A stretch of DNA of 64,000 bases from Streptomyces diastatochromogenes. GTDB lineage: Bacteria > Actinomycetota > Actinomycetes > Streptomycetales > Streptomycetaceae. The stretch spans positions 186,001 through 250,000 of the forward strand of contig NZ_MCGQ01000007.1 in assembly GCF_002242805.1 (NCBI RefSeq). The letters are read 5' to 3'. How positions within the stretch are numbered: the first letter of the stretch is position 1; each line of letters begins with the position of its first letter. The notes below the pieces were generated by a model that was not told where the DNA came from, made no database searches, and worked only from the letters and a program-made list of their open reading frames with translations. The position numbers and the translations under genes are program-made. Shown here piece after piece: positions 1-64,000 of this stretch.

Positions 1-889
1 CGCCGCGGACCTCGCCGACCACGATCCGGTCGGGCCGCATGCGCAGCGAGTTGCGGACCAGGTCGCGGATGGTGACCTGGCCCTTGCCCTCGACGTTCGG
101 CGGCCTCGACTCCAGCCGGACCACATGGGTCTGCTGGAGCTGGAGTTCGGCCGAGTCCTCGATGGTGATGATGCGTTCATGGGCCGGGATCAGACCCGAG
201 AGCGCGTTCAGCAGGGTGGTCTTCCCGGTGCCCGTCGCCCCCGAGACGATGATGTTGAACTTGGCCTGCACCAGTCCGGCCAGCAGGAACACCATGTGCT
301 CGTCGAGCGAGCCGAAGCCGACCAGCTCCTGGAGGGTGAAGGAGCGCGGGAAGCGGCGGATGGTGAGGATCGGGCCGGTCAGCGACAGCGGCGGGATGAT
401 GACGTTGACGCGCTCGCCGGAGGGAAGGCGGGCGTCCACCATCGGGTTCGACTCGTCCACCCGTCGGTTGACCGTCGACACGATCCGCTCGATGGTCTGC
501 ATCAACTGGTCGCCGGAGACGAAGCGCAGCGGCAGCTGCTCCACCCGGCCGCCGCGTTCCACGAAGATCGCGTCCGGGCCGTTGACCATGATCTCGGTGA
601 TCGACGCGTCCTCGAGGAGCGGTTCCAGGATGCCGAGGCCCAGCGCCTCGTCCACCACACGGCGGATCAGCTGGGAGCGCTCCACCGTCGACAGCACCGG
701 GCCCTCGCGGCTGATGATGTGCCCGAGCACCCGTTCGAGGCGGGCCCGGCGCTCCGCGGCGGCCAGCGAACTCATCTCCGCGAGGTCGATCTCCTCCAGC
801 AGCTTGGCCCGGTAGGAGGCGACCAGATGCCCGTCCTCGCCCCGGCTGCCGTGCTCCTCCGGAGTGTTGATGCGTGCCCGCAGGCTCAT
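1..889 (-). CDS. cpaF: CpaF/TadA-family secretion ATPase (3' end outside window)
   Basis: Hexameric ATPase that would power assembly of a Flp/Tad-type pilus at the inner face of the membrane. Reading the minus strand from the ATG at 889 gives 296 residues and no stop before the window edge. The segment covers the N-terminal helical domain (about 1-90), the N2 domain (about 90-200) and the start of the RecA-like motor. The Walker A motif GATGTGKT lies at about residues 217-224, an acidic ITIEDSAE box follows, and the last visible residues are the VVGEVRG start of the Walker B/Asp-box region. The start follows the upstream tadE-like gene by 18 bases, so it is the last visible gene of a minus-strand operon. 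The remaining tad genes (tadB, tadC, flp) should lie to the left. Family assignment is firm; symbol by homology. Confidence 0.93.
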   Translation of the reverse strand, partial: MSLRARINTPEEHGSRGEDGHLVASYRAKLLEEIDLAEMSSLAAAERRARLERVLGHIISREGPVLSTVERSQLIRRVVDEALGLGILEPLLEDASITEIMVNGPDAIFVERGGRVEQLPLRFVSGDQLMQTIERIVSTVNRRVDESNPMVDARLPSGERVNVIIPPLSLTGPILTIRRFPRSFTLQELVGFGSLDEHMVFLLAGLVQAKFNIIVSGATGTGKTTLLNALSGLIPAHERIITIEDSAELQLQQTHVVRLESRPPNVEGKGQVTIRDLVRNSLRMRPDRIVVGEVRG

Positions 890-907
890 GGGTTCGCTTC
901 TCCTCGG

Positions 908-1261
908 TCAGTGGTCGCGGGGCATGGTGGCGGACTTCTCGGCGGGGTCGAAGTGCCAGCCGGGGACGATCTGGGGGATGTGGACCGACGCGGTGACGGT
1001 GACCGAGTCGTCCCCTCCCCCGCTCTCGCCGCAGGTCACCGTGAGCCCGCCGCTGACCGCCTGCGCACACGCCTGTTGAGCCGACTGCCCCAGCGACGCG
1101 GCCCGCGCCCCCGCCCGGGCCGCCGTACCGGCCTGCTCGGCGGCGTAGGCGACCGCCCCGATCTGGATGCCGGCCAGCCCGACGATCAGCAGGACGGGGA
1201 CGAACCCGAGGTACTCGATGGCGACCTGGCCCGCATCGCGGCGACGACGGCGGTACGACAT
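908..1261 (-). CDS. TadE-like pilus assembly protein
   Basis: A 117-residue single-pass protein of the TadE/TadG pseudopilin group. The N-terminus has a basic stretch, then GQVAIEYLG (the G-x-x-x-(I/V)-E processing-type motif at about 11-19), then one hydrophobic helix (about 20-40). The exported part is small and holds two cysteines in CAQAVSGGLTVTC that could form a disulfide. The ATG at 1261 lies just past the stop of the preceding tadE-like gene, with GGTGAAGGACTGAG as ribosome-binding region. Its place between the CpaE/CpaB genes and the motor ATPase supports a pilus-associated minor pseudopilin. Exact role (TadE or TadF type) cannot be decided from sequence. Confidence 0.85.
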   Translation of the reverse strand: MSYRRRRRDAGQVAIEYLGFVPVLLIVGLAGIQIGAVAYAAEQAGTAARAGARAASLGQSAQQACAQAVSGGLTVTCGESGGGDDSVTVTASVHIPQIVPGWHFDPAEKSATMPRDH

Positions 1262-1262
1262 C

Positions 1263-1646
1263 TCAGTCCTTCACCTCCTCCACGGCACCGGCGTGGCCGT
1301 GCACCGTGACGGGGAAGTCGATCGAGCCCGGGAAGAGGACGGGCACCTTGACGTCGACATCGGCCGTGACATAGCCGGACGGACTGCAGGTCACCGACGC
1401 GCCCCCCTTCCACGCCCCCGACAGGTGCTTGAGCCCGGCCGCCTCGCACGCGGCCTGCCGCGCACCGCCCCGGTGCGCCGCCGTACCCGCCCGCACACCC
1501 TCGTCCGCAGCATTCCCCGCGAGCGTGTACGCGTACCCCACGAGCACGCACTGCCACATGAGCACCAGCGTCAGGATGATCAGCGGAGTCATCCCGAGGA
1601 ACTCGATGCTGACCTGCCCCCGATCGCCTCCCGGCCGTCTGCGCAC
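1263..1646 (-). CDS. TadE-like pilus assembly protein
   Basis: A 127-residue paralogue of the next gene, with the same layout: basic N-terminus, GQVSIEFLGM prepilin-like motif at about 10-19, one transmembrane helix (about 20-42) and a short exported domain with two cysteines (CEAA... and ...VTC). Start is the GTG at 1646, preceded by a good ribosome-binding site (GGAAGGAG seven bases upstream). It sits three bases after the CpaE-like gene and abuts the next tadE-like gene, so translation is probably coupled. Two neighbouring TadE-like pseudopilins are usual in tad operons of actinomycetes. Confidence 0.85.
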   Translation of the reverse strand: MRRRPGGDRGQVSIEFLGMTPLIILTLVLMWQCVLVGYAYTLAGNAADEGVRAGTAAHRGGARQAACEAAGLKHLSGAWKGGASVTCSPSGYVTADVDVKVPVLFPGSIDFPVTVHGHAGAVEEVKD

Positions 1647-1649
1647 GCC

Positions 1650-2885
1650 TCACTCCTTCCGCCGCCGGAAGCCGACTGCCCCGCGGCCGCCCCCGCGATG
1701 GGACGCTTCGGGCGCCTTCGCCAGCCCCAGTTCCCCGGCGAGCCCCCACAGGGCCTGCTTCACCGTGCTCCTGCTGTCCAGCTCGTGCAGCCGTCCGGCG
1801 TCCACGACCCCCTGCAGCTCCTTGAAGTTGGCGGGTACGGCGATACGCGCCACCGCCGTACCGGTGATCCGCTGGACCAGCGCCGGCTGGATCTCCGTAC
1901 TCCGCGTATGGCGGTTGACGACCACCGTCGTCTCCTCGGCCTTGCGGATCTGCAGCCGGTCCCACATGCGCACGGTCCGCTTGGCGGCCCGTACGGCGAC
2001 CACGTCGGGCGTGGTCACCAGCAGGGCGGTGTCGGCCATCTCCACGGCCACCGCGCTCGCCGCGCCGAGCTGGGCGCCGCAGTCCACCACGACGACCTCG
2101 TACCGGGAGCGCAGGACGCCGACGATCAGGCGGGCGGCCCGGTCGGTGACCTCCTCGCCGCGCTCGCCCTCGCCGGGGGCGAGCAGCAGGGCGAGGCCGG
2201 TGTCATGGCGGAAGACGGCGTCGGCGAGGACGCGCGGGGTGATGTCGCTGATGGCGGCGAGGTCCACGACCGAGCGGCGGAACTGGACGTCCAGGTAGGA
2301 GGCGATGTCGCCGGTCTGCAGGTCGAGGTCGACCAGGGCGGTGGACCGGCCGGAGGCCTGGGCGGCGAGCGCGAGCTGGATCGCGGTCAGGGTCGCGCCG
2401 ACGCCTCCCTTGGCGCCGCTGACCGTGACGACCGTGCCGCCGACACCGCCGAGGACGTCGGAGGCACCGTGGCCGAGATGGCGCCGTACCCCCGTCGACC
2501 ACTGGGCGACGGCCTGGACGCGGCCGGCGAGTTCCTCGTACGACAGCGGGAGCGCGACCAGGCCGCGGGCGCCGGAGTCCATGGCGGCGGCGAACAGGCC
2601 GGGGCTCGTGTCGGTGGTGACAAGTATGACGCCGACGGCGGGAAAGCGGAGCGCGACCTCGCGGATCAGCTCCAGGGCCGGAACCGGCCCGATCCGCTCG
2701 TGTACGACGACCACCTCGGGCAGCTCGTCCACCGACTCGGCGGCGAGGCGGGCGAGGGTGTCGACCAGCTGGGTGGAGTCACCGACGGGCGGCTGCGGTT
2801 CGGCGTCGGGGAGCTGGCTGAGCAGGGTGGTGAGGGAGCGGACGGCGTCCGGGTCCGCACCGGCCGGAAGGATCCTGGTGGGCAT
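1650..2885 (-). CDS. CpaE/TadZ-like MinD-family ATPase
   Basis: A 411-residue pilus-localisation protein. Residues about 1-140 look like an atypical receiver-type domain (hydrophobic strands, VVVVHERIG and GVILVTTD). Residues about 150-390 are a MinD/ParA-like domain. The deviant P-loop reads SGAKGGVGAT at 156-165: the signature lysine before GG is present, but the lysine usually found before T/S is alanine, which is common in CpaE/TadZ and suggests weak or altered ATP hydrolysis. VDLDLQTGD and VVVDCGA motifs follow. The C-terminal tail is basic. Such proteins mark the site where the Tad machine is assembled. Twelve bases separate it from cpaB upstream. Confidence 0.88.
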   Translation of the reverse strand: MPTRILPAGADPDAVRSLTTLLSQLPDAEPQPPVGDSTQLVDTLARLAAESVDELPEVVVVHERIGPVPALELIREVALRFPAVGVILVTTDTSPGLFAAAMDSGARGLVALPLSYEELAGRVQAVAQWSTGVRRHLGHGASDVLGGVGGTVVTVSGAKGGVGATLTAIQLALAAQASGRSTALVDLDLQTGDIASYLDVQFRRSVVDLAAISDITPRVLADAVFRHDTGLALLLAPGEGERGEEVTDRAARLIVGVLRSRYEVVVVDCGAQLGAASAVAVEMADTALLVTTPDVVAVRAAKRTVRMWDRLQIRKAEETTVVVNRHTRSTEIQPALVQRITGTAVARIAVPANFKELQGVVDAGRLHELDSRSTVKQALWGLAGELGLAKAPEASHRGGGRGAVGFRRRKE

Positions 2886-2897
2886 GCGGGCCGCCTC

Positions 2898-3605
2898 TCA
2901 CTTGTCCGTCGCGAGTTCGTAGGTGCGGTCCTTGTCCGGGACGCTGGTCTCGCTGCCGGGTGCCACCAGAGCGAGCCGGACGCGCTGGGCGAAGGACTCG
3001 GCGTAGGTGATGCGCTGGGCGTCGAGGGTGGACAGCGCGAAGGTGATGGGGACGGCCTCGGTGGGCTGCTGCTGGTTCTTGCTGCTGTCGGGATCGAGGG
3101 CGGTGATGTGGCCGACGTCGAGGACCCGGGCGTTGGTGACGATGATCTTCGACTGGTCGGGGTCGCCGTCCTTCTTTCCCTCGAAGGTGGCGTACACGTT
3201 GACGCGCGCCCCCGGCGTGATCTTCCCCGCCACACCCGTGGCAGCGTCGATCATGATGGCGACCTCCTGCTGGCCCGGCTGGAGGGCGGGCTGGTCGACG
3301 ATCATGTCGGTCTGCAGCAGGGACCCGGCGCGCAGCGTGGTGACGGCGATCTTGCCCTGGATCTGCCGCAGATCGGTGACGGCGTTGCCGGACAGCCACC
3401 GCTTCGGCATCTTGATCTTCTCGAACTGGTCCGTGTCCAGCGCGGTGTACGGCTGCACATCGGACCTGACCCGGTAGGCACTGACCTCGGGTCCGACCTT
3501 GGACTGCACGTCGTCGACGACGGAGAGCACGCCGGCGAACGCGCCGAGGGCGCACAGGACCGACAGGATCAGGAGTATCACGCCGCGGCGCTGACGGGAG
3601 TTCAT
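2898..3605 (-). CDS. cpaB: CpaB/RcpC-like Flp pilus assembly protein (SAF domain)
   Basis: A 235-residue membrane-anchored protein. Residues 8-28 form an N-terminal hydrophobic anchor. A SAF-type domain follows (about 45-110, with LRAGSLLQTDMI), then an RcpC/CpaB-like beta domain (about 115-235) that includes AIMIDAATGVAGKITPGARV. CpaB proteins sit at the cell envelope in Tad systems and are thought to stabilise the assembly channel; in a Gram-positive the partner secretin is absent, so the role is less clear. ATG at 3605. The gene lies between a zinc-ribbon protein and the CpaE-like ATPase in the same minus-strand operon. Confidence 0.85.
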   Translation of the reverse strand: MNSRQRRGVILLILSVLCALGAFAGVLSVVDDVQSKVGPEVSAYRVRSDVQPYTALDTDQFEKIKMPKRWLSGNAVTDLRQIQGKIAVTTLRAGSLLQTDMIVDQPALQPGQQEVAIMIDAATGVAGKITPGARVNVYATFEGKKDGDPDQSKIIVTNARVLDVGHITALDPDSSKNQQQPTEAVPITFALSTLDAQRITYAESFAQRVRLALVAPGSETSVPDKDRTYELATDK

Positions 3606-3666
3606 GAACCGTGCAACCTCATTGGGGGAATCGGTCGAGCGGGAGGGTGAGTGACGTCGGTGCGGG

Positions 3667-4527
3667 TCAGGCGGGCGTGCGTTGCTCCAGGGCGCGGGGA
3701 GCCGGGGGTTCGTGGACGGGCGGGGTGGCGGAGCAGAACACGCAGAGGTCGCCTATGACATCGAGGCCGCACCAGTGACACCTGGACTGCCGGACCGAGG
3801 TGACCAGTTGGTACAGGACCGACAGATCCGCGAGATAGCTGCAGAACTCGACCATCCGCCCGGTCCCCCACCACCGCGGGGACTCGGCGGGCAGCGGGGT
3901 CTCGCGCAGCCCGTGCGGGCCCCACGCCTCCGCCAGCCCGGCGATCCAGTCCGTCTGCAACTGCCCCTTGGCGACGAGCATCCACGTACTGAACTCGGGT
4001 CCCTTGAGCGTGGCGCCGGGGGCGACCTTGACGAGCTGCGGCTCGGGATGGGCGACGACGGCGAACTGGCTGCCCGGCACCCACGACTTGGCATGCGCCT
4101 TGAGCCCGACAGGCACCCGGTCGAGCCTCGCGACCGAGCCGAGAACGGCACCGGCGTGGATGTAGTGGGTGAGCAGCCGCCCGGCCGAGGCCAGCACACC
4201 CGGACTGAGATCGCAGGAGGCGAGCTGCCGCAACTGCCTGGCCAGCACGGCCGTACCGAGCGGGGGAAGCTCGGGCCGGAACAGGGCGATACGGTCGCTC
4301 TCCAGCAACGACCGCAGGGTGTACAGCCGCCGTATCACAGGCTCCGGAACGGCCTGGGAGCACACGACCACGACATACCCGTACTGCTCGGTCAGAGCGT
4401 GGAGTTCGGTGAGGGCGTGGTCGAGCGGGCGCTGGTCGAGGTCGCGCAGCACGACGGCGGGCATGGTCCGTTCGTCCTGCGCCGGCAGTGCCATGTCGGC
4501 ACTGGTCACGGCAATGACAGTTGGCAC
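3667..4527 (-). CDS. Conserved zinc-ribbon protein at head of tad operon
   Basis: A 286-residue protein with no function I recognise. The N-terminal half (about 1-110) is hydrophobic/alpha-beta with VIAVTSADMALPAQD near the start and YGYVVVVCSQAVPEP, reminiscent of a nucleotide-binding or receiver-like fold. The C-terminus carries a four-cysteine cluster, CHWCG followed by CVFC, a probable zinc ribbon. No signal peptide or transmembrane helix is evident, so it is probably cytoplasmic. It is the first gene of the minus-strand pilus operon (61 bases before cpaB) and may be a regulatory or assembly factor. That role is inferred from position only. Confidence 0.6.
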   Translation of the reverse strand: MPTVIAVTSADMALPAQDERTMPAVVLRDLDQRPLDHALTELHALTEQYGYVVVVCSQAVPEPVIRRLYTLRSLLESDRIALFRPELPPLGTAVLARQLRQLASCDLSPGVLASAGRLLTHYIHAGAVLGSVARLDRVPVGLKAHAKSWVPGSQFAVVAHPEPQLVKVAPGATLKGPEFSTWMLVAKGQLQTDWIAGLAEAWGPHGLRETPLPAESPRWWGTGRMVEFCSYLADLSVLYQLVTSVRQSRCHWCGLDVIGDLCVFCSATPPVHEPPAPRALEQRTPA

Positions 4528-4726
4528 GCGCAGCTCCCCGCTTCTTCACACCCTTCGGCCCACCGGCGTAACTCCAATGCGCCAGGACGACTTCATTGCG
4601 TGACTACCTGAGCACTGTATCCACGCCCCAATGACCGGAGAACAGCGTTTGTGTAGCTCGTGTGGAACGCCCTGGGCACAAGTCCCGCCAAAACCGGACA
4701 GGTTGAGCATCGGACCAGGGGTGATT

Positions 4727-4773
4727 TTGGTCTGGACCTCTTGACAGCGCAATTGGTCTGGACCAACTTGTAG
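4727..4773 (+). promoter_or_regulatory. Two DasR-type operator boxes and promoter of chitinase gene
   Basis: The 305-base gap 4528-4832 holds two near-identical boxes, TTGGTCTGGACC at 4727-4738 and TTGGTCTGGACCAA at 4753-4766 (the latter has perfect inverted arms TTGGTC/GACCAA). They are 26 bases apart and flank a TTGACA hexamer at 4741-4746 that looks like a -35 element. These match the known DasR responsive element of streptomycetes (around ACTGGTCTAGACCA) and the direct repeats long known in Streptomyces chitinase promoters. Inferred: repression by the GlcNAc-responsive GntR regulator DasR, relieved by aminosugar phosphates. The -10 is not clear. Nothing else was seen in this gap. Confidence 0.8.
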
Positions 4774-4832
4774 GCCAGCGGTGGCCACCGTCCCTCACCC
4801 CTCTCCCCGCAGACTCCCCACCGGAGGCCCCA

Positions 4833-6545
4833 GTGGACCGCGCCCCAAACATGCCCAGACGCAGACGACGGATCGCGATGTGGTCCGCCGCCACCTCCCT
4901 AGCCCTCTCGGTGGCAGGCCTCGCGGCCACCCCCGCGTCCGCGGCGGACGTCAACAACGTCAAGAACGCCGGCTTCGAGTCGGGCCTGACCAACTGGACG
5001 TGCACGGCGTCCAGCGGCACGACGGTCTCCTCCCCGGTCCACTCCGGCGCCTCGGCCCTGAAGGCGACCCCGGCCGGGCAGGACAACGCCCAGTGCACCC
5101 AGTCGGTGGCGGTGAAGCCCAACTCCACGTACACACTGAGCGCGTGGGTGCAGGGCGGCTACTCCTACCTGGGCGTGACGGGCACGGGCACGACGGACGT
5201 GTCGACCTGGACCCCCGACTCGTCCTCCTGGAAGCAGCTGTCGACGACGTTCACGACGGGCGCGTCGACCACATCGGTCACGGTGTACACACACGGCTGG
5301 TACGGACAGGCCGCGTACTACGCGGACGACGTCTCGGTCTACGGCCCGGACGGGGGCGGTGGCGGCGACCCGGCGCCGACCGTCCCATCCGCACCTTCTG
5401 GCCTCTCGGTCTCCGGCACGACCTCGTCGTCCGTGTCGCTGTCGTGGTCCGCGGTGTCGGGCGCGACGGGCTACAACGTCTACCGCAACGGCACGAAGGT
5501 GACGGCGGTGACGGGCACCTCGGCGACCGTGACCGGCCTGTCGGCGTCGACGTCGTACTCCTTCCAGGTCACGGCCACCAACTCGGCGGGTGAGTCGGCG
5601 AAGTCGGCGACGGTGACGGCTACGACGACCTCCGGGAGCAGCGGCGGAGGCGGGGGGACTCTCCCCAAGCACGCCGTGACGGGCTACTGGCAGAACTTCA
5701 ACAACGGCGCGACGGTCCAGAAGCTCTCCGACGTCCCCTCCGCGTACGACATCATCGCGGTGGCCTTCGCGGACGCGACCTCGACCCCGGGCGCGGTCTC
5801 GTTCAACCTGGACTCGGCCGGCCTCGGCGGCTACACGGTCGACCAGTTCAAGGCGGACATCAAGGCCAAGCAGGCGGCCGGCAAGAAGGTCATCGTCTCC
5901 ATCGGCGGCCAGAACGGCACGGTGTCGGTGAGCGACTCGACCTCGGCGACCAACTTCGCGAACTCGGTGTACTCGTTGATGCAGACGTACGGCTTCGACG
6001 GCGTGGACATCGACCTGGAGAACGGCCTGAACGCGACCTACATGACGCAGGCACTGCGCGCGCTGTCGGCGAAGGCGGGCTCGTCCCTGATCATCACGAT
6101 GGCTCCGCAGACGATCGACATGCAGTCGACGTCGAACTCCTACTTCCAGACGGCGCTGAACGTGAAGGACATCCTCACGGTCGTCAACATGCAGTACTAC
6201 AACAGCGGTTCCATGCTGGGCTGCGACGGCAAGGTGTACTCGCAGGGCTCGGTGGACTTCCTCACGGCCCTCGCCTGCATCCAGCTGGAGGGCGGCCTGT
6301 CCCCGTCCCAGGTGGGCCTGGGCCTGCCGGCCTCGACGAGCGCGGCGGGCAGCGGGTACGTGTCGCCCTCCGTGGTGAACAACGCGCTGGACTGCCTGGC
6401 CAAGGGCACGGGCTGCGGTTCCTTCAAGCCTTCGAAGACGTACCCCGATCTGCGGGGCGCGATGACCTGGTCGACGAACTGGGACGCGGCTTCGGGGAAC
6501 GCGTGGTCGGGCTCGGTGGGGGCGCATGTGCACGGGATGTCGTGA
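4833..6545 (+). CDS. Secreted GH18 chitinase with CBM and fibronectin type III domain
   Basis: A 570-residue endo-acting chitinase, predicted extracellular. The order is: twin-basic signal peptide (MPRRRRRIAMWSAATSL..., cleavage near ATPASAAD at about 38), carbohydrate-binding jelly-roll module (about 42-170, NNVKNAGFESGLTNW), Gly-rich linker, fibronectin type III domain (about 185-270), second Gly linker, and GH18 barrel (about 280-570). The GH18 signature DGVDIDLEN places the proton-donor glutamate at residue 396. MQYYN and MTWSTNWD, typical substrate-pocket motifs, follow. The start at 4833 is GTG; the ATG at 4851 is also possible. DasR-type boxes upstream tie it to chitin/GlcNAc control. 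A strong hairpin follows the stop. Confidence 0.93.
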   Translation: MDRAPNMPRRRRRIAMWSAATSLALSVAGLAATPASAADVNNVKNAGFESGLTNWTCTASSGTTVSSPVHSGASALKATPAGQDNAQCTQSVAVKPNSTYTLSAWVQGGYSYLGVTGTGTTDVSTWTPDSSSWKQLSTTFTTGASTTSVTVYTHGWYGQAAYYADDVSVYGPDGGGGGDPAPTVPSAPSGLSVSGTTSSSVSLSWSAVSGATGYNVYRNGTKVTAVTGTSATVTGLSASTSYSFQVTATNSAGESAKSATVTATTTSGSSGGGGGTLPKHAVTGYWQNFNNGATVQKLSDVPSAYDIIAVAFADATSTPGAVSFNLDSAGLGGYTVDQFKADIKAKQAAGKKVIVSIGGQNGTVSVSDSTSATNFANSVYSLMQTYGFDGVDIDLENGLNATYMTQALRALSAKAGSSLIITMAPQTIDMQSTSNSYFQTALNVKDILTVVNMQYYNSGSMLGCDGKVYSQGSVDFLTALACIQLEGGLSPSQVGLGLPASTSAAGSGYVSPSVVNNALDCLAKGTGCGSFKPSKTYPDLRGAMTWSTNWDAASGNAWSGSVGAHVHGMS

Positions 6546-6665
6546 CGTGAGCGTCTTGATCGTCTCGGTCGTCTCGGTCGTCTCGGTGTGACGACGCGCC
6601 CGGGCCCCGGTGTGGGGTCCGGGCGTCGTCGCGTCTGCCTCTCTGCCGGTGGACGGATTCAGCCA
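6546..6665 (+). repeat. Dispersed repeat copy 1, with 9-bp tandem units
   Basis: Sequence just after the chitinase stop matches 15936-16046 closely. Both start with CGTGAGCGTC, carry tandem CGTCTCGGT units (one fewer in the second copy), then an almost identical strong hairpin, and end near ATTCAGCCA. It contains the probable terminator of the chitinase gene. The two copies bracket the RHS/DUF1266 region, which makes them candidates for recombination sites; no terminal inverted repeats or transposase were seen. Confidence 0.75.
6598..6624 (+). terminator. Hairpin terminator after chitinase gene
   Basis: GCCCGGGCCCC, loop GGTGT, then GGGGTCCGGGC: an 11-bp stem with one G-T pair and a five-base loop, extendable through flanking GAC/GTC. 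There is no U tract, as is normal in streptomycetes. Confidence 0.75.
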
Positions 6666-6730
6666 AAGGCCCTCCAGTGTGCCGAGTACCGCGTTGCGTT
6701 CGGCAACGGACCGATGTGATGATCCCGGAC

Positions 6731-7228
6731 ATGGCTGATCACGGGGGTGGCGCCGACTCGTCGGGGCCGATACGCAGGTCGCCTCTGGCGGACTACGCGG
6801 AGCCGGCCGGCGCGGACGTATCTCATGGGGCTCCTGCTCCCTCCCAGGCAGAGGACGTCGCGCGCAGGCGCCGTGAGTTCGCCGCCGTACTGGGCGAGTT
6901 CCGCCGTACGGCCGTGCTGGTCCCCCTCGACGAGGCCTCGGTTCCAATGACCGCGGACCACGGCAGCATCCGCTGGATCCTGGCCTTCTCGAACGAGTCG
7001 ACGCTGGCGCGATTCGCGATCGCGCGGGGTGAAGGGGACCGGGAATGGGCGTACCAGCGGGTGCTGGGCGCCAGGTTGCTGGATGCAGGGGTTCCGGCCG
7101 TCGGGGTGCCGTGCGGGGTGGCCCTGGATGCGGCCAGCGGGGACGAAGGGGTGCTGTTCCCGCCAGTGGTGGGGATCGTGCCGGACTCGGCGGCCGTAGA
7201 CGTGAGGAACGGGGAGGCATCGCGGTGA
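6731..7228 (+). CDS. SseB-like domain protein
   Basis: About 165 residues from the ATG at 6731 (an in-frame start at 6677 would add 18 poorly supported residues). The central part resembles SseB N-terminal domains: RRREFAAVLGEFRRTAVLVPLD, then WILAFSNESTLARFA, then a GARLLDAG...GVALD...GVLFPPVVG pattern. Function of SseB-like proteins is not settled; in actinomycetes they often accompany ESX/T7SS substrates and polymorphic toxins. The stop overlaps the GTG of the next gene (GTGA), so the gene is translationally coupled to the WXG-like protein and the RHS toxin and probably belongs to the same export/toxin unit. Confidence 0.7.
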   Translation: MADHGGGADSSGPIRRSPLADYAEPAGADVSHGAPAPSQAEDVARRRREFAAVLGEFRRTAVLVPLDEASVPMTADHGSIRWILAFSNESTLARFAIARGEGDREWAYQRVLGARLLDAGVPAVGVPCGVALDAASGDEGVLFPPVVGIVPDSAAVDVRNGEASR

Positions 7229-7905
7229 GCGGGGGAGCGGGCGGCAAGGACATCAGGGCTGCCGGGCTGGACGAGATATCGAAGGGCATCACTCAAACGC
7301 TCGCTGAGCTGAAGGAGCTGGGCGTCGACAGTCTGGCGGGTGTGGGCCGGGGCTTCTCGAACCTGGAGCTGTCCGGGCTCCAGCTGGGCAACGAGGGTTT
7401 GACGTCGAAGTTCCAATCTTTCTGCGAGCGTTGGGAGTGGGGTGTGCGCGCCCTGGTGGCCGAGGGCAACACCTTCGCGGAGGACGTGGGGTTGTCGGCG
7501 GGCACGCTGTACGAGACGGACCAGTACGTCGGCGGCGCGTTGAAGGTCGGCTACAACTCGCTGGTGGGCAATCCGTACGCGTCCGAGGACGACGTCGAGA
7601 AGATGAGCTGGGATCAGCTGCGGCAAAGCAGCGCCGACGCCCTCACCCACCCCGACTACAGCGGGAAGTCCTTCTCGGACGCGTGGGAACAGGGCAAGCA
7701 GAGTGGCAAGGACGCCGGGCGTGACGTGATGACCGGGTCGGTGGGGCTGCCGCCGGGCGTGACCATGGACAACGTCAACCGGGCGACCGGGAACAGCGGC
7801 GAGTACAACCGCATGCTGGACGACTTGTGGGGCCCGTCCCCGGAGGAACGCGCCCGCGCCGCTGAGCAGCAGCAGAAGCAGCAGCGGGACGGGAGTGCCG
7901 GCTGA
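7225..7905 (+). CDS. WXG-like/T7SS-associated partner of RHS toxin
   Basis: About 226 residues starting at the GTG at 7225, which overlaps the previous stop. The sequence is mostly alpha-helical (LDEISKGITQTLAELKELG...) with a W-x-G-type turn in CERWEWGVRALVAEG (about 70-84) and a Gln-rich basic tail. No signal peptide. Such helical proteins encoded just before a T7SS-secreted RHS or LXG-type toxin usually act as co-secreted partners or targeting chaperones; that role is inferred. The stop TGA shares one base with the ATG of the toxin gene (TGATG), so the three genes form one tight operon. Confidence 0.65.
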   Translation: MSGGAGGKDIRAAGLDEISKGITQTLAELKELGVDSLAGVGRGFSNLELSGLQLGNEGLTSKFQSFCERWEWGVRALVAEGNTFAEDVGLSAGTLYETDQYVGGALKVGYNSLVGNPYASEDDVEKMSWDQLRQSSADALTHPDYSGKSFSDAWEQGKQSGKDAGRDVMTGSVGLPPGVTMDNVNRATGNSGEYNRMLDDLWGPSPEERARAAEQQQKQQRDGSAG

Positions 7906-10900
7906 TGGGGCTCGGTGACCTGACCAACGACCTTCTCGGTGGCGCCGGGCACGTCATTGACTCCGGGAAGAAGTTCGTCGGAGAGGGTATCGACAAGGGC
8001 ACCGACCTCGTCGGTGCGGGCTTGGACAAGGCCGGTGCCCACGGCTGGGCGGACAAGGTCGAGAACTGGGGCGACGGGGCCGCATCCGCTCTGGGCGCCA
8101 CGCCGGGCGAGAAGCAGCTCGGCGAGAGCGACGACCCGACCGACCTGGTCCACGGCAACGCAGCGGACATCCGGGCCACCGCCAAGCACCTGAAGGACTT
8201 CCACAAGGCCTTCGACAATGTCGGCCAGGGCATGCGGAAGCTGGATTCCTCGCAGTGGCAGGGTGAGGCGGCGGAGGCGTTCCGCGAGAAGTTCGCGATG
8301 CATCCGGTGAAGTGGCTGCATGCGGCGGACGCCTGCGCCAAGGCTGCCGCGGCCCTGGAGACGTACGCGGAGACGGTCACCTGGGCACAGAAGCAGGCCA
8401 AGGACGCGATCGACCTGTACAAGGCGGGCACGGAGGCCTCTGCGAAGGCGGCGGTCGCGTACAAGAAGAAGGCTGACGCGTACAAGGCCGCTGTGTCCTC
8501 CGGCGACAAGGACCCCGGCCCGGACCCCGGCAACTTCCACGACCCCGGCACCGCAGACCTCAAACGGGCCGACGAAGTCCTTCACGAGGCCCGCAAGCAG
8601 CGCAATACCGCTGCCGACACCGCCACCAAGGCCGTCGACACGGCCCTCGCCCACGCCCCCGCCGAACCGCCCGCGCTGACCCGGCTCAAGGTGGACGCCG
8701 CCGACGGCTTCGACGCCTTCAACACCGAGGCCGTCCACTTCGGCGGCGGCGCCGTCAAGGCCACGACGGGCATGGTGAGCATGGCGCTCAACGCCAACCC
8801 ACTGAACCCGTACACCCTGGCCCACCCCGCCGAAGCCCTTAAGCACCAGGCGATGACGCTGGCCGGCCTCGTCTCCAGCGCCACGCATCCGGAACAGGCC
8901 CTGAAGCAGAACTTGGCCGACTTCGCCAAGGATCCGTCCGAGTTCTTCGGACGGCTCGCTCCCCAGGCTCTGACCGGTGGAGCAGGGATGGAGGCGAACG
9001 GGGTGCGGGCTGCGGCTGGGGAGAGAGCCGCAGCAGCGGACGCGGCAAAAGCAGCTGCGAAGCACGAGGGACAGGCGGGCGCCGGGGCAGAGACCGGGAA
9101 CTCTGCCCGGCAGACCGTGAACGAAGATCCACCAGCGACCTCCCACGAGCAGAACAGCACGGTAAGCAAGGGCACCGACCCGATCAGCCTCGCCACCGGC
9201 AAGATGTACCTGCCGCAGACGGACGTCGCGCTCCCCGGCGTACTGCCCCTGATTCTCAAGCGGCGCGTGGAGTCCGGCTACCACCTGGGGCGCTGGTTCG
9301 GCCCGTCCTGGTCCTCCACTCTGGACCAGCGCCTGGAGATCGACGCCGAGGGAGTCGTCTTCGTCACGGAGGACGGCCTGCTCCTGGCGTACCCGCACCC
9401 GGCCCCCGGCCTGCCCACCCTCCCCAGCCGCGGCCCCCGCTGGCCCTTGGACCGCGTGACCGACGGCTACACGATCACGGACCCCGGCACACACCGCACC
9501 TGGCACTTCGCCGACCGAGGCGAAAACCTGGCGGTGCTGGAGCAGATAGACGACCGCAACGGCAACTGGATCACCTTCGAGTACGACGCGGAGGGTACGC
9601 CGATCACGGTCGTCGCGAGCAGCGGGCAGGCTGTACGTGTCACCACGGAATCCGGCCGCATCACGGCCTTCCACCTGGCCGCAACCGGCGAGGAGCTGAA
9701 GCGTTACGGCTACACGGATGGCAACCTCACGGAGGTCTACAACTCCTCAGGCCTCCCGCTCCGCTTCACGTATGACGAGGCGGGCCGGATCACCTCTTGG
9801 ACGGACTCGAACGACCGCAGCTACACGTACGAGTACGACGACCGGGACCGCTGCATAGCCGAGGGCGGCTCGGCGGGACACATGGCCCTGCGTCTGACCT
9901 ACGGGGACCCGGACCCGGAAACCGGTCTTCGGACCACGACAGCGACGACGGGTGAGGGTCACACCCGCCGCTACCTCGTCAACGCCGCCTGGCAGGTGAT
10001 CGCGGAGATCGATGCACTCGGTGCGACCACGCACTACCAACGCGACCGCTACAACCGCCTGCTGTTCCAGACAGACCCGCTGGGCCACACGACGACGCTC
10101 CGCTACGACGAAGAGGGCAACCTGACGTCGGTCGTCCGCCCGACGGCCGCGAGGCGAGGGCGGAGCACAACGAACTCGGCCTGCCGGTCAAGGTGGTCAA
10201 CCCGGACGGCACGGTATTCCGCCAGGCCTACGACGAGCGCGGCAACCGCACCTCGGTGACGGACCCGGCGGGTCAGACAACCCACTTCACCTACACGGAG
10301 GCCGGCCACCTCACCTCCGTGACCGACCCGCTCGGCAACACGACAAGGATCGTCTGCGACCGCGCAGGCCTCCCGCTGGAGATCACGAACCCGCTGGGCG
10401 CGACCACCCGCTACGAGCGGAACGCCTTCGGCCGCCCGACCGCGATCACGGACCCCACCGGCGCAACGACGCTGCTGGAATGGTCGATAGAGGGCCACTT
10501 GACCCGGCGTACGACCGCAGACGGCACCTCCGAGTCCTGGACGTACGACGGCGAGGGCAACTGCACCAGCCACACCGACCCGATCGGCGGAGTCTCCCGC
10601 TTCGAGTACACCCACTTCGACCTGCTGACGGCCCGCACGGGCCCGGACGGGGTCCGCTACGAGTTCGAGCACGACAGCGAACTGCGCCTGACGAAGGTCA
10701 CCAACCCACAGGGCCTGACGTGGACGTACGAGTACGACGCGGCGGGCCGTCTGGTGACGGAGACGGACTTCGACGACCGAAGCCTGACCTACGCATACGA
10801 CCCTGCAGGTCGTCTCACCTCGCGCAGAAACGTTCTCGGCGAGGAGGTGTCCTTCGAGCGGAACGAACTGGGCCAGGTGACTCGCAAGGACGCGGCCGGC

Positions 10901-12646
10901 CAGATCTCGACCTACGCCTACGACCTCACCGACCAGCTGGCGCAAGCAACAGGCCCGGACGGCACCACCCTCACCCTCCTCCGCGACCGCTACGGTCGCC
11001 TGCACTCGGAAACGGTCAACGGCCGCACCCTGACGTATACCTACGACGCCCTGGGCCGCCGCACCAGCCGCACGACCCCCACAGGTGCCACCACCACCTG
11101 GTTGTACGACGCCGTGGGCCGCCGCACCGGCATGGTGGCCTCGGGCCGCGCCATCGACTTCACGTACGACGAGGCAGGACGCGAACTGACACGTCGGCTT
11201 GGCGGGACGATCGCGGTGGAGCACACCTTCGACATACTCGGCCGCCTGACGACCCAGTCGGTGACGGGTGTCGAGAGCCGCACCGTCCAACACCGGGCGT
11301 ACACCTACCGAGCAGACGGCAACCTGATCGGCATCGACGATCAGCTCATGGGCAGCTCCCGCCACTTCGACCTGGACGCGGCGGGCCGGGTGACGGCGGT
11401 ACATGCGGCGGGCTGGACGGAGCGGTACGCGTACGACGAGGCGGGAAACCAGACACAAGCGAGCTGGCCGGCCAACCACCCCGGCCAGGAGGCAGTCGGC
11501 TCCCGCACCTACACAGGCACCCGCATCACGCGCGCCGGCAACGTCCGCTACGAACACGACGCCCTGGGCCGCATCACCCTCCGTCAGAAAACCCGCCTGT
11601 CCCGCAAACCCGAAACCTGGCGCTACGAATGGGACGCCGAAGACCGCCTGACATCAGTGGTGACCCCCGACGGCACCCGCTGGCGCTACACCTACGACCC
11701 CCTGGGCCGCCGCACCGCAAAACTCCGCCTCGCGCCGGACGTCGAAACAGTCGTAGAACGAGTGGACTTCACGTGGGACGGCACAACACTATGCGAACAG
11801 ACCGCTAAGTCCCACGATCTCCCAAATCCGGTCACCCTCACCTGGGATCACCAGGACCTGCGTCCTCTGAGCCAAATTGAACGCATCACCGCAGGCGACG
11901 CATCCCAGGACGAGATCGACTCCCGCTTCTTCGCCATAATCACCGACCTGGTCGGCACACCTAGCGAGCTCATAGACGAGCAGGGCGACATCGCCTGGCA
12001 CACCCGCAGCACCCTGTGGGGAACGACGGCATGGGCAGCCAATAGCACGGCCTACACACCCCTACGCTTCCCTGGCCAGTACTACGACCCAGAATCCGGC
12101 CTCCATTACAACTACTTCCGCCACTACGACCCCGAAACTGCCCGCTACCTCACACCCGACCCGCTCGGGCTTTCACCTTCCCCGAATCCGTCCGGATACG
12201 TACAGAACCCGAACACGTGGTTCGACCCCTTGGGATTGTCCCCTTACTCGAATTCGCAACAAACAGAAGTTGAAGAGAAAGCGGACGGGAATCAGTGGAG
12301 GGACTTGAGCAAAGCAACAGGAAAGACCACCCAGGCCAGAAATCGCGCCATAGAGGCAATCATAAAGGAGGACTTCCCTGATCTTAAATTTACGCATCAA
12401 CCGCAGTACAGCCCCTGGGTGAATACAGGTATAGCGAGGCTCAACGAGGGCACCCACATCGGATGGAAATCCTTTGTCAGTAGACATGAACTACGAGACA
12501 GCCTGGTACATGAAGAGCTACATCATCGGTGGTATTCTCGCGGCATACCGCCCGGCACCCACCACCCGCGCGACGGGTCCGGCCTATCCGACCGCTTTTA
12601 CGAAATAAAAAACCGATACCTGAGAATGAGGGGCTGGATTGACTGA
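7905..12646 (+). pseudogene. T7SS-linked RHS-repeat polymorphic toxin, split by one frameshift
   Basis: One gene in two frames: 7905-10259 (784 codons) and 10193-12646 (817 codons). Reading both as one gives about 1,580 residues. Order: helical N-terminus with a WXG-type motif (QWQGEAAEAFREKF, about 105-120), typical of putative T7SS secretion-signal domains; Lys/Ala-rich linker; DUF6531-like cap (STVSKGTDPISLATGKMYLP); many YD/RHS repeats (YDEAGRIT, YEYDAAGRL); the RHS-associated core (LRFPGQYYDPESGLHYNYFR); and a variable toxin tip. The break is a missing base near 10142: one extra G in CGCCCGACGG would restore the RHS frame. The core cage should encapsulate the toxin. Sequencing error, real mutation or programmed shift cannot be told apart here. 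Confidence 0.85.
12235..12646 (+). other. Variable C-terminal toxin domain with HEELH motif
   Basis: After the conserved WFDPLGL that closes the RHS core, about 135 residues form the toxin tip. It contains HEELHHRW, with the first His codon at 12509-12511 and an HExxH pattern as in zinc-dependent hydrolases. A second His-rich patch (GTHHPRD) and RFYEIKNRYLRMRGW follow. I do not recognise a named toxin family; metal-dependent activity is inferred from the motif only. Codon use changes sharply here (AAA, ATA, CAT, CTA are common), unlike the RHS shell, as expected for a recently exchanged tip. Confidence 0.7.
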
Positions 12647-13079
12647 GCAAGCTGCAAGGGTTACCGAAAACTGCGGGAACTGCCAGTCAGAAATTGAGGG
12701 CTGGGCAGTACAATTGACACGCAATCGGCGACTTCGCTGGGAGATGGATTGGGCGTGCAACGAGTGCGGTAATTGGCGAGACGGAGACTGGGGGCCCGCC
12801 CCGGACTATGTGCGCGATGCGATCCTAAATAGTCACGGCTACTATCGCCTGAAAATTTTGACCGAATCCCCTCCTGGGGGGAAGGCACTCAAGGCGTTCC
12901 GTGACGCATTGGGAGTATCGCTTAAACAAGCCAGAGATTCAGCGCTCGAAGCTAGCACCGAAGGCTTCCGGGGTACGTACGTAGAAACAATGCTGATTCG
13001 TGAGCTACTTGAGGCCAGCGGCATCATATCCAGCATTGTTTCCGAAAAGGCACGGGAAGAAGACCCACACAACACCTGA
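12639..13079 (+). CDS. Putative immunity protein (zinc ribbon plus L7/L12-like domain)
   Basis: A 146-residue protein starting at a TTG that overlaps the toxin stop by eight bases; GAGGGG lies about six bases upstream. Residues 12-43 hold a C-x2-C ... C-x2-C pattern (CGNC and CNEC), a probable zinc ribbon. Residues about 75-135 (GGKALKAFRDALGVSLKQARD..., ending LLEASGIIS) strongly resemble the C-terminal domain of ribosomal protein L7/L12. Position straight after the toxin tip, overlap and the same low-GC codon use point to the cognate immunity protein. The fold combination is unusual for immunity proteins, so a different role (for example target mimicry) is open. Confidence 0.65.
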   Translation: MTEQAARVTENCGNCQSEIEGWAVQLTRNRRLRWEMDWACNECGNWRDGDWGPAPDYVRDAILNSHGYYRLKILTESPPGGKALKAFRDALGVSLKQARDSALEASTEGFRGTYVETMLIRELLEASGIISSIVSEKAREEDPHNT

Positions 13080-13269
13080 TCGCCGGAGCGCGCGGGCCTG
13101 GCTGATTTCTCTTGAACGCACGCACAGCCACCCTCACCAATTTGGAGCAAGTACGATCCAGTTTCCGCCTGGGATGTGATCGAAAAAGTTTGAGGTCTCG
13201 ATACCCCCACCTCCTCGGCTTAGAGAGAGGGCACACGGAACCCATAACGAACAAAGGACAGGGCGTCTG

Positions 13270-14526
13270 ATGTCATTCGGTCCGTCACCCGCAGGTTTCG
13301 GGCCTGCCATATCGCCTACGTGGACACCGCCAACGGACATCGAGCAGGCGTTGTTCGAGGCCAAGTCGCGCGAGGACTGGCCTGCGTACTTCGGGACGCT
13401 TGCGCAGAGCAGGCTGTTCTTCGAGATACAGAAGGACAAGGCGGATGCCACACCCCCTGCCACGTACGCCGTCTTCGGACACGATCCGCGTGTCGCCGGC
13501 GGGCGGATCTGGGCCGTGTACACCGAGGGCATGCTGCCCGCGCCGGAGCCCCACCGGGTGTTCGACTGGAACCGCCTCGAGTGGTTCACCAAGGTGTGGC
13601 GGCCAACTGATCCGTCGATGATCGTGGTCAATCCGGGGAGTCCTTGCGAGGCCTTCCTTCCCTCGGCGCCGCCGCATTCGGCGACTTGGGCGCAGTACGG
13701 GGAGCGGGCTCCCGCTCGGAAGCGGTCCCTGCGGCTGCGTACCCTCCGCGTCGGCGGCCCGCTGCACGGCTCCGTCGCCCACGGCCTCGCCTGCGGCGCG
13801 CTCCTGTGTGTCAGCAACGGCTCCTTCTGGAACTCCATGGCCTGGCACGGCACGGGATATCCAGGTGAGCGGACACGGCTTCGCGAATGGTGGGGCATCA
13901 CCACCCGCGAGGAGTGGCAGTACTACCTGCGCGACCTCCTCGCCTGCGAGCAGCACAGCTCGGTCTGGGATTTCGCCCTCGGGCTGCGCCGGACCATCGC
14001 TCGGGATTTCGGCGGGCACGTCGATACGGGGTACTGGCGGCAGGCCGCCGGCAACCTCATCCGGGCCAGGTCCGAGGGTTCGATCGTGGTGTCCGAGGAC
14101 GGCGTCACCAGGACCGACCCCCGACCCGAGTCCGAGGTCGAGGCCCGCGTCGAGGGTGTGCAGCGGCTCATCGGGCGTATCACCCGCTACGAGGCCCGGA
14201 TGCGGGCCGACGGTGTGCTCGACGAGAACCGGTACGTGTCGTCCGTCGACGCCTGGGATCTCGGGCGCGCCTCGAAGATGGCCCGGTGGGGGCTGGGGGC
14301 GCGGTTCGGCACCCTCGCGGAGGCCGAGTCCGCCGTCATCCAGGCGGGGCGGACCGCCTCTCATTCCTACAAGTCGTGGCAGGACTTCTCCGCCGGCTAC
14401 ATCCTCGGGCGCTGCCTTCACTTCGATGAGGAGGAGTTCGGGGACTGGTATCAGGACATGGTCGAGGCCCATCGGATCCTGATGTCCGATCCCGGGAGTC
14501 CTTGGCTCAACATCCCGTTCCGGTGA
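13270..14526 (+). CDS. DUF1266-domain protein, paralogue A
   Basis: A 418-residue cytoplasmic protein closely similar along its whole length to the product of 21845-23101. The N-terminal part (MSFGPSPAGFGPA..., then SREDWPAYFGTLAQSRLFFE...) looks SseB-like. The C-terminal part fits DUF1266: WWGITTREEW, then DAWDLGRASKMARWGL, then SYKSWQDFSAGYILGR. The molecular function of DUF1266 is unknown. Codon use returns to typical high GC from this gene on. AAAGGAC about 11 bases before the ATG is the ribosome-binding site. It follows the low-GC toxin/immunity cassette after 190 bases without a recognisable gene and may be a further accessory of the same locus. Confidence 0.7.
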   Translation: MSFGPSPAGFGPAISPTWTPPTDIEQALFEAKSREDWPAYFGTLAQSRLFFEIQKDKADATPPATYAVFGHDPRVAGGRIWAVYTEGMLPAPEPHRVFDWNRLEWFTKVWRPTDPSMIVVNPGSPCEAFLPSAPPHSATWAQYGERAPARKRSLRLRTLRVGGPLHGSVAHGLACGALLCVSNGSFWNSMAWHGTGYPGERTRLREWWGITTREEWQYYLRDLLACEQHSSVWDFALGLRRTIARDFGGHVDTGYWRQAAGNLIRARSEGSIVVSEDGVTRTDPRPESEVEARVEGVQRLIGRITRYEARMRADGVLDENRYVSSVDAWDLGRASKMARWGLGARFGTLAEAESAVIQAGRTASHSYKSWQDFSAGYILGRCLHFDEEEFGDWYQDMVEAHRILMSDPGSPWLNIPFR

Positions 14527-14620
14527 CGGTCTCGGCGAACAGCTCCGCCGCGCGAGTCGCGATGAGTCCTGCGGCGTCCGGCGGTCGTACTGTCGAACCC
14601 GTCACCGAGGAGGACTTCTG

Positions 14621-15184
14621 ATGCGCAGCGTCACCTATTCGATGAGCATCTCACTTGACGGCTACATCGTCGGGCCGGACGGCGGCTTCGACTGGACGGT
14701 GCCCGACGCGGAGGTCTTTCGCTTCTGGATCGACGAGATTCGAGAGGTCGGCGTCCACCTGTTGGGCCGACGGCTGTACGAGACGATGCTGTACTGGGAG
14801 ACCGCCGACCAGAATCCATCGCTCGACGACTCAGAGCTCGAGTGGGCCGCGCTCTGGAATCCGCTCCCGAAGGTGGTGTTCTCGACCACGCTGTCGGCGG
14901 TACAGGGCAATGCCCGCTTGGCCTCCGGCGGCCTGGCGGAGGAGATCGAGCGGTTGCGAGCCGAGCCGGGGGAGGGTGACATCGCGATCGGCGGCGCGAC
15001 TCTCGCCGCCGAGGCGGCCGCGTTGGGTCTGATCGACGAGTACCGGGCCATGGTCTACCCGGTGCTGCTGGGCGGTGGCATTCCGTTCTTTCCCCAGCGC
15101 GAGCGCCGGGTGGATCTCGAACTCGTCGAGACCCGCACCTTCAGCTCGAGAGTCGTCTACCTCCGCCACCGCGTGACGCGCTAG
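14621..15184 (+). CDS. Dihydrofolate reductase-like (RibD C-terminal) family protein
   Basis: A 187-residue protein of the YyaP/RibD-C family, related in fold to dihydrofolate reductase. Typical features are the N-terminal SMSISLDGYIVGPDGGFDW, the NADPH-loop-like LLGRRLYETM, the GDIAIGGATLA motif and YPVLLGGGIPFFP near the end. The true substrate of these stand-alone proteins is mostly unknown; a role in riboflavin or folate synthesis is not implied. ATG at 14621 with a strong GAGGAGG site. Cytoplasmic, with no transmembrane segment. Confidence 0.85.
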   Translation: MRSVTYSMSISLDGYIVGPDGGFDWTVPDAEVFRFWIDEIREVGVHLLGRRLYETMLYWETADQNPSLDDSELEWAALWNPLPKVVFSTTLSAVQGNARLASGGLAEEIERLRAEPGEGDIAIGGATLAAEAAALGLIDEYRAMVYPVLLGGGIPFFPQRERRVDLELVETRTFSSRVVYLRHRVTR

Positions 15185-15262
15185 GTGCTGTTCGGGGTTC
15201 GGACCCAGGTGGAGTCCATCGTTTCCCGTTCGGTTGGTTTGACCACCTGTTAGCGTGCGCGG

Positions 15263-15802
15263 ATGGAAGATCTGGGACCCGTGGCCTGGCCGCCTGCACC
15301 GATCAGGACCGAGAGGCTCGTGCTCCGTGAGCCCGAGAGCCGGGACCGTACGACGTTCATCGAGCTGCTCGCCTCGCCCGAGGTGCACACCTACCTCGGC
15401 GGCCCCCGACCGCGTGACGAACTTGAGCGCGAGCTGCCCGGGGCGCCCGAGCGGTGGCCCGGGAGCTTCGTCGTCGATCTCGACGGGTCGATGATCGGCC
15501 AGATCCTGCTCAGGAGAGCAACGGGGCACCGTCGCCCGGCTGCCGCGGGGAAGGCCGATCTCGGCTACCTGTTCCTGCCGCGGGTGTGGGGATTCGGGTA
15601 CGCCTACGAGGCGTGCGCGGCGGCACTCGGCTGGCTCGCCGACGCGCTTCCCGGCGAGCCGGTGGTGCTCACCACCCAGACCGCCAACGTCGGCTCGATG
15701 CGTCTCGCGGCGAAGCTGGGGTTCACTGAGGTAGAGCGGTTCGAGGCCTGGGGCGCCGAGCAGTGGCTCGGCATGCGGTCCCCGGTCACGCCGTCCAGTT
15801 GA
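15263..15802 (+). CDS. GNAT-family N-acetyltransferase
   Basis: A 179-residue acetyltransferase of the RimJ/RimL-like group (Acetyltransf_3). It has the usual start IRTERLVLREPESRD, the strand SFVVDLDGSMIGQILL, the acetyl-CoA loop region YLFLPRVWGFGYAYEA, and the C-terminal NVGSMRLAAKLGFTEVERFE, where Asn-x-x-S-x-x-x-A-x-K-x-G-F is the family hallmark. Substrate is unknown; members modify protein N-termini, antibiotics or small amines. It is preceded by 78 bases after the reductase gene and may have its own promoter. Confidence 0.88.
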   Translation: MEDLGPVAWPPAPIRTERLVLREPESRDRTTFIELLASPEVHTYLGGPRPRDELERELPGAPERWPGSFVVDLDGSMIGQILLRRATGHRRPAAAGKADLGYLFLPRVWGFGYAYEACAAALGWLADALPGEPVVLTTQTANVGSMRLAAKLGFTEVERFEAWGAEQWLGMRSPVTPSS

Positions 15803-15935
15803 GATGGTGACGGAACGGTCGGGGAGTACCCGCCCATCCACGCGCGAGCGGTCTGCAACCGCGACTTGGCCGCGTGCATGCCGGGCGTCACCTCTTAGCC
15901 GGCTCGTCCGCCGGGCCCTGGGAAGAACGGGCCAG

Positions 15936-16046
15936 CCGACGTGAGCGTCTCGGACGTCTCGGTCGTCTCGGTGTGAGGACGCCCGGGCCCCGGTGTGGGG
16001 TCCGGGCGTCGTCGTATGTGCGGCTCCCTCGACGGACACATTCAGC
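15936..16046 (+). repeat. Dispersed repeat copy 2 with hairpin terminator
   Basis: Second copy of the element at 6546-6665, with tandem CGTCTCGGT units and the hairpin GCCCGGGCCCC / GGGGTCCGGGC at 15981-16007 (extended stem 15978-16010). The stretch 15803-16116 has no intact gene: it holds this repeat and the DUF1266 fragment at 16051-16100. The hairpin could end transcription from the GNAT gene. Confidence 0.75.
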
Positions 16047-16050
16047 CACG

Positions 16051-16100
16051 ACACTCGCGGAGGCCGAGTCCGCCGTCATCCAGGCGGGGCGGACCGCCTC
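16051..16100 (+). pseudogene. 50-base fragment of DUF1266 gene
   Basis: Bases 16051-16100 match 14311-14360, inside the DUF1266 gene upstream, at 49 of 50 positions (it would encode the AEAESAVIQAGR segment). Nothing on either side continues the gene. It is a remnant of a duplicated or deleted third DUF1266 copy, joined directly to the dispersed repeat. Confidence 0.85.
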
Positions 16101-16116
16101 CCGGACTTGCGAAACC

Positions 16117-16533
16117 TCAGAGGCGGGCGCAGGTCGCGCCGACGCCCGGGGAGGCGTACCAGCGCCAGGAGACCTTGCCGCGGGTGTCCGGACCGTAGAC
16201 GCCGTCGGGGTAGAGGCCGGTCTGGGACTGGAGGGTTCGTACGGCGGCCACGGTCTGCCCACCGTAGACGCCGTCGATGCCGCCGGTGTCCAGGCCGTGG
16301 CAGATGACGAGGGCGAGCTGAAGGGCCTCCACCGCCTCTCCGCTGGAGCCCTTCCCCATCAGGCAGGAGGTGGAGCCACCGCTGGTGGCGGGCACCAGGG
16401 TGTGGTAGCCGCCCCGGTCCACGCCGATGGTCGTGGTGCACCAGCCGTCGGCCGCGGAGGCAGTGGGGGCGAGGCTGACCATGCCGCCGAACACGGCTGC
16501 GGCCGCGCCGATGGCGGCAAGCGTGCGCTTCAT
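16117..16533 (-). CDS. Secreted peptidoglycan-binding domain protein
   Basis: A 138-residue exported protein: signal peptide 1-28 (MKRTLAAIGAAAAVFGG..., cleavage after PTASAA), then a compact domain with four or more cysteines (WCTT, SCLM, VICHG, ATCARL). It holds a peptidoglycan-binding type 1 repeat, in which GSSGEAVEALQLAL and GVYGGQTVAAVRTLQ are the family hallmarks. No catalytic domain, so it probably binds cell wall or acts as an inhibitor or signal. It is paralogous to the product of 16613-17026 and lies 79 bases after that gene on the same strand. Confidence 0.85.
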   Translation of the reverse strand: MKRTLAAIGAAAAVFGGMVSLAPTASAADGWCTTTIGVDRGGYHTLVPATSGGSTSCLMGKGSSGEAVEALQLALVICHGLDTGGIDGVYGGQTVAAVRTLQSQTGLYPDGVYGPDTRGKVSWRWYASPGVGATCARL

Positions 16534-16612
16534 TTCTTCTGTTCTCCGTTGCTGGTTCAGGAGGATGCTGGAGGTGTTGGTGGCCGGTGGGCCTGGTACT
16601 GGGAGCTGCCGC

Positions 16613-17026
16613 CTACATGAAGCTGCACGTCACGTCGCCGTCGTTCCAGTAGTACTGCCAGAAGACGTGCATCCGGGTGTCCGGGCCGTAGATGCCGTCG
16701 GGCTCGAGCCCGACGCGGGATTGGATCGTCCGTACGGCGGTCTCGGTCCTGGCGCCGTAGACACCGTCGACGCCTCCCGTGTCCAACTCGTGGCAGTTGA
16801 CGAGCGCGCGCTGCAGCTCCGCCACCGCCGACCCGCTGGACCCGCGGCCCATGATGCAGGAGGTCGAGCCGCTGCTCGTGGCCGGCTGGATGAAGCGGCC
16901 GGAGTCCTTCCACACGGACGTCGTGGTGGTGCACCAGCCGTCCGCCGCGCCCGCGGAAGGCGCGCTTCCGATCAAGCCCATGATGGACACGACGGTCATG
17001 CCCAAAACAACTAGAGCGCGTTTCAT
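16613..17026 (-). CDS. Secreted peptidoglycan-binding domain protein
   Basis: A 137-residue paralogue of the next gene. The start is taken at the ATG at 17026 (MKRALVVLGMTVV), which has a GGGGGAA site nine bases upstream; an upstream in-frame start at 17095 would place residues before a good signal peptide. After cleavage near SAGAA come DGWCTTTTSVW, SCIMGRGSSGSAVAELQRAL and GVYGARTETAVRTIQ, a peptidoglycan-binding type 1 unit with conserved cysteines. It is divergent from the large SARP gene (164 bases between starts), so it may be a target of that regulator. Confidence 0.85.
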   Translation of the reverse strand: MKRALVVLGMTVVSIMGLIGSAPSAGAADGWCTTTTSVWKDSGRFIQPATSSGSTSCIMGRGSSGSAVAELQRALVNCHELDTGGVDGVYGARTETAVRTIQSRVGLEPDGIYGPDTRMHVFWQYYWNDGDVTCSFM

Positions 17027-17190
17027 ACGCTGATTCCCCCCAAGCACGCGTATCTGGCGTCGAGCCGCCGATGTCAGACTGCCGGGCATCGACAACAGAC
17101 GGACAACAGCAGATCAACAGCGCCCGGGGCGCCGACCACCAGGAAAGGGAGGGCGCTGCTTAGCATGTGACGAGGGGTAAGGGGGGTGCG

Positions 17191-20058
17191 ATGCCGACGT
17201 TCGGACTGCTCGGTCCGCTGATGGTCCACGACGGGATACAGCAGCGACCGTTGGGAGCCGGCAAAGTCCGCGTTCTGTTGGCGGCGCTCCTGCTTCACCG
17301 CAACCGGACGATATCGAAGGACGGCCTGAAAGAGGCTCTGTGGGGGCCCAACCCCCCGGCGACCGCCGACGCCTCCCTCGCCAACCACGTGGCGCGACTG
17401 CGACGGCAGTTGGCGTCTCTTGGTGACGATGCGCGACGGCTCGCGGCGGAGCCGCCCGGATACCGGCTGCATGTCGGCGACGGGGAGCTCGATGTCGACG
17501 TCTTCGAGGCCCATGTGAGCGCCGCCCGCCGGGCGTACCTGCACCAGGACTGGGACACGGCGGCACGCCGGAGTACTGACGCCATGGCGCTGTGGCGCGG
17601 GCAGCCGCTGGCTGACATTCCCGATTTCGCGGACGCCGAGCCGCAGGCTCGGCTGGTCCAGCAGCTTCTCGAAACCCGGCTCCAGGTCCTGGAGTGGGGG
17701 TTCGAAGCGGCCCTCGCTCTCGGCAGGCACCACGAGCTGGTCCCGCAGCTGACGGCGCTCGCCTCCGAGCACCCGCTGCGGGAGGCGTTCCACCGCCAGT
17801 TGATGCTCGCCCTGCACCGCTCGAACCGGCAGCCGGATGCACTGCAGGTGTACGTGCGGCTGCGCCGGAGCCTGGTGGAGGAACTGGGCGTCGAGCCGTC
17901 CGCCACTGTCCGGGCGACACACCAGGACGTACTCGCCGACGAGGGCACCGCCGTTGTGCCGACGCCCGCGTCCGCCGCCATCTCCCCGCCCGAACGTCGG
18001 CCGTTGCGCCAACTTCCCGCGGACGTTGGTTATTTCACCGGCCGGGACAGGGAGATCTCCACTCTTACAGCGCTGCTCCGCCCGGGCGCCGACGCCGGGA
18101 GGCAACCACTCGACCGCTGCCCCCGACCGGTCGTCGTCTCCGGAATGGGCGGCATCGGCAAGACGTCCCTGGCCGTCCATGTCGCGCACCGGCTGCACGA
18201 GGACTTCCCGGACGGCCAGCTGTACGCCGACCTGCGCGGCTTCAGCCCAGGCCGGGAGCGCAGCCCCCGCGACCTGCTCGCACGGTTCCTGTCGGACCTC
18301 GGAGTGCGCGCGGAGTCCCTCCCCGATGACACGGACGACTGCGCGGCGCTTTTCCGTACGGTCATGGCGGAACGCCGGATGCTGCTGGTGCTCGACAACG
18401 CGCGAGATGCCGCTCAGGTCACGCCGCTGCTGCCGGGCAGCGGCAGCTGCGGCGTGGTGGTCACCAGCCGCCACACCCTCGCGGACCTGCCGGATGCCAC
18501 GCTGGTTCCGCTGACGCCCCTCGATGCCGATGCCCAGGAGACGCTTCTGGCCGCACTCTGCGGAAGCATGCGCGTACTGGAGGAACCGGCCGCCGCCGCC
18601 GACATCCTGGCTGTGTGCGGCGGGCTGCCGCTGGCGTTGCGCGTCGTGGGTGGCAGGCTGGCCTCCCGGCCGGCATGGCCGCTCGCCCTGCTCGCGCGGC
18701 AGTTGTCGTCCAGCTCCGGCCGTCTGCGGGAACTCAGCGTCGGTGGTCTCGACGTCCACGCGACGTTCGCCATGAGCTACGTCGCCATGCGCGACAGCGA
18801 GAAGCCCCGGGAGCGGGCGGCCGCCCGAGCCTTCCGTTTGCTGGGACTGTGGCCCGAGCATGAGCTGACACCGCATTCGGCGGCGGCGCTGCTCGGCCTC
18901 CCGGTGCGGGAGGCCGCCCGCCTGCTGGACCTCCTGGCCGACGTCCACCTCGTGCAGTGCCCGACGCCCGACCGGTACGCCTTCCACGATCTTCTCGGCG
19001 AGTACGCCGCCGAACGAGCCGCGGCGGAGGAGACCCCGCGGGAGCGGGCGGACGCCTCGCTCCGGCTGCTGTCCTGGTACGTGGCGGCGGTGGAGAAGGC
19101 ATCGAGGGTGACCGTCGGTGAGACCCAGCCGCCTCCCCCGCTGGACGAGCAGCCGGACGAACCCGTTCCGGACTTCGGGGACGCCCAGCAGGCGCTGCGG
19201 TGGTATGTGCGAGAGCTGCCCGCCATCCGGCAGGCAATCGGCAGGGCCGGTTCCCTCGGCCGCTCCGACGTGGCCTGGCGCCTCGCCGTCGGTCTGTTCG
19301 GGTACGCGGACACGTACTGGTGGACCGGCGAGTGGGACACCTGTCTCCAGGCCGCCCTGGCCATCGCCGTGGAACGTGACGACACCGTGGGGCAGGCCTG
19401 GCTGTACCGTCGTCTCGCCGTCGCGCACGGCATGGCCTACCGCAACGACGAGTGCCTGGAAAACCTGCAGATCTCCCTGAACCTCTTCGAGCGGGCCGGA
19501 GACATCACCGCCCAGGCATCGATCCTGGGCAACATGGCGGCACTCCACACTCAGGCCGGCCGGGCGGAAGAAGCCCTCCTCTACGCGTTGCGCTCGCAGG
19601 AGCTGTACCGCCGGACGGACAACCCCGGCAGCGAAGCCCTCGTACTCGGCAGGATCGCCGACGCACTCCAGCTGGCCGGGGACTTCAGCGGGGCCGCGGA
19701 ACAGCACCGCAGGCGCATCCCGCTGCTGCGGAGGCAGGCGCGACCCACAGCACTCGCCACCGGCCTGACGAACTACGGCTCGGCGCTGCAGAACCTGGGC
19801 CTGCGTGACGAGGCCTTCGCGGCCCTGGACGAAGCCATGGCCATACGCCGTCAGCTGGGCGATCACGGCGGCGAGGCGGACTGCCTGGCGGCCACCGCCC
19901 GGGCCCACCATCACTTCTCGGAGTGGGAGGCCGCCCGCCGCTGCTGGCACGCGTGCCTCGACCTCGCGCGCGCCCACACCCTGCCACAGCGTGTCCAAGA
20001 GAGCCTGGACGGCATCGCAGCGCTGGAACGGGCCTGCACGACCGGCGCGCCGACGTGA
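17191..20058 (+). CDS. AfsR-type SARP transcriptional regulator
   Basis: About 955 residues from the ATG at 17191. Residues 1-95 are a winged-helix DNA-binding domain (MPTFGLLGPLMVHDG...), about 100-250 a bacterial transcriptional activation domain. About 285-560 is an NB-ARC ATPase with Walker A GMGGIGKT at 318-325 and LLVLDNARDAAQV as Walker B. The C-terminal half is TPR-like (NMAALHTQAGRAEEALLYAL and similar). This architecture is that of AfsR and other large SARPs, which bind direct heptameric repeats and activate RNA polymerase at secondary-metabolism or developmental promoters. No biosynthetic cluster is near; the divergent peptidoglycan-binding genes are the nearest candidate targets. 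Confidence 0.92.
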   Translation: MPTFGLLGPLMVHDGIQQRPLGAGKVRVLLAALLLHRNRTISKDGLKEALWGPNPPATADASLANHVARLRRQLASLGDDARRLAAEPPGYRLHVGDGELDVDVFEAHVSAARRAYLHQDWDTAARRSTDAMALWRGQPLADIPDFADAEPQARLVQQLLETRLQVLEWGFEAALALGRHHELVPQLTALASEHPLREAFHRQLMLALHRSNRQPDALQVYVRLRRSLVEELGVEPSATVRATHQDVLADEGTAVVPTPASAAISPPERRPLRQLPADVGYFTGRDREISTLTALLRPGADAGRQPLDRCPRPVVVSGMGGIGKTSLAVHVAHRLHEDFPDGQLYADLRGFSPGRERSPRDLLARFLSDLGVRAESLPDDTDDCAALFRTVMAERRMLLVLDNARDAAQVTPLLPGSGSCGVVVTSRHTLADLPDATLVPLTPLDADAQETLLAALCGSMRVLEEPAAAADILAVCGGLPLALRVVGGRLASRPAWPLALLARQLSSSSGRLRELSVGGLDVHATFAMSYVAMRDSEKPRERAAARAFRLLGLWPEHELTPHSAAALLGLPVREAARLLDLLADVHLVQCPTPDRYAFHDLLGEYAAERAAAEETPRERADASLRLLSWYVAAVEKASRVTVGETQPPPPLDEQPDEPVPDFGDAQQALRWYVRELPAIRQAIGRAGSLGRSDVAWRLAVGLFGYADTYWWTGEWDTCLQAALAIAVERDDTVGQAWLYRRLAVAHGMAYRNDECLENLQISLNLFERAGDITAQASILGNMAALHTQAGRAEEALLYALRSQELYRRTDNPGSEALVLGRIADALQLAGDFSGAAEQHRRRIPLLRRQARPTALATGLTNYGSALQNLGLRDEAFAALDEAMAIRRQLGDHGGEADCLAATARAHHHFSEWEAARRCWHACLDLARAHTLPQRVQESLDGIAALERACTTGAPT

Positions 20059-20127
20059 GACCCTCGGCTGGGGAAACGGCACGTCCAGCACCGATCCGGC
20101 GCAACGCCTCGTGAGACGAGCCCACCA

Positions 20128-20532
20128 TCACGCCGCCCCCAGCTCACACCACACGAACTTCCCCCGGTTGCCGAACCGGGCCGAGGGCTGCCAGCCCCAG
20201 TAGTCAGCACAGGCCCTGACCAGCGCCAGGCCCCGCCCCTCCTCCAGCTCGGCGACCTGCTCCAACGGTCGCGGAGGCTCCGGCGGCCCGGGGTCCGTGT
20301 CCCACGCCCCGATCCACACCACCCCCTCCGGGGAGCGGCGCACCCTGAGCGCGGCCGGACCCTTCGTGTGCCGTACCGCGTTCGAGACCAGCTCCGTCGC
20401 GAGCAGCTCCGCCGTGTCCACCAGCCCGACCAGCCCGTGCAGCGTCAGGATCAGACGCAGGGTGCGACGACAGACGGTCACCGCTCTCAGGTCGTTCGGG
20501 ATGTACAGGGTGTAGTCCCAGGTTTCGGGCAT
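20128..20532 (-). CDS. Histidine kinase-like ATPase (anti-sigma/AbaA-type) protein
   Basis: A 134-residue GHKL ATPase of the RsbW/SpoIIAB-like group. The N box reads ELLATELVSNAVRHTKGP (about 43-60), followed by IGAWDTDPG as G1-like motif and EEGRGLALVRACADYWGW as G2 motif. There is no kinase partner domain. Such proteins in Streptomyces accompany WhiJ-like regulators and DUF397 proteins, as here with the divergent pair at 20735-21795. Proposed roles are anti-sigma or switch factors; the partner is unknown. Confidence 0.87.
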   Translation of the reverse strand: MPETWDYTLYIPNDLRAVTVCRRTLRLILTLHGLVGLVDTAELLATELVSNAVRHTKGPAALRVRRSPEGVVWIGAWDTDPGPPEPPRPLEQVAELEEGRGLALVRACADYWGWQPSARFGNRGKFVWCELGAA

Positions 20533-20734
20533 GGCTCAACTCCGTTCAGAAGGAGGGGATTTCACGCACGGTGGCATTGCCGCAGCCGTCATGGCAGGAC
20601 GGCGCGGTGCGCTTCCGCTGCGTGTACGTCGCATCACCGACGGTAGACCTTAGAATTAAGAGCAAGCAAGGCGATCCCGTAATCTGACCCCGAACGAGGT
20701 GCATGGACAGGCGCGTTGAACCAAGGAGCGGTCG

Positions 20735-21586
20735 ATGGGGACCAAGCGTGAGCCCACAGCGCGTCAGATGCGGCTGGCCGTGGAACTGCGCAGGATCCGC
20801 GAGGCAGCAGGGCTCAGCTCTCGCGAGGCTGCGGCTCTGCTCGGCGTGAACTCCGTTCAGATCAGTCAGATCGAGGCCGGCACCTCAGGAGTGAGTGAGC
20901 AGCGTCTGCGTCGCATGGCGGCCAACTACGCCTGTGCGGATGGAGAGTTCATCGATGGGTTGGTGGCGATCGCCACTGACCGGACGCTGGGCTGGTGGGA
21001 GGAGTACCGAGGTCAGCTGCCTACGCCGTTCATGGATCTGCCCGAGCTGGAGCATCACGCCCGCTGCCGGTGGGACGTGGAGTTCCTGCACGTCCCGGGG
21101 CTTCTCCAGACCGCGGACTACGCTCGGTCCCTCTTCTCGTACGTGAACCCGGAGTTTCCGCAGAGCGATGTCGAGCGGTGGGTTGATCACCGGATGAAGC
21201 GCAGGGTCATCATCGAGCGCCCGGACCCGGTCCCGTACGAAGCGGTGATCCACGAGGCCGCACTGCGCATCAGGGTCGGCGACCGATCCACGGCACGGGC
21301 TCAGCTCACCCGCGTCCTGGAACTCTCCGAGGCCGACCACGTCACCGTGCGCGTAGTCCCCTTCGAACTGGACGACTTCGGCGGGGCCGGAAGTGCGATG
21401 GTGTACGCGAGTGGCCCCGTCCCCAAGCTGGACACCGTTGTCCGTGACGGCCCCGGCGGCCCGGTCTTCATCGATGCCGAAGCCCAGCTCAACCGATATC
21501 GAACGCTCTTCCGTAGGGTAGAGGCAGTGTCACTCGACCCCGATCGTTCGCGTGACTTCATTCACCGGCTGTCGAAGGAGCTGTGA
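20735..21586 (+). CDS. WhiJ-like XRE-family regulator (HTH plus DUF5753)
   Basis: A 283-residue DNA-binding protein. Residues about 10-70 form the helix-turn-helix (LRRIREAAGLSSREAAALLGVNSVQISQIEAG), and about 95-275 the DUF5753 ligand/partner domain (LEHHARCRWDVEFLHVPGLLQTADYAR...). ATG at 20735 with AAGGAGC upstream. In Streptomyces, paralogues such as WhiJ act as developmental repressors whose activity is modulated by a small DUF397 protein encoded next to them; here the DUF397 gene overlaps the stop region. The ATPase gene at 20128-20532 is divergent across 202 bases, which probably contain the operator. Confidence 0.92.
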   Translation: MGTKREPTARQMRLAVELRRIREAAGLSSREAAALLGVNSVQISQIEAGTSGVSEQRLRRMAANYACADGEFIDGLVAIATDRTLGWWEEYRGQLPTPFMDLPELEHHARCRWDVEFLHVPGLLQTADYARSLFSYVNPEFPQSDVERWVDHRMKRRVIIERPDPVPYEAVIHEAALRIRVGDRSTARAQLTRVLELSEADHVTVRVVPFELDDFGGAGSAMVYASGPVPKLDTVVRDGPGGPVFIDAEAQLNRYRTLFRRVEAVSLDPDRSRDFIHRLSKEL

Positions 21587-21588
21587 GC

Positions 21589-21795
21589 ATGCCGACCCCC
21601 GACACCTGGCAGAAGTCCTCCTTCTCCGGTGGCGGCCAGGGCGATGCCTGCGTCGAAGTCGCAGACCTGGACGCCCACATAGCCATCCGCGATTCCAAGG
21701 CCCCGGCCAGAGCAACCCTCACCTTCCCACCCGGAGCCTTCACCCCCTTCATCGAAGCCCTGAAGACGACGGTCCACCCGCGTCACATAGCATGA
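21589..21795 (+). CDS. DUF397 small protein, partner of WhiJ-like regulator
   Basis: About 68 residues. The ATG at 21589 is preferred over the GTG at 21583 because AAGGAG lies eight bases before it. It has the classic DUF397 core: WQKSSFSGGGQGDACVEVADL then IAIRDSK and FTPFIEALK. These proteins bind their cognate XRE/DUF5753 regulator and control its DNA binding. Directly coupled to the regulator upstream. Confidence 0.92.
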   Translation: MPTPDTWQKSSFSGGGQGDACVEVADLDAHIAIRDSKAPARATLTFPPGAFTPFIEALKTTVHPRHIA

Positions 21796-21844
21796 CCAGG
21801 CAAGTCAAGTCGCCTTAGAAGGCCATAAGTTGAACAGGGCAAAC

Positions 21845-23101
21845 ATGTCGTTCGGTCCGCCACCCGCAGGGTTCGGGCCTGCGACGCCGCCGACCTGGAC
21901 GCCGCCGACAGAGATAGAGCAGGCGCTCTTCGAGGCCAAGTCGCGTGAGGACTGGACGGGCTACTTCGACACCCTCGCACGGCATCACCTCTACTACGAG
22001 ATACGGCGCGACAAGTCGGATGCCGACCCGAGCAAGGTCCATCCCCTCTTCGGGCACGATCCTCGGGTCGCCGGCGGTCGCGTCTGGGCGGTGTACACCG
22101 AGGGAATGCTGCCCGCGCCGGAGCCGCACCGGGTGTTCGACCGGAAGTCGCTCAGGTGGTTCGCCCAGGGGTGGGAGCCCACGGACCCGCTGTGGCTCGT
22201 GGTCAATCCCGGCAGCCCCTGCGAGGCTTTCCTCCCGTCCGCGCCGCCACACTCCGGGGCCTGGGGGCAGCACGCCGAACGGATCGGCGTGCCCTCGTGC
22301 AGTCCGGCGCTGCGCTCCCTCCGGGTCGGTGGGCCCCTGCAAGGCGCCGTGGCCCATGGACTGGCCTGTGGTGCTCTGCTCTTCGTGAAGTGCGGGCACT
22401 CCTGGAACGCCATGGCGCATCACGGCCACGGGTACCCCAAGGAGCGCAAGCTGCTCGAGGAGTGGTGGGGCGTCACCAGTCGCGAGGGATGGCAGGAGCA
22501 GCAGCGCGCCCTGCTCGACCCCGACGGCGCCAACCCCGTCTGGGAGTTCGCCCTCGGGCTGCGTCGCACCATCGCTCGTGACTTCGGCGGTCATGTCGAC
22601 ACCGGCTACTGGCGTGACGCGGTTGCGCGGGTGCTGCGTGGTCGGTCGGGCGGAGAGATCGTCATCACCCCGGACGGGGTCACCTCCACCCCCACCGTCC
22701 CCGAGGCGGAGACCGAGGCCCGCATCAAGGGCGTCCAGGCTCTCGTCGGGCGCATCACCCGCTACGAGGCGCGCTTCCGGGCCGACGGCATCCTCGACGA
22801 GAACCGGTTCGTCAGCTCCGTCGACGCATGGAACTTCGGGCGGGCCTCGGGTATGGCTCGCTGGGGTCTGGGAGCCCGGTACTGCTCACTGCCGGAGGCC
22901 GAGTCCGCCGTCATCGAGGCCGGGCGGGCCGCCGCGCGGTCGTACAAGTCCTGGCAGGACTTCGCCGCCGGGTACATCCTCGGGCGCTGTCTGCACTTCG
23001 ACGACGAGGAGTTCGGCAGCTGGTACACGGACATGGTCGACGTCCATCGGATTCTGATGTCCGACCCGGGCAGTCCCTGGCTCACCGTGCCCTTCAAGTG
23101 A
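21845..23101 (+). CDS. DUF1266-domain protein, paralogue B
   Basis: About 418 residues from the ATG at 21845, chosen because the paralogue at 13270 starts with the same MSFGP; an upstream TTG at 21830 is less likely. Shared blocks include IEQALFEAKSREDW, FGHDPRVAGGR, NPGSPCEAFLPSAPPHS, LRRTIARDFGGHVDTGYW, WGLGAR and SWQDFAAGYILGRCLHFD. The last part is a DUF1266 domain of unknown function. It begins 49 bases after the DUF397 gene on the same strand and could be read with it, which is an unusual neighbour for a WhiJ-like pair. The nearly identical intact copies suggest recent duplication. Confidence 0.7.
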   Translation: MSFGPPPAGFGPATPPTWTPPTEIEQALFEAKSREDWTGYFDTLARHHLYYEIRRDKSDADPSKVHPLFGHDPRVAGGRVWAVYTEGMLPAPEPHRVFDRKSLRWFAQGWEPTDPLWLVVNPGSPCEAFLPSAPPHSGAWGQHAERIGVPSCSPALRSLRVGGPLQGAVAHGLACGALLFVKCGHSWNAMAHHGHGYPKERKLLEEWWGVTSREGWQEQQRALLDPDGANPVWEFALGLRRTIARDFGGHVDTGYWRDAVARVLRGRSGGEIVITPDGVTSTPTVPEAETEARIKGVQALVGRITRYEARFRADGILDENRFVSSVDAWNFGRASGMARWGLGARYCSLPEAESAVIEAGRAAARSYKSWQDFAAGYILGRCLHFDDEEFGSWYTDMVDVHRILMSDPGSPWLTVPFK

Positions 23102-23218
23102 CGGCTGCTTCGGCGCATTCCCGCCGTAGTCGCTTTGACGCACCCTTGACCTGACCATGCCAACGCTTCACCATGAGCGCCAGCCCCGCACAGCGGCCCC
23201 ACAGCAACACGCGCCACG

Positions 23219-23261
23219 ACCCCGCACAGCGCAACCCCGCACATCGCACCCCGCACGTCGC
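23219..23261 (+). repeat. Three 14-bp tandem repeats upstream of carboxypeptidase gene
   Basis: ACCCCGCACAGCGC (23219-23232), ACCCCGCACATCGC (23234-23247) and ACCCCGCACGTCGC (23248-23261) lie in the leader region of the carboxypeptidase gene, with a further partial copy near 23185. They might be a binding site for a regulator or simple slippage. The 231-base gap otherwise holds TTGACG/TTGACC hexamers near 23135-23155 that could be -35 elements. Confidence 0.7.
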
Positions 23262-23332
23262 ACTGAAGCACCCCCCAGCTCCACTCCCCACTTCCGGCGA
23301 CCCCGGAATTCCTGGAGACCCAAGGAGAGTTC

Positions 23333-24676
23333 ATGCGACTTCGCATCCGCGCCTCCGGCGCGCGCGGCGGCAGACGTACCGCCGCACTCGGCGCGCTGCT
23401 GGCCCTCGCCCTCGCCGCCCCCGTGTCGGCCACCGCCACACACGCCACCGCCGAGAGCGCCCGGAAGGCTCCCTCGTCCGGTGAGGACATCCGGCAGTAC
23501 GAGATCCATCAGAGCACCAACCCCGTGACCCGTACGGCCATTCAGCAGGCCGGCGTCACCGTCGACGAGGCCGACGAGGAGACCGTCGTCGTGTCCGGGC
23601 GGGCCGAGCAGATCGGCAAGCTGCGGAAGCTCGGGTACGACGTCAGTCCGCTGGGTGCCGCGCCCCAGCGATCCGGGGCCCGGCTGTACGACTTCCCGAG
23701 CGCCGACTCGAAGTACCACAACTACGCCGAGATGAACGCCGAGATCGACCAGCGGCTCGCCGCCTACCCGAACATCATGAGCAAGCGGGTGATCGGGAAG
23801 TCGTACCAGGGGCGGGACATCGTCGCCATCAAGGTGAGCGACAACGTCGGGACCGATGAGAACGAGCCGGAGGTGCTGTTCACCTTCCATCAGCATGCTC
23901 GTGAGCATCTGACCGTGGAGATGGCGCTGTATCTGCTGCGGGAGTTCGGCGCCGGGTACGGGAGCGACTCCCGGATCACGAACCTCGTCAACAGCCGGGA
24001 GATATGGATCGTCCCCGATCTCAACCCGGACGGCGGCGAGTACGACATCGCCACCGGGTCGTACCGGTCGTGGCGGAAGAACCGGCAGCCCAACTCGGGG
24101 TCGTCGTACGTCGGGACCGACCTGAACCGGAACTGGAACTACAAGTGGGGCTGCTGTGGCGGGTCGTCGGGGTCGACGTCCTCCGAGACCTACCGTGGTT
24201 CCGCCGCCGAGTCCGCGCCCGAGGTGAAGGTCGTCTCCGACTTCGTGCGGAGCCGGGTCGTCGGGGGCAAGCAGCAGATCAAGGCCGGGATCGACTTCCA
24301 CACCTACAGCGAGCTGGTGCTGTGGCCGTTCGGGTACACGTACTCGGACACGGCCACCGGGATGACCGCGGACGACGCCGCCGCCTTCAAGGCCGTGGGA
24401 CAGAAGATGGCCGCGAGCAACGGGTACACGCCCGAGCAGTCGAGCGATCTGTACATCACCGACGGGTCGATCGACGACTACCTGTGGGGCGTGCACAAGA
24501 TCTTCGACTACACCTTCGAGATGTATCCGACATCCAGTTCGGGGGGTGGGTTCTACCCGCCCGACGAGGTCATCGAGCGGGAGACGTCCCGGAACAAGGA
24601 TGCGGTGTTGCAGCTGCTGGAGAACTCCGACTGCATGTACCGGTCGATCGGGAAGGCCGACCAGTACTGCGGCTAG
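23333..24676 (+). CDS. Secreted M14 zinc carboxypeptidase
   Basis: A 447-residue extracellular metallocarboxypeptidase that trims C-terminal residues from peptides. Signal peptide about 1-37 ([21 protein letters not shown]), propeptide-like region to about 120, then the M14 catalytic domain. Zinc ligands are H188 and E191 in HAREH and H323 in GIDFHTYSE; the catalytic glutamate is E396 in YTFEMYP. The substrate-binding arginine/asparagine motif [10 protein letters not shown] is present, and CCGG/CMY cysteines may form disulfides. ATG at 23333 with AAGGAG. It closely resembles the zinc carboxypeptidases secreted by many Streptomyces for nutrient scavenging. Confidence 0.95.
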
Positions 24677-24682
24677 GCCTGG

Positions 24683-25219
24683 CTAGGCCTCCTCGAAGTA
24701 CGCGTCGAGGACCGCGTCCAGCTCGTCCTCCCACTCCTTGAAGCGCGCCCTGGCCGTCGCCTCGATCTCGATCGGGTACCAGCGACGGTCAGGGGTGTGC
24801 ACCGTGATGGTGAAACGCTTGCCGAAGCGGGGGGACTCCGTCTCGACCGCGGCGATCTCGTTCCAGCGGAACTCGCACTTCTCCTCGTCCAGGCTGAGAC
24901 GGACCCCGCGGTGGTCGGCGACGAACTTGGCGCGGCGGTCGGAGGCCTCGAAGACGGGGCCGTCTTCGGGCGCCGCCTTCTCTTCCTCCGGCTCTTCCTC
25001 CGGCTCTGCCGGTGCCTCGGCCGTCTCCGCCTTCGCCTTCGGCTCAGGCTCCTCGGCGGGCTCCGGTGCCGTCGGCTCCGACTCGGACTCCGGCTCCGGT
25101 TCCGGCTGCGACTTCGCCGCCGGTCCGGTGATCCCGGGGATGAAGGCCGGGTCGAATCCGGCGCCCGTCACGGGCTCGCCCTCGACGGGCTTGCTGCTCG
25201 ATCCTATGCGCTGCTCCAC
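24683..25219 (-). CDS. Acidic-linker protein of unknown function
   Basis: A 178-residue protein starting at GTG 25219. Residues about 38-90 are a low-complexity Glu/Pro/Ala stretch (PEPEPESESEP type), probably unfolded. The C-terminal 85 residues form a small folded domain with alternating strands (FVADHRGVRLSLDEEKCEFRW... RFTITVHTPDRRWYPIEIEA), possibly PH-like. No signal peptide. It is the last gene on the minus strand after the AAA+ ATPase (67 bases) and converges with the carboxypeptidase gene. Membership in the ATPase operon is likely; function unknown. Confidence 0.6.
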   Translation of the reverse strand: MEQRIGSSSKPVEGEPVTGAGFDPAFIPGITGPAAKSQPEPEPESESEPTAPEPAEEPEPKAKAETAEAPAEPEEEPEEEKAAPEDGPVFEASDRRAKFVADHRGVRLSLDEEKCEFRWNEIAAVETESPRFGKRFTITVHTPDRRWYPIEIEATARARFKEWEDELDAVLDAYFEEA

Positions 25220-25286
25220 GGCGGCAGTATGGACGACATTCCTGTGCCGGAACCAGTCAGCCCACCGATCCCTGGGGTCACATGCG

Positions 25287-26852
25287 TCATTCGTCCATGA
25301 AGACGATGCGTCGGGTCCGGCCGCCGTCCCCCGGCACCGGCGTCACCGCCGCCCGGCCCGCAGGTACCGCGCGTTCGCGGCCCCAGGCCCGGATCTCCTC
25401 GATCTGCTCGGGGTTGCTGACGCTGAGCGGGCGTACCTGGGCGAAGGTGTCCATGACGTACGAGTCCTTCAGCTGGGCGATGCCGCCGCGGCGCACCGCC
25501 TCCTCGGCCACGTCGTGCAGGGCGGCCTCTATGTCGGAGCCGGCGAAGCCCTCGGAGAGGTCGACCAGGCGGTCGAGCTGCTCGGGGGTGGGGTCGGCCT
25601 GGAGGTAGCGATGGTGGTAGATGCGGATGATCTCCTTGCGGTCCTGGGCGTCGGGCAGGTCCACGAAGAAGAGTTCGTCGAAGCGGCCCTTGCGCAGCAG
25701 TTCCGGGGGGAGGCTGCGGATGTCGTTGGCGGTGGCCACGACGAACGCGCGGGACTGGGACTCCTGGAGCCAGTACAGGAACTGGCCGATGATGCGCTGC
25801 GGGACGCCGGACATGTCGTCCCGTCCGGCCAGGCCCTTCTCGATCTCGTCGATCCACAGGACGCAGGGGGCCACACGGTCGGCCATCGCCAGGGCCTCGC
25901 GGAAGCGGCCCTCGGACTCGCCGAGGTACTTGCCGTGGATGCTGGCCATGTCGAGGCGGTAGAGGGGCAGCTGCCAGTCGTGGGCGATGGCCTTGGCGGA
26001 GAGCGACTTGCCGCAACCTGGGACGCCCACCAGGAGGACTCCGCGCGGCGGGCGCAGGGCGGTGTGGCGCAGGTCGCGGGAGATCATGTCGTGCTTGCGT
26101 TCCAGCCAGGTGCGCAGGCCGGTCAGGCCGCCGATGGCGTAGTCGCTCTGCTTGAGGTGGACCCGTTCCAGGCCGGTGAGGTCGCTGAAGATGCGGTCCT
26201 TGGCCTGGGCGAGGCCGAGGACGTCCTCGCGGCGGATGGCGCCCTTGGCGGCGATGGTCGCCATGAGGTTGACGCACTCGGCCTCGGTGACGCCGTTCAG
26301 GAACTCGGCCGCGCGCCGGGCGTCCTCCTCGGTCCACTCGATGGGGATGTGGCCGTGGTGGTCGCCGAGGAAGCCGCTGAGGATGCCGTACATCTCCTCG
26401 GAGTCGGGCAGGTCCAGGCGCAGGCTCATGCCGAGGCGCTGCAGGCCGCTCCAGATGGGGGTGTCCGTGATCAGGACGATGCTGCCCATGTTGCTGTCGG
26501 CCAGGCGGGCCAGTTCCGCGAAGTGGCGGGTGACCGGGGTGTCCGACTCGAGTTCGTCGGGGTCGACGAAGACGACCGTGGCGTTGGCGCGGCTGCCGAA
26601 CTGGGCGGCCGCGAAGTCCATCGCGCCGGCGAGTGAACGGTCGTCCTGCACGGACGCGTTGGTGCGCAGGTCGCGCAGGCCGGTGGCCCGGGTGTAGATC
26701 CAGAACGGCATGCTGCTGCGCCGGGACTGGGTGGCCGCCTCGCGCAACAGGCGCAGGGCGCGCTGCTGTTCGATGGTGCGCATCGCGATGACCGGGACGC
26801 GGGCGGAGATGTAGCTGTCGAGGTGGCTGAGGCTCTCGGCGTAGTTCGACAT
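25287..26852 (-). CDS. AAA+ ATPase (Ycf46-like)
   Basis: A 521-residue cytoplasmic AAA+ protein. The N-terminal half (about 1-240) is a non-catalytic alpha/beta domain with ARVPVIAMRTIEQQRALRLL and VVFVDPDELE. The AAA+ core follows (about 255-480): Walker A GVPGCGKS, Walker B VLWIDEIEKG, sensor 1 VVATAND, and an arginine-finger-like LLRKGRFDELF. The lid helices contain SEGFAGSDIEAAL. The whole matches the Ycf46/FtsH-like AAA group used in bacterial stress and conflict modules. It belongs to the minus-strand operon 30484-24683, opposite a caspase and CHAT protease, and is the only NTPase there, so it is the likely energy-using sensor or unfoldase of that module. Confidence 0.88.
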   Translation of the reverse strand: MSNYAESLSHLDSYISARVPVIAMRTIEQQRALRLLREAATQSRRSSMPFWIYTRATGLRDLRTNASVQDDRSLAGAMDFAAAQFGSRANATVVFVDPDELESDTPVTRHFAELARLADSNMGSIVLITDTPIWSGLQRLGMSLRLDLPDSEEMYGILSGFLGDHHGHIPIEWTEEDARRAAEFLNGVTEAECVNLMATIAAKGAIRREDVLGLAQAKDRIFSDLTGLERVHLKQSDYAIGGLTGLRTWLERKHDMISRDLRHTALRPPRGVLLVGVPGCGKSLSAKAIAHDWQLPLYRLDMASIHGKYLGESEGRFREALAMADRVAPCVLWIDEIEKGLAGRDDMSGVPQRIIGQFLYWLQESQSRAFVVATANDIRSLPPELLRKGRFDELFFVDLPDAQDRKEIIRIYHHRYLQADPTPEQLDRLVDLSEGFAGSDIEAALHDVAEEAVRRGGIAQLKDSYVMDTFAQVRPLSVSNPEQIEEIRAWGRERAVPAGRAAVTPVPGDGGRTRRIVFMDE

Positions 26853-26916
26853 GCGGGCCTTCTCGGACCTTCTTCGAGGCGGGACGGATCGGGACGGGTT
26901 GCGGGCGGACCGCGCC

Positions 26917-27468
26917 TCAGTCGGGCACGATGCGCCGTCGGGGCGGTGCCGCCGGGTCGTACGACCATGCGTCCCCGGCCGGTCGTACGGTCAGCGTGGC
27001 GGTCAGCGCGTTGTCCCGCAGGGTGCGGCGGCGGCGCTCGACCAGGCGGGGGTCGGTGCCGCGCCGGATCTCGGCGTCCAGGTTCCGCTCCAGCTGGGCC
27101 TGCACCTCGGTGATCTGGTTGTCGACCAGCTCGGTCAGCCGGGTGCGCAGGGACTCCGGGAGGCCGGGGTGGGCGGCCAGCCCGCGGATGCTGTGCAGAC
27201 CGGTGCGGGCCTGGGCGAGTTCACGGCCCCAGCTGAAGTCGTCCCGGGACTCGTTCAGGGCGCGGACCAGGTGTTCGGCCCAGGCGACCAGGCGGGTGTT
27301 CAGGGCGCTGGTGAGGTGCTCGGTCAGCCGGGCCCAGGTGTCGCCGTCGTACTGCTCCTCGGCGAGCGCGGGCAGCACGCCCGGGTCGGCGGGCTCCAGG
27401 GCCGCCCAGCGGCGCAGGAAGCCGACCCAGGCCTGGTAGGGGCCGCCGTCGCCCCACAGACCGCTCAT
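26917..27468 (-). CDS. Conserved protein of unknown function in ATPase/caspase locus
   Basis: About 183 residues with ATG at 27468 overlapping the previous stop (ATGA). Helical throughout, with YQAWVGFLRRWAALEPADPG at the start, long amphipathic helices (RLTEHLTSALNTRLVAWAEHLVRAL) and a basic C-terminus containing RRRRTLRDNALTATLTVRP. No transmembrane segment or signal peptide. I do not recognise the family. Tight coupling with both neighbours says it works with the AAA+ ATPase and the membrane protein. A longer in-frame reading upstream to 28233 is a chance extension through neighbouring genes. Confidence 0.6.
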   Translation of the reverse strand: MSGLWGDGGPYQAWVGFLRRWAALEPADPGVLPALAEEQYDGDTWARLTEHLTSALNTRLVAWAEHLVRALNESRDDFSWGRELAQARTGLHSIRGLAAHPGLPESLRTRLTELVDNQITEVQAQLERNLDAEIRRGTDPRLVERRRRTLRDNALTATLTVRPAGDAWSYDPAAPPRRRIVPD

Positions 27469-28046
27469 GCGGTGCTGCCCGGCCGGCGTACGAGGGTCTC
27501 GCCGGGCGGCAACGGCTCCCAGTCGGGCAGCCCCTCCACAACCCGCCGAAGCCTGCTGGTGACCCGCTCCTGCTGCGGCCGACGCTGCGCGGCCCACGGC
27601 GAGGACTGGGCACGACCGGAGTCGGCGGAGGCGGCCCAGGGGGAGGCGGGGCCGGTGCCGCTGGGCTGGGCGGTGTGGGGGGCGATGCCGCCGGCGGCGG
27701 ACTGCGGGGCGGCGGTCCAGGGAGCCGCCGGGGTGGCTCCTTGGGGTGCGGCGCCGCCTGCAGCGGACTGCGGGGCGGCAGCCCAAGGCGCCGCCGGGGT
27801 GGCCCCTTGCGCAGGCACCGCGGCTCCCTGGCCCGGCACCGTGGCCCCGGGCTGCCCGGTCGCGGCCCAGGACCGCTGGGCCGCGGTCGCCGACGGGCCT
27901 GCCGTGCTGCTCCCTGGCGGCGGCACCGTCCCCGCCTCGGGCGACGCGGGGCGCGCGGCGTTCGCCCACGGCGACTCGTCCGGCGCGCTGCCCTGCGCGG
28001 GCGGCGTCGGTCCGGGCTGGTGAGCGGGCGGCGGTGGCGTACTCAT
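27465..28046 (-). CDS. Pro/Ala/Gln-rich protein with 22-residue tandem repeat
   Basis: A 193-residue low-complexity protein rich in Ala, Pro, Gln and Gly. Two tandem 22-residue units beginning GATPAAPW occupy about 81-124 (bases 27675-27806, 2 x 66 bp). Only the last 45 residues look structured (QERVTSRLRRVVEGLPDWEPLPPGETLVRRPG). Start and stop overlap the neighbouring genes by ATGA at both ends, so it is a genuine coupled gene and not a shadow. It could be an intrinsically disordered scaffold linking the membrane coiled-coil protein to the soluble components. Confidence 0.6.
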   Translation of the reverse strand: MSTPPPPAHQPGPTPPAQGSAPDESPWANAARPASPEAGTVPPPGSSTAGPSATAAQRSWAATGQPGATVPGQGAAVPAQGATPAAPWAAAPQSAAGGAAPQGATPAAPWTAAPQSAAGGIAPHTAQPSGTGPASPWAASADSGRAQSSPWAAQRRPQQERVTSRLRRVVEGLPDWEPLPPGETLVRRPGSTA

Positions 28047-29953
28047 CGGGCGCTGTCCTCCTGGGACTCGGACGAGTTCTCCTGACCGGCCTTGGCCTCC
28101 GGCCCGGACTCCTTACGGGACGACGACGCGGACGCGGACTGCCAGGGGGCGGCCGGAGGTACGGCGTCTTCCTGGGCCGAGTCCTCGGGCGCGTTCTCCT
28201 TGCGTACCGTCCGCCCCTCGAACGGCGAAGCACCCCCGCCCGCCGTGGGCAGCGTGGCGATCAGTTCGCGGACCTTTGTCTCCGTCTGGTCGGCGGAGGT
28301 GAACTTCTCGTACCAGTCGGTGAGTTCGGCGGAGGCGCCGCGTAGCTGGTGCAGGGACTCCGTCTTGGCGCGGGTCAGGAGTTCGCGGGCCGCGTCCTGG
28401 GCGCGTTTCGCGGTCTGGGCCTGGTTGCGCAGGATCAGGCCCCAGACCAGGGCGACGATGGCCGCGGAGCCGATCGCGAAGAGGGGGAAGCTGCCGGCGA
28501 GGAAGAGGAGGATGGCCGCGACGACGCCGGCCAGCGGGGCCACCTTCTTCAGCCACGGGAAGGCGAGCGCGTCGACGAACGGGCCCGTGTAGCGGTCCCA
28601 GTGGTCGCTGAGGGACTTCTCCAGGGTGGCCAGGGGCTGGGTGAAGGAGCCGACCCAGGTGGGGAGTTGGAAGAGCTGCGAGCCCACGGAGTGCGAAGTG
28701 GCGAACTGGGCCTGGACGTCCTGCGGTACGGCGGCCCGGTAGTCGCGGGTGTGGGCGGCGTGCGCCTGGCGGAACCACTCGTGGCAGGCCGCGACGGAGA
28801 GCCGCTGGGTGGCCGGTGAGGTGCCGATGGCCTGCGGGTTGAGCGCGGCCGTGGTCTGCACGGTGAGGTAGTCGAGGGTCTCCTCGTACGAGGCCGCGTC
28901 CGCGTCGGCGGTCTTGCGGGCGGAGGTGAGGTCGCCGTCGTGGTCGACCACCGCCTGGTTGAAGGCGAGGTCGCGGCGGAGCGGCAGCTCCTCGTTGTCG
29001 TACTCGGAGACCAGCCGGTCGAGGATGTCGTCGACGGCGTCCTCGATGCGCTCGGACGGCTGGAACTCGCGTTCCATGATGGCCTTGTACTTGTCCAGCA
29101 CGGGCTGCTGGCCGCGCGCGGAGGAGAGCACGCCGTCGAGGGTGAGCCACTGCGGGGACAGGGCGGCCAGGCGCGGGAACTCGGCCGCCTGGGACGGACC
29201 GCGTAGGGACTCCAGCTCGTCGCGCCAGCGCCGGACCTGCTTGGCCTGTGCGTCGGCGCTGTCCATCAGCTGGTTGCGCCACTCGGCGAGGGTACGGTCC
29301 AGCAGCTCGCGGCCGACCAGTCCGAACGCGCCCTGGGCGATGGCCTCCAGGATGACCGCGAACTCGCGGCCGAGCGCGGCCGGGTCCTGGGCGAGGAGGT
29401 AGTGGCGCAGCCAGCGTACGGCGCCCTCCGCACGGCCCTGGCGGCGCAGGACGAGCGCGAAGAACAGGGAGGTGCGGTCGGGCGAGCGGCGGAACGCCTC
29501 GTCGACCGCGCGCTCGCACAGGGTGCGGTCGTCGGCGGACCAGGAGGCTAGGGCGACCAGGGCGGGGGCGAGCCAGTAGCGGGGGGTCTGGAGCATCAGC
29601 TGGTCGCCGACCATCCGGACGTTGTCCTCCGACACCAGGCCGATGTCGAAGGCCTGGAGCATGCCGACCGCGGTACGGCGGACCGTCTTGTGGTGGCCGA
29701 ACTCGTGGTCGATCTTGTCCTCGATGGCCCCGATGCGGGTCTCGGCGCGCTGCACGTTCGCGGTGGCCTGCGCCTGCTGGACGAAGGCGAGGAACTCGTC
29801 GCGCAGTTGCTGGAGTTCGGTGCGGGTCTGGTGCTGGTTGGCCTCGACGGTGGAGACCTGGCCGGAGACGGAGCCGACCTGTTCGCTGAGTCTGATGACG
29901 AGGTTGCTGACCTCCTGCACCTGGCGGCGCAGTGTGTAGTCGACCTCGGACAT
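28043..29953 (-). CDS. Coiled-coil membrane protein of ATPase/caspase locus
   Basis: A 636-residue protein. Residues about 1-75 form a coiled coil (YTLRRQVQEVSNLVIRLSEQ, then RTELQQLRDEFL). About 90-450 is a helical soluble region with MLQAFDIGLVSEDN and WLRHYLLAQDPAAL. Two closely spaced transmembrane helices lie at about 475-515 (GVVAAILLFLAGSFPLF and SAAIVALVWGLIL), followed by a helix and a Ser/Glu-rich disordered tail. No enzymatic motif is seen. ATG at 29953 with GGAG. In the operon it is the only membrane protein, so it is the natural candidate for a membrane-acting effector or anchor. Confidence 0.7.
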   Translation of the reverse strand: MSEVDYTLRRQVQEVSNLVIRLSEQVGSVSGQVSTVEANQHQTRTELQQLRDEFLAFVQQAQATANVQRAETRIGAIEDKIDHEFGHHKTVRRTAVGMLQAFDIGLVSEDNVRMVGDQLMLQTPRYWLAPALVALASWSADDRTLCERAVDEAFRRSPDRTSLFFALVLRRQGRAEGAVRWLRHYLLAQDPAALGREFAVILEAIAQGAFGLVGRELLDRTLAEWRNQLMDSADAQAKQVRRWRDELESLRGPSQAAEFPRLAALSPQWLTLDGVLSSARGQQPVLDKYKAIMEREFQPSERIEDAVDDILDRLVSEYDNEELPLRRDLAFNQAVVDHDGDLTSARKTADADAASYEETLDYLTVQTTAALNPQAIGTSPATQRLSVAACHEWFRQAHAAHTRDYRAAVPQDVQAQFATSHSVGSQLFQLPTWVGSFTQPLATLEKSLSDHWDRYTGPFVDALAFPWLKKVAPLAGVVAAILLFLAGSFPLFAIGSAAIVALVWGLILRNQAQTAKRAQDAARELLTRAKTESLHQLRGASAELTDWYEKFTSADQTETKVRELIATLPTAGGGASPFEGRTVRKENAPEDSAQEDAVPPAAPWQSASASSSRKESGPEAKAGQENSSESQEDSAR

Positions 29954-30001
29954 GCGGAACTCCGTTCGAGTGCTGCGGGGTGAGCGGGCAGGGGTCGGGG
30001 G

Positions 30002-30484
30002 TCAGGGGCGGACGACGGTGCCGTCGTCCAGGACGGGCAGGATCAGGCCGTCGTCGTAGACCTCGACGTAGGCGTAGCCGCCGGAGCGGGCGAGCATGCG
30101 GGCGGCCGAGAACGGCTCGGGCATCGGCTCGGCCGGGGCGAAGTGCCGCACGATGACGTGGAAGAGGTTGAGCTGGTGGTCGACGTACGGCGGGCCCAGA
30201 TAGCAGCGGGCGACGAAGCCGAGCGGCACCGAGCCGTACGCCGTCGTGTACTGCTCGCGGACCCACTCGGCCAGCGACCGGCAGGCCTGCTCGTCCAGTC
30301 CCGCGTCGAGCCGGCCCACGGCGTCGAGCAGCTTCCGGGAGCGCGCTGTGTACAGCTCACGGCGCAGGGCGGCGGGCGCCGGGTTCGCGGGCGCGGCGCC
30401 CCGCTGGGCGCCCAGGCCCGGCTGGATCCCCGGACCCTGCTGTGCCGACTGCACGATACGGCGCGGCCGTTCGGTGTTCCCCAT
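30002..30484 (-). CDS. Conserved protein of unknown function, head of ATPase operon
   Basis: About 160 residues from the ATG at 30484; GGGGGA lies just before it, while other in-frame starts at 30502 and 30646 lack a ribosome-binding site. After a Gln/Gly/Pro-rich stretch (about 15-40) comes a folded domain with SLAEWVREQYTTAYGSVPLGF, LGPPYVDHQLNLFHVIVRHF and GGYAYVEVYDDGLILPVL. No known domain recognised. Divergent from the caspase gene with 130 bases between the two, a spacing that suggests shared control. Confidence 0.6.
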   Translation of the reverse strand: MGNTERPRRIVQSAQQGPGIQPGLGAQRGAAPANPAPAALRRELYTARSRKLLDAVGRLDAGLDEQACRSLAEWVREQYTTAYGSVPLGFVARCYLGPPYVDHQLNLFHVIVRHFAPAEPMPEPFSAARMLARSGGYAYVEVYDDGLILPVLDDGTVVRP

Positions 30485-30614
30485 GTGTCCCCCGAGAGTC
30501 ATGGGTGGTGAGCGGTTGTGCGATGCACGGAAGGTGAAGGTTAGTGACGTCACGTCAAGAGTGCATCTCGGTACGGCTGATTGACACCGACAGGACACTG
30601 GCAGACTCTCCCCT
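30485..30614. promoter_or_regulatory. Divergent promoter region with GTGACGTCAC palindrome
   Basis: Between the divergent starts at 30484 and 30615 lies a perfect 10-bp palindrome, GTGACGTCAC (30544-30553). TTGACA at 30581-30586 looks like a -35 element; a -10 would fall near 30602-30608, which puts the transcript start close to the ATG at 30615. The caspase gene may therefore be leaderless; no ribosome-binding site is visible before it. The palindrome is a candidate operator for both arms. Confidence 0.45.
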
Positions 30615-32429
30615 ATGGGGACGATCAAGGCACTGCTGGTGGGCATCGACGACTATCCGGCGTCCGTGGCGAGTGCGCTCGGCGGCTGCGCGAACGACAT
30701 CGCGGAGGCGGGCCGGCTGCTGGCCGACCTGGCCGGTGAACAGGCGGACATCACCGTCCTGTTGAACGCCGACGCGACTGTCGCCGCCGTGACGGACGCG
30801 GTGCTGCGGCACCTGGGCTCGGCCGGTCCGGACGACACCGCGCTGCTGTGGTTCTCCGGGCACGGCACGCAGGAAGCCGCCACCGGTGACGATCTGCTGA
30901 TCGAGGCGACGGGCCTGAACCAGGCGCTGGTGTGCGTGGACGGTCCGCTGCTCGACAAGCGGCTCGGCGCGCTGCTGGACCGGGTCGCGGCGGGCGGTGC
31001 CCAGGTCACGGCGGTGCTGGACTGCTGTCACTCGGGGGGCGCGACGCGGGAGGCGGAGCTGACCCAGCGGTACGCGCCGCCCCGGCCGGAGTGGGACTTC
31101 GGCGCCCGGGCCCACGGCGGGCCGCCCCGGCACGTGCTGCTGGCGGCGAGCCGGCTGAACGAGCCGTCGTACGAGGGCTGGTTCGAGGGGCGCCGGCACG
31201 GGGCGTTCACGCATGCGCTGGTCGGCGCGGTGCGGGCGGCCGGTCCCGGCGCCACCTGCCGCGAGCTGCTGGCGGCGGCCGCGGCGCGGGTGCAGCGGGC
31301 GGGCAGCACCCAGCATCCGGTGCTCTTCCCGGACCTGCCGGGCGGTGCGGCGGACCGCCCGCTGCTCGGCGGCGCGCCCCGGCTACGCGGCCTCACCGCG
31401 AGCCCGCACCTGCTGCGGTACGGCGCCGACGGCTGGGAGGTGGACTGCGGTGCCGTGCACGGGCTCCGGGAGGGCGGCGCCGAGGCCCAGGGCACCACCT
31501 TCGCGGCGCTGGAGGAGGGGCCGGGCCGGGGGGTCGTACGCGCGGTGGAGGTGTCGGCCGCGCGGACGCTGGTCACGCCGGTGGACTGGGAGCCGGAGCC
31601 GGAGCGGGTGTATCCGGTCGCGCTGTCGGAGGTCGCCCTGCCGCCGGCCAGTGTGGCGGTGGACGGATCACCGGAGGACGTACGGCGGCTCGCGGCGGCA
31701 CTCGGGCCGCTGGTGCGGCTGGTGGACGGGGCCGAGGAGGCGCTGGGGCTGCACTTCCGGGTACGGGTGCGGGACGGGCGGGCGTCGGTGCTGCGGCGTG
31801 ACGGTACGGAGTTCACGGCGCCGCTTCCCTTCGCCGCACCGGCGGACGCGGAGCGGGTCGCGGACTGCCTGGCCCACCTCACCCGCTGGCACCAGCTGCG
31901 CGATCTCACCCCGCGGCCCTCCCTGCTGGACGGTCTGGTGGAGCTGGAGATCACCCCGTGGGGCTCGGCGGAGCCGCTGCGGCCGGACGCGTCCGGGGAG
32001 ATCGTCTGCGAGTACGGCGGCGGCCTGCGCCCGCCCTGGGTGTCGATCCGGCTGCACAACCGCTCCCCCGACCGCACCCTGTGGTGCGTCCTGCTCGACC
32101 TGACCGACGGCTACGCCTCCTCCTCGGAGCTGTATCGGGGGCACTTCATCGGTCCCGGCCGTACGGGCCACGCGCTGGACGGCGATCCCGTGCGGCTGTC
32201 GCTGCCCGCCTCCCAGGCCGTCGTGCCGGGGGCGGAGGCCCGTGACTGGCTCAAGCTGATCGTGGCGGACCGGGAGTTGAGCACGGTGCCGTTCCAGCTG
32301 CCCGCCTGGCACGCGGCGACCGGGCGTCGGATCCTCGGTCCCGTGCTGGGGGCGGCGGGCCGCTGGACGGCGGTGACCGTGCCGCTGCGCACGCTGGTGC
32401 CGGAGCCGGTCAGCGGCCCAGATGCGTGA
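30615..32429 (+). CDS. Caspase-fold (peptidase C14) protease
   Basis: A 604-residue metacaspase-like protein. Residues 1-240 are the caspase domain: IKALLVGIDDYP at the start, catalytic H83 in WFSGHGTQ and catalytic C138 in DCCHSG, both intact. A prodomain is missing, so activity may be controlled by partners. About 250-600 is a C-terminal region of unknown fold with beta-rich repeats (YPVALSEVALPPASVAVDG, LHNRSPDRTLWCVLLDL), which resembles the sensor or effector parts of bacterial caspase conflict proteins. It converges with the CHAT gene, the 3' ends overlapping by 20 bases. Arg/Lys or Asp specificity cannot be read from the sequence. Confidence 0.9.
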   Translation: MGTIKALLVGIDDYPASVASALGGCANDIAEAGRLLADLAGEQADITVLLNADATVAAVTDAVLRHLGSAGPDDTALLWFSGHGTQEAATGDDLLIEATGLNQALVCVDGPLLDKRLGALLDRVAAGGAQVTAVLDCCHSGGATREAELTQRYAPPRPEWDFGARAHGGPPRHVLLAASRLNEPSYEGWFEGRRHGAFTHALVGAVRAAGPGATCRELLAAAAARVQRAGSTQHPVLFPDLPGGAADRPLLGGAPRLRGLTASPHLLRYGADGWEVDCGAVHGLREGGAEAQGTTFAALEEGPGRGVVRAVEVSAARTLVTPVDWEPEPERVYPVALSEVALPPASVAVDGSPEDVRRLAAALGPLVRLVDGAEEALGLHFRVRVRDGRASVLRRDGTEFTAPLPFAAPADAERVADCLAHLTRWHQLRDLTPRPSLLDGLVELEITPWGSAEPLRPDASGEIVCEYGGGLRPPWVSIRLHNRSPDRTLWCVLLDLTDGYASSSELYRGHFIGPGRTGHALDGDPVRLSLPASQAVVPGAEARDWLKLIVADRELSTVPFQLPAWHAATGRRILGPVLGAAGRWTAVTVPLRTLVPEPVSGPDA

Positions 32430-35400
32430 AGCCGGCCCAGGCGCTCAGATCGTGCGGGTCGATCCGGCGGGCCCGCTCGGCGAGGAACTCCGGCAGCTCG
32501 GGCGGTAGTTCGCGGTCGGGGTTGAGCATCCACAGCTGGGCACGGCGCAGGGCCCGGGCCGGGGGTTCTCCGTGGGTGCGCAGGAAATGGTGGGTGAGGA
32601 ACATCAGCACCGAGGTCGCCTCGTCCGGGACCGGCCACAGCGAGCCGACGACCGAGCGGGCGCCGGCGGCGAGGAAGGCGGTGGCGAGGCTGTAGGCCTC
32701 GTTGTGGCCGCGGCCCGAGACATGGCTGCGGCAGGCGGCCAGCAGCACGAGACCCAGCCGGTCACCGCCCGCGCCGGCGATCTCCTCCGCAGCCAACTGC
32801 CCGTCGTGCAGGGCGAGATAGGCGCTGCGGCGGGCGTTCTCGGCGACGGACGCGTGGCAGGCGAGATGCAGCACCGCACCGTCGTACGGCGTCTCGCGCA
32901 GCCATCGCAGCACCTCGCCCGGGGTGCCGGGGCCGTCGGTGGGACCGGCCGTGCGGCGGCCCAGGAACCGGGCGTCGGGGTAGAAGGCCCGCTGCACGGC
33001 GTCGGCCTCCTCGCCCGCGTGGCGCAGGTCGCCGGTCGGGTTGCCGACGATCAGGGCGGCGCCGGTGTGCTCGGCGGCGGGGCGGGCGGCCACCTGGCAC
33101 AGCAGGCGGGCCGAGGCGGCGTAGGAGATCTCGGCGGCCTGGAGCGCGTACTGCCGGCCCCGCGGCCCGCCCGCCTCCCAGGCCGCGTGCCAGGGCACGA
33201 GCCCCAGCTTCCCCATCGGCACCAGCACCAGCCGGGGCAACCGCCCGGCCGGCATCTCGAAGGCCTCCAGCAGCGGCCGCATCGCCGCGTACCAGGCCCA
33301 GCCGCACAGCCGGTCCAGCTGGGCGCGGAGGGAGGACGGGGCGGTGGGGCGCCAGCCGGGGACGGGGCCGAGGTCGCGGGGGTGGGGGTGGGCGGGGGCG
33401 CCGGTGGCGTCGTGGGCGAGGCCGCCGCCCGGGCCGTACTCCGTCGGCGGGTCACCCGGGCCCCCGGACAGACCGGCGCCCGAGGCGTACTGCGCCTGCG
33501 CGGCGCCCGAATCCGGGCCCCCCGCACGCGACAGCCCCTCCCCCGGGCCGTACTCCTTCAGCGGCGCCGCGTCCTCCGTGAGCGTCGGCAGGGGTACGGC
33601 GTGCACCGTGGCCTTCGAGGTGACGACCAGGGCGGTACCCGGGGTGTCGTCCGTGGCCGGCACCAGGTAGACCAGGGCGTCCTTGGTGAGGGTGCGCAGG
33701 GCCTCGGCGATCTCGTCGGGGGTGGGCGGGTCGAGGAGTTGGGCCTGGTGGGTGCCGGTGAGGGCGGCCAGGACGCGGCGGCGCAGGGTGCTGGGCACGG
33801 TGAGGGGGGTCTGGGCGGCGGTGAGGGGGTCGCTGGGCCGCTCGGTCGCGCCGGCTCCGGCGGCCTGCCAGTCGGCCGCGAGGCCGGTGTGGCCGGTGGC
33901 GGTGAGGAGGTCGGGGACGGTCGCCGAGGTGAGGGTCGCGTGCAGGACCAGGCCCCGGCAGGCGTCCAGGGCCTGGAGGGCCTCCTCGGGGCGGTCGTCC
34001 TTCAGGCACCAGCCGGCCACCTCCAGCGCGGCCCCGGTGGCCTGCGCGGCGGCGACCGTCGCGTGGTCGGTGCCGGACTGCAGCAGGGCGGCCCAGGCGT
34101 GGCCGCGCAGGGACTTCAGGCCGAGGGAGCGGGCGCTCGCCCGGTCGCGGCGGTGCAGGTCGTCGCGGGTGCGGTGGGCGCGGGCGAGGGCGAGGCCGAT
34201 GTCGGCGTAGAGCCGGTGCTCTGGTCCGCCCGCCTCCGCGAAGGCGCCCTCCAGCAGGGCGATGCCCTTGGCCAGGCGCTCGCGGCGGCGCACCCGGTCG
34301 AACTCCATCTCGGACAGGACGCAGTGGGCGATGCCGAGGCCGTTGGCGTAGCGCAGGCGGCTGTCGCTGCCCGGCTCGCACAGCTCGTGGGCCTCCCGGA
34401 GCAGGCCGATGGCCGCCACGAGTCCCGGTCCGTCCTGCTGGGCGGCGGCCTGCGCGAAACGGGCCATGCCGGTGTCGCCGAGCACCCAGGCGCGATGGTC
34501 GCGTGGCAACCGGCTTGCCTGGCGCCGCAGTTCGGCCGGGCCGGGGCGGGCGGCGAGCGGCGGCAGCGGGGGTACGCCGAGGTGCTGAGCGAGGTTGTCG
34601 CGGCCGAGGCGGGCGTTCTCCAGGAGGATGAGGATCTCGATACGGGAGGGGTCCTCGTCGCTGAGCGCGGCGTGGCCCTCGGTGAGCGCGGCGATGTGCC
34701 GGTCGGCGGTGGCCAGGTCGCCGCTCCGCACGGCGGCGTGCGCGTCGAAGCCCGCCTGCTGGAGCTCCATCAGGCGGCGCACGTGCGCGGGCAGGGCGGG
34801 GTCGGAGCGCAGTCGGCGCCAGGTCGCGGCACCGGCCTCCATGTCGTCGCCGGCGCCGCCGGTCTGGCCGCGCTGGGTCTGGGCCACGAACCGGGCGAGG
34901 GCGAGGCCGTAGTCGGCCTCGTCGCCGAGGCCGCCGTCGGCCTCCGCCCGGTCGAAGTGGGCGAGCACCTCGTCGAACCCGGCGCCGGAACCGCTGATCA
35001 TCTCCTCTTGCAGCCGGGCGACGCCGGCGATGGCGTGCGCCGGCCCCCGCCAGGCCGGATCCCGTTCGGCCCGTTCCAGGACCGCCTGGGTCAGCTCCCG
35101 CCGGTGCTCGGCGGTGACGTGGGTGCCCTCGGGGTCGACGAGGGTGAGGTTGTTCAGTATCAGCGAGGCGAGCTGGGCCCGGCCGGGGCTGCCCGGTTCG
35201 AGGGCGCGCAGCCGGGCGAGGGCCTGTTCGAAGCCCTGGATACGACGGCGGGATCCGACGACGTCCCGTTCCATGCCCCGCAGGAACTCCTCCTCCCCGA
35301 AGTCGACGAAGGCCCGGCCCTCGCGGATGTCGTCGAGCATGCCGTCCCAGGTCTGCTTCAGCCGTTCGGCGTCGAGTCCCTCCGGGTATCCGTCGATCTC

Positions 35401-36681
35401 GGGCAGTTCTCCGTGGTCGGCGAGGGTGAAGCGGGCCCAGCCGTCGAGCATGCGGGCGGACTGGAGCAGGTCGTGGTTGTCGGTCCCCGAGTCCAGCACG
35501 ATGCCGGCGGCCCGCAGCACGTCCCGGGCACGGTCCGGCCGGGGGTCGTCGTGGTGCCGGGACTGCTGGAAGAGGGCGAGGAAGAGCGCGGTGGCGCCGA
35601 TGTCGCCGTCCCGTTCCGGCCGCCAGGTGTCGAGGGCCCGGCGGACCAGGGAGATACCGCGGTCCCTGCCCTCGGCGTCGTCACGGGCGGCGGCCCGCTC
35701 GTACAGCAGCCGCCCGAACATGTCCAGGTACTGCGGCAGCAGCTGCTCCTCGGCGCCGGGCCGCTCCAGCAGGCGCCGCAGCTCGACCTCGGCGGCCAGG
35801 CTGTGGCCGACGTCCTTCCAGGTGCCCCAGATCATGGCCCGTACGAGGAGGGCGTTGACCTCGGCCTCGAACGCCCAGTGGGGTTCGGGTCCGCCCGCCC
35901 GGCGGGCCTCGGTGAGCGCGGTGTCGAAGGCGTCCCGGGCGGCCTCCAGTTCCTCCCGGTCGACCCGCACCCGTCCGCGCACCATCGCGGCCAGGCCCAG
36001 GCTGTAGCGCAGGTGCGGGACTTCGGCGGGCGCGGCCGTGTCGAGGAGGGCGCGGTAGTGGCGGGCCGAGGTGTCGGCGGCGTCGAGGTCGCCGTGGAGC
36101 AGGGCCCGCTGCATGGACAGATACCCGGCCCCGGCCCTCAGGTCGGCCTCTTCCTCACTGCCCGGCTCCACGTCCGCAAGGGCGTCGTCGTGCCTGCGCA
36201 GGGCCTCCGCCAGCAGCTCGGCGGAGTCGGGTTCGGCGAGACAGCGCAGCTTGGCGCACACGGCGAGCACCTGCCGCCCCCACACTCGCTCCCAGGCGAA
36301 GTCGGGGTCCTGGTCGGGCAGCCCCTCCACCCCGGCCACCAGCAACGCGAAGGCCTCTTCCAGCACGTGCCGCTCGCCGCCGTCCTCGTACTGCACACCC
36401 CGCAGCTGCCCGAACCGGACCCGCCAGGCCGACCAGAGCGGCTCGGCGCCGGGATTGCGGAACGCGTGCTCGAACGCCTCGACGGCCAGGGCGAGTTCCT
36501 CGTCCCGGCCGTCGTCGTCCCGCAGCAGATACAACCGGTGGCTCAGCTCTCCGGCGTACCCGCACAGCTCGGCGGACTCCGGATCGCCGGCGGAGCGCCG
36601 GGCCAACTCGTCTAGTACGGCGTCACGTTCGGCGGTGATGTCACCGATCGGGTCGGTCGGCCGGGAGGAGGAGAAGGTCAC
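32410..36681 (-). CDS. CHAT-domain protease with long helical repeat region
   Basis: A 1,423-residue protein. Residues about 1-1020 are TPR/helical-repeat-like (many short Ala/Arg/Glu helices), with CHAT at the C-terminus (about 1070-1423). Catalytic histidine is H1276 in HLACHA and catalytic cysteine C1317 in LLAACRSH, both intact; QLWMLNP and FTHLGR close the domain. A Gly/Pro-rich insertion with imperfect repeats (YGPGEGLS, YASGAGLS, YGPGGGLA) lies at about 1050-1090. CHAT is a caspase-related clan CD cysteine protease fold. Start GTG at 36681, 13 bases after the gntP stop. With the caspase facing it, this makes a two-protease locus, and the repeats may sense a protein or peptide ligand. 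Confidence 0.9.
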   Translation of the reverse strand: MTFSSSRPTDPIGDITAERDAVLDELARRSAGDPESAELCGYAGELSHRLYLLRDDDGRDEELALAVEAFEHAFRNPGAEPLWSAWRVRFGQLRGVQYEDGGERHVLEEAFALLVAGVEGLPDQDPDFAWERVWGRQVLAVCAKLRCLAEPDSAELLAEALRRHDDALADVEPGSEEEADLRAGAGYLSMQRALLHGDLDAADTSARHYRALLDTAAPAEVPHLRYSLGLAAMVRGRVRVDREELEAARDAFDTALTEARRAGGPEPHWAFEAEVNALLVRAMIWGTWKDVGHSLAAEVELRRLLERPGAEEQLLPQYLDMFGRLLYERAAARDDAEGRDRGISLVRRALDTWRPERDGDIGATALFLALFQQSRHHDDPRPDRARDVLRAAGIVLDSGTDNHDLLQSARMLDGWARFTLADHGELPEIDGYPEGLDAERLKQTWDGMLDDIREGRAFVDFGEEEFLRGMERDVVGSRRRIQGFEQALARLRALEPGSPGRAQLASLILNNLTLVDPEGTHVTAEHRRELTQAVLERAERDPAWRGPAHAIAGVARLQEEMISGSGAGFDEVLAHFDRAEADGGLGDEADYGLALARFVAQTQRGQTGGAGDDMEAGAATWRRLRSDPALPAHVRRLMELQQAGFDAHAAVRSGDLATADRHIAALTEGHAALSDEDPSRIEILILLENARLGRDNLAQHLGVPPLPPLAARPGPAELRRQASRLPRDHRAWVLGDTGMARFAQAAAQQDGPGLVAAIGLLREAHELCEPGSDSRLRYANGLGIAHCVLSEMEFDRVRRRERLAKGIALLEGAFAEAGGPEHRLYADIGLALARAHRTRDDLHRRDRASARSLGLKSLRGHAWAALLQSGTDHATVAAAQATGAALEVAGWCLKDDRPEEALQALDACRGLVLHATLTSATVPDLLTATGHTGLAADWQAAGAGATERPSDPLTAAQTPLTVPSTLRRRVLAALTGTHQAQLLDPPTPDEIAEALRTLTKDALVYLVPATDDTPGTALVVTSKATVHAVPLPTLTEDAAPLKEYGPGEGLSRAGGPDSGAAQAQYASGAGLSGGPGDPPTEYGPGGGLAHDATGAPAHPHPRDLGPVPGWRPTAPSSLRAQLDRLCGWAWYAAMRPLLEAFEMPAGRLPRLVLVPMGKLGLVPWHAAWEAGGPRGRQYALQAAEISYAASARLLCQVAARPAAEHTGAALIVGNPTGDLRHAGEEADAVQRAFYPDARFLGRRTAGPTDGPGTPGEVLRWLRETPYDGAVLHLACHASVAENARRSAYLALHDGQLAAEEIAGAGGDRLGLVLLAACRSHVSGRGHNEAYSLATAFLAAGARSVVGSLWPVPDEATSVLMFLTHHFLRTHGEPPARALRRAQLWMLNPDRELPPELPEFLAERARRIDPHDLSAWAGFTHLGR

Positions 36682-36694
36682 GTACCCATACTGC

Positions 36695-38176
36695 CTACAG
36701 GAACACGCTCACCACCCCCGCCACCGCGAACCCCGCCACCGACAGCACCGACTCCAGCACCGTCCACGTGCGCAGCGTGTCCCGCTCGGTGATGCCGAAG
36801 TACTTGGCGACCATCCAGAAGCCGCCGTCGTTGACGTGCGACGCGAAGATGGAGCCGGCGGAGATGGCCATGATGACGAGGGCGACGAAGGCCTGGGAGT
36901 GGTGGCCCTCGGCGAGGAGCGGGGCGACGATGCCGGCCGTGGTCACGATCGCGACCGTGGCCGAGCCCTGGGCGACGCGCAGCACCAGCGAGATCAGGTA
37001 CGCCAGCGCGATCACCGGGAGACCCACGTCGTGGAAGGTGTCGGAGAGTGCCTGGGCCACCCCGCTCGCCTTCAGGACGGCGCCGAAGATCCCGCCCGCG
37101 CCGACGACCAGCAGGATGTTGCCGACCGGCTTGAGGGACGACGTCGACACGGTCTCCAGGGACTTGCGGGACCAGCCGCGCCGGATGCCGAGCAGGTAGT
37201 AGGCGAGCAGCAGGGCGATCGTCAGCGCCACGAAGGGGCTGCCGAAGAACTCGATCACCGAGCGGCCGGTGGACGGGTCGAGGGCGATCGACGAGAAGGT
37301 GGCGGCGAGGATGAGGATCAGGGGCGTACCGATGATGCCGAGGACGGTACCGAGCGGCACCGGTTGCTCGCGCGGCTCCACGCCCTGCTCGCGCTGCTCG
37401 TTCAGCACCGCCAGCTTCGCCTCGGCCGCCGCCTCGACCATGTCCTGCGGTACGGCGACGAAGACGCGCCGGCCGATCCACGCCGAGTACGCCCACGCGG
37501 CCAGCACCGCCGGGATGCCGCAGACGATGCCCATGAGGATGACCCAGCCGAGGTCGACGTGGAGGAGGCCCGCGGCGGCGACCGGGCCCGGGTGCGGCGG
37601 CAGGAAGGCGTGGGTCATGGAGAGGCCCGCGAGGAGGGGCAGGCAGTACAGCAGGATCGACTTGCCGGAGCGTTTGGCGGCCGCGTAGACGATCGGCGCG
37701 AGGACGAAGATGCCGACGTCGAAGAAGACCGGAATACCGAAGATCAGGCCGGTCAGACCCATGGCGAGGGGCGCGCGCCGCTCCCCGAACAGGTTGAGCA
37801 GCCGGGACGCCAACACCTCGGCCCCGCCGCTGACTTCGAGGATCGCGCCGAGCATCGTGCCCAGCCCGATGATGATCGCGACATGGCCGAGGATGCCGCC
37901 CATGCCGGTCTCGATGGTGGAGACGGCGTCGGAGCGCTGGACGGTGCCGAAGAGTTCGGTGACGGAGAGGCCGGCGAGGAGACCGACCGCTATGGAGACG
38001 GCGAGGAGGGCGACGAAGGGCTGCAGCCGGACCTTGATGATCAGGAAGAGCAGGAGGGCTATGCCGATGGCGGCGACGGTGAGCAGTCCGGCGGTGCCGT
38101 CGACGAGGAGGAGCAGGCCTCCGGTGTGGGGTGGGGCTGCGGGGGCGGGGGCGGTTGCGGCGAGTGGAAAGGACAT
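36695..38176 (-). CDS. GntP-family gluconate-type permease
   Basis: A 493-residue membrane protein with about 12-14 hydrophobic helices. Characteristic GntP blocks include LQPFVALLAVSIAVGLLAG, GIPVFFDVGIFVLAPIVYA, THAFLPPHPGPVAAA and FASHVNDGGFWMVAKYF. It imports gluconate or related sugar acids with protons. ATG at 38176 with GAGGACC. It follows ridA after 117 bases and a strong hairpin (38227-38254), so it may be partly separated from the upstream operon. Its neighbours (sugar kinase, PLP enzyme, D-acylase) suggest a substrate like (N-acetyl-)glucosaminate, not plain gluconate. Confidence 0.9.
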   Translation of the reverse strand: MSFPLAATAPAPAAPPHTGGLLLLVDGTAGLLTVAAIGIALLLFLIIKVRLQPFVALLAVSIAVGLLAGLSVTELFGTVQRSDAVSTIETGMGGILGHVAIIIGLGTMLGAILEVSGGAEVLASRLLNLFGERRAPLAMGLTGLIFGIPVFFDVGIFVLAPIVYAAAKRSGKSILLYCLPLLAGLSMTHAFLPPHPGPVAAAGLLHVDLGWVILMGIVCGIPAVLAAWAYSAWIGRRVFVAVPQDMVEAAAEAKLAVLNEQREQGVEPREQPVPLGTVLGIIGTPLILILAATFSSIALDPSTGRSVIEFFGSPFVALTIALLLAYYLLGIRRGWSRKSLETVSTSSLKPVGNILLVVGAGGIFGAVLKASGVAQALSDTFHDVGLPVIALAYLISLVLRVAQGSATVAIVTTAGIVAPLLAEGHHSQAFVALVIMAISAGSIFASHVNDGGFWMVAKYFGITERDTLRTWTVLESVLSVAGFAVAGVVSVFL

Positions 38177-38226
38177 TCGAGGGTCCTCTTCTTAAATGCA
38201 TGGTGCTCTCGGGCAGGGGAGATCGC

Positions 38227-38254
38227 GGCACGGCACCCGAGGGGGTGCCGTGCC
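38227..38254 (-). terminator. Hairpin between ridA and gntP
   Basis: GGCACGGCACCC, loop GAGG, GGGTGCCGTGCC: a perfect 12-bp stem with a four-base loop in the 117-base gap. It could stop transcription after ridA or act as a processing/attenuation element that lowers gntP expression. Confidence 0.7.
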
Positions 38255-38293
38255 GTGCGGGACGTACGGGAGGGAGCGGGAGCGGAGGTGCCG

Positions 38294-38737
38294 TCAGCTC
38301 AGGACGGCGAGGGCGTCGATCTCGATGAGGAGGCCGGCGGGCAGACCGACGTAGACGGTGGTCCGGGCGGCGGGCGGCTGGGTGAGGCCCTGTTCCTCGA
38401 AGTAGGCGTTGTAGATCGCGTTCATCTCGGCGAAGTGGTCCACGTCCGTCAGATAGACGCGGATCATCATCGCGTCGTCCCAGGTCGCGCCGCCCTCCTC
38501 CAGGATCGCCTTGACGTTGGCGAGGGTCTGCAGGGTCTGCTCGCGCAGGGTGGGACCGGCCGGCGTCGGGGGCTTGCCGTCCTCGGCGGGCAGGAAGCCG
38601 ACCTGGCCGGCGACCTGGAGGATGTTGCCCTTCTTCACGCCGTGGGAGAACTTCGCGGGCGGGGTGGTGTGGGTCTTCGGGGTGAGCGCGATCTTCTCGG
38701 TCATGCGGGGGGTGTCCTTCGCTGGCGTTTCGGTCAT
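38294..38737 (-). CDS. RidA-family enamine/imine deaminase
   Basis: RidA (YjgF/YER057c/UK114) hydrolyses reactive enamines and imines made by PLP enzymes to ketoacids and ammonia. Family motifs are FSHGVKKGNILQVAGQVGF, TLREQTLQTLANVKAILEEGGA, YLTDVDHFAEMN and PPARTTVYVGLPAGLLIEIDA, which includes the arginine that binds the substrate carboxylate. The upstream ATG at 38737 overlaps the iclR stop (ATGA) and gives 147 residues; the ATG at 38704 gives 136 residues, nearer the family length. Both have a GAAGG site because a 33-base stretch is imperfectly duplicated. It fits a module with a PLP-dependent dehydratase. Confidence 0.88.
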   Translation of the reverse strand: MTETPAKDTPRMTEKIALTPKTHTTPPAKFSHGVKKGNILQVAGQVGFLPAEDGKPPTPAGPTLREQTLQTLANVKAILEEGGATWDDAMMIRVYLTDVDHFAEMNAIYNAYFEEQGLTQPPAARTTVYVGLPAGLLIEIDALAVLS

Positions 38738-39498
38738 TCGGGGGTGCCCTTCACCGGCGTTCTTCCGGAGTACTCGCCGCTGATCGCGTCCGCGGTACGG
38801 CGCACCTGCGGGAGCAGGGTGAGGAGTTCCTCGGCGGTGACGACGACGTTCGGTGCGGACACCGACATCGCGGCGACCACCCGGCCGTCGGCGCCGCGGA
38901 CGGGGGCCGCGACGCAGTTGATGGACTCCTCGTGGCCGCCGAGGTCGGTGGCCCAGCCCTGTTCGCGCACCTGCTCCAACTCCCGCAGGAACGCGGTGGC
39001 GTTGGGGGTGGAACGGGCCGTGTACAGGGGGTAGTCGAGCTTGTCCGCGAGGGCGCGGCGCTCGGGTTCGGGCAGGTCGGCCAGGAGCAGCTTGGCGACG
39101 GCGGCGACCGTGATGGCGACGGGCTTGCCGATCCGCGAGTACATGCGGACCGGGTAGCGGCTCTCGACCTTGTCGATGTACAGCACCTCGTTCTCCTCGT
39201 ACACGGCGAGGTGGACGGTGTGGCCGCACCGCTCGTTGAGGCGGACGAGGTGGGGGTGGGCGATCTCGCGGATGTCGAGGTTCTCCATCGCCTCCTGGGC
39301 GAGGGCGAAGAGGCGGGCGCCGAGGCGGTAGCGCTGGTCGGACTGGCGGTAGACCAGGCCGTGCTCGTGCAGGGTGCGCAGGAGACGCAGGGCCGTGGAC
39401 TTGTGGACGCCGAGGCGGTCGGCGACCTGGCCGAGGTCGGCGGGGCCCTCGGCGAGCAGCGGCAGGATGCTCAGGGCGCGGTCGACGGTCTGACTCAT
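38734..39498 (-). CDS. IclR-family transcriptional regulator
   Basis: A 254-residue regulator with N-terminal winged helix (about 5-65, VDRALSILPLLAEGPADLGQVADRLGVHKSTALRLL) and C-terminal GAF-like effector domain (about 75-250, with VHLAVYEENEVLYIDKVES and the conserved CVAAPVRGADGRVVAAMSVS). Start ATG at 39498 (GGAGG upstream, ATGA overlap with the kinase stop). IclR proteins bind inverted repeats, and a 17-bp palindrome at 40650-40666 between the divergent arms is the obvious target. The ligand is probably the substrate or an intermediate of this catabolic cluster. Confidence 0.92.
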   Translation of the reverse strand: MSQTVDRALSILPLLAEGPADLGQVADRLGVHKSTALRLLRTLHEHGLVYRQSDQRYRLGARLFALAQEAMENLDIREIAHPHLVRLNERCGHTVHLAVYEENEVLYIDKVESRYPVRMYSRIGKPVAITVAAVAKLLLADLPEPERRALADKLDYPLYTARSTPNATAFLRELEQVREQGWATDLGGHEESINCVAAPVRGADGRVVAAMSVSAPNVVVTAEELLTLLPQVRRTADAISGEYSGRTPVKGTPE

Positions 39499-40562
39499 GG
39501 GGTGTTCGCCTCCTCCGAGGCCTCGTCGGCTTGCGTCCAGCCGGGGCCGAGTCGAAGTCTCCCCCATGCGTGGTCGTCCAGGGCGGCGAGCCGGTCGGCG
39601 TGGCTGCGGGTGGGTGGGGTGGCGAGGTCGCCGGGGGTGGTGAGGGTGGCTGCGGCCATGAGGTGGCCATGGCGGAGGCGGTCGCGCATCGGAAGTCCTC
39701 GGAGGGTGCCGGAGAGGAATCCGGCGGCGAAGGCGTCTCCGGCACCGACATGGGCGACGACATCGACCTGGGGTGCCCGGACGAGGGTTGCCGTGCCGTC
39801 GGCGTCCTCCCTTCCGTCGGTGTTCCTGTCGAACGCGACCGCTCCACCCCTGCCCTGCTTCACGACCACGATCTCCGGCTCGGGCAGCGCCTCCACAATG
39901 GCCCGGCCGCCGTGCAGCCCCCAGGCCTGGCGTGCCTCGTCGTGTCCCACGAACACGATGTCGGCCCCGCGCGCCAGCTCCAGCAACACCCGGGCGTCAT
40001 CGGCGTCCCGCCACAGTCCGGGCCGGTAGTTCACGTCGAAGGAGACCAAGGGCCGCCCCTCGCCGGGCTTCACCAGTTCGCGTACGAGTTCCAGGCACCC
40101 TTGCGACAACGCCGCCGTGATCCCCGACAGATGCAGCACCCGCCCCGCCCGCACCGCCTCCACGTCCACGTTGTCCACGGTCATCGCGGAGGCCGCCGAC
40201 CCTGCCCGGTAGTACGCCACCTCGTGCTCGTCCGTCGACCGGTCCCCGGCCGTGCGGAAGTACAGGCCGGTCGGGCGGGTCGTGTCCCGCCGGACGTGGG
40301 TGACATCGACGCCGTACGCCCCGATCGTCTCGACCAGGTGGTCCCCGAAGCCGTCCGCCCCCACCCGGCTGACCCACCGCACCGCGTGCCCGGCGGCCGC
40401 CAACCCGCAGGCCACGTTGGACTCGGCTCCGCCGATGGTCCGGTCGAAGGCGGGGACGTCGGCGAGGCGGCCCGGGCGGGTGGGCAGGAAGGTGACCATG
40501 GACTCGCCGAGCGCCACGACATCCACCGTGTCGGGGGCGTTGCGGGATCCGGTGGCGGTCAC
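39495..40562 (-). CDS. PfkB-family sugar kinase (2-keto-3-deoxygluconate kinase-like)
   Basis: A 355-residue ribokinase-fold enzyme. The start is the GTG at 40562, with GAGGAG 10 bases upstream; longer in-frame extensions to 40715 run through the operator and are unlikely. Motifs: VDVVALGESMVTFLP and FDRTIGGAESNVACGLAAAG (PfkB signature 1), FDVNYRPGLW, and the catalytic VGAGDAFAAGFLSG (signature 2, Asp base). The wording is that of KdgK-type 2-dehydro-3-deoxygluconokinases. It would phosphorylate KDG, the product expected from a glucosaminate dehydratase, to KDPG. First gene of the minus-strand arm. Confidence 0.85.
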   Translation of the reverse strand: MTATGSRNAPDTVDVVALGESMVTFLPTRPGRLADVPAFDRTIGGAESNVACGLAAAGHAVRWVSRVGADGFGDHLVETIGAYGVDVTHVRRDTTRPTGLYFRTAGDRSTDEHEVAYYRAGSAASAMTVDNVDVEAVRAGRVLHLSGITAALSQGCLELVRELVKPGEGRPLVSFDVNYRPGLWRDADDARVLLELARGADIVFVGHDEARQAWGLHGGRAIVEALPEPEIVVVKQGRGGAVAFDRNTDGREDADGTATLVRAPQVDVVAHVGAGDAFAAGFLSGTLRGLPMRDRLRHGHLMAAATLTTPGDLATPPTRSHADRLAALDDHAWGRLRLGPGWTQADEASEEANTP

Positions 40563-40649
40563 GATCGTCGTAGCTCCTCGGTGGGGGGAGTCCGTTGACC
40601 CCGCGTTGGCCGAGATGTTAGACAGCAGTGAGCGGCATACGCAATGGAT

Positions 40650-40666
40650 GTTGCAGAGAGTGCAAC
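40650..40666. promoter_or_regulatory. Palindromic operator candidate for IclR regulator
   Basis: GTTGCAGAGAGTGCAAC: perfect 6-bp arms GTTGCA/TGCAAC around a five-base centre, located between divergent starts at 40562 and 40688. IclR-family operators are typically short imperfect palindromes of this kind. It would overlap promoters for both arms. Confidence 0.65.
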
Positions 40667-40687
40667 GCACCAGATCAGGGAGGCCCC

Positions 40688-41965
40688 ATGGCCCAGGAAG
40701 CCGGTACCGAAGCACTCGCCCGTCTTGCCGAGGAACGGGTCGACCACCGCTTCAAGGGCCTCCCGCCGGACGCCGAGGGCCTGACCGTCGCCGAGTTGGC
40801 CGCCCAGCGCCGCAACCTCTTCACCGGCGGCTTCACCACCCCCGTGCTCGCGCTCTCCGCCGAGCGCCTGGAACACAACCTCGCGCTCATGGAGACGTAC
40901 GCCGTCCGCCATGGCCTCGCCTTCGCCCCGCACGGCAAGACCTCCATGGCACCCCAGCTCTTCCGGCGCCAGATCGAGCACGGGGCCTGGGGCATCACCC
41001 TCGCCGTGCCGCACCAGGTGTGGGTGGCCCGGGCGTTCGGGATCGAGCGGATCTTCCTGGCCAACGAGCTGGTCGACCCGGCGGCCCTGCGCCGCGTCGC
41101 CGCCGACCTCGCGGCCGACCCCGACTTCCGTTTCGTCTGCTACGTCGACTCCGTGCGCGGGGTCGAGCTGATGGACGCGGCCCTGCGCGGCGCCGCCCGC
41201 CCGGTGGACGTCGTGGTCGAGCTGGGCGCGGGCGAGGGTGCCCGTACCGGCGTGCGCACCGACGCGGACGCGCGGGCGGTCGCGGACGCGGTGGCGGGCG
41301 TGGAGACCCTGCGGCTGGTGGGCGTGGCGGGCTACGAGGCCCAGGTGCCCGGCGCCGCCCCCGAGCCGGTGCGGGCCTGGCTGGGCCGGCTGGTCGCGCT
41401 CGCGGCGGAGTTCGACAAGGCGGGGCGGTTCGCCGGGGCCGAGGAGATCGTGGTGAGCGCGGGCGGCAGCGAGTGGTTCGACGCGGTCGCCGACGTGTTC
41501 GCCGACATCCCGGAACTGTCCCTCCCCGTGCTGAAGTTGTTGCGCTCGGGCGCGTACGTCTCGCACGACGACGTGCACTACAGCAGGCTCACCCCGTTCA
41601 ACCGGGTGCCCGAGGAGGGCGCGCTGGAGCCCGCGTTCCGGCTGTGGGCGCAGGTCGTCTCCCGCCCCTCCCCCGAGCAGGCCTTCGTCAACGCGGGCAA
41701 GCGGGACGCCGCCTACGACCTCGACCACCCGGTGGCCCACGTGGTGCGCCGGGACGGCACCGAGCACCCGGCGACCGGCGTCGAGGTGACCGCCCTGTCC
41801 GACCAGCACCTCTGGCTGGGCACCAGCCCCGAGGCGGACGTCGAGGTCGGCGACTGGATCGGCTTCGGCCTGTCCCACCCCTGCACGGCGTTCGACAAGT
41901 GGCAGCTGATCCCGGTGGCCGAGGCGGACGGGACGGTCGTCGACTACATCCGCACGTTCTTCTAA
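40688..41965 (+). CDS. D-threonine aldolase-fold PLP enzyme (amino acid deaminase/dehydratase)
   Basis: A 425-residue PLP enzyme of the alanine racemase-N / D-serine dehydratase-like C family. The start is the ATG at 40688 with AGGGAGG. The N-terminal barrel has TTPVLALSAERLEHNLALME and FAPHGKTSMAPQLFRRQ, where the lysine is the expected Schiff-base residue. The C-terminal domain carries SDQHLWLG and GDWIGFGLSHPCTAFDKWQLIPV; the H...C pair is the metal site of DSD-type enzymes. Family members include D-threonine aldolase, D-serine dehydratase and D-glucosaminate dehydratase, which turns 2-amino-2-deoxy-D-gluconate into 2-keto-3-deoxygluconate and ammonia. The kinase and RidA neighbours favour the last. 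Confidence 0.85.
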   Translation: MAQEAGTEALARLAEERVDHRFKGLPPDAEGLTVAELAAQRRNLFTGGFTTPVLALSAERLEHNLALMETYAVRHGLAFAPHGKTSMAPQLFRRQIEHGAWGITLAVPHQVWVARAFGIERIFLANELVDPAALRRVAADLAADPDFRFVCYVDSVRGVELMDAALRGAARPVDVVVELGAGEGARTGVRTDADARAVADAVAGVETLRLVGVAGYEAQVPGAAPEPVRAWLGRLVALAAEFDKAGRFAGAEEIVVSAGGSEWFDAVADVFADIPELSLPVLKLLRSGAYVSHDDVHYSRLTPFNRVPEEGALEPAFRLWAQVVSRPSPEQAFVNAGKRDAAYDLDHPVAHVVRRDGTEHPATGVEVTALSDQHLWLGTSPEADVEVGDWIGFGLSHPCTAFDKWQLIPVAEADGTVVDYIRTFF

Positions 41966-41981
41966 ACAACCGGGGAGTGCC

Positions 41982-43592
41982 GTGGAGGACCTGGTCATCC
42001 GGGACGCGGACGTCGTCGACGGCAGCGGTGCGGACTCCTACCGCGCCGATGTCGTGGTCGACGGCGGCCGGATCGTCTCGATCGTCAAGGAGGCCGCGGC
42101 AGCGGGCTGTCAGCGGCCCGGGGCGCGGCGGGAGCTGGACGCGGAGGGGCTCGTCCTCTCCCCCGGCTTCATCGACATGCACGCCCACTCCGACCTGGCC
42201 CTGCTGCGCGACCCCGACCACAGCGCGAAGGCCGCGCAGGGAGTCACACTCGAAGTCGTCGGCCAGGACGGTCTGTCGTACGCGCCCGTGGACGACCGCA
42301 CGCTGGAGGAGGTCCGGCGGGCGATCACCGGCTGGAACGGGTACGGCGACGACCTCGACATGGACTGGCGGACGGTCGGCGAGTACCTCGACCGGCTCGA
42401 CCGGGGCATCGCCGTCAACGCCGCCTATCTCGTCCCCCAGGGCACGGTCCGCGCGCTCGCCGTCGGCTGGGAGGACCGGCCGGCCACGCCCGCCGAGCTG
42501 GACCGGATGCGGCGGCTGGTCGCGGAGGGCCTGGAGCAGGGCGCGGTCGGCCTGTCCTCGGGGCTCACGTACACGCCCGGGATGTACGCCGAGGACGCCG
42601 AACTGACCGAGCTGTGCCGGGTGGTGGCGCGGTACGGCGGCTACTACTGCCCGCACCACCGCTCCTACGGCGACGGCGCCCTGGAGGCCTACGCCGAGAT
42701 GGTGGCGCTGACCCGGGAGGCGGGCTGCCCGCTGCATCTGGCCCACGCGACGATGAACTTCGGCGTGAACAAGGGCCGGGCGCCCGACCTGCTGGCCCTG
42801 CTCGACGAGGCCCTGGACTCCGGCGCGGACATCACGCTGGACACCTACCCCTACACCCCCGGCTCCACGACCCTGGCCGCGCTGCTGCCGAGCTGGGCGA
42901 GCGAAGGCGGCCCTGAGCGGATCCTGGACCGGCTCGCCGACCCGGCGACGGCCGCGCGGATCCGGCACGACCTGGAGGTGACCGGCGCGGACGGCTGCCA
43001 CGGCGTGCCCGTGGAGTGGGAGACGATCGAGATCTCCGGCGTGACCGCACCGGCCCTGGCCGACCACGTGGGCCGTACGGTCCGGGAGTCGGCGAACCTG
43101 CGCGGCGAGAGCTGCTGGACGACCGCCCGCCGCCTGCTGGTCGAGGACCGGCTCGGTACGACGATCCTCCAGCACGTCGGCCACGAGGAGAACGTCCGCA
43201 CGATCATGCGGCACCGCGCCCACACCGGCGGCTCGGACGGCATCCTGCGGGGCGCCAAGCCGCACCCGCGGGCCTACGGCACGTTCCCCCGCTATCTCGG
43301 GCACTACGTACGGGAGCTGGGCGTGCTGACGCTGGAGGAGTGCGTCGCCCACCTCACGGCGCGGCCCGCGGCCCGGCTGCGACTGCCGGACCGCGGGCTG
43401 GTGCGTGAGGGATACCGGGCGGACCTGGTGCTCTTCGACCCGGCGAAGGTGGCGCCCGGCGCCACCTTCGCCGAGCCCCGCGCGCTGCCGACCGGGATCC
43501 CGTACGTCCTGGTCGACGGTGGGTTCGTCATCGAGGACGGCCGGCGGACGGACGTACTGGCGGGCCGGGCGGTGCGCCGTACACCGGTGTGA
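41982..43592 (+). CDS. N-acyl-D-amino-acid deacylase (amidohydrolase superfamily)
   Basis: A 536-residue D-aminoacylase-like enzyme. Amidohydrolase features: LSPGFIDMHAHSD (HxH metal motif), QGVTLEVVGQDGLSYAP with the D-aminoacylase-type loop, YYCPHHRSYGDG and HLAHATMNFGVNKG (metal histidines), and the terminal LRLPDRGLVREGYRADLVLFDP. It hydrolyses N-acyl groups from D-configured amino acids. It follows the PLP enzyme by 16 bases, start GTG 41982 with GGGGAG, so both are one operon. In this setting N-acetyl-D-glucosaminate, or an N-acyl-D-amino acid, is a likely substrate. Ends 18 bases from the convergent protease gene. Confidence 0.9.
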   Translation: MEDLVIRDADVVDGSGADSYRADVVVDGGRIVSIVKEAAAAGCQRPGARRELDAEGLVLSPGFIDMHAHSDLALLRDPDHSAKAAQGVTLEVVGQDGLSYAPVDDRTLEEVRRAITGWNGYGDDLDMDWRTVGEYLDRLDRGIAVNAAYLVPQGTVRALAVGWEDRPATPAELDRMRRLVAEGLEQGAVGLSSGLTYTPGMYAEDAELTELCRVVARYGGYYCPHHRSYGDGALEAYAEMVALTREAGCPLHLAHATMNFGVNKGRAPDLLALLDEALDSGADITLDTYPYTPGSTTLAALLPSWASEGGPERILDRLADPATAARIRHDLEVTGADGCHGVPVEWETIEISGVTAPALADHVGRTVRESANLRGESCWTTARRLLVEDRLGTTILQHVGHEENVRTIMRHRAHTGGSDGILRGAKPHPRAYGTFPRYLGHYVRELGVLTLEECVAHLTARPAARLRLPDRGLVREGYRADLVLFDPAKVAPGATFAEPRALPTGIPYVLVDGGFVIEDGRRTDVLAGRAVRRTPV

Positions 43593-43610
43593 CCGCCCGG
43601 GCCGGAGGGA

Positions 43611-44453
43611 CTACGGCTTGGGCAGGGTGCAGCCGGAGGCGCTCAGGTTGAGCTTGTTGCCGGTCGTGAAGCAGGCCGGGATCTGGTAGGTCTCCTCGGC
43701 GTAGTTGATGCCCTGGCGGACGGTGACGTTGCCGCTCTCGTCCACCTCGCACGGGTTGTTCTCCGTGCAGCGCTCGCCGTCCTCGTTGCCCGTGTTGTTG
43801 ACCGCGACGACGTTGCCGGTGGCCGTGTCGATCACCGGGGAGCCGGAGGTGCCGCCGATGGTGTTGCAGGCGGAGGTGTAGCGCAGCGAGTCCTTCCAGG
43901 TCCAGTCGCCCTCCTTCAGCCGGTACACGAACCCGTCCACGTTGCAGTTGTAGATCCGCTTCCAGTAGCCGGAGACGACCTTGATGGCGGATCCGGTGGT
44001 CGGGTGCGTGTTCTGCACGGTGAGCGGGCTGATCCCGTACGAGCTCTTGATCGCCGCGTAGGTGGTGGTCAGCCGGTAGATCGTGACGTCCGTGTCCGTC
44101 ATGGTCGAGTAGACGACCTGGTTGGCGCGGAGCGTGGCGACCTTGGTGCCGGAGGAGTTCAGCAGGCCGAAGGTGCGGCTGGAGGACTGGCCGGTGATGA
44201 CCTCGCCCGGTTCCGGGAAGCCGGTCTCCAGGCAGTGGCCGTTGGTCATCACGAGCGCCGGGTCGCTGTCCGCGGAGTTCGGGAAGCGGACGACGGAACC
44301 GGAGCAGTTGCTGAGCGAGACGGTGCCCGCGAAGTTGACGGTCACCGCCTTGGCCGCCTTGGCCGTCTTGGCCTGGGGCGCGGCGACCGCGGGGGTCGCG
44401 CCGAGCCCGGCGATCGCCAGGGCGGAGAGCGCGGCCAGGAGAGGCTTGTTCAT
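43611..44453 (-). CDS. Secreted trypsin-like serine protease
   Basis: A 280-residue exported protease. Signal peptide about 1-24 (MNKPLLAALSALAIAGLGATPAVA), then an Ala/Lys-rich stretch and a chymotrypsin-fold domain. The triad is H73 in MTNGHC, D122 in MTDTDVTIY and S203 in GGTSGSPV. Cysteine pairs (NCSG/GHC, YNC/SAC, ERC/NPC, PAC/GC) suggest disulfides. The start is the ATG at 44453; a long in-frame upstream reading to 45299 is chance. Its target is unknown. The 142 bases before it to the next gene contain no obvious feature. Confidence 0.9.
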   Translation of the reverse strand: MNKPLLAALSALAIAGLGATPAVAAPQAKTAKAAKAVTVNFAGTVSLSNCSGSVVRFPNSADSDPALVMTNGHCLETGFPEPGEVITGQSSSRTFGLLNSSGTKVATLRANQVVYSTMTDTDVTIYRLTTTYAAIKSSYGISPLTVQNTHPTTGSAIKVVSGYWKRIYNCNVDGFVYRLKEGDWTWKDSLRYTSACNTIGGTSGSPVIDTATGNVVAVNNTGNEDGERCTENNPCEVDESGNVTVRQGINYAEETYQIPACFTTGNKLNLSASGCTLPKP

Positions 44454-44595
44454 GTGGGGGTCCCCTCTGCAGACATAAGCGACCGGAGATCTTCCGGCCG
44501 CCCACTGTCTTGTCATGAGCATTCTCATGAGAGGGACATGAGTGAGCAAGGAGTTGTATGCGAACTGTTTTCCTGACGGAGCGTCAATCCGTGGA

Positions 44596-45312
44596 CTAGT
44601 GAGGCTTCTTGGTGGCACCGCGGCCGTGCCCCCGGCCGCCGGGGACGCCGGTGGTCGTCGGCGTCGCGGAAGCGCTCGCGGTCGCCGATGCGCTCGTCGC
44701 CGTCGGCGTGGGGGCGGTGGAGGTCTGCGCGCCCGGAGAGGTGGCCGTGCTCGCCGAGGCGGCGGTGGACCCGGACGCGAGGGACGGCGAGGCACCACCG
44801 GGGGTGCCGGCGCTGGCCGTGTCGCTCGGAGCGCCGCTGTCCTGCCCCGTACTCGGCGCGCCGGAGTCACCGGAGTCGTCGGAGGAGACCCGGCCGCCCT
44901 TCGAGGGCTGCTGTCCGGCCGGGGAACCCGAGCCGCCCGCCAGCGCGGCGACCACGGCGACGGCACCGGCCACGCCGAGGACCCCCGCGACGACCGCCAC
45001 CCGGCGACGACCGCCCTGCTTCCGCCGCCGCCGGAGATCGGCCCGGCCGCGGCCCGCCACGGGAGCGGGCGGCCCGGCGGGATCGTCCGGCGCGGGCACC
45101 GGGGGCACCGCGGGCATGGCGGGCACCGCAGGCAGCTCACGGGTCTCGTCGTAGGCGTTCTGCCAGCCGTGGGCGGCGGCAGGATCGCCGTACTCCTCGT
45201 ACGACGGGGCCGAGGCGGCCCGCGGGTGGTACACGTTCGGCGCAGCCCCCGGCTCGCCACCCGCTCCGGGCGCGCCGTACGCCTCCGCCTCGTGCTCACG
45301 ATCGGTGGACAT
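44596..45312 (-). CDS. Pro/Ala-rich membrane protein of unknown function
   Basis: A 238-residue protein with a disordered Pro/Ala/Glu N-terminus (about 1-95), a basic patch (RGRADLRRRRKQGGRRR), one transmembrane helix (about 107-125, VAVVAGVLGVAGAVAVVAALA) and a long Ser/Thr/Ala-rich exported tail (SGDSGAPSTGQDSGAPSDTA). This is the general plan of many small streptomycete membrane proteins. The tail may be glycosylated. ATG at 45312. No function can be given. Confidence 0.6.
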   Translation of the reverse strand: MSTDREHEAEAYGAPGAGGEPGAAPNVYHPRAASAPSYEEYGDPAAAHGWQNAYDETRELPAVPAMPAVPPVPAPDDPAGPPAPVAGRGRADLRRRRKQGGRRRVAVVAGVLGVAGAVAVVAALAGGSGSPAGQQPSKGGRVSSDDSGDSGAPSTGQDSGAPSDTASAGTPGGASPSLASGSTAASASTATSPGAQTSTAPTPTATSASATASASATPTTTGVPGGRGHGRGATKKPH

Positions 45313-45673
45313 GGGCGGGAATTGTAGAGACGCGTGTGACTCCTGAGACAGCTACCGGCGATAACAGACCAAAGCGACCCGACTCATCAAGCCTCACGGA
45401 GGATGTTCCGACTTTCAGATCCGGGAGGACCGGGTCCCTCAGGACGGCCCGGCCAGAACCGGCAAGAAGCCCGGGACATGCTGGGCGCGCCGGTCTGCAC
45501 CGGGCGCGGCATGCCCGCACGCCGCCTGTCGGAGCCGAGAGGAGCGAACGTGCGTGTCATCGCTCACCGATTGAGGTGATGAAGGCCAGAGGATGGTGCG
45601 GGCGTTCGGGCATAGCACGTACGGTCTGATGGTGGAGGCCGCGTGATCTGGGCGTGAGGGCGGGGGTGCTGGT
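45313..45673. other. 361-base gap preceding TnpB gene
   Basis: No gene recognised. The right part (from about 45590) may be the left end of the IS200/IS605-type element that carries tnpB, but no clear hairpin end or TnpA remnant was seen. A nine-codon reading frame at 45550-45579 with a GAGGAG site is noted but not supported as a gene. Confidence 0.5.
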
Positions 45674-46876
45674 GTGGCGGCGGTGCGGGAGTCCGATGGC
45701 GCGGGGCATGCCCGGTACACCTACCGGTTGCGTGTGTCGGCCACCGCCCGTGAGGCGCTGCTGGCGGAGTGGGGGCGGTGCCGGTGGGTGTGGAACGAGT
45801 GCGTGGCCCGTTCCAAGAAGGCCCACACCGACGCGGAGGAGTGTGGTCCGGCGCGGCTGGACCGGCTGCTGACCCGGGCTCGCGCCATCACCCCATGGCT
45901 GGCCGCGGGGGCCAGCGTGCCGCAGCAGCAGCTGATCCGCGACTTCGGCAAGTCCCGCGCAAAGGCACTGAAAGACATCAAGGATCGGCTGCCGGTCCGG
46001 CAGCGGGCAGGGATGCCGGGCTACAAGAAGAAGCATGAGGCCGATCCGAGCCTGAACTACACGCGGCACGGCTTCCGGCTCAAGGAGGGGCGGCTGCATC
46101 TGGCGGGCGGGATCACCCTGACCGTGGTCTGGTCCCGTGAGCTGCCCGCCGAGCCCTCGTCGGTACGCGTGTACCGGGACAGCGTCGGCGACTGGTACGC
46201 CTCGTTCGTCGTCCCCGCCCGGGTCGAGCCGCTGCCGGAGAGCGGCCGGGCGCTCGGTGTCGACTGGGGAGTGAAAGAGATTGCGACGACCACCAGCGAC
46301 GCCCACGACCTGCCCCATGCCGAGCACGGCAAGAAGGCGAAGGGGAAGCTGTCGCGGTACGACCGGATGATGGCCCGCCGAAGGCCGAAGAAGGGCCAAG
46401 CAGCTTCGAAGGGCTATGGGCAGGCGAAGAAGTGGCGGGCCAAGACGTACCAGAAGATCGCCCGCCAGCGGCAGGACGCTGCCCGCAAGTGGGCGAAGAA
46501 GGTTGTGCGGGACCATGACGCGATCGCCGTGGAGGACTTCCGCCCGAAGTTCCTCGCCAAGACGTCGATGGCGCGGAAGGCGGCGGACGCCGCGATCGGC
46601 GCGACGAAGAAGGCCCTGATCGAGATGGGCCGCAAGCACGGGCGGGACGTGCGTCTGGTGCATCCCGCGCACACCACCATGGACTGCGGACGCTGCGGAG
46701 CGAGAACCAAGCACGCACTCCCGCTGTCGGAACGTACCTACACCTGCACCGCGTGCGGAATGGTGTCTCCAAGGGACAAGAACTCCGCGCGTGTGATGCT
46801 CGTCCGGGCTGGTCTGGCCCCGGCTGGTGTCGAGGGCGTAAGACCCCCTGGAGCGCTGCTCCAGGAGGCGGCCTGA
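45674..46876 (+). CDS. tnpB: TnpB RNA-guided nuclease (IS200/IS605-type), stand-alone
   Basis: A 400-residue TnpB, the RuvC-type transposon nuclease related to Cas12. The N-terminal OrfB helix-turn-helix is RLRVSATAREALLAEWGRCRWVWNECV. The RuvC acidic residues are all intact: D197 in GVDWGVKE, E287 in AVEDFRPK and D368 in SPRDKNSA. The zinc finger is CGRCG ... CTACG. It uses a guide RNA made from the element's right end. No tnpA is next to it, so it is an IS1341-type non-autonomous or domesticated copy. Length and motifs suggest it is active, not decayed. Start uncertain (GTG/ATG near 45674). Confidence 0.92.
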   Translation: MAAVRESDGAGHARYTYRLRVSATAREALLAEWGRCRWVWNECVARSKKAHTDAEECGPARLDRLLTRARAITPWLAAGASVPQQQLIRDFGKSRAKALKDIKDRLPVRQRAGMPGYKKKHEADPSLNYTRHGFRLKEGRLHLAGGITLTVVWSRELPAEPSSVRVYRDSVGDWYASFVVPARVEPLPESGRALGVDWGVKEIATTTSDAHDLPHAEHGKKAKGKLSRYDRMMARRRPKKGQAASKGYGQAKKWRAKTYQKIARQRQDAARKWAKKVVRDHDAIAVEDFRPKFLAKTSMARKAADAAIGATKKALIEMGRKHGRDVRLVHPAHTTMDCGRCGARTKHALPLSERTYTCTACGMVSPRDKNSARVMLVRAGLAPAGVEGVRPPGALLQEAA

Positions 46877-46881
46877 GCCAG

Positions 46882-46914
46882 GAATCCCCTCCCACCAGGG
46901 ACGGGAGCAGTCAA
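46882..46914 (+). repeat. Right end of TnpB element / guide RNA 3' hairpin
   Basis: The sequence from GGAATCCCCTCCC to GGGACGGGAGCAGTCAA matches the typical right-end hairpin of IS200/IS605-type elements. In TnpB systems the guide RNA comes from about the last 100 bases of tnpB plus this hairpin, with the guide just past the element (from about 46915 on). That is inferred from known systems. Confidence 0.65.
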
Positions 46915-46966
46915 GTGGTGGAAAACACGGCCCCACGGGGCTTTACAGGGCCGTAAGCTGCCTGAC

Positions 46967-48178
46967 ATGCAGGTGATCCAGTCGACCAAGCTCGCCAACG
47001 TCTGTTACGAGATCCGGGGCCCGGTTCTCGAGGAGGCGATGCGCCTTGAGGCAGCAGGTCACCGCATCCTGAAGCTCAACACGGGCAACCCGGCCGCCTT
47101 CGGCTTCGAGTGCCCGCCGGAGATCCTGGAGGACATCCTCCGCAACGTCTCCACCGCGCACGGCTACGGCGACGCGAAGGGCCTGCTGGCCGCGCGCCGG
47201 GCGGTCGTCATGCACAACCAGACCCTCGGCATCGAGACCGACGTCGAGCACGTCTTCATCGGCAACGGCGTCTCCGAGCTGATCGTGATGGCGATGCAGG
47301 GCCTGCTGGACGACGGCGACGAGGTCCTCGTACCGGCCCCGGACTACCCGCTGTGGACGGCGGCCGTCTCCCTGTCCGGCGGTACGGCGGTGCACTACCG
47401 CTGCGACGAGCAGTCCGACTGGATGCCCGACCTCGCCGACATCGAGCGCAAGGTGACCGACCGCACCAAGGCGATCGTCATCATCAACCCGAACAACCCC
47501 ACGGGCGCGGTCTACGACGAGGCGATGATCAAGGGGCTGACGGACATCGCCCGCCGCCACAACCTGCTGGTCTGCTCCGACGAGATCTACGACAAGATCC
47601 TCTACGACGGCGCCACGCACACCCCGACCGCCAAGGTCGCCCCCGATCTGCTCACCCTCACCTTCAACGGCATGTCCAAGGCGTACCGGGTGGCCGGCTA
47701 CCGCGTCGGCTGGATGTCGATCTCCGGCCCGCGCGCGCACGCCGACTCCTACATCGAGGGCCTGACCATCCTGGCCAACATGCGGCTGTGCGCCAACATG
47801 CCGGGCCAGCACGGGGTGGTCGCCGCGCTCAGCGGACGCCAGTCGATCAACGACCTGGTGCTGCCGGGCGGCCGGCTCAAGGAGCAGCTGGACGTCGCCT
47901 ACGACCTGCTCACCCAGATCCCGGGCGTGACCTGCGTACGGCCCAAGGGTGCGCTGTATCTCTTCCCGCGCCTCGACCCCAAGGTCTTCAAGATCAGGGA
48001 CGACCGGCGGATGGTGCTGGAGCTGCTGCGCCAGGAGAAGATCATGGTCGTCCAGGGCACCGGCTTCAACTGGCCCGAGCCCGACCACTTCCGTGTGGTG
48101 ACCCTGCCGACCGCCGGTGATCTCCGGGACGCGGTGACCCGGATCGGGAACTTCCTGGACGGCTACAGCCAGCCGTAG
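46967..48178 (+). CDS. alaA: Pyridoxal phosphate-dependent alanine-type aminotransferase
   Basis: A 403-residue class I aminotransferase of the AlaA/AlaT type, making alanine and glutamate-linked transfers. Diagnostic blocks: ILKLNTGNPAAFGFECPPEI near the N-terminus, HGYGDAKGLLAARRAVV, IINPNNPTGAVYD, SDEIYDKILYDGATHTP and the PLP lysine in NGMSKAYRVAGYRVGW. Cytoplasmic. ATG at 46967 without a strong ribosome-binding site. It follows the TnpB right end by about 50 bases, so the insertion lies just upstream of its promoter region and could affect it. Confidence 0.9.
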   Translation: MQVIQSTKLANVCYEIRGPVLEEAMRLEAAGHRILKLNTGNPAAFGFECPPEILEDILRNVSTAHGYGDAKGLLAARRAVVMHNQTLGIETDVEHVFIGNGVSELIVMAMQGLLDDGDEVLVPAPDYPLWTAAVSLSGGTAVHYRCDEQSDWMPDLADIERKVTDRTKAIVIINPNNPTGAVYDEAMIKGLTDIARRHNLLVCSDEIYDKILYDGATHTPTAKVAPDLLTLTFNGMSKAYRVAGYRVGWMSISGPRAHADSYIEGLTILANMRLCANMPGQHGVVAALSGRQSINDLVLPGGRLKEQLDVAYDLLTQIPGVTCVRPKGALYLFPRLDPKVFKIRDDRRMVLELLRQEKIMVVQGTGFNWPEPDHFRVVTLPTAGDLRDAVTRIGNFLDGYSQP

Positions 48179-48274
48179 CGGACGGAGACCGGCGGACCGC
48201 AATCCGTGACACGGCTCAACTTTAGACGAAATCCAAGCTAGGATGGTTTCCTGTCAGCACAGGAGGCCATCCCC

Positions 48275-48694
48275 ATGTACGAACCGATCCGCACCAAGTC
48301 GGTCCACAGCACGATGGCCGGCACCCCTTCCGACTTTCCGCACCGGTCGCGCGAGGAGGAGCTGGACATCCAGCTGGCCGGACACCTCTCCGCGCTGCTC
48401 GCCGTCACCGACGACCTGCGCGCCCTGACCCCGTGCGCCGACCTGGACGCGGCCGCTGAACGCCTCGCCAGCGAGGTCGGCCGACTGCGGGAAGGACGTC
48501 CGCCGTTGCGTGCGACGCCGACCGCGTCCGGTGCCCCCGCCGCCCTTCACCAGCGCGCACACGCCCTCGCCGGCCGCGCCCTCGTGGTCGCCGCCTCCCG
48601 CGCGGACACCGCGGCGGCGATCCTCGCGGCCGAGCGGATGGACGCCCACGCCGCCGCCCTGGCCGACCCGAAGGAACTCAGCGCGGCCCACTGA
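48275..48694 (+). CDS. Small conserved protein of unknown function
   Basis: A 139-residue protein with strong AGGAGG site. Predicted helical, with LDIQLAGHLSALLAVTDDLRAL and ASRADTAAAILAAERMDAHAAALADP; no transmembrane segment, no recognised domain. It resembles small conserved streptomycete proteins. It lies between alaA and the binding-protein operon and appears to be monocistronic. The gap 48695-48957 shows no clear gene. Confidence 0.6.
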   Translation: MYEPIRTKSVHSTMAGTPSDFPHRSREEELDIQLAGHLSALLAVTDDLRALTPCADLDAAAERLASEVGRLREGRPPLRATPTASGAPAALHQRAHALAGRALVVAASRADTAAAILAAERMDAHAAALADPKELSAAH

Positions 48695-48957
48695 CCCCGC
48701 CTCAGGGGTCCCCCGATCGGCCCCGGTCCGCGTGCACCCGCAGCGACGCGCGGACCGGGAGCCACACACTGCGTTGGCTTGAGCCCGGGTACCTTTCGCC
48801 GTAGGGGCTTGTGTCGTCCTGCGGCTGTCTGCCGTGCGTGGCTTGTCGCGCAGTTCCCCGCGCCCCTTAACGGCGTTGCAGTGCCGGGGCCGGTATGTCA
48901 CCCCCCGTTCACCGGCCACCGCGGGGAATGTTGGGTTCCGCGAGCACAGTCCCCGGC

Positions 48958-50043
48958 GTGAGACGTATCGCAGGAATCGTCCTCGCCGTTCTGCTGATCG
49001 GTGGCGTGGTGGCCGCCGTCGTCGCGGGACGGCACGGGGAGGACAAGGGCACGGCAACGAAGACCGTGCGGGGAGTGATCGGATCGGAGAAGGCCGACTT
49101 CTTCGCCGATCCCGATGTGGTGAAGGCCCTCGCCGCCAAGGGCTACACCGTGAAGACGGAGGCGTCGGGGTCCTGGGCCATGGAGGGCCTGGACCTCAAG
49201 GGGTACGACTTCGCCTTCCCGTCCAGTCAGGCGCCCGCCGACGTGCTGGCCGCCAAGTACCACGTGCAGGAGCCGCTGCCCCGGCCGTTCTACTCGCCCC
49301 TCGTGGTCGTGGCCCACCGCAGTGCCGCCGATGTGCTGGCCGCCAACGGGCTGGCCACGCTCGACGGGAAGAGCCGGGGCACGCTGAAGATGGGCGCCTA
49401 TGTCGACGCCGCCCGGCACAACCGGACCTGGCAGCAGCTCAAGGGAGCCTCCAGGCACGGGGAGTTGACCGGCACGCTCTACATCGCGAGCACCGACCCG
49501 GAGTCCTCCAACTCGGGCGCGCTGTACCTCGCCGCCGCCTCCTACGTCGCGAACGGCGGCAAGGTGGTCGCGAGCAAGGCCGACGTCGACCGCACCGCAC
49601 CCCTGCTGCGCCAGCTGGTCAGCGTCCAGGGCGCCCAGCAGTCCAGCTCGGACGCGGTCTTCCGGGACTTCATCAGCGGCGCCGGAAACCCGCTGGTGCT
49701 CGTGTACGAGTCGCAGGTCGCCTCGCTGCTCGCCGAACAGCAGCCCAGCTCGGACGCGGACGACCTGGTGGTGCTCTACCCGGACACCACGGTCAACAGC
49801 GACCACACCGTCGTACCGCTCGACGCGAACGGCCGCGCGCTCGGGGAACTCCTCAGCACCGACCCGACGCTGCGCAAGCTCGCCGTACGACACGGTTTCC
49901 GGCCGCAGGGCGACGCCGCCGAGTTCGTCGCGGCCACCGCGGACCGCACCGCCTACCTGAACCAGAAGCTGACCGGCGTCCGGCAGGCGCCCGTGCCCAC
50001 CTCCGCGGTGCTGCACGAGATGGCCCGCCGGGCGCGCGGATGA
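48958..50043 (+). CDS. Membrane-anchored substrate-binding-like protein
   Basis: About 361 residues from the GTG at 48958, the start that gives a tidy anchor (RRIAGIVLAVLLIGGVVAAVVAG); an upstream reading from 48895 would put 21 residues before it, and ATG 48928 is another option. The exported part resembles a periplasmic binding protein (VRGVIGSEKADFFADPDVVKAL, then SGSWAMEGLDLKGYDFAFPSSQ, then STDPESSNSGALYLAAASY and VYESQVASLL). It heads an operon with TelA and a vWA/binding-protein-like lipoprotein, 15 bases before the TelA gene. Ligand unknown. Confidence 0.75.
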   Translation: MRRIAGIVLAVLLIGGVVAAVVAGRHGEDKGTATKTVRGVIGSEKADFFADPDVVKALAAKGYTVKTEASGSWAMEGLDLKGYDFAFPSSQAPADVLAAKYHVQEPLPRPFYSPLVVVAHRSAADVLAANGLATLDGKSRGTLKMGAYVDAARHNRTWQQLKGASRHGELTGTLYIASTDPESSNSGALYLAAASYVANGGKVVASKADVDRTAPLLRQLVSVQGAQQSSSDAVFRDFISGAGNPLVLVYESQVASLLAEQQPSSDADDLVVLYPDTTVNSDHTVVPLDANGRALGELLSTDPTLRKLAVRHGFRPQGDAAEFVAATADRTAYLNQKLTGVRQAPVPTSAVLHEMARRARG

Positions 50044-50058
50044 CGGGGGAATCGTCAA

Positions 50059-51228
50059 GTGACCAGTAACGACAACGAGTTCACGCTCACACCACCCGAG
50101 GCCGTCACGCCCGTGCCGCGGGACAAGGCCGGTGGGCTGGTGCCCGTCGAGGACGGTGTGCGCACCGACATGGCCCGCAAGGCCGCCGCGTACGTCGACG
50201 GGCTCGCCTCGCTCGACGCCCGCTCGCCCGAGTTCGCGGGCAAGGTCGGCGAGATCACCGCCCTCGGCGCCGGCGACATGCGCACCGCAGCGGCGCAGTC
50301 CAACCGCATGCTGGAGCGGACCGTGCGCAGCCTGCCCGACAAGGGCGGGGACGCCCAGACGAAGGTCGCCGGCTCGCTGGTGGAACTCCGCCGGGTCGTC
50401 GAGGACCTGGACCCGCGCGACCTGCCGTCGGGCAAGGGCCGTAAGTTCCTCTCCCGGCTGCCCGGCGGCAACAAGCTGCGCGACCACGTCGCCAAGTACG
50501 CCTCCGCGCAGGGCACGTTGAACAGGATCGTGGGCTCGCTGCGCGGCGGGCAGGACGAACTGCGCCGGGACAACGCGGCGTTGCAGACCGAGCGGGTCCG
50601 GCTGTGGGAGTCCATGGGCAAGCTCCAGGAGTACGTCGTCCTCACCGAGGCCCTGGACACCGCCGTCGAGGAGCACATCGCCGGGATCACCGACCCCCAG
50701 CAGGCCGACAGCCTGCGCGCCGACGTCCTCTTCCCGGTCCGGCAGAAGCACCAGGACCTGCTCACCCAGCTCGCGGTGTGCGCACAGGGCTACCTCGCCA
50801 TGGACGTCGTACGCCGTAACAACGACGAGCTGATCAAGGGCGTCGACCGGGCGGCCACCACCACCGTCTCGGCCCTGCGCATCTCGGTCATGCTGGCCTC
50901 CGCCCTCGACAACCAGAAGAAGGTCGTCGAGCAGGTCAACGCGCTGCGCGGCACCACCGAGGACCTCATCCGGGCCAACGCCGACATGCTCAGCACGCAG
51001 AGCGGCGAGATCCAGCGCATCGCCGCCGACCCGGCCGTCGGCGCGGAGACGCTGCGCTCGGCGTTCCAGCAGATCTACCGCACCCTGGACGCCATCGACA
51101 CCTACAAGGCGCAGGCGACCGAGGCGATGGCCTCCACCGTCCAGTCGCTGACGGACGAGCTGCAGAACGCGAGCGCGTACCTGGAGCGCAGCCGGTCCCG
51201 GGGCGCGCTGGAGGGCGGAGTCGCATGA
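50059..51228 (+). CDS. telA: TelA-family toxic anion resistance protein
   Basis: A 389-residue cytoplasmic TelA-like protein (tellurite/toxic anion resistance). Almost entirely alpha-helical; the family core is FLSRLPGGNKLRDHVAKYASAQGTLNRIV, RRDNAALQTERVRLWESMGKLQEYV and VVRRNNDELIKGVDRAATTTVSALRISVML. The molecular function is unsettled; TelA is often found with Ter-type proteins in chemical stress and phage defence contexts. GTG at 50059, GGGGGAA upstream. The stop overlaps the next ATG (ATGA), so coupling with the vWA lipoprotein is strong. Confidence 0.9.
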   Translation: MTSNDNEFTLTPPEAVTPVPRDKAGGLVPVEDGVRTDMARKAAAYVDGLASLDARSPEFAGKVGEITALGAGDMRTAAAQSNRMLERTVRSLPDKGGDAQTKVAGSLVELRRVVEDLDPRDLPSGKGRKFLSRLPGGNKLRDHVAKYASAQGTLNRIVGSLRGGQDELRRDNAALQTERVRLWESMGKLQEYVVLTEALDTAVEEHIAGITDPQQADSLRADVLFPVRQKHQDLLTQLAVCAQGYLAMDVVRRNNDELIKGVDRAATTTVSALRISVMLASALDNQKKVVEQVNALRGTTEDLIRANADMLSTQSGEIQRIAADPAVGAETLRSAFQQIYRTLDAIDTYKAQATEAMASTVQSLTDELQNASAYLERSRSRGALEGGVA

Positions 51229-52769
51229 CGAGACGGACACTGGCCGTGCTGGCCACCACTGCCGCTCTCCTCACCGCCTGCACGGCCGAGGGACACGAGG
51301 ACGGCACCGCCGACTCCACCGCCCCGAAGCCCGGCACCCTGCGGATCCTCGCGTCCAGCGAACTCAGCGACATGACCGCCGTCTTCGACCGCGTCCGCAA
51401 GGACACCGGTGTCACCGTCCGCCCGACCTACATGGGCACCCTGGACGCCGTGGACCTGCTCGCCAAGGGCAAGGCCGACGGGCGGTACGACGCGCTGTGG
51501 CTGTCCTCGGACGACTATCTGCGGCTGCGTCCCGACGCGGCGAAGAAGGTGCTCTCCGAGACGCCGGTCATGTCCAGCCCGGTCGCCATCGGCGTGAAGA
51601 CGGCCACCGCCCAGGCCCTCGGCTGGAAGCCCGAGCAGGTCACCTGGTCGCAGATCGAGCAGGCCGTGCAGGACGGGAAGCTGACCTACGGCATGACCGA
51701 TCCGGCCCGCTCCAACTCCGGTTTCTCCACCCTCGTCTCGGTCGCCTCGGCCCTGTCCGGTGCCCAGTCGGCACTGACGGACGCGGACGTCGCCAAGGCC
51801 ACGCCGAGGCTGAAGGAGTTCTTCAAGGGCCAGAAGCTGACGTCGGGTTCCTCCGGGTGGCTGGCGACGGCGTACAAGCGGCGCGGCAACGTCGACGCCC
51901 TGCTCAACTACGAGTCCGTCCTCAAGGGCATCCCGGGCCTGACCGTGATCCGCCCCAAGGACGGCGTCGTCACGGCCGACTACCCGCTCTCCTCGCTCAC
52001 CGCGACCGACGCCCGCACCCGTGAGGACGTCCGCAAGGTGACCGAGGACCTGCGTACCGACGCCGTACAGAAGCTGATCACCGACACCACCCACCGCCGC
52101 CCGGTCGTCGCCTCGGTGGCGCCCGCGTCCGGCCTGGACACGAGCCGCCGGCGCGAACTGCCCTTCCCTGGCAGCCGTTCCGTCGCCGATGGGCTCCTCG
52201 ACTCCTACGAGAACGAGCTGCGCCGCCCCTCGCGCACGGTGTACGTCCTCGACACCTCCGGCTCGATGGAGGGCGACCGGCTGACCGCGCTGAAGAAGGC
52301 GCTCACCGGCCTGACCGGCGACTTCCGCGACCGTGAGGAGGTCACGCTGATGCCGTTCGGCTCGGACGTGAAGAGCGTGCGGACGCACGTCGTGGACCCC
52401 AAGGACCCGAAGGCCGGTCTGGACGCCATCCGCAAGGACACCGACGCCCTCGAAGCCGACGGCAACACCGCGATCTACACCTCGCTGGAGAAGGCCTACG
52501 ACCACCTCGGCGGCGACCGCGACACGTTCACCTCGATCGTGCTGATGACCGACGGCGAGAACACCACCGGCGCCGGGGCCGGGGACTTCGACGGCTTCTA
52601 CCGCCGGCTCACCGGCACCCGGCGGGACACCCCCGTCTTCCCGATCCTCTTCGGCGACTCCGACCGCTCCGAGCTGGCCCACATCGCCGACCTGACCGGC
52701 GGCCGCCTCTTCGATGCACAGAGCGGCTCGCTGGACGGCGCCTTCGAGGAGATCCGTGGCTACCAGTAA
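51225..52769 (+). CDS. vWA-domain substrate-binding-like lipoprotein
   Basis: A 514-residue lipoprotein: lipobox LLTAC with Cys19. Residues about 30-290 resemble the binding-protein fold also seen in the first gene of the operon (LRILASSELSDMTAVFDRVRKDTGVTVRPTYMG, then WLSSDDYLRL, then SGSSGWLATAYKRRGNVDALLNYES). Residues about 335-510 form a vWA domain with MIDAS motif VLDTSGSMEG (D343), then LMPFGSDVKS and IVLMTDGENTTG. So a ligand-binding lobe is fused to a metal-dependent adhesion module on the cell surface. ATGA overlap with telA. Confidence 0.85.
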   Translation: MTRRTLAVLATTAALLTACTAEGHEDGTADSTAPKPGTLRILASSELSDMTAVFDRVRKDTGVTVRPTYMGTLDAVDLLAKGKADGRYDALWLSSDDYLRLRPDAAKKVLSETPVMSSPVAIGVKTATAQALGWKPEQVTWSQIEQAVQDGKLTYGMTDPARSNSGFSTLVSVASALSGAQSALTDADVAKATPRLKEFFKGQKLTSGSSGWLATAYKRRGNVDALLNYESVLKGIPGLTVIRPKDGVVTADYPLSSLTATDARTREDVRKVTEDLRTDAVQKLITDTTHRRPVVASVAPASGLDTSRRRELPFPGSRSVADGLLDSYENELRRPSRTVYVLDTSGSMEGDRLTALKKALTGLTGDFRDREEVTLMPFGSDVKSVRTHVVDPKDPKAGLDAIRKDTDALEADGNTAIYTSLEKAYDHLGGDRDTFTSIVLMTDGENTTGAGAGDFDGFYRRLTGTRRDTPVFPILFGDSDRSELAHIADLTGGRLFDAQSGSLDGAFEEIRGYQ

Positions 52770-53358
52770 GGTCCTCGGCTATCTCGAGTCCCGCAAGAAC
52801 CTCACCGGCGGCGCCCTGGGCCTGGTCGGCCTGGTGCTGACCTTCACCGGGGTCGCGGGCCCGTACTGGCCCGTCGTGGTGGCCGGACTCTACGGCGCGG
52901 GCGCGCTGATCGCCCCGCCGGAGCGGCCGGCCCCGCCCGCCTTCCCGGACCCGTCGGCCCAGCTCGACGCGGTGCGCGAGGACTTCGGGAAGCTCGGCGG
53001 GTATCTCACCGGCGTCGACCTGCCGCCCGGCCCCGCCGCCCGGCTCACCGAGCTGACCGACCTGCTGGCCGCGCTGCTGGAGCCGGGCTGGGTCGCCGCG
53101 GCGCTCGCCCGGGACCCCGAGGGCGTGCACGCCCTCTCCCGGGCGGTACGGCAGGACGTCCCCGAGGCCGTCGACGCCTTCGTCCGCACCCGGTGGTGGA
53201 CCCGGCTGACCCCGGGCACGGAGCCGCCCGAAGTCCACCTCGAACGGCAGCTCTCCCTGTTGCGCGAGGAGGCCGAACGTCTGGCGTCGGCACTGCGCGA
53301 AGCGGAGGCGCGCAGGCAGGAGACCCACACGCGCTATCTGGAGGACCGCCAGCAGTAG
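52756..53358 (+). CDS. Small membrane protein of TelA operon
   Basis: A 200-residue protein, GTG 52756 (GAGGAG upstream), overlapping the vWA gene by 14 bases. Two short hydrophobic segments near the N-terminus (GGALGLVGLVLTFTGV and WPVVVAGLYGAGALI), then a soluble helical part ending in a coiled coil (LERQLSLLREEAERLASALREAEARRQETH). No enzymatic motif. It is the last of the four genes and is probably a membrane partner of TelA. A longer in-frame start at 52714 would overlap deeper into the vWA gene and is less likely. Confidence 0.7.
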   Translation: MATSKVLGYLESRKNLTGGALGLVGLVLTFTGVAGPYWPVVVAGLYGAGALIAPPERPAPPAFPDPSAQLDAVREDFGKLGGYLTGVDLPPGPAARLTELTDLLAALLEPGWVAAALARDPEGVHALSRAVRQDVPEAVDAFVRTRWWTRLTPGTEPPEVHLERQLSLLREEAERLASALREAEARRQETHTRYLEDRQQ

Positions 53359-53361
53359 ACG

Positions 53362-53391
53362 AAGGCCCCGCACGCCGTTGTGCGGGGCCTT
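53362..53391. terminator. Bidirectional terminator between TelA operon and pckG
   Basis: AAGGCCCCGCAC, loop GCCGTT, GTGCGGGGCCTT: a perfect 12-bp stem just after the stop at 53358. The reversed end reads like AAGG...CCTT as well, so it can serve the convergent gene. Confidence 0.85.
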
Positions 53392-53469
53392 CGAGGGTGT
53401 CACCACGGCCGGCCGTGACGATCGCTGGTCAGGGCATCCCAACCGGCCGTGGAGTCTTCGGTGCGGGAC

Positions 53470-55293
53470 TCAGCCCAGGCGCTCGACCAGCGCGCGGTAC
53501 TGGTCCCACAGCTCCTTCGGCGTGTGGTCGCCGAAGGTGTTGAGGTGCTCGGGGACGAGGGCCGCCTCCTCGCGCCAGACCTCCTGGTCGACCGTGAGCA
53601 GGAAGTCGAGGTCGGACTCGGCCAGTTCGAGGCCGTCGGTGTCCAGCGCGTCCCGGGTCGGCAGAACGCCGATCGGGGTCTCGACGCCCTCGGCCTTGCC
53701 GTCCAGGCGCTCCACGATCCACTTCAGGACGCGGCTGTTCTCACCGAAGCCCGGCCAGACGAACTTGCCCGCGTCGTTCTTGCGGAACCAGTTGACGTAG
53801 TAGATCTTCGGCAGCTTGGACTGGTCCTTGTCCTTGGCCACGTCGACCCAGTGGGCCATGTAGTCGCCCATGTTGTAGCCGCAGAACGGCAGCATGGCGA
53901 AGGGGTCGCGGCGCAGCTCGCCGACCTTGCCCTCGGCGGCGGCGGTCTTCTCGCTCGCCACGTTGGCGCCGAGGAACACACCGTGGTTCCAGTCGAAGGA
54001 CTCCGTCACCAGCGGCACCGCGGAGGCGCGGCGGCCGCCGAAGAGGATCGCCGAGATCGGCACGCCCTTCGGGTCCTCCCACTCGGGCGCGATGATCGGG
54101 CACTGGGAGGCCGGGACGGTGAAGCGGGCGTTGGGGTGGGCGGCCGGGGTCTCGGACGCCGGCGTCCACTCGTTGCCCTTCCAGTCGGTCAGATGGGCGG
54201 GCGCCTCCTCGGTCATGCCCTCCCACCAGACGTCGTCGTCGTCGGTGAGGGCGACGTTGGTGAAGACCGCGTTGCCCCACAGCGTCTTCATCGCGTTGGC
54301 GTTGGTGTGCTCACCGGTGCCGGGCGCGACGCCGAAGAAGCCGGCCTCGGGGTTGATCGCGTACAGCCGGCCGTCCGCGCCGAACCGCATCCAGGCGATG
54401 TCGTCGCCGATGGTCTCCACGGTCCAGCCGGAGATCGTGGGCTCCAGCATGGCGAGGTTGGTCTTGCCGCAGGCGCTCGGGAAGGCGGCGGCGACGTACT
54501 TGGACTCGCCCTGCGGCGGGGTGAGCTTGAGGATCAGCATGTGCTCGGCCAGCCAGCCCTCGTCGCGGGCCATGACGGAGGCGATGCGCAGGGCGTAGCA
54601 CTTCTTGCCGAGCAGCGCGTTGCCGCCGTAGCCGGAGCCGTACGACCAGATCTCGCGGCTCTCCGGGAAGTGGGAGATGTACTTGGTCTGGTTGCAGGGC
54701 CAGGGGACGTCCGCCTGGCCGGGCTCCAGCGGGGCGCCGAGCGTGTGGACGGCCTTGACGAAGAAGCCGCTGTCGCCCAGCTCGTCCAGGACGGCCTGGC
54801 CCATGCGCGTCATCGTGCGCATGGAGACGGCGACGTAGGCGGAGTCGGTGATCTCCACGCCGATCGCGGAGAGCGGGGAGCCGAGCGGGCCCATGCAGAA
54901 CGGGACGACGTACATGGTCCGGCCGCGCATCGAGCCACGGAACAGGCCCTTCTCACCTGCGAAGATCTCCCGCATCTCGGCGGGGGCCTTCCAGTGGTTG
55001 GTCGGGCCGGCGTCCTGCTCCTGCTCGGAGCAGATGAAGGTCCGGTCCTCGACGCGCGCGACGTCGGTCGGGTCGGAGGCGGCGTAGTAGGAGTGCGGGC
55101 GCTTGATCGGGTCGAGCTTCTTGAAGGTCCCCTTTGCGACGAGCTCCTCGCACAGTCGCTCGTACTCGGCCTCGGATCCGTCACACCAGACCACGCTGTC
55201 CGGCTGGGTCAGTTCGACGATCTCGTTGACCCACGAGATCAGTTCCTGGTGGTGGGTGGGGATGACGGTGGGAGCCGCGATGTCGCGCGCCAC
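53470..55293 (-). CDS. pckG: Phosphoenolpyruvate carboxykinase (GTP)
   Basis: A 607-residue cytoplasmic gluconeogenic enzyme: oxaloacetate + GTP to PEP + GDP + CO2. Diagnostic blocks: [42 protein letters not shown], the P-loop [11 protein letters not shown], the metal motif [10 protein letters not shown], and [16 protein letters not shown], all typical of the GTP-type enzyme. The start is the GTG at 55293 with TAGGAG six bases upstream; an upstream reading to 55386 lacks support. The 272-base divergent gap to 55566 (PAQR gene) holds an AT-rich patch near 55395-55420 that may be its promoter. Confidence 0.95.
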
Positions 55294-55565
55294 GATTGCT
55301 CCTAATTGAGGGATTTTTGTCTTGTCTCGCCCCGTGGGGGCCGCGGCCCGGACGCTTCGTAGCCGCTCATCCGGTGCCGACCGCACTCATTTGATCATCC
55401 GATTCTAGTGCCCATCTGTCCAGAGGGCATCACAGGTGAGCAACGTGAGGAATCCCACGGTTTCCGTGATTCTTTGCGTACGCATGGAGTTCAGCAGGAG
55501 GACTTTTTGCGTTACGGCCCCTCACGAGGGCGCGCTGACACACGACTTACGGAGCCGTAGGTACC

Positions 55566-56288
55566 ATGCCCCGCATGACTGCGCCCGTCCCCGACGCGCC
55601 CACGGACTCGCCGGCCGCCGGCCACGGTCCCACCGCGCTCTCGCTGCCGCACCCGGTCAAGCCCAGGCTCCGCGGCTGGCTGCACCTCGGCATGTTCCCG
55701 GCCGTACTGATCGCCGGGCTGGTGCTCACCGCCCTCGCCGACTCCACCAGAGGCCGCATCGCCTGCGGGATCTACGTCCTGACGGCCTGCCTGCTCTTCG
55801 GCGTCAGCGCGCTGTACCACCGGGGCAACTGGAGCCCCCGGATGGACGGCGTCCTGCGCCGCCTGGACCACGCCAACATCTTCCTGATCATCGCGGGCAC
55901 CTACACCCCGCTGACCATGCTGCTCCTCCCGGGCGCCAAGGGTCAGTGGCTGCTGTGGAGCGTCTGGGCCGCGGCCGCCGCGGGCATCGTCTTCCGCGTC
56001 TTCTGGGTCGGCGCCCCGCGCTGGCTCTACACCCCCTGCTACATCGCGATGGGCTGGGCGGCCGTCTTCTTCCTGCCCGACTTCATGCGCACCGGCGGCA
56101 TCGCCGTCCTGGTCCTGGTGATCGTCGGCGGCCTGCTCTACAGCGCCGGGGGCGTGATCTACGGCATCAAGCGCCCGAACCCGTCACCGCGCTGGTTCGG
56201 CTTCCACGAGGTCTTCCACTCCTTCACCCTCGCCGCGTTCGTCGTCCACTACGTCGGCATCTCGCTGGTGGCGTACCAGCACGCGTAG
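55566..56288 (+). CDS. PAQR/hemolysin III family membrane protein (TrhA-like)
   Basis: A 240-residue integral membrane protein with about seven hydrophobic helices. Motifs: SALYHRGNWSPRMDGVLRRLDHANIFLIIAGTYTPL (the H-x3-S/D-H PAQR metal-type signature) and FHEVFHSFTLAAFVVHYV (final H-x3-H). Family members in bacteria affect membrane fluidity homeostasis. ATG at 55566, or at 55575 just inside. Divergent from pckG. Confidence 0.87.
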   Translation: MPRMTAPVPDAPTDSPAAGHGPTALSLPHPVKPRLRGWLHLGMFPAVLIAGLVLTALADSTRGRIACGIYVLTACLLFGVSALYHRGNWSPRMDGVLRRLDHANIFLIIAGTYTPLTMLLLPGAKGQWLLWSVWAAAAAGIVFRVFWVGAPRWLYTPCYIAMGWAAVFFLPDFMRTGGIAVLVLVIVGGLLYSAGGVIYGIKRPNPSPRWFGFHEVFHSFTLAAFVVHYVGISLVAYQHA

Positions 56289-56414
56289 CCCTTTCCGGCG
56301 GCCTCTTTCGAGCGGCCCCTTTCCGGCCACGGCACTCCAGCCGTGGCCGTTTTTCATTCCCTGACAGTGCATCCCCGTTGACGAAACCCATCTTTTGACA
56401 GTTACTCTCATTTC

Positions 56415-57983
56415 ATGGTTGCTGTCATCCAGACCGAAGAGACGCGGCGCGACCCCCGCCGCTGGTGGGCCCTCGGGGCCCTGGTCGCGAGCATGCTGGT
56501 GCTCGGCTTCGACATGACGATCCTCAACGTGGCGCTGCCGACCATGGCGGAGCAGCTGGGTGCCACCACCGGTGAGCAGCAGTGGATGGCGGACGCGTAC
56601 GTCGTCGTCTTCGCGGCGCTGATGCTCCCGGCGGGCCTGCTCGGCGACCGGTTCGGGCGGCGGCGGATGCTGATCGCCGGACTGGTGGTCTTCCTGGCCG
56701 GCTCCCTGCTGGGCGCCCTCGCCGGTGACGTGAACGTGGTGATCGCGGCTCGCGCGGTGATGGGCGTGGGCGCCGCGCTGATCACACCGCTGGCGATGTC
56801 CGTGCTGCCGTCGCTGTTCACGCCCGACGAGCAGGGCAAGGCCATCGGCCTCGTCTCCACCGGCTCGGCACTGGGCCTGCCGCTGGGACCGATCATCGGC
56901 GGCTGGTTGCTCGACCACTTCTGGTGGGGCTCGGTCTTCCTGATCAACGTCCCGATGGTCGCGATCGGCATCACGGCCTGCGTCCTCCTGCTCCCCGAGA
57001 CCCGCGACCCCGCTTCCCCCAGAGTCGACACCCTCTCCACCGCGTTCACCGTCGGCGGGCTCGGCGCCCTCATCTACGCGATCATCGAGGCCCCCGACCG
57101 CGGCTGGGGCGATCCGCTGCTCCTCGCCGTGTTCGCCGGAGCGGCGGTCCTGATCACCGGGCTGGTCCTGCGCTCGCGCCGGGTGCCGCGCCCCATGCTG
57201 GACATGACCCTGCTCGCCAGGCGCGGCTTCCTGCTCAACACCGTCGCCGCGACCCTGGTGATGTTCGTGCTGTCCGGCCTGATGTTCGTGCTGCCGCCCT
57301 ACCTCCAGGCCGTCCTCGGCAACGACACCCTCGGCACCGGCGTCCGGATGCTGCCCATGGTCCTCGGCCTGTCCGTCGCCGCGAAGCTCGCTCCGCCGGT
57401 CGCCACCCGCTTCGGGGCGCGCGCCACGGTCAGCGCGGGCCTGGTCGTGCTGGCCTTCGCCGCCCTGCTCGGCAGCCGTACGACGACCGTCTCGGGCTAC
57501 GGCTTCACCGCCCTGTGGCTCACCATCGCCGGCCTCGGCTTCGGCTTCGCGCTCGTACCGTCCATGACCGGCGCCCTCGCGACCCTGCCCCGCGACCGGG
57601 CCGGCAGCGGCTCGGGCCTGCTGATGACCCTGCGCCAGGTCGGCTCCGCGATCGGCATCGCCCTGCTCGGCAGCCTGCTGGCCAACGTCTTCCGCGACCG
57701 CCTCGACGTGACCGGCCTGCCCGCACCGGCCGCCCACACCGCCGGGGACTCGGTGGTCGCCGCACATCTGATCGCCCAGAAGACCGGCTCCGCGCACCTG
57801 GCCGCCTCCGCGAACGGTGCCTACGTCCACGGCATGGGCGTGGTCCTGCTGGTCTGCGGCGTCGCCGCCCTGGTCTCCGCGCTGCTGGCGGCGGCGTTCC
57901 TGCCGAACACCCCGGTCACGCGGCGCACGGAACGCGAGCAGGCCCCGGCCGTGGCCGCCCCCGCGGGAGATGCCGGACAATGA
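56415..57983 (+). CDS. MFS multidrug efflux transporter, DHA2 (14-TM) type
   Basis: A 522-residue proton-driven drug exporter. About 14 transmembrane helices; hallmark motifs are LGFDMTILNVALPTM (helix 1), the motif A loop LLGDRFGRRRMLIAG, motif C GSALGLPLGPIIGGWLLDHFWW and INVP after it. Relatives include EmrB, QacA and LfrA. Substrate unknown. The stop overlaps the ATG of the TetR gene (ATGA), so pump and regulator are one transcript. Confidence 0.93.
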   Translation: MVAVIQTEETRRDPRRWWALGALVASMLVLGFDMTILNVALPTMAEQLGATTGEQQWMADAYVVVFAALMLPAGLLGDRFGRRRMLIAGLVVFLAGSLLGALAGDVNVVIAARAVMGVGAALITPLAMSVLPSLFTPDEQGKAIGLVSTGSALGLPLGPIIGGWLLDHFWWGSVFLINVPMVAIGITACVLLLPETRDPASPRVDTLSTAFTVGGLGALIYAIIEAPDRGWGDPLLLAVFAGAAVLITGLVLRSRRVPRPMLDMTLLARRGFLLNTVAATLVMFVLSGLMFVLPPYLQAVLGNDTLGTGVRMLPMVLGLSVAAKLAPPVATRFGARATVSAGLVVLAFAALLGSRTTTVSGYGFTALWLTIAGLGFGFALVPSMTGALATLPRDRAGSGSGLLMTLRQVGSAIGIALLGSLLANVFRDRLDVTGLPAPAAHTAGDSVVAAHLIAQKTGSAHLAASANGAYVHGMGVVLLVCGVAALVSALLAAAFLPNTPVTRRTEREQAPAVAAPAGDAGQ

Positions 57984-58621
57984 CGGGCATGACGGCCGCA
58001 CACTCCCCCGCCTCCGCTGCCGACCGCCCCCGCCTCGGTCTGCGCGAACGCAAGAAGATCAAGACCCGCGAGGCGATCCGCGCGGCGACGTACGCCCTGG
58101 TCGAGGAGCAGGGGTACGACGCCACGACGATCGACCAGATCGCCGACCGGGCGGAGGTGTCGCCGTCGACCGTCTTCCGCTACTTCCCGACCAAGGAGGA
58201 CATCGTCCTCACCGACGAGTACGACCCGCTGCTCCTGGACGAGCTGAGGGCACGACCAGCGGACGAGCCGTGGACGGAATCCATCCGGTACGTGACGCAC
58301 CGGGCCGTCCAGGCCGGCATCGAGGAGGACGCCAGGGTGTCCCGGCTGCGCAGCCGGCTGACGGCCGAGGTCCCCGCGGTGCGCTCGCGGATGATGGAGA
58401 CCATGTCGGTCACCGGCCGGATGATCTGCCAGGCCGTCGGCGAGCGCACCGGCCGCGACCCGGACAGCCTGGAGGTGCGGGTCTACGCCATGTCCCTGAT
58501 CGGCGCTCTGATGGAGGCCACGATGTACTGGGCCGAGCACGGCCACCAGGACGACTACGCGGAGCTGCTCGACCGCACCCTGGACGTCCTGGAACACGGC
58601 CTCCCCGCCGAAAAACCCTGA
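57980..58621 (+). CDS. TetR-family transcriptional regulator
   Basis: About 213 residues from the ATG at 57980 (ATG 57989 is also possible). Residues about 18-75 are the helix-turn-helix: REAIRAATYALVEEQGYDATTIDQIADRAEVSPSTVFRYFPTKE. The rest is a helical ligand-binding domain (MSLIGALMEATMYWAEHG). Coupled to the DHA2 pump upstream, it is probably its repressor, with ligand overlapping the pump substrate. Its operator should lie in the 126 bases before 56415. Confidence 0.9.
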   Translation: MTGMTAAHSPASAADRPRLGLRERKKIKTREAIRAATYALVEEQGYDATTIDQIADRAEVSPSTVFRYFPTKEDIVLTDEYDPLLLDELRARPADEPWTESIRYVTHRAVQAGIEEDARVSRLRSRLTAEVPAVRSRMMETMSVTGRMICQAVGERTGRDPDSLEVRVYAMSLIGALMEATMYWAEHGHQDDYAELLDRTLDVLEHGLPAEKP

Positions 58622-58654
58622 GGCCCCGGCCCGGCCCCGTGCCATCCTGACGAT

Positions 58655-59377
58655 GTGAACGGACCCGAGATCCACGTCGAAGTCGCCCCCGCACTGCACC
58701 TGTTCGTGCCGCCGGCACGGCGCGCCGGTGCCGCTGGTCTCAGCACGGACGGCGTCTCGACGCTCGGCCATGTCATCGAGTCCCTCGGCGTCCCGCTCAC
58801 CGAGGTCGGCGCGCTGGTCGTGGACGGCCGCGAGGTGCCGCCGTCGCACATCCCGGCGTCGGGCGAGCGCGTGGAGGTCCGCGCGGTGCAACGCCCCCAG
58901 CGGGTCCCCGGCGCCCCGCTCCGCTTCCTCCTCGACGTCCACCTCGGCACCCTCGCCCGCCGGCTGCGCCTGCTCGGCGTGGACACGGCGTACGAGTCGA
59001 CCGACATCGGCGACCCGGCGCTGGCCGCCCGCTCGGCGGCGGAGAAGCGGGTCATGCTCAGCCGCGACCGGGGCCTGCTGCGCCGTCGCGAGCTGTGGGC
59101 GGGGGCGTACATCTACAGCACCCGCCCCGAGGACCAGCTCCAGGACGTCCTCGACCGCTTCGCCCCCGACCTGCGCCCCTGGACCCGCTGCACCGCCTGC
59201 AACGGCCTGCTGCGCGAGGCCACCAAGGACGAGGTCGCCGACCAGCTGGAACACGGCACCCAGCGCACGTACGACGTCTTCGCCCAGTGCACGGCATGCG
59301 GCCGCGCCTACTGGAAGGGCGCGCACCACGACCAGCTCGAAGCGATCGTGGAACGCGCCCTGACGCAACGCCCCTAG
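58655..59377 (+). CDS. Mut7-C RNase-domain protein with ubiquitin-like N-terminus
   Basis: A 240-residue two-domain protein. Residues 1-80 are a ThiS/MoaD-like ubiquitin fold (LHLFVPPARR... VDGREVPPSHIPASGERVEVRAV), the Mut7-C ubiquitin domain. Residues about 90-235 are a PIN-like Mut7-C RNase domain: FLLDVHLGTLARRLRLLGVDTAYES and VMLSRDRGLLRR carry the acidic site, then a zinc ribbon CTACNG ... CTACGR. Likely an endoribonuclease of unknown target. GTG at 58655. It lies 33 bases after the TetR gene, perhaps co-transcribed. Confidence 0.9.
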   Translation: MNGPEIHVEVAPALHLFVPPARRAGAAGLSTDGVSTLGHVIESLGVPLTEVGALVVDGREVPPSHIPASGERVEVRAVQRPQRVPGAPLRFLLDVHLGTLARRLRLLGVDTAYESTDIGDPALAARSAAEKRVMLSRDRGLLRRRELWAGAYIYSTRPEDQLQDVLDRFAPDLRPWTRCTACNGLLREATKDEVADQLEHGTQRTYDVFAQCTACGRAYWKGAHHDQLEAIVERALTQRP

Positions 59378-59380
59378 GGG

Positions 59381-61777
59381 CTAACGCACGTCAGCCCTCC
59401 CACAGGCGACCCCGTCCCGGTTCCGGTCGAGCCCCAGCGGATCGTCCCCGCCGTTGACCTTCAGCCGGCCGTAGTGGTTCTGCTTGAGCCAGGTGCAGCG
59501 GGCGGCGGCGGTCTTCTTCACCTGCGACGGGAACACCGTCGGCACGCACACGTTGATCGACCCGTAGTGCCGGTCGCACCCGGAGATCGTGGGGCTGACC
59601 TTCTGCGAGGACCGCTTCTTGCCCGGCCCCGAGGTCGTGCCCGTCAGACCGTCGGCGAAGGAGTGGACGTGCGGGGAGGCGGCCGAGGCGCTGAGCGCGG
59701 CCGGCCCCTGCAGATGCACCCACTTGGCCACCGACGGCACCCCGTTGGCGTCCACCGCGAAGAGCATGTACCAGCCGGGCGGGGCCAGGTTGGGGTTGCT
59801 CGTCACGTTCAGGTCGACGTTGTTGCCGTCGACGGACAGCGGCAGGTCGACGAAGCGCTGGTTCGGGTCGGAGGAGTGGGTGACCGCGGCCGGGCGGATC
59901 AGCTCGGCCTTGGCGATGGGCCGGTCGACGGTGATCCGCTGGGTGTCGCCGTACTTCCACTCCTGGTTGATCACCGAGGTGATCGTCGGGCGGGTGCCCT
60001 TGTAGAGGTAGGGCGGGGTGTAGATCGACACGTTGTGGTTCCAGGTGCCGTTGCCCGGGTTGTCGCCGGTGGCCATCACCCGGCCGTCGGGCAGCAGGAA
60101 CGCGGAGGAGTGGTAGCCGCGGGACTCGGGGTCGGCGGCGACGGGGTCGAAGGTGTTGGTGCCCGGGTCGTAGATCGAGGACTCGTACACCGGGTTGGCG
60201 CGGTTGTGCAGGGCGCCGCCCGTCTCCAGGACCTTGCCGTCGGGCAGCAGGACGGCGGAGACGTACATCTTGCCCTGGTTGCCGGTCTCGGCGACCTTGC
60301 CGTTGCCGAGGTCGACCGTGCCCTGCGGGATCTGCGGCCCGGCGACGTACGACGGGTTCGCCTGCTTGAGGTCGATCAGGTCGGTGAGGCGGTTGGCGTC
60401 GGGGTTGGAGTCGATGTTGCCGCCGCCGATGGTGAGGACCTTCTGGTCCTGCGCCGGAGGTAGCAGGACGCTCGCCGACTGGTCCCGCTGGTCCTTGTTC
60501 TGCAGCCCCGGGACCTGGGTGACCGTGTTGGCGTTGTAGTCGTAGACCGCCGAGCCGGTGCCGGGGATGTTGTTGCCGAAGACATGGCTGCCCGTGTAGA
60601 AGAGGCGGCCGTCCTGCATGAGGACCATCGACGGGTACAGACCCCAGTACGACCAGGTCTGGTTGACCTTCCACAGCGGCAGCCACTGCTGGTCCTTGTC
60701 CGACCAGTACTCGGCGGTCACCGAGCCGGTGGAGTCCTCGCGCAGACCGCCGAAGGAGACGACGTCACCGTTGCCCAGCTCGGTCGCCGACGGGTACCAG
60801 TGGCCGTCGTTGAGGTCGTTGGTCTTGCTGTAGGTCTCGGTCTTCGGGTCGAAGATGTACGAGTCCTTGAACCCCTCGTAGCCGTGCCCGCCCGCGACCG
60901 GGTACGCCTTGTTGCCGCTCATGACGAGCACCCGGCCATCCTGGAGCTGCACATGGCCGGCGCAGAACATGTCCTTCGGCGTCGGGATCACCTTGTAGGT
61001 GCCGTTCGCCGGGTCGTACACCGCGCTGGTGAAGGTGCCCGCGTTGAAGTTCTCCTCGCTGTTGCCGGAGCCCGCGATCAGCAGCACCTTGCCGTTGTTG
61101 AGGACGACCGAGTGCATGGAGCGGACCGGGTTCTGCGTCGGCAGGACGGACCAACTGCCGTTGGCGCACTGGTCGTTCGTGCCGGTGCACTGGGCGGGCG
61201 GGACCGGGTCCGCGACCTGCTCCATGGTGTAGTCGTCGGTGGTCGCCGAGCCGGTGCCGTAGACGGAGACACCCCAGGTGATCCGGTCGGTGCCGGCCGG
61301 GACCGCGGGGGTGCGGACCGTGGCCTGGGTCCACGCGGACGCCATGTCCAGGGTCTTCAGGTCGGTCCAGTACTGCCAGCCGGCGGTGGCGTCGTGCCGG
61401 AAGAGGGTGATGTTGGCGTCGGGCGTCGTGGTCTTGTACCAGAGCCCGAGGTCGTACTGCTTGCCGACGGTCACCACCGGCGCGCACGCGGTGGACTCGG
61501 TGATCAGCGCCTTGCGGTCACCGTCCACCCGCCGGGTCAGCGTGACCTTCATGGCCTTGGTACCGGAGTGGGCGTCGGACGTGGTCTGGAAGCTGAAGTC
61601 GTTGTTGCCCCACCCGGACTTCTCCCAGCAGTAGGGCATGTCGTCCGTACCGGCGGTCTCGAAGCCCGGGTTCTTGACCAGGTTGGCGGCCACGGCGGCC
61701 TGCGGTGAGGTGAGAAGCAGACCGGCGGTCAGGGCCCCCACCCCGACCAGCGCGGTCCGTCTGCGGTACTTGCTCAC
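59381..61777 (-). CDS. Secreted radical-copper (galactose/glyoxal oxidase-type) oxidase
   Basis: A 798-residue exported copper enzyme that oxidises an alcohol or aldehyde group and makes H2O2. Signal peptide about 1-30, then a CBM-like jelly roll (about 32-185, ANLVKNPGFETAGTDD), a kelch-propeller domain and a DUF1929-type C-terminal domain. Expected active site: C272 in FCAGH, Y328 in HWYPSA (Tyr-Cys cofactor), axial Y555 and ligand H556 in GYHSSA, and ligand H634 in THSSDPNQRF. The last 60 residues are an Excalibur-like calcium domain (GLDRNRDGVACGR), an unusual addition. Start GTG 61777, overlapping the glycosyltransferase stop (GTGA). Confidence 0.88.
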   Translation of the reverse strand: MSKYRRRTALVGVGALTAGLLLTSPQAAVAANLVKNPGFETAGTDDMPYCWEKSGWGNNDFSFQTTSDAHSGTKAMKVTLTRRVDGDRKALITESTACAPVVTVGKQYDLGLWYKTTTPDANITLFRHDATAGWQYWTDLKTLDMASAWTQATVRTPAVPAGTDRITWGVSVYGTGSATTDDYTMEQVADPVPPAQCTGTNDQCANGSWSVLPTQNPVRSMHSVVLNNGKVLLIAGSGNSEENFNAGTFTSAVYDPANGTYKVIPTPKDMFCAGHVQLQDGRVLVMSGNKAYPVAGGHGYEGFKDSYIFDPKTETYSKTNDLNDGHWYPSATELGNGDVVSFGGLREDSTGSVTAEYWSDKDQQWLPLWKVNQTWSYWGLYPSMVLMQDGRLFYTGSHVFGNNIPGTGSAVYDYNANTVTQVPGLQNKDQRDQSASVLLPPAQDQKVLTIGGGNIDSNPDANRLTDLIDLKQANPSYVAGPQIPQGTVDLGNGKVAETGNQGKMYVSAVLLPDGKVLETGGALHNRANPVYESSIYDPGTNTFDPVAADPESRGYHSSAFLLPDGRVMATGDNPGNGTWNHNVSIYTPPYLYKGTRPTITSVINQEWKYGDTQRITVDRPIAKAELIRPAAVTHSSDPNQRFVDLPLSVDGNNVDLNVTSNPNLAPPGWYMLFAVDANGVPSVAKWVHLQGPAALSASAASPHVHSFADGLTGTTSGPGKKRSSQKVSPTISGCDRHYGSINVCVPTVFPSQVKKTAAARCTWLKQNHYGRLKVNGGDDPLGLDRNRDGVACGRADVR

Positions 61778-62958
61778 ACGGCTCTCCTAGCGGTTGTACT
61801 GCCCCCGCGGCGGCGTCGCGGGAGATAGACCAGCGCTTCGGTCCCCACGAAGCGCAGGACGAACGTCATGACCAGCGCGAGCGCGGTGGCGGGCAGCGCG
61901 CCCATCCCGAACCGGTCCACCAGCAGCGCGATCAGCGGGATGCGCAGCACCAGGTCAGCGTTGGCGAGCAGCGCGAACCGGCCCAGCCGGTCCCACCAGC
62001 GGCGGTGCGCGCGCCGGTCGCGGAACAGCAGCTGCTCGATGAGCAGGAAGTTCCAGGCGACGCCGAGCTGGTTGGCGAGGATCTCGGCGGGCACGTAGTG
62101 CAGGCCGAGCACGGTCAGCGCCCACAGCCCGACGAGGTTCGGCACGAAGCCGCTCGCCCCGATCAGCCCGAAGCCGACCATGCGGGCGACCGGTGAGGCG
62201 GTGCGCAGCCCGACCAGGTGGCGCAGGAAGCGGAAGCCCTCCTGCGCGCTCGACTTGGACTCGCCGGCGAACCGGTCCTGGAAGACGAACGGCACCTCGG
62301 CGACCTGCCGGGGGCGGCTGCGTACCGCCAGCTCCAGGAGGATCTTGTAGCCGAGCGGCTTGAGCACGTCGGCCGTGACCGCGCTGCGCCGGATCGCGAA
62401 GAAGCCGCTCATCGGGTCGCTGATGCCGTGCAGCCGGCGCGGGAAGAGCGCCTTGGTGAGCCAGGTCGCGCCGCGCGAGACGGCCACCCGGTAGCTGCCG
62501 GCCAGCCCGGCCCGGCTGCCGCCCTTGATGTACCGGGAGGCGACGACGAGCCCGGCGTTCGTCCGCTCACCGGTGGCCACCAACTCCGGCACCAGGGACG
62601 GCGGATGCTGGCAGTCGCCGTCCATGACGACGATCCAGTCCGAGGTCGCCGCCTTCAGCCCCTCGACCACCGCCCCGCCGAGCCCGCCGACCGGATCCTC
62701 GCGGTGCAGCACGGCCACCGGGAACGGGCAGTCCTGCGCGGCCGCGCGGATCACCTCGGGGGTGTCGTCGGTGGAGTCGTCCACGAAGACGACCTCGCAG
62801 GGCAGCCGGGCGGGCACCGACTCGGTGATCTGGTGCAGCAGCTGCCGGATGTTCGCGGACTCGTTGAAGGTCGGCACGACGATGGTGACGGCGCCGGGCT
62901 CGGCGACTTCCGCGGCGTCCAGGCCCTCGGCCGGGACGGTGTACTCGTGGCTGCTCAT
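61774..62958 (-). CDS. GT2 glycosyltransferase with C-terminal GtrA domain
   Basis: A 394-residue fusion. Residues about 20-250 are a dolichol-phosphate-mannose-synthase-like GT2 domain (VTIVVPTFNESANIRQLLHQI, VFVDDSTDDTPE, VMDGDCQHPPSLV with the DxD-like motif, DPMSGFFAIRR). Residues about 260-380 are a GtrA-type four-helix membrane domain (FGLIGASGFVPNLVGLWAL). It would make polyprenyl-phosphate sugar and flip or present it. ATGA overlap with the GT39-like gene upstream and GTGA overlap with the oxidase gene downstream; so polymer or glycan and copper oxidase are made together. Confidence 0.9.
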   Translation of the reverse strand: MSSHEYTVPAEGLDAAEVAEPGAVTIVVPTFNESANIRQLLHQITESVPARLPCEVVFVDDSTDDTPEVIRAAAQDCPFPVAVLHREDPVGGLGGAVVEGLKAATSDWIVVMDGDCQHPPSLVPELVATGERTNAGLVVASRYIKGGSRAGLAGSYRVAVSRGATWLTKALFPRRLHGISDPMSGFFAIRRSAVTADVLKPLGYKILLELAVRSRPRQVAEVPFVFQDRFAGESKSSAQEGFRFLRHLVGLRTASPVARMVGFGLIGASGFVPNLVGLWALTVLGLHYVPAEILANQLGVAWNFLLIEQLLFRDRRAHRRWWDRLGRFALLANADLVLRIPLIALLVDRFGMGALPATALALVMTFVLRFVGTEALVYLPRRRRGGSTTARRAV

Positions 62959-64000
62959 CGCGCGCCTCCCGCGGCTGCCGTCTGGATCTGCCGGATCTCG
63001 ATCCGGTCGGGTCCGGTGCCGAAGGTGGCGACCGGCTCGGAGTGCTGGATGGCGGCCTTGACGTTGGGCAGGTCCTTGGCGTCGCGGCGGACGGTCGGCG
63101 AGGCGACGACGTAGTCGATGTCCCGCCAGCCGTGCGGCATGGTCTTGGTGACGGCCGGGTCGAGGTCGGCCTTGTAGAACCAGATCGCGCCGAGCCCGGG
63201 CCGGTACCCGGCGTGCACGAGGTCCAGCCAGAGGGCGTCGTCCACGAGGACACGGGTGCCCTTCGGGTCCGCGACCTTCGTGCTGAGCCAGTGGGAGGCC
63301 TGCCGGTAGGGCTTGTTGGCATCGGCGGTAAGGGCGGTGCGGTCGCCGTCGTACCAGTGCGGTACGACGTAGGCGCCGGCGGCGAGGGCCAGTACGGCGG
63401 CGAGCGCGTACCGGCCGCCGGTGACATACCGCTTCTCGCCCTCGGCGCGCCTACGGCGGACGACCGCGTGGGCGACGGAGGCGGCGCCGCCGGCCAGGAC
63501 CAGGGCGAGGAACGGCAGCGCGCCGATGATGTACATGGCGGGCAGATAACCGTTGGGCCGCATGGCCACGGCGGCCAGGATCGCCACGGCCAGGGCGGGT
63601 CCGGCGAGGGCACGGGCGGTGACCGACCAGCGCCAGGTGACGATCAGCAGCAGGGCTCCGGCGAGGCCGCCGAGGGGCAGCACCCGGTCGTAGTACAGCC
63701 AGGAGTGCAGCACCCCGTACGAGCCGGAGGAGGTGTCCAGGATGAAGCCCGAACCGGGCCTGGACATCTGGTACTTGACGCCGTCCCACAGCGAGACGTG
63801 CCCGCTGCCCGGAAGCAGCTCGCCCTTCAGCAGGGCGAAGAGCGGGTAGGAGAAGCCGATCAGGGCGCAGGCGGTGACGGCTCCGGTGAGCGCGAACTTG
63901 CGGGTGTCGCGGTGGCTGTGCCGCCACATGGTGACGAACAGGGCGGGCAGGACGACGAGCATCGTCTCCTTGGTGAGCACGCCCGCGGCGGCCGCGAGGC
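62955..64000 (-). CDS. GT39-like membrane glycosyltransferase (5' end outside window)
   Basis: At least 348 residues, open at the right edge; the first visible residues LAAAAGVLTKETM include the LTKET pattern frequent in GT39/ArnT-like glycosyltransferases after the first catalytic loop. Multiple transmembrane helices (LVVLPALFVTMW, FALTGAVTACALIGFSYPLFALL, GLAGALLLIVTW, ALAGPALAVAILAAVAM) precede a soluble C-terminal domain (GTRVLVDDALWLDLVHAGYRPGLGAIWFYK). It would transfer a sugar from a polyprenyl-phosphate donor made by the GT2-GtrA partner. Catalytic N-terminus not visible here. Confidence 0.75.
   Translation of the reverse strand, partial: LAAAAGVLTKETMLVVLPALFVTMWRHSHRDTRKFALTGAVTACALIGFSYPLFALLKGELLPGSGHVSLWDGVKYQMSRPGSGFILDTSSGSYGVLHSWLYYDRVLPLGGLAGALLLIVTWRWSVTARALAGPALAVAILAAVAMRPNGYLPAMYIIGALPFLALVLAGGAASVAHAVVRRRRAEGEKRYVTGGRYALAAVLALAAGAYVVPHWYDGDRTALTADANKPYRQASHWLSTKVADPKGTRVLVDDALWLDLVHAGYRPGLGAIWFYKADLDPAVTKTMPHGWRDIDYVVASPTVRRDAKDLPNVKAAIQHSEPVATFGTGPDRIEIRQIQTAAAGGAR

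Follow-up and report, generated by a model that had tools for sequence, protein, structure and literature searches.

The window analysed here, a 64-kb stretch of a 10.5-Mb genome, contains a minus-strand operon that runs from 30484 to 24683 and encodes, in this order, a 160-aa protein, a membrane protein, a disordered protein, a 183-aa protein, an AAA+ ATPase and an acidic 178-aa protein. A caspase gene lies divergent from this operon and converges on a gene for a CHAT-domain protease, and the 20-base overlap predicted between the two protease genes was found as described. The operon had also been described as coupled through ATGA overlaps; this holds for two of its five junctions (28043-28046 and 27465-27468), whereas the other three have gaps of 48, 64 and 67 bases. 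Conservation of these genes is given for 23 complete loci that carry the AAA+/membrane operon and are pairwise distinct in sequence. Simple gene calling missed or misplaced genes (e.g. in L118, L040 and L082); presence and absence were scored by tblastn. One more locus (L112, genome G263) was left out because its contig ends beside the AAA+ gene.

The core operon genes, encoding the 160-aa, membrane, 183-aa and AAA+ proteins, are each present in 23/23 loci. The first of them (30002..30484, minus strand) has no Pfam match; it is shorter than the longest open reading frame, and its start, MG..ERPRR at 30484, is common to several relatives. The Pro/Ala/Gln-rich disordered protein of 193 aa (27465..28046, minus strand), whose gene has ATGA overlaps on both sides, ends in a conserved C-terminal tail that was found in 22/22 other loci. 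The helical 183-aa protein (26917..27468, minus strand) shows, in an alignment of 12 members, an invariant basic RRRTxRDN motif near its C terminus. The AAA+ ATPase (25287..26852, minus strand; 521 aa) has its own N-terminal domain (about residues 1-240), and its predicted identity is supported by a Pfam AAA match of 5.2e-30. Its closest AAA+ paralogue outside the cassette (L123, G264:C54:14000-33500, at 8169-9728), with 33% identity over the whole length, adjoins a DUF1257 gene, and we take these two genes to be a Ycf46/Ycf35-like pair; to our knowledge, the Ycf46-like family is not known for defence. The acidic 178-aa protein (24683..25219, minus strand) has a conserved C-terminal domain in an alignment of nine members; as its gene was found in only 9/23 loci, we consider it a loose member of the operon. 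Searched by profile against solved structures, the membrane protein, the antitoxin-like protein described below and the three small proteins had no match better than 0.098.

The membrane protein (28043..29953, minus strand; 636 aa) comprises a coiled coil (residues 3-104), TPR-like repeats (88-210), a predicted membrane hairpin (467-510) and a disordered tail from residue 575. The coiled coil and the two-helix hairpin, both predicted earlier from the sequence, were seen in an AlphaFold2 model with a mean pLDDT of 75.9. Fold comparison of this model was dominated by the TPR repeats at residues 85-210 and speaks to that part alone. The original prediction was that this protein might be a killing effector, which in such a reading would be released or activated by the caspase or the CHAT protease. 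Its presence in all 23 loci, including those without a RES toxin, as well as the modelled hairpin and disordered tail, would fit such a role. However, the model consists mostly of a long coiled-coil rod and TPR-like repeats and, with its membrane hairpin, is closer to what is expected of a scaffold than of a pore; moreover, no pore-forming relative was found in a fold comparison that barely covered most of the protein. We therefore consider it unlikely that this protein does the killing.

The caspase-superfamily peptidase (30615..32429, plus strand; 604 aa) matches Pfam Peptidase_C14 at 4.7e-20, and metacaspases were its best solved relatives (1e-12) in a profile comparison with solved structures. 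Indeed, the caspase-fold domain and the His/Cys dyad of the metacaspase-like C14 class are both present in it. Metacaspases cleave after Arg or Lys. The CHAT-domain protease (32410..36681, minus strand; 1423 aa) carries its CHAT domain at residues 1124-1422 (Pfam CHAT 2.3e-55), and the profile search of solved structures gave no relative of this protein at 0.001. The catalytic dyads of both proteases are intact, as had been noted: H83/C138 of the caspase is conserved in 21/21 aligned proteins (L118 being outside the alignment) and H1276/C1317 of the CHAT protease in 28/28 readable proteins, a 29th (L040) being masked by N at the dyad. The source genome contains three more caspase-domain genes (L088, L089 and L090), two of which follow a gene encoding 129 or 148 aa, an arrangement like that of EACC1-caspase pairs.

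Between the operon and the caspase gene lies a conserved, inverted-repeat-like box, TTGAC-N6-TCAYTA (30542..30558, minus strand), which has a single match in the 64 kb against 0.00 expected. The corresponding place in 16 of the 20 caspase-bearing cassette loci has a looser form, TTGAY-N6-TCAY, which was also found before the operon in L122. It was not found at that place in L114, L116, L118, L119, L120 and L121; in L116, a diverged form of the box is visible in the alignment. Single matches occur at other places in L116, L125 and L087. The box might be a dedicated promoter element or an operator.

The CHAT gene accompanies the operon in 23/23 loci and the caspase gene in 20/23, and the gene block is thus one conserved Streptomyces cassette. 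The proteases had been proposed to form a single system with the operon. This proposal withstands the check set for it, as the protease genes are not mostly found apart from the operon and the block is not core. A few loci speak against strict unity. L030 combines the caspase gene, the CHAT gene and the RES-containing trio described below but has no operon, and a caspase gene is found alone, without CHAT gene, trio or operon, in L029. Conversely, L120-L122 (continued in L124-L126) have the operon without the caspase gene, and their CHAT protein is more distant (36-41%) and encoded on the opposite side of the operon.

The neighbourhood comparison across Streptomyces that had been suggested shows that the block is accessory and not core, with orthologues of the AAA+ N-terminal domain (67-100%) in 16/392 same-genus genomes. 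Seven loci came from a membrane-protein scan of named genomes. In a set of 121 Streptomycetaceae-type genomes, full-length AAA+ orthologues (at least 81%) were found in exactly the four that also have the membrane protein (at least 70%), near a caspase of at least 62%, and two further genomes have a caspase orthologue of 51-55%. A class-wide survey with a membrane-protein profile retrieved 4/374 genomes, which were only the four already-known genomes of the source genus; database matches of the membrane protein name S. albidoflavus and, outside that genus, Kitasatospora, Embleya and Plantactinospora as well as a Pseudonocardiaceae genome. Weak membrane-protein relatives in L031-L037 (identity of 25-29%, or of 37% over a short match), which lack caspase, CHAT and AAA+ orthologues, were not counted as cassettes. 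In L034 and L036, such distant relatives (25-26%) adjoin genes that read as Ser/Thr-kinase-like, with no other cassette genes. Elsewhere in the window, a two-gene unit at 7225-10259 (226 and 784 aa) looks by eye secreted or polymorphic-toxin-like, and L042 has the orthologous pair close to its cassette (20795-21761). The genes at 13351-14526 and 21845-23101 share similar EAKSREDW motifs and are possible paralogues, and the lowest GC of the window (0.602) is at 12001-14000.

In 17/23 cassette loci, tblastn detected three further genes, which encode a RES-domain protein, an antitoxin-like protein and a macro-domain-like protein. Macro domains handle ADP-ribose-1''-phosphate, and such a protein would fit the predicted product of the toxin. 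The RES domain scores above the Pfam cut-off (3.5e-19 in L042, from S. flaveolus, and 1.7e-16 in L030), and its profile matched no solved structure at 0.01. The C-terminal half of the antitoxin-like protein resembles RES antitoxins, in which an Xre/MbcA/ParS domain at the C terminus binds the toxin, and would adopt a NatR-like fold, on evidence that is weak but consistent, and its N-terminal part is long and helical. The L042 and L030 trio proteins matched nothing in PADLOC, and those scanned against NCBIfam matched nothing there either. Among the matches listed (120 rows each, compared by eye), the antitoxin-like and membrane proteins share 15 locus-tag prefixes, and their tags are exactly 25 apart in 14 of these and 10 apart in one, a distance of 25 corresponding to five genes if tags step by five.

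The trio is not restricted to loci with the operon. Six loci (L080, L081, L082, L085, L086 and L087) combine antitoxin-like, RES and CHAT genes without it, the macro-like gene being in the same stretch in 5/6 and about 16 kb away for L080 (in L128). Two of them, L085 (G000:C6:135000-154500) and L086 (G000:C10:329000-348500), are the source genome's own CHAT/antitoxin-like/RES/macro-like loci, of a more distant type and with no AAA+ operon. L087 has vWA, kinase, radical SAM and ClpB-like AAA genes according to Pfam, and L080 is similar; in both, a long operon is joined to the CHAT, antitoxin-like and RES genes, with further genes labelled by eye as PP2C-like, coiled-coil and HSP70-like. The L080/L087 operon is read as a second AAA+ partner module.

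The RES pair might be a common addiction or stress module that happens to lie next to the CHAT gene and is outside its control. RES toxin-antitoxin pairs commonly occur without proteases, according to passages of PMC11535050; L083 is such a RES/antitoxin-like pair without CHAT, and four distant profile matches had no CHAT gene in the short stretches read. Yet the survey of 121 genomes gave 12 strong RES matches, of which 11 are accompanied by the antitoxin-like gene (L084 has RES alone) and 10 by a CHAT gene as well, in company with three different sets of further partners. Mere neighbourhood is in our opinion an improbable explanation, slightly more so than a killing role of the membrane protein.

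No trio is present in the window itself, where the RES, antitoxin-like and macro proteins as tblastn queries gave no match in the 64 kb at 1e-4. The six trio-less loci (the window, L040, L041, L045, L110 and L111) form one clade with an ultrafast bootstrap of 100, sister to the trio-bearing L042 and nested among trio-bearing loci in a tree for which we chose L120-L122 as outgroup. It follows from this nesting that the trio was lost in the lineage of the window, by a single loss of a three-gene module in its clade. The place of the trio is a 13-base gap (36682..36694) between the CHAT gene and a transporter-like gene (36695-38176, minus strand; gntP-like by eye). In L027, L028 and L113, the trio sits between the orthologue of this transporter-like gene and the CHAT gene, and the same holds for L116, with one more gene between. 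Simple relocation of the trio was considered and rejected, as four of the six window-type genomes contain no RES relative at 0.001 and the other two, the source genome and that of L045, have only two relatives each of 40-42%, those of the source genome adjoining other CHAT genes. The genome of L112, the locus left out of the count, has a 93% RES relative on another contig.

The genes that remain in the trio-less clade are under purifying selection, with median dN/dS from 0.05 (AAA+) to 0.51 (183-aa protein) and every pair below 1. The trio-bearing loci have medians of 0.32 to 0.66 at larger dS, so that no contrast with the trio-less clade is drawn. Loss of the trio might have left a decaying remnant without function in the window; given the intact dyads and the absence of any pair at or above 1, we regard this as very improbable. 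The best reading is that the window copy is an effector-reduced derivative of the cassette.

Alternatively, the cassette might be a device for regulated proteolysis that serves normal physiology (envelope stress, development or secretion), in which the AAA+ ATPase would remodel the membrane scaffold and the proteases would process regulators. In favour of this, the proteases and the operon remain constrained in the toxin-less clade of the window, the AAA+ ATPase is most like the DUF1257-cluster paralogue, presumably Ycf46-like, and no defence model fits at system level. On the other hand, the patchy distribution (16/392) and the linkage to RES toxin and antitoxin-like genes in 17/23 loci argue against it, and we consider such a device possible but doubtful, though the most plausible of the alternatives. 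We estimate the probability at about one half that the cassette is a protease-switched cell-death, growth-arrest or defence/conflict system, of which the window keeps a toxin-less version.

For this protease-switched system, activation, cleavage and a phage or death phenotype are proposed on the basis of gene linkage, family membership and fold. Acting as sensor and brake, the AAA+ ATPase would, together with the coiled-coil/TPR membrane protein and the small partners, keep the proteases inactive and respond to a signal. Upon the signal, CHAT and caspase would be activated, perhaps one by the other. The type III-B CRISPR SAVED-CHAT cascade of Steens et al. (2024) is said to run from CHAT to caspase, with protein cutting by CHAT found experimentally, and a CHAT-to-caspase order in the cassette is a guess by analogy with it. 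The presence of a protease gene beside the RES pair suggests that the toxin is released when the antitoxin is cut or otherwise removed. Where the cassette has its common form, the NatR/MbcA-like protein encoded beside RES is the predicted target; its removal would free the RES toxin for a predicted splitting of NAD+ by phosphorolysis, and the macro-domain-like protein might bind the resulting ADP-ribose or remove it. The toxin MbcT is lethal through NAD+ phosphorolysis (PMC7291234). In the lineage of the window, the two proteases would have different targets, either within the cassette or elsewhere in the cell.

Taken further, the cassette might represent a so far undescribed actinobacterial immune or suicide class. 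In this class, a CHAT protease triggered through an AAA+/membrane scaffold, and often accompanied by a metacaspase, would cut a RES antitoxin and thereby unleash NAD+ phosphorolysis, with a macro protein handling ADP-ribose-1''-phosphate; the AAA+ module would be exchangeable, and the lineage of the window would have dropped the toxin and kept the switch for other targets. We hold this fuller proposal tentatively, as somewhat less probable than the general one. A search of largely open-access literature found no paper that names a RES domain together with a CHAT domain, and broader searches gave none that joins the two. If the proposal is true, RES toxins gain an activator and a role in immunity, and bacterial CHAT and caspase proteases are tied to NAD+ depletion. 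The genetic linkage of the RES genes to those for a protease and an AAA+ module makes this directly testable, and the toxin-less lineage of the window is a ready-made case for comparison, in which the proteases would act on their own.

In PADLOC and NCBIfam, the matches of the window proteins were only partial and concerned AAA+, caspase and CHAT. By the tests made, the cassette appears to fall outside the EACC1-caspase, MoxR-vWA, SAVED-CHAT and IetAS systems. As in the EACC1-caspase two-gene systems (Kaur et al. 2020, PMC7159879, as far as the consulted passages describe them), an N-terminal caspase is joined to a further domain in multicellular actinobacteria; in contrast, the cassette caspase reaches 63.6 bits against a family cut-off of 140, Pfam gave no EACC1 match among the cassette proteins scanned, and a CHAT gene and an AAA+ operon are present instead. 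The MoxR-vWA ternary systems with an extra AAA+ (FtsH), described in passages of the same article, likewise use an AAA+ ATPase and peptidases as switch and effectors. However, Pfam found no vWA in the eight window cassette proteins, and the AAA+ ATPase matches Pfam AAA with no MoxR family over the cut-off; a vWA gene does occur in some relatives' CHAT-RES loci (L080 and L087). The SAVED-CHAT protease cascade of type III-B CRISPR, cited in a passage of PMC11229360, shares the CHAT protease, whereas the 1423-aa protein of the cassette has by Pfam only CHAT and no SAVED, and its neighbours are unrelated. The AAA+ core belongs to the same broad family as that of the anti-phage ATPase-protease pair IetAS (PADLOC IetA 6.6e-27) and also has a protease gene adjacent, but the match is limited to residues 260-471, the NCBIfam score is 71.6 bits against 510 and the protease is of another kind. 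Finally, as in the RES-Xre pairs (NatRT of Pseudomonas and MbcTA of Mycobacterium), the relatives' RES gene adjoins a gene for a protein whose C-terminal fold may be NatR-like; unlike them, the cassette pair lies beside CHAT and macro-domain-like genes, often with caspase and AAA+ module too, its antitoxin-like protein has the long helical N-terminal part, and the window copy is without the pair. We rate the cassette as a new form of conflict system built around proteases; a protease-gated RES toxin would be the bolder reading.
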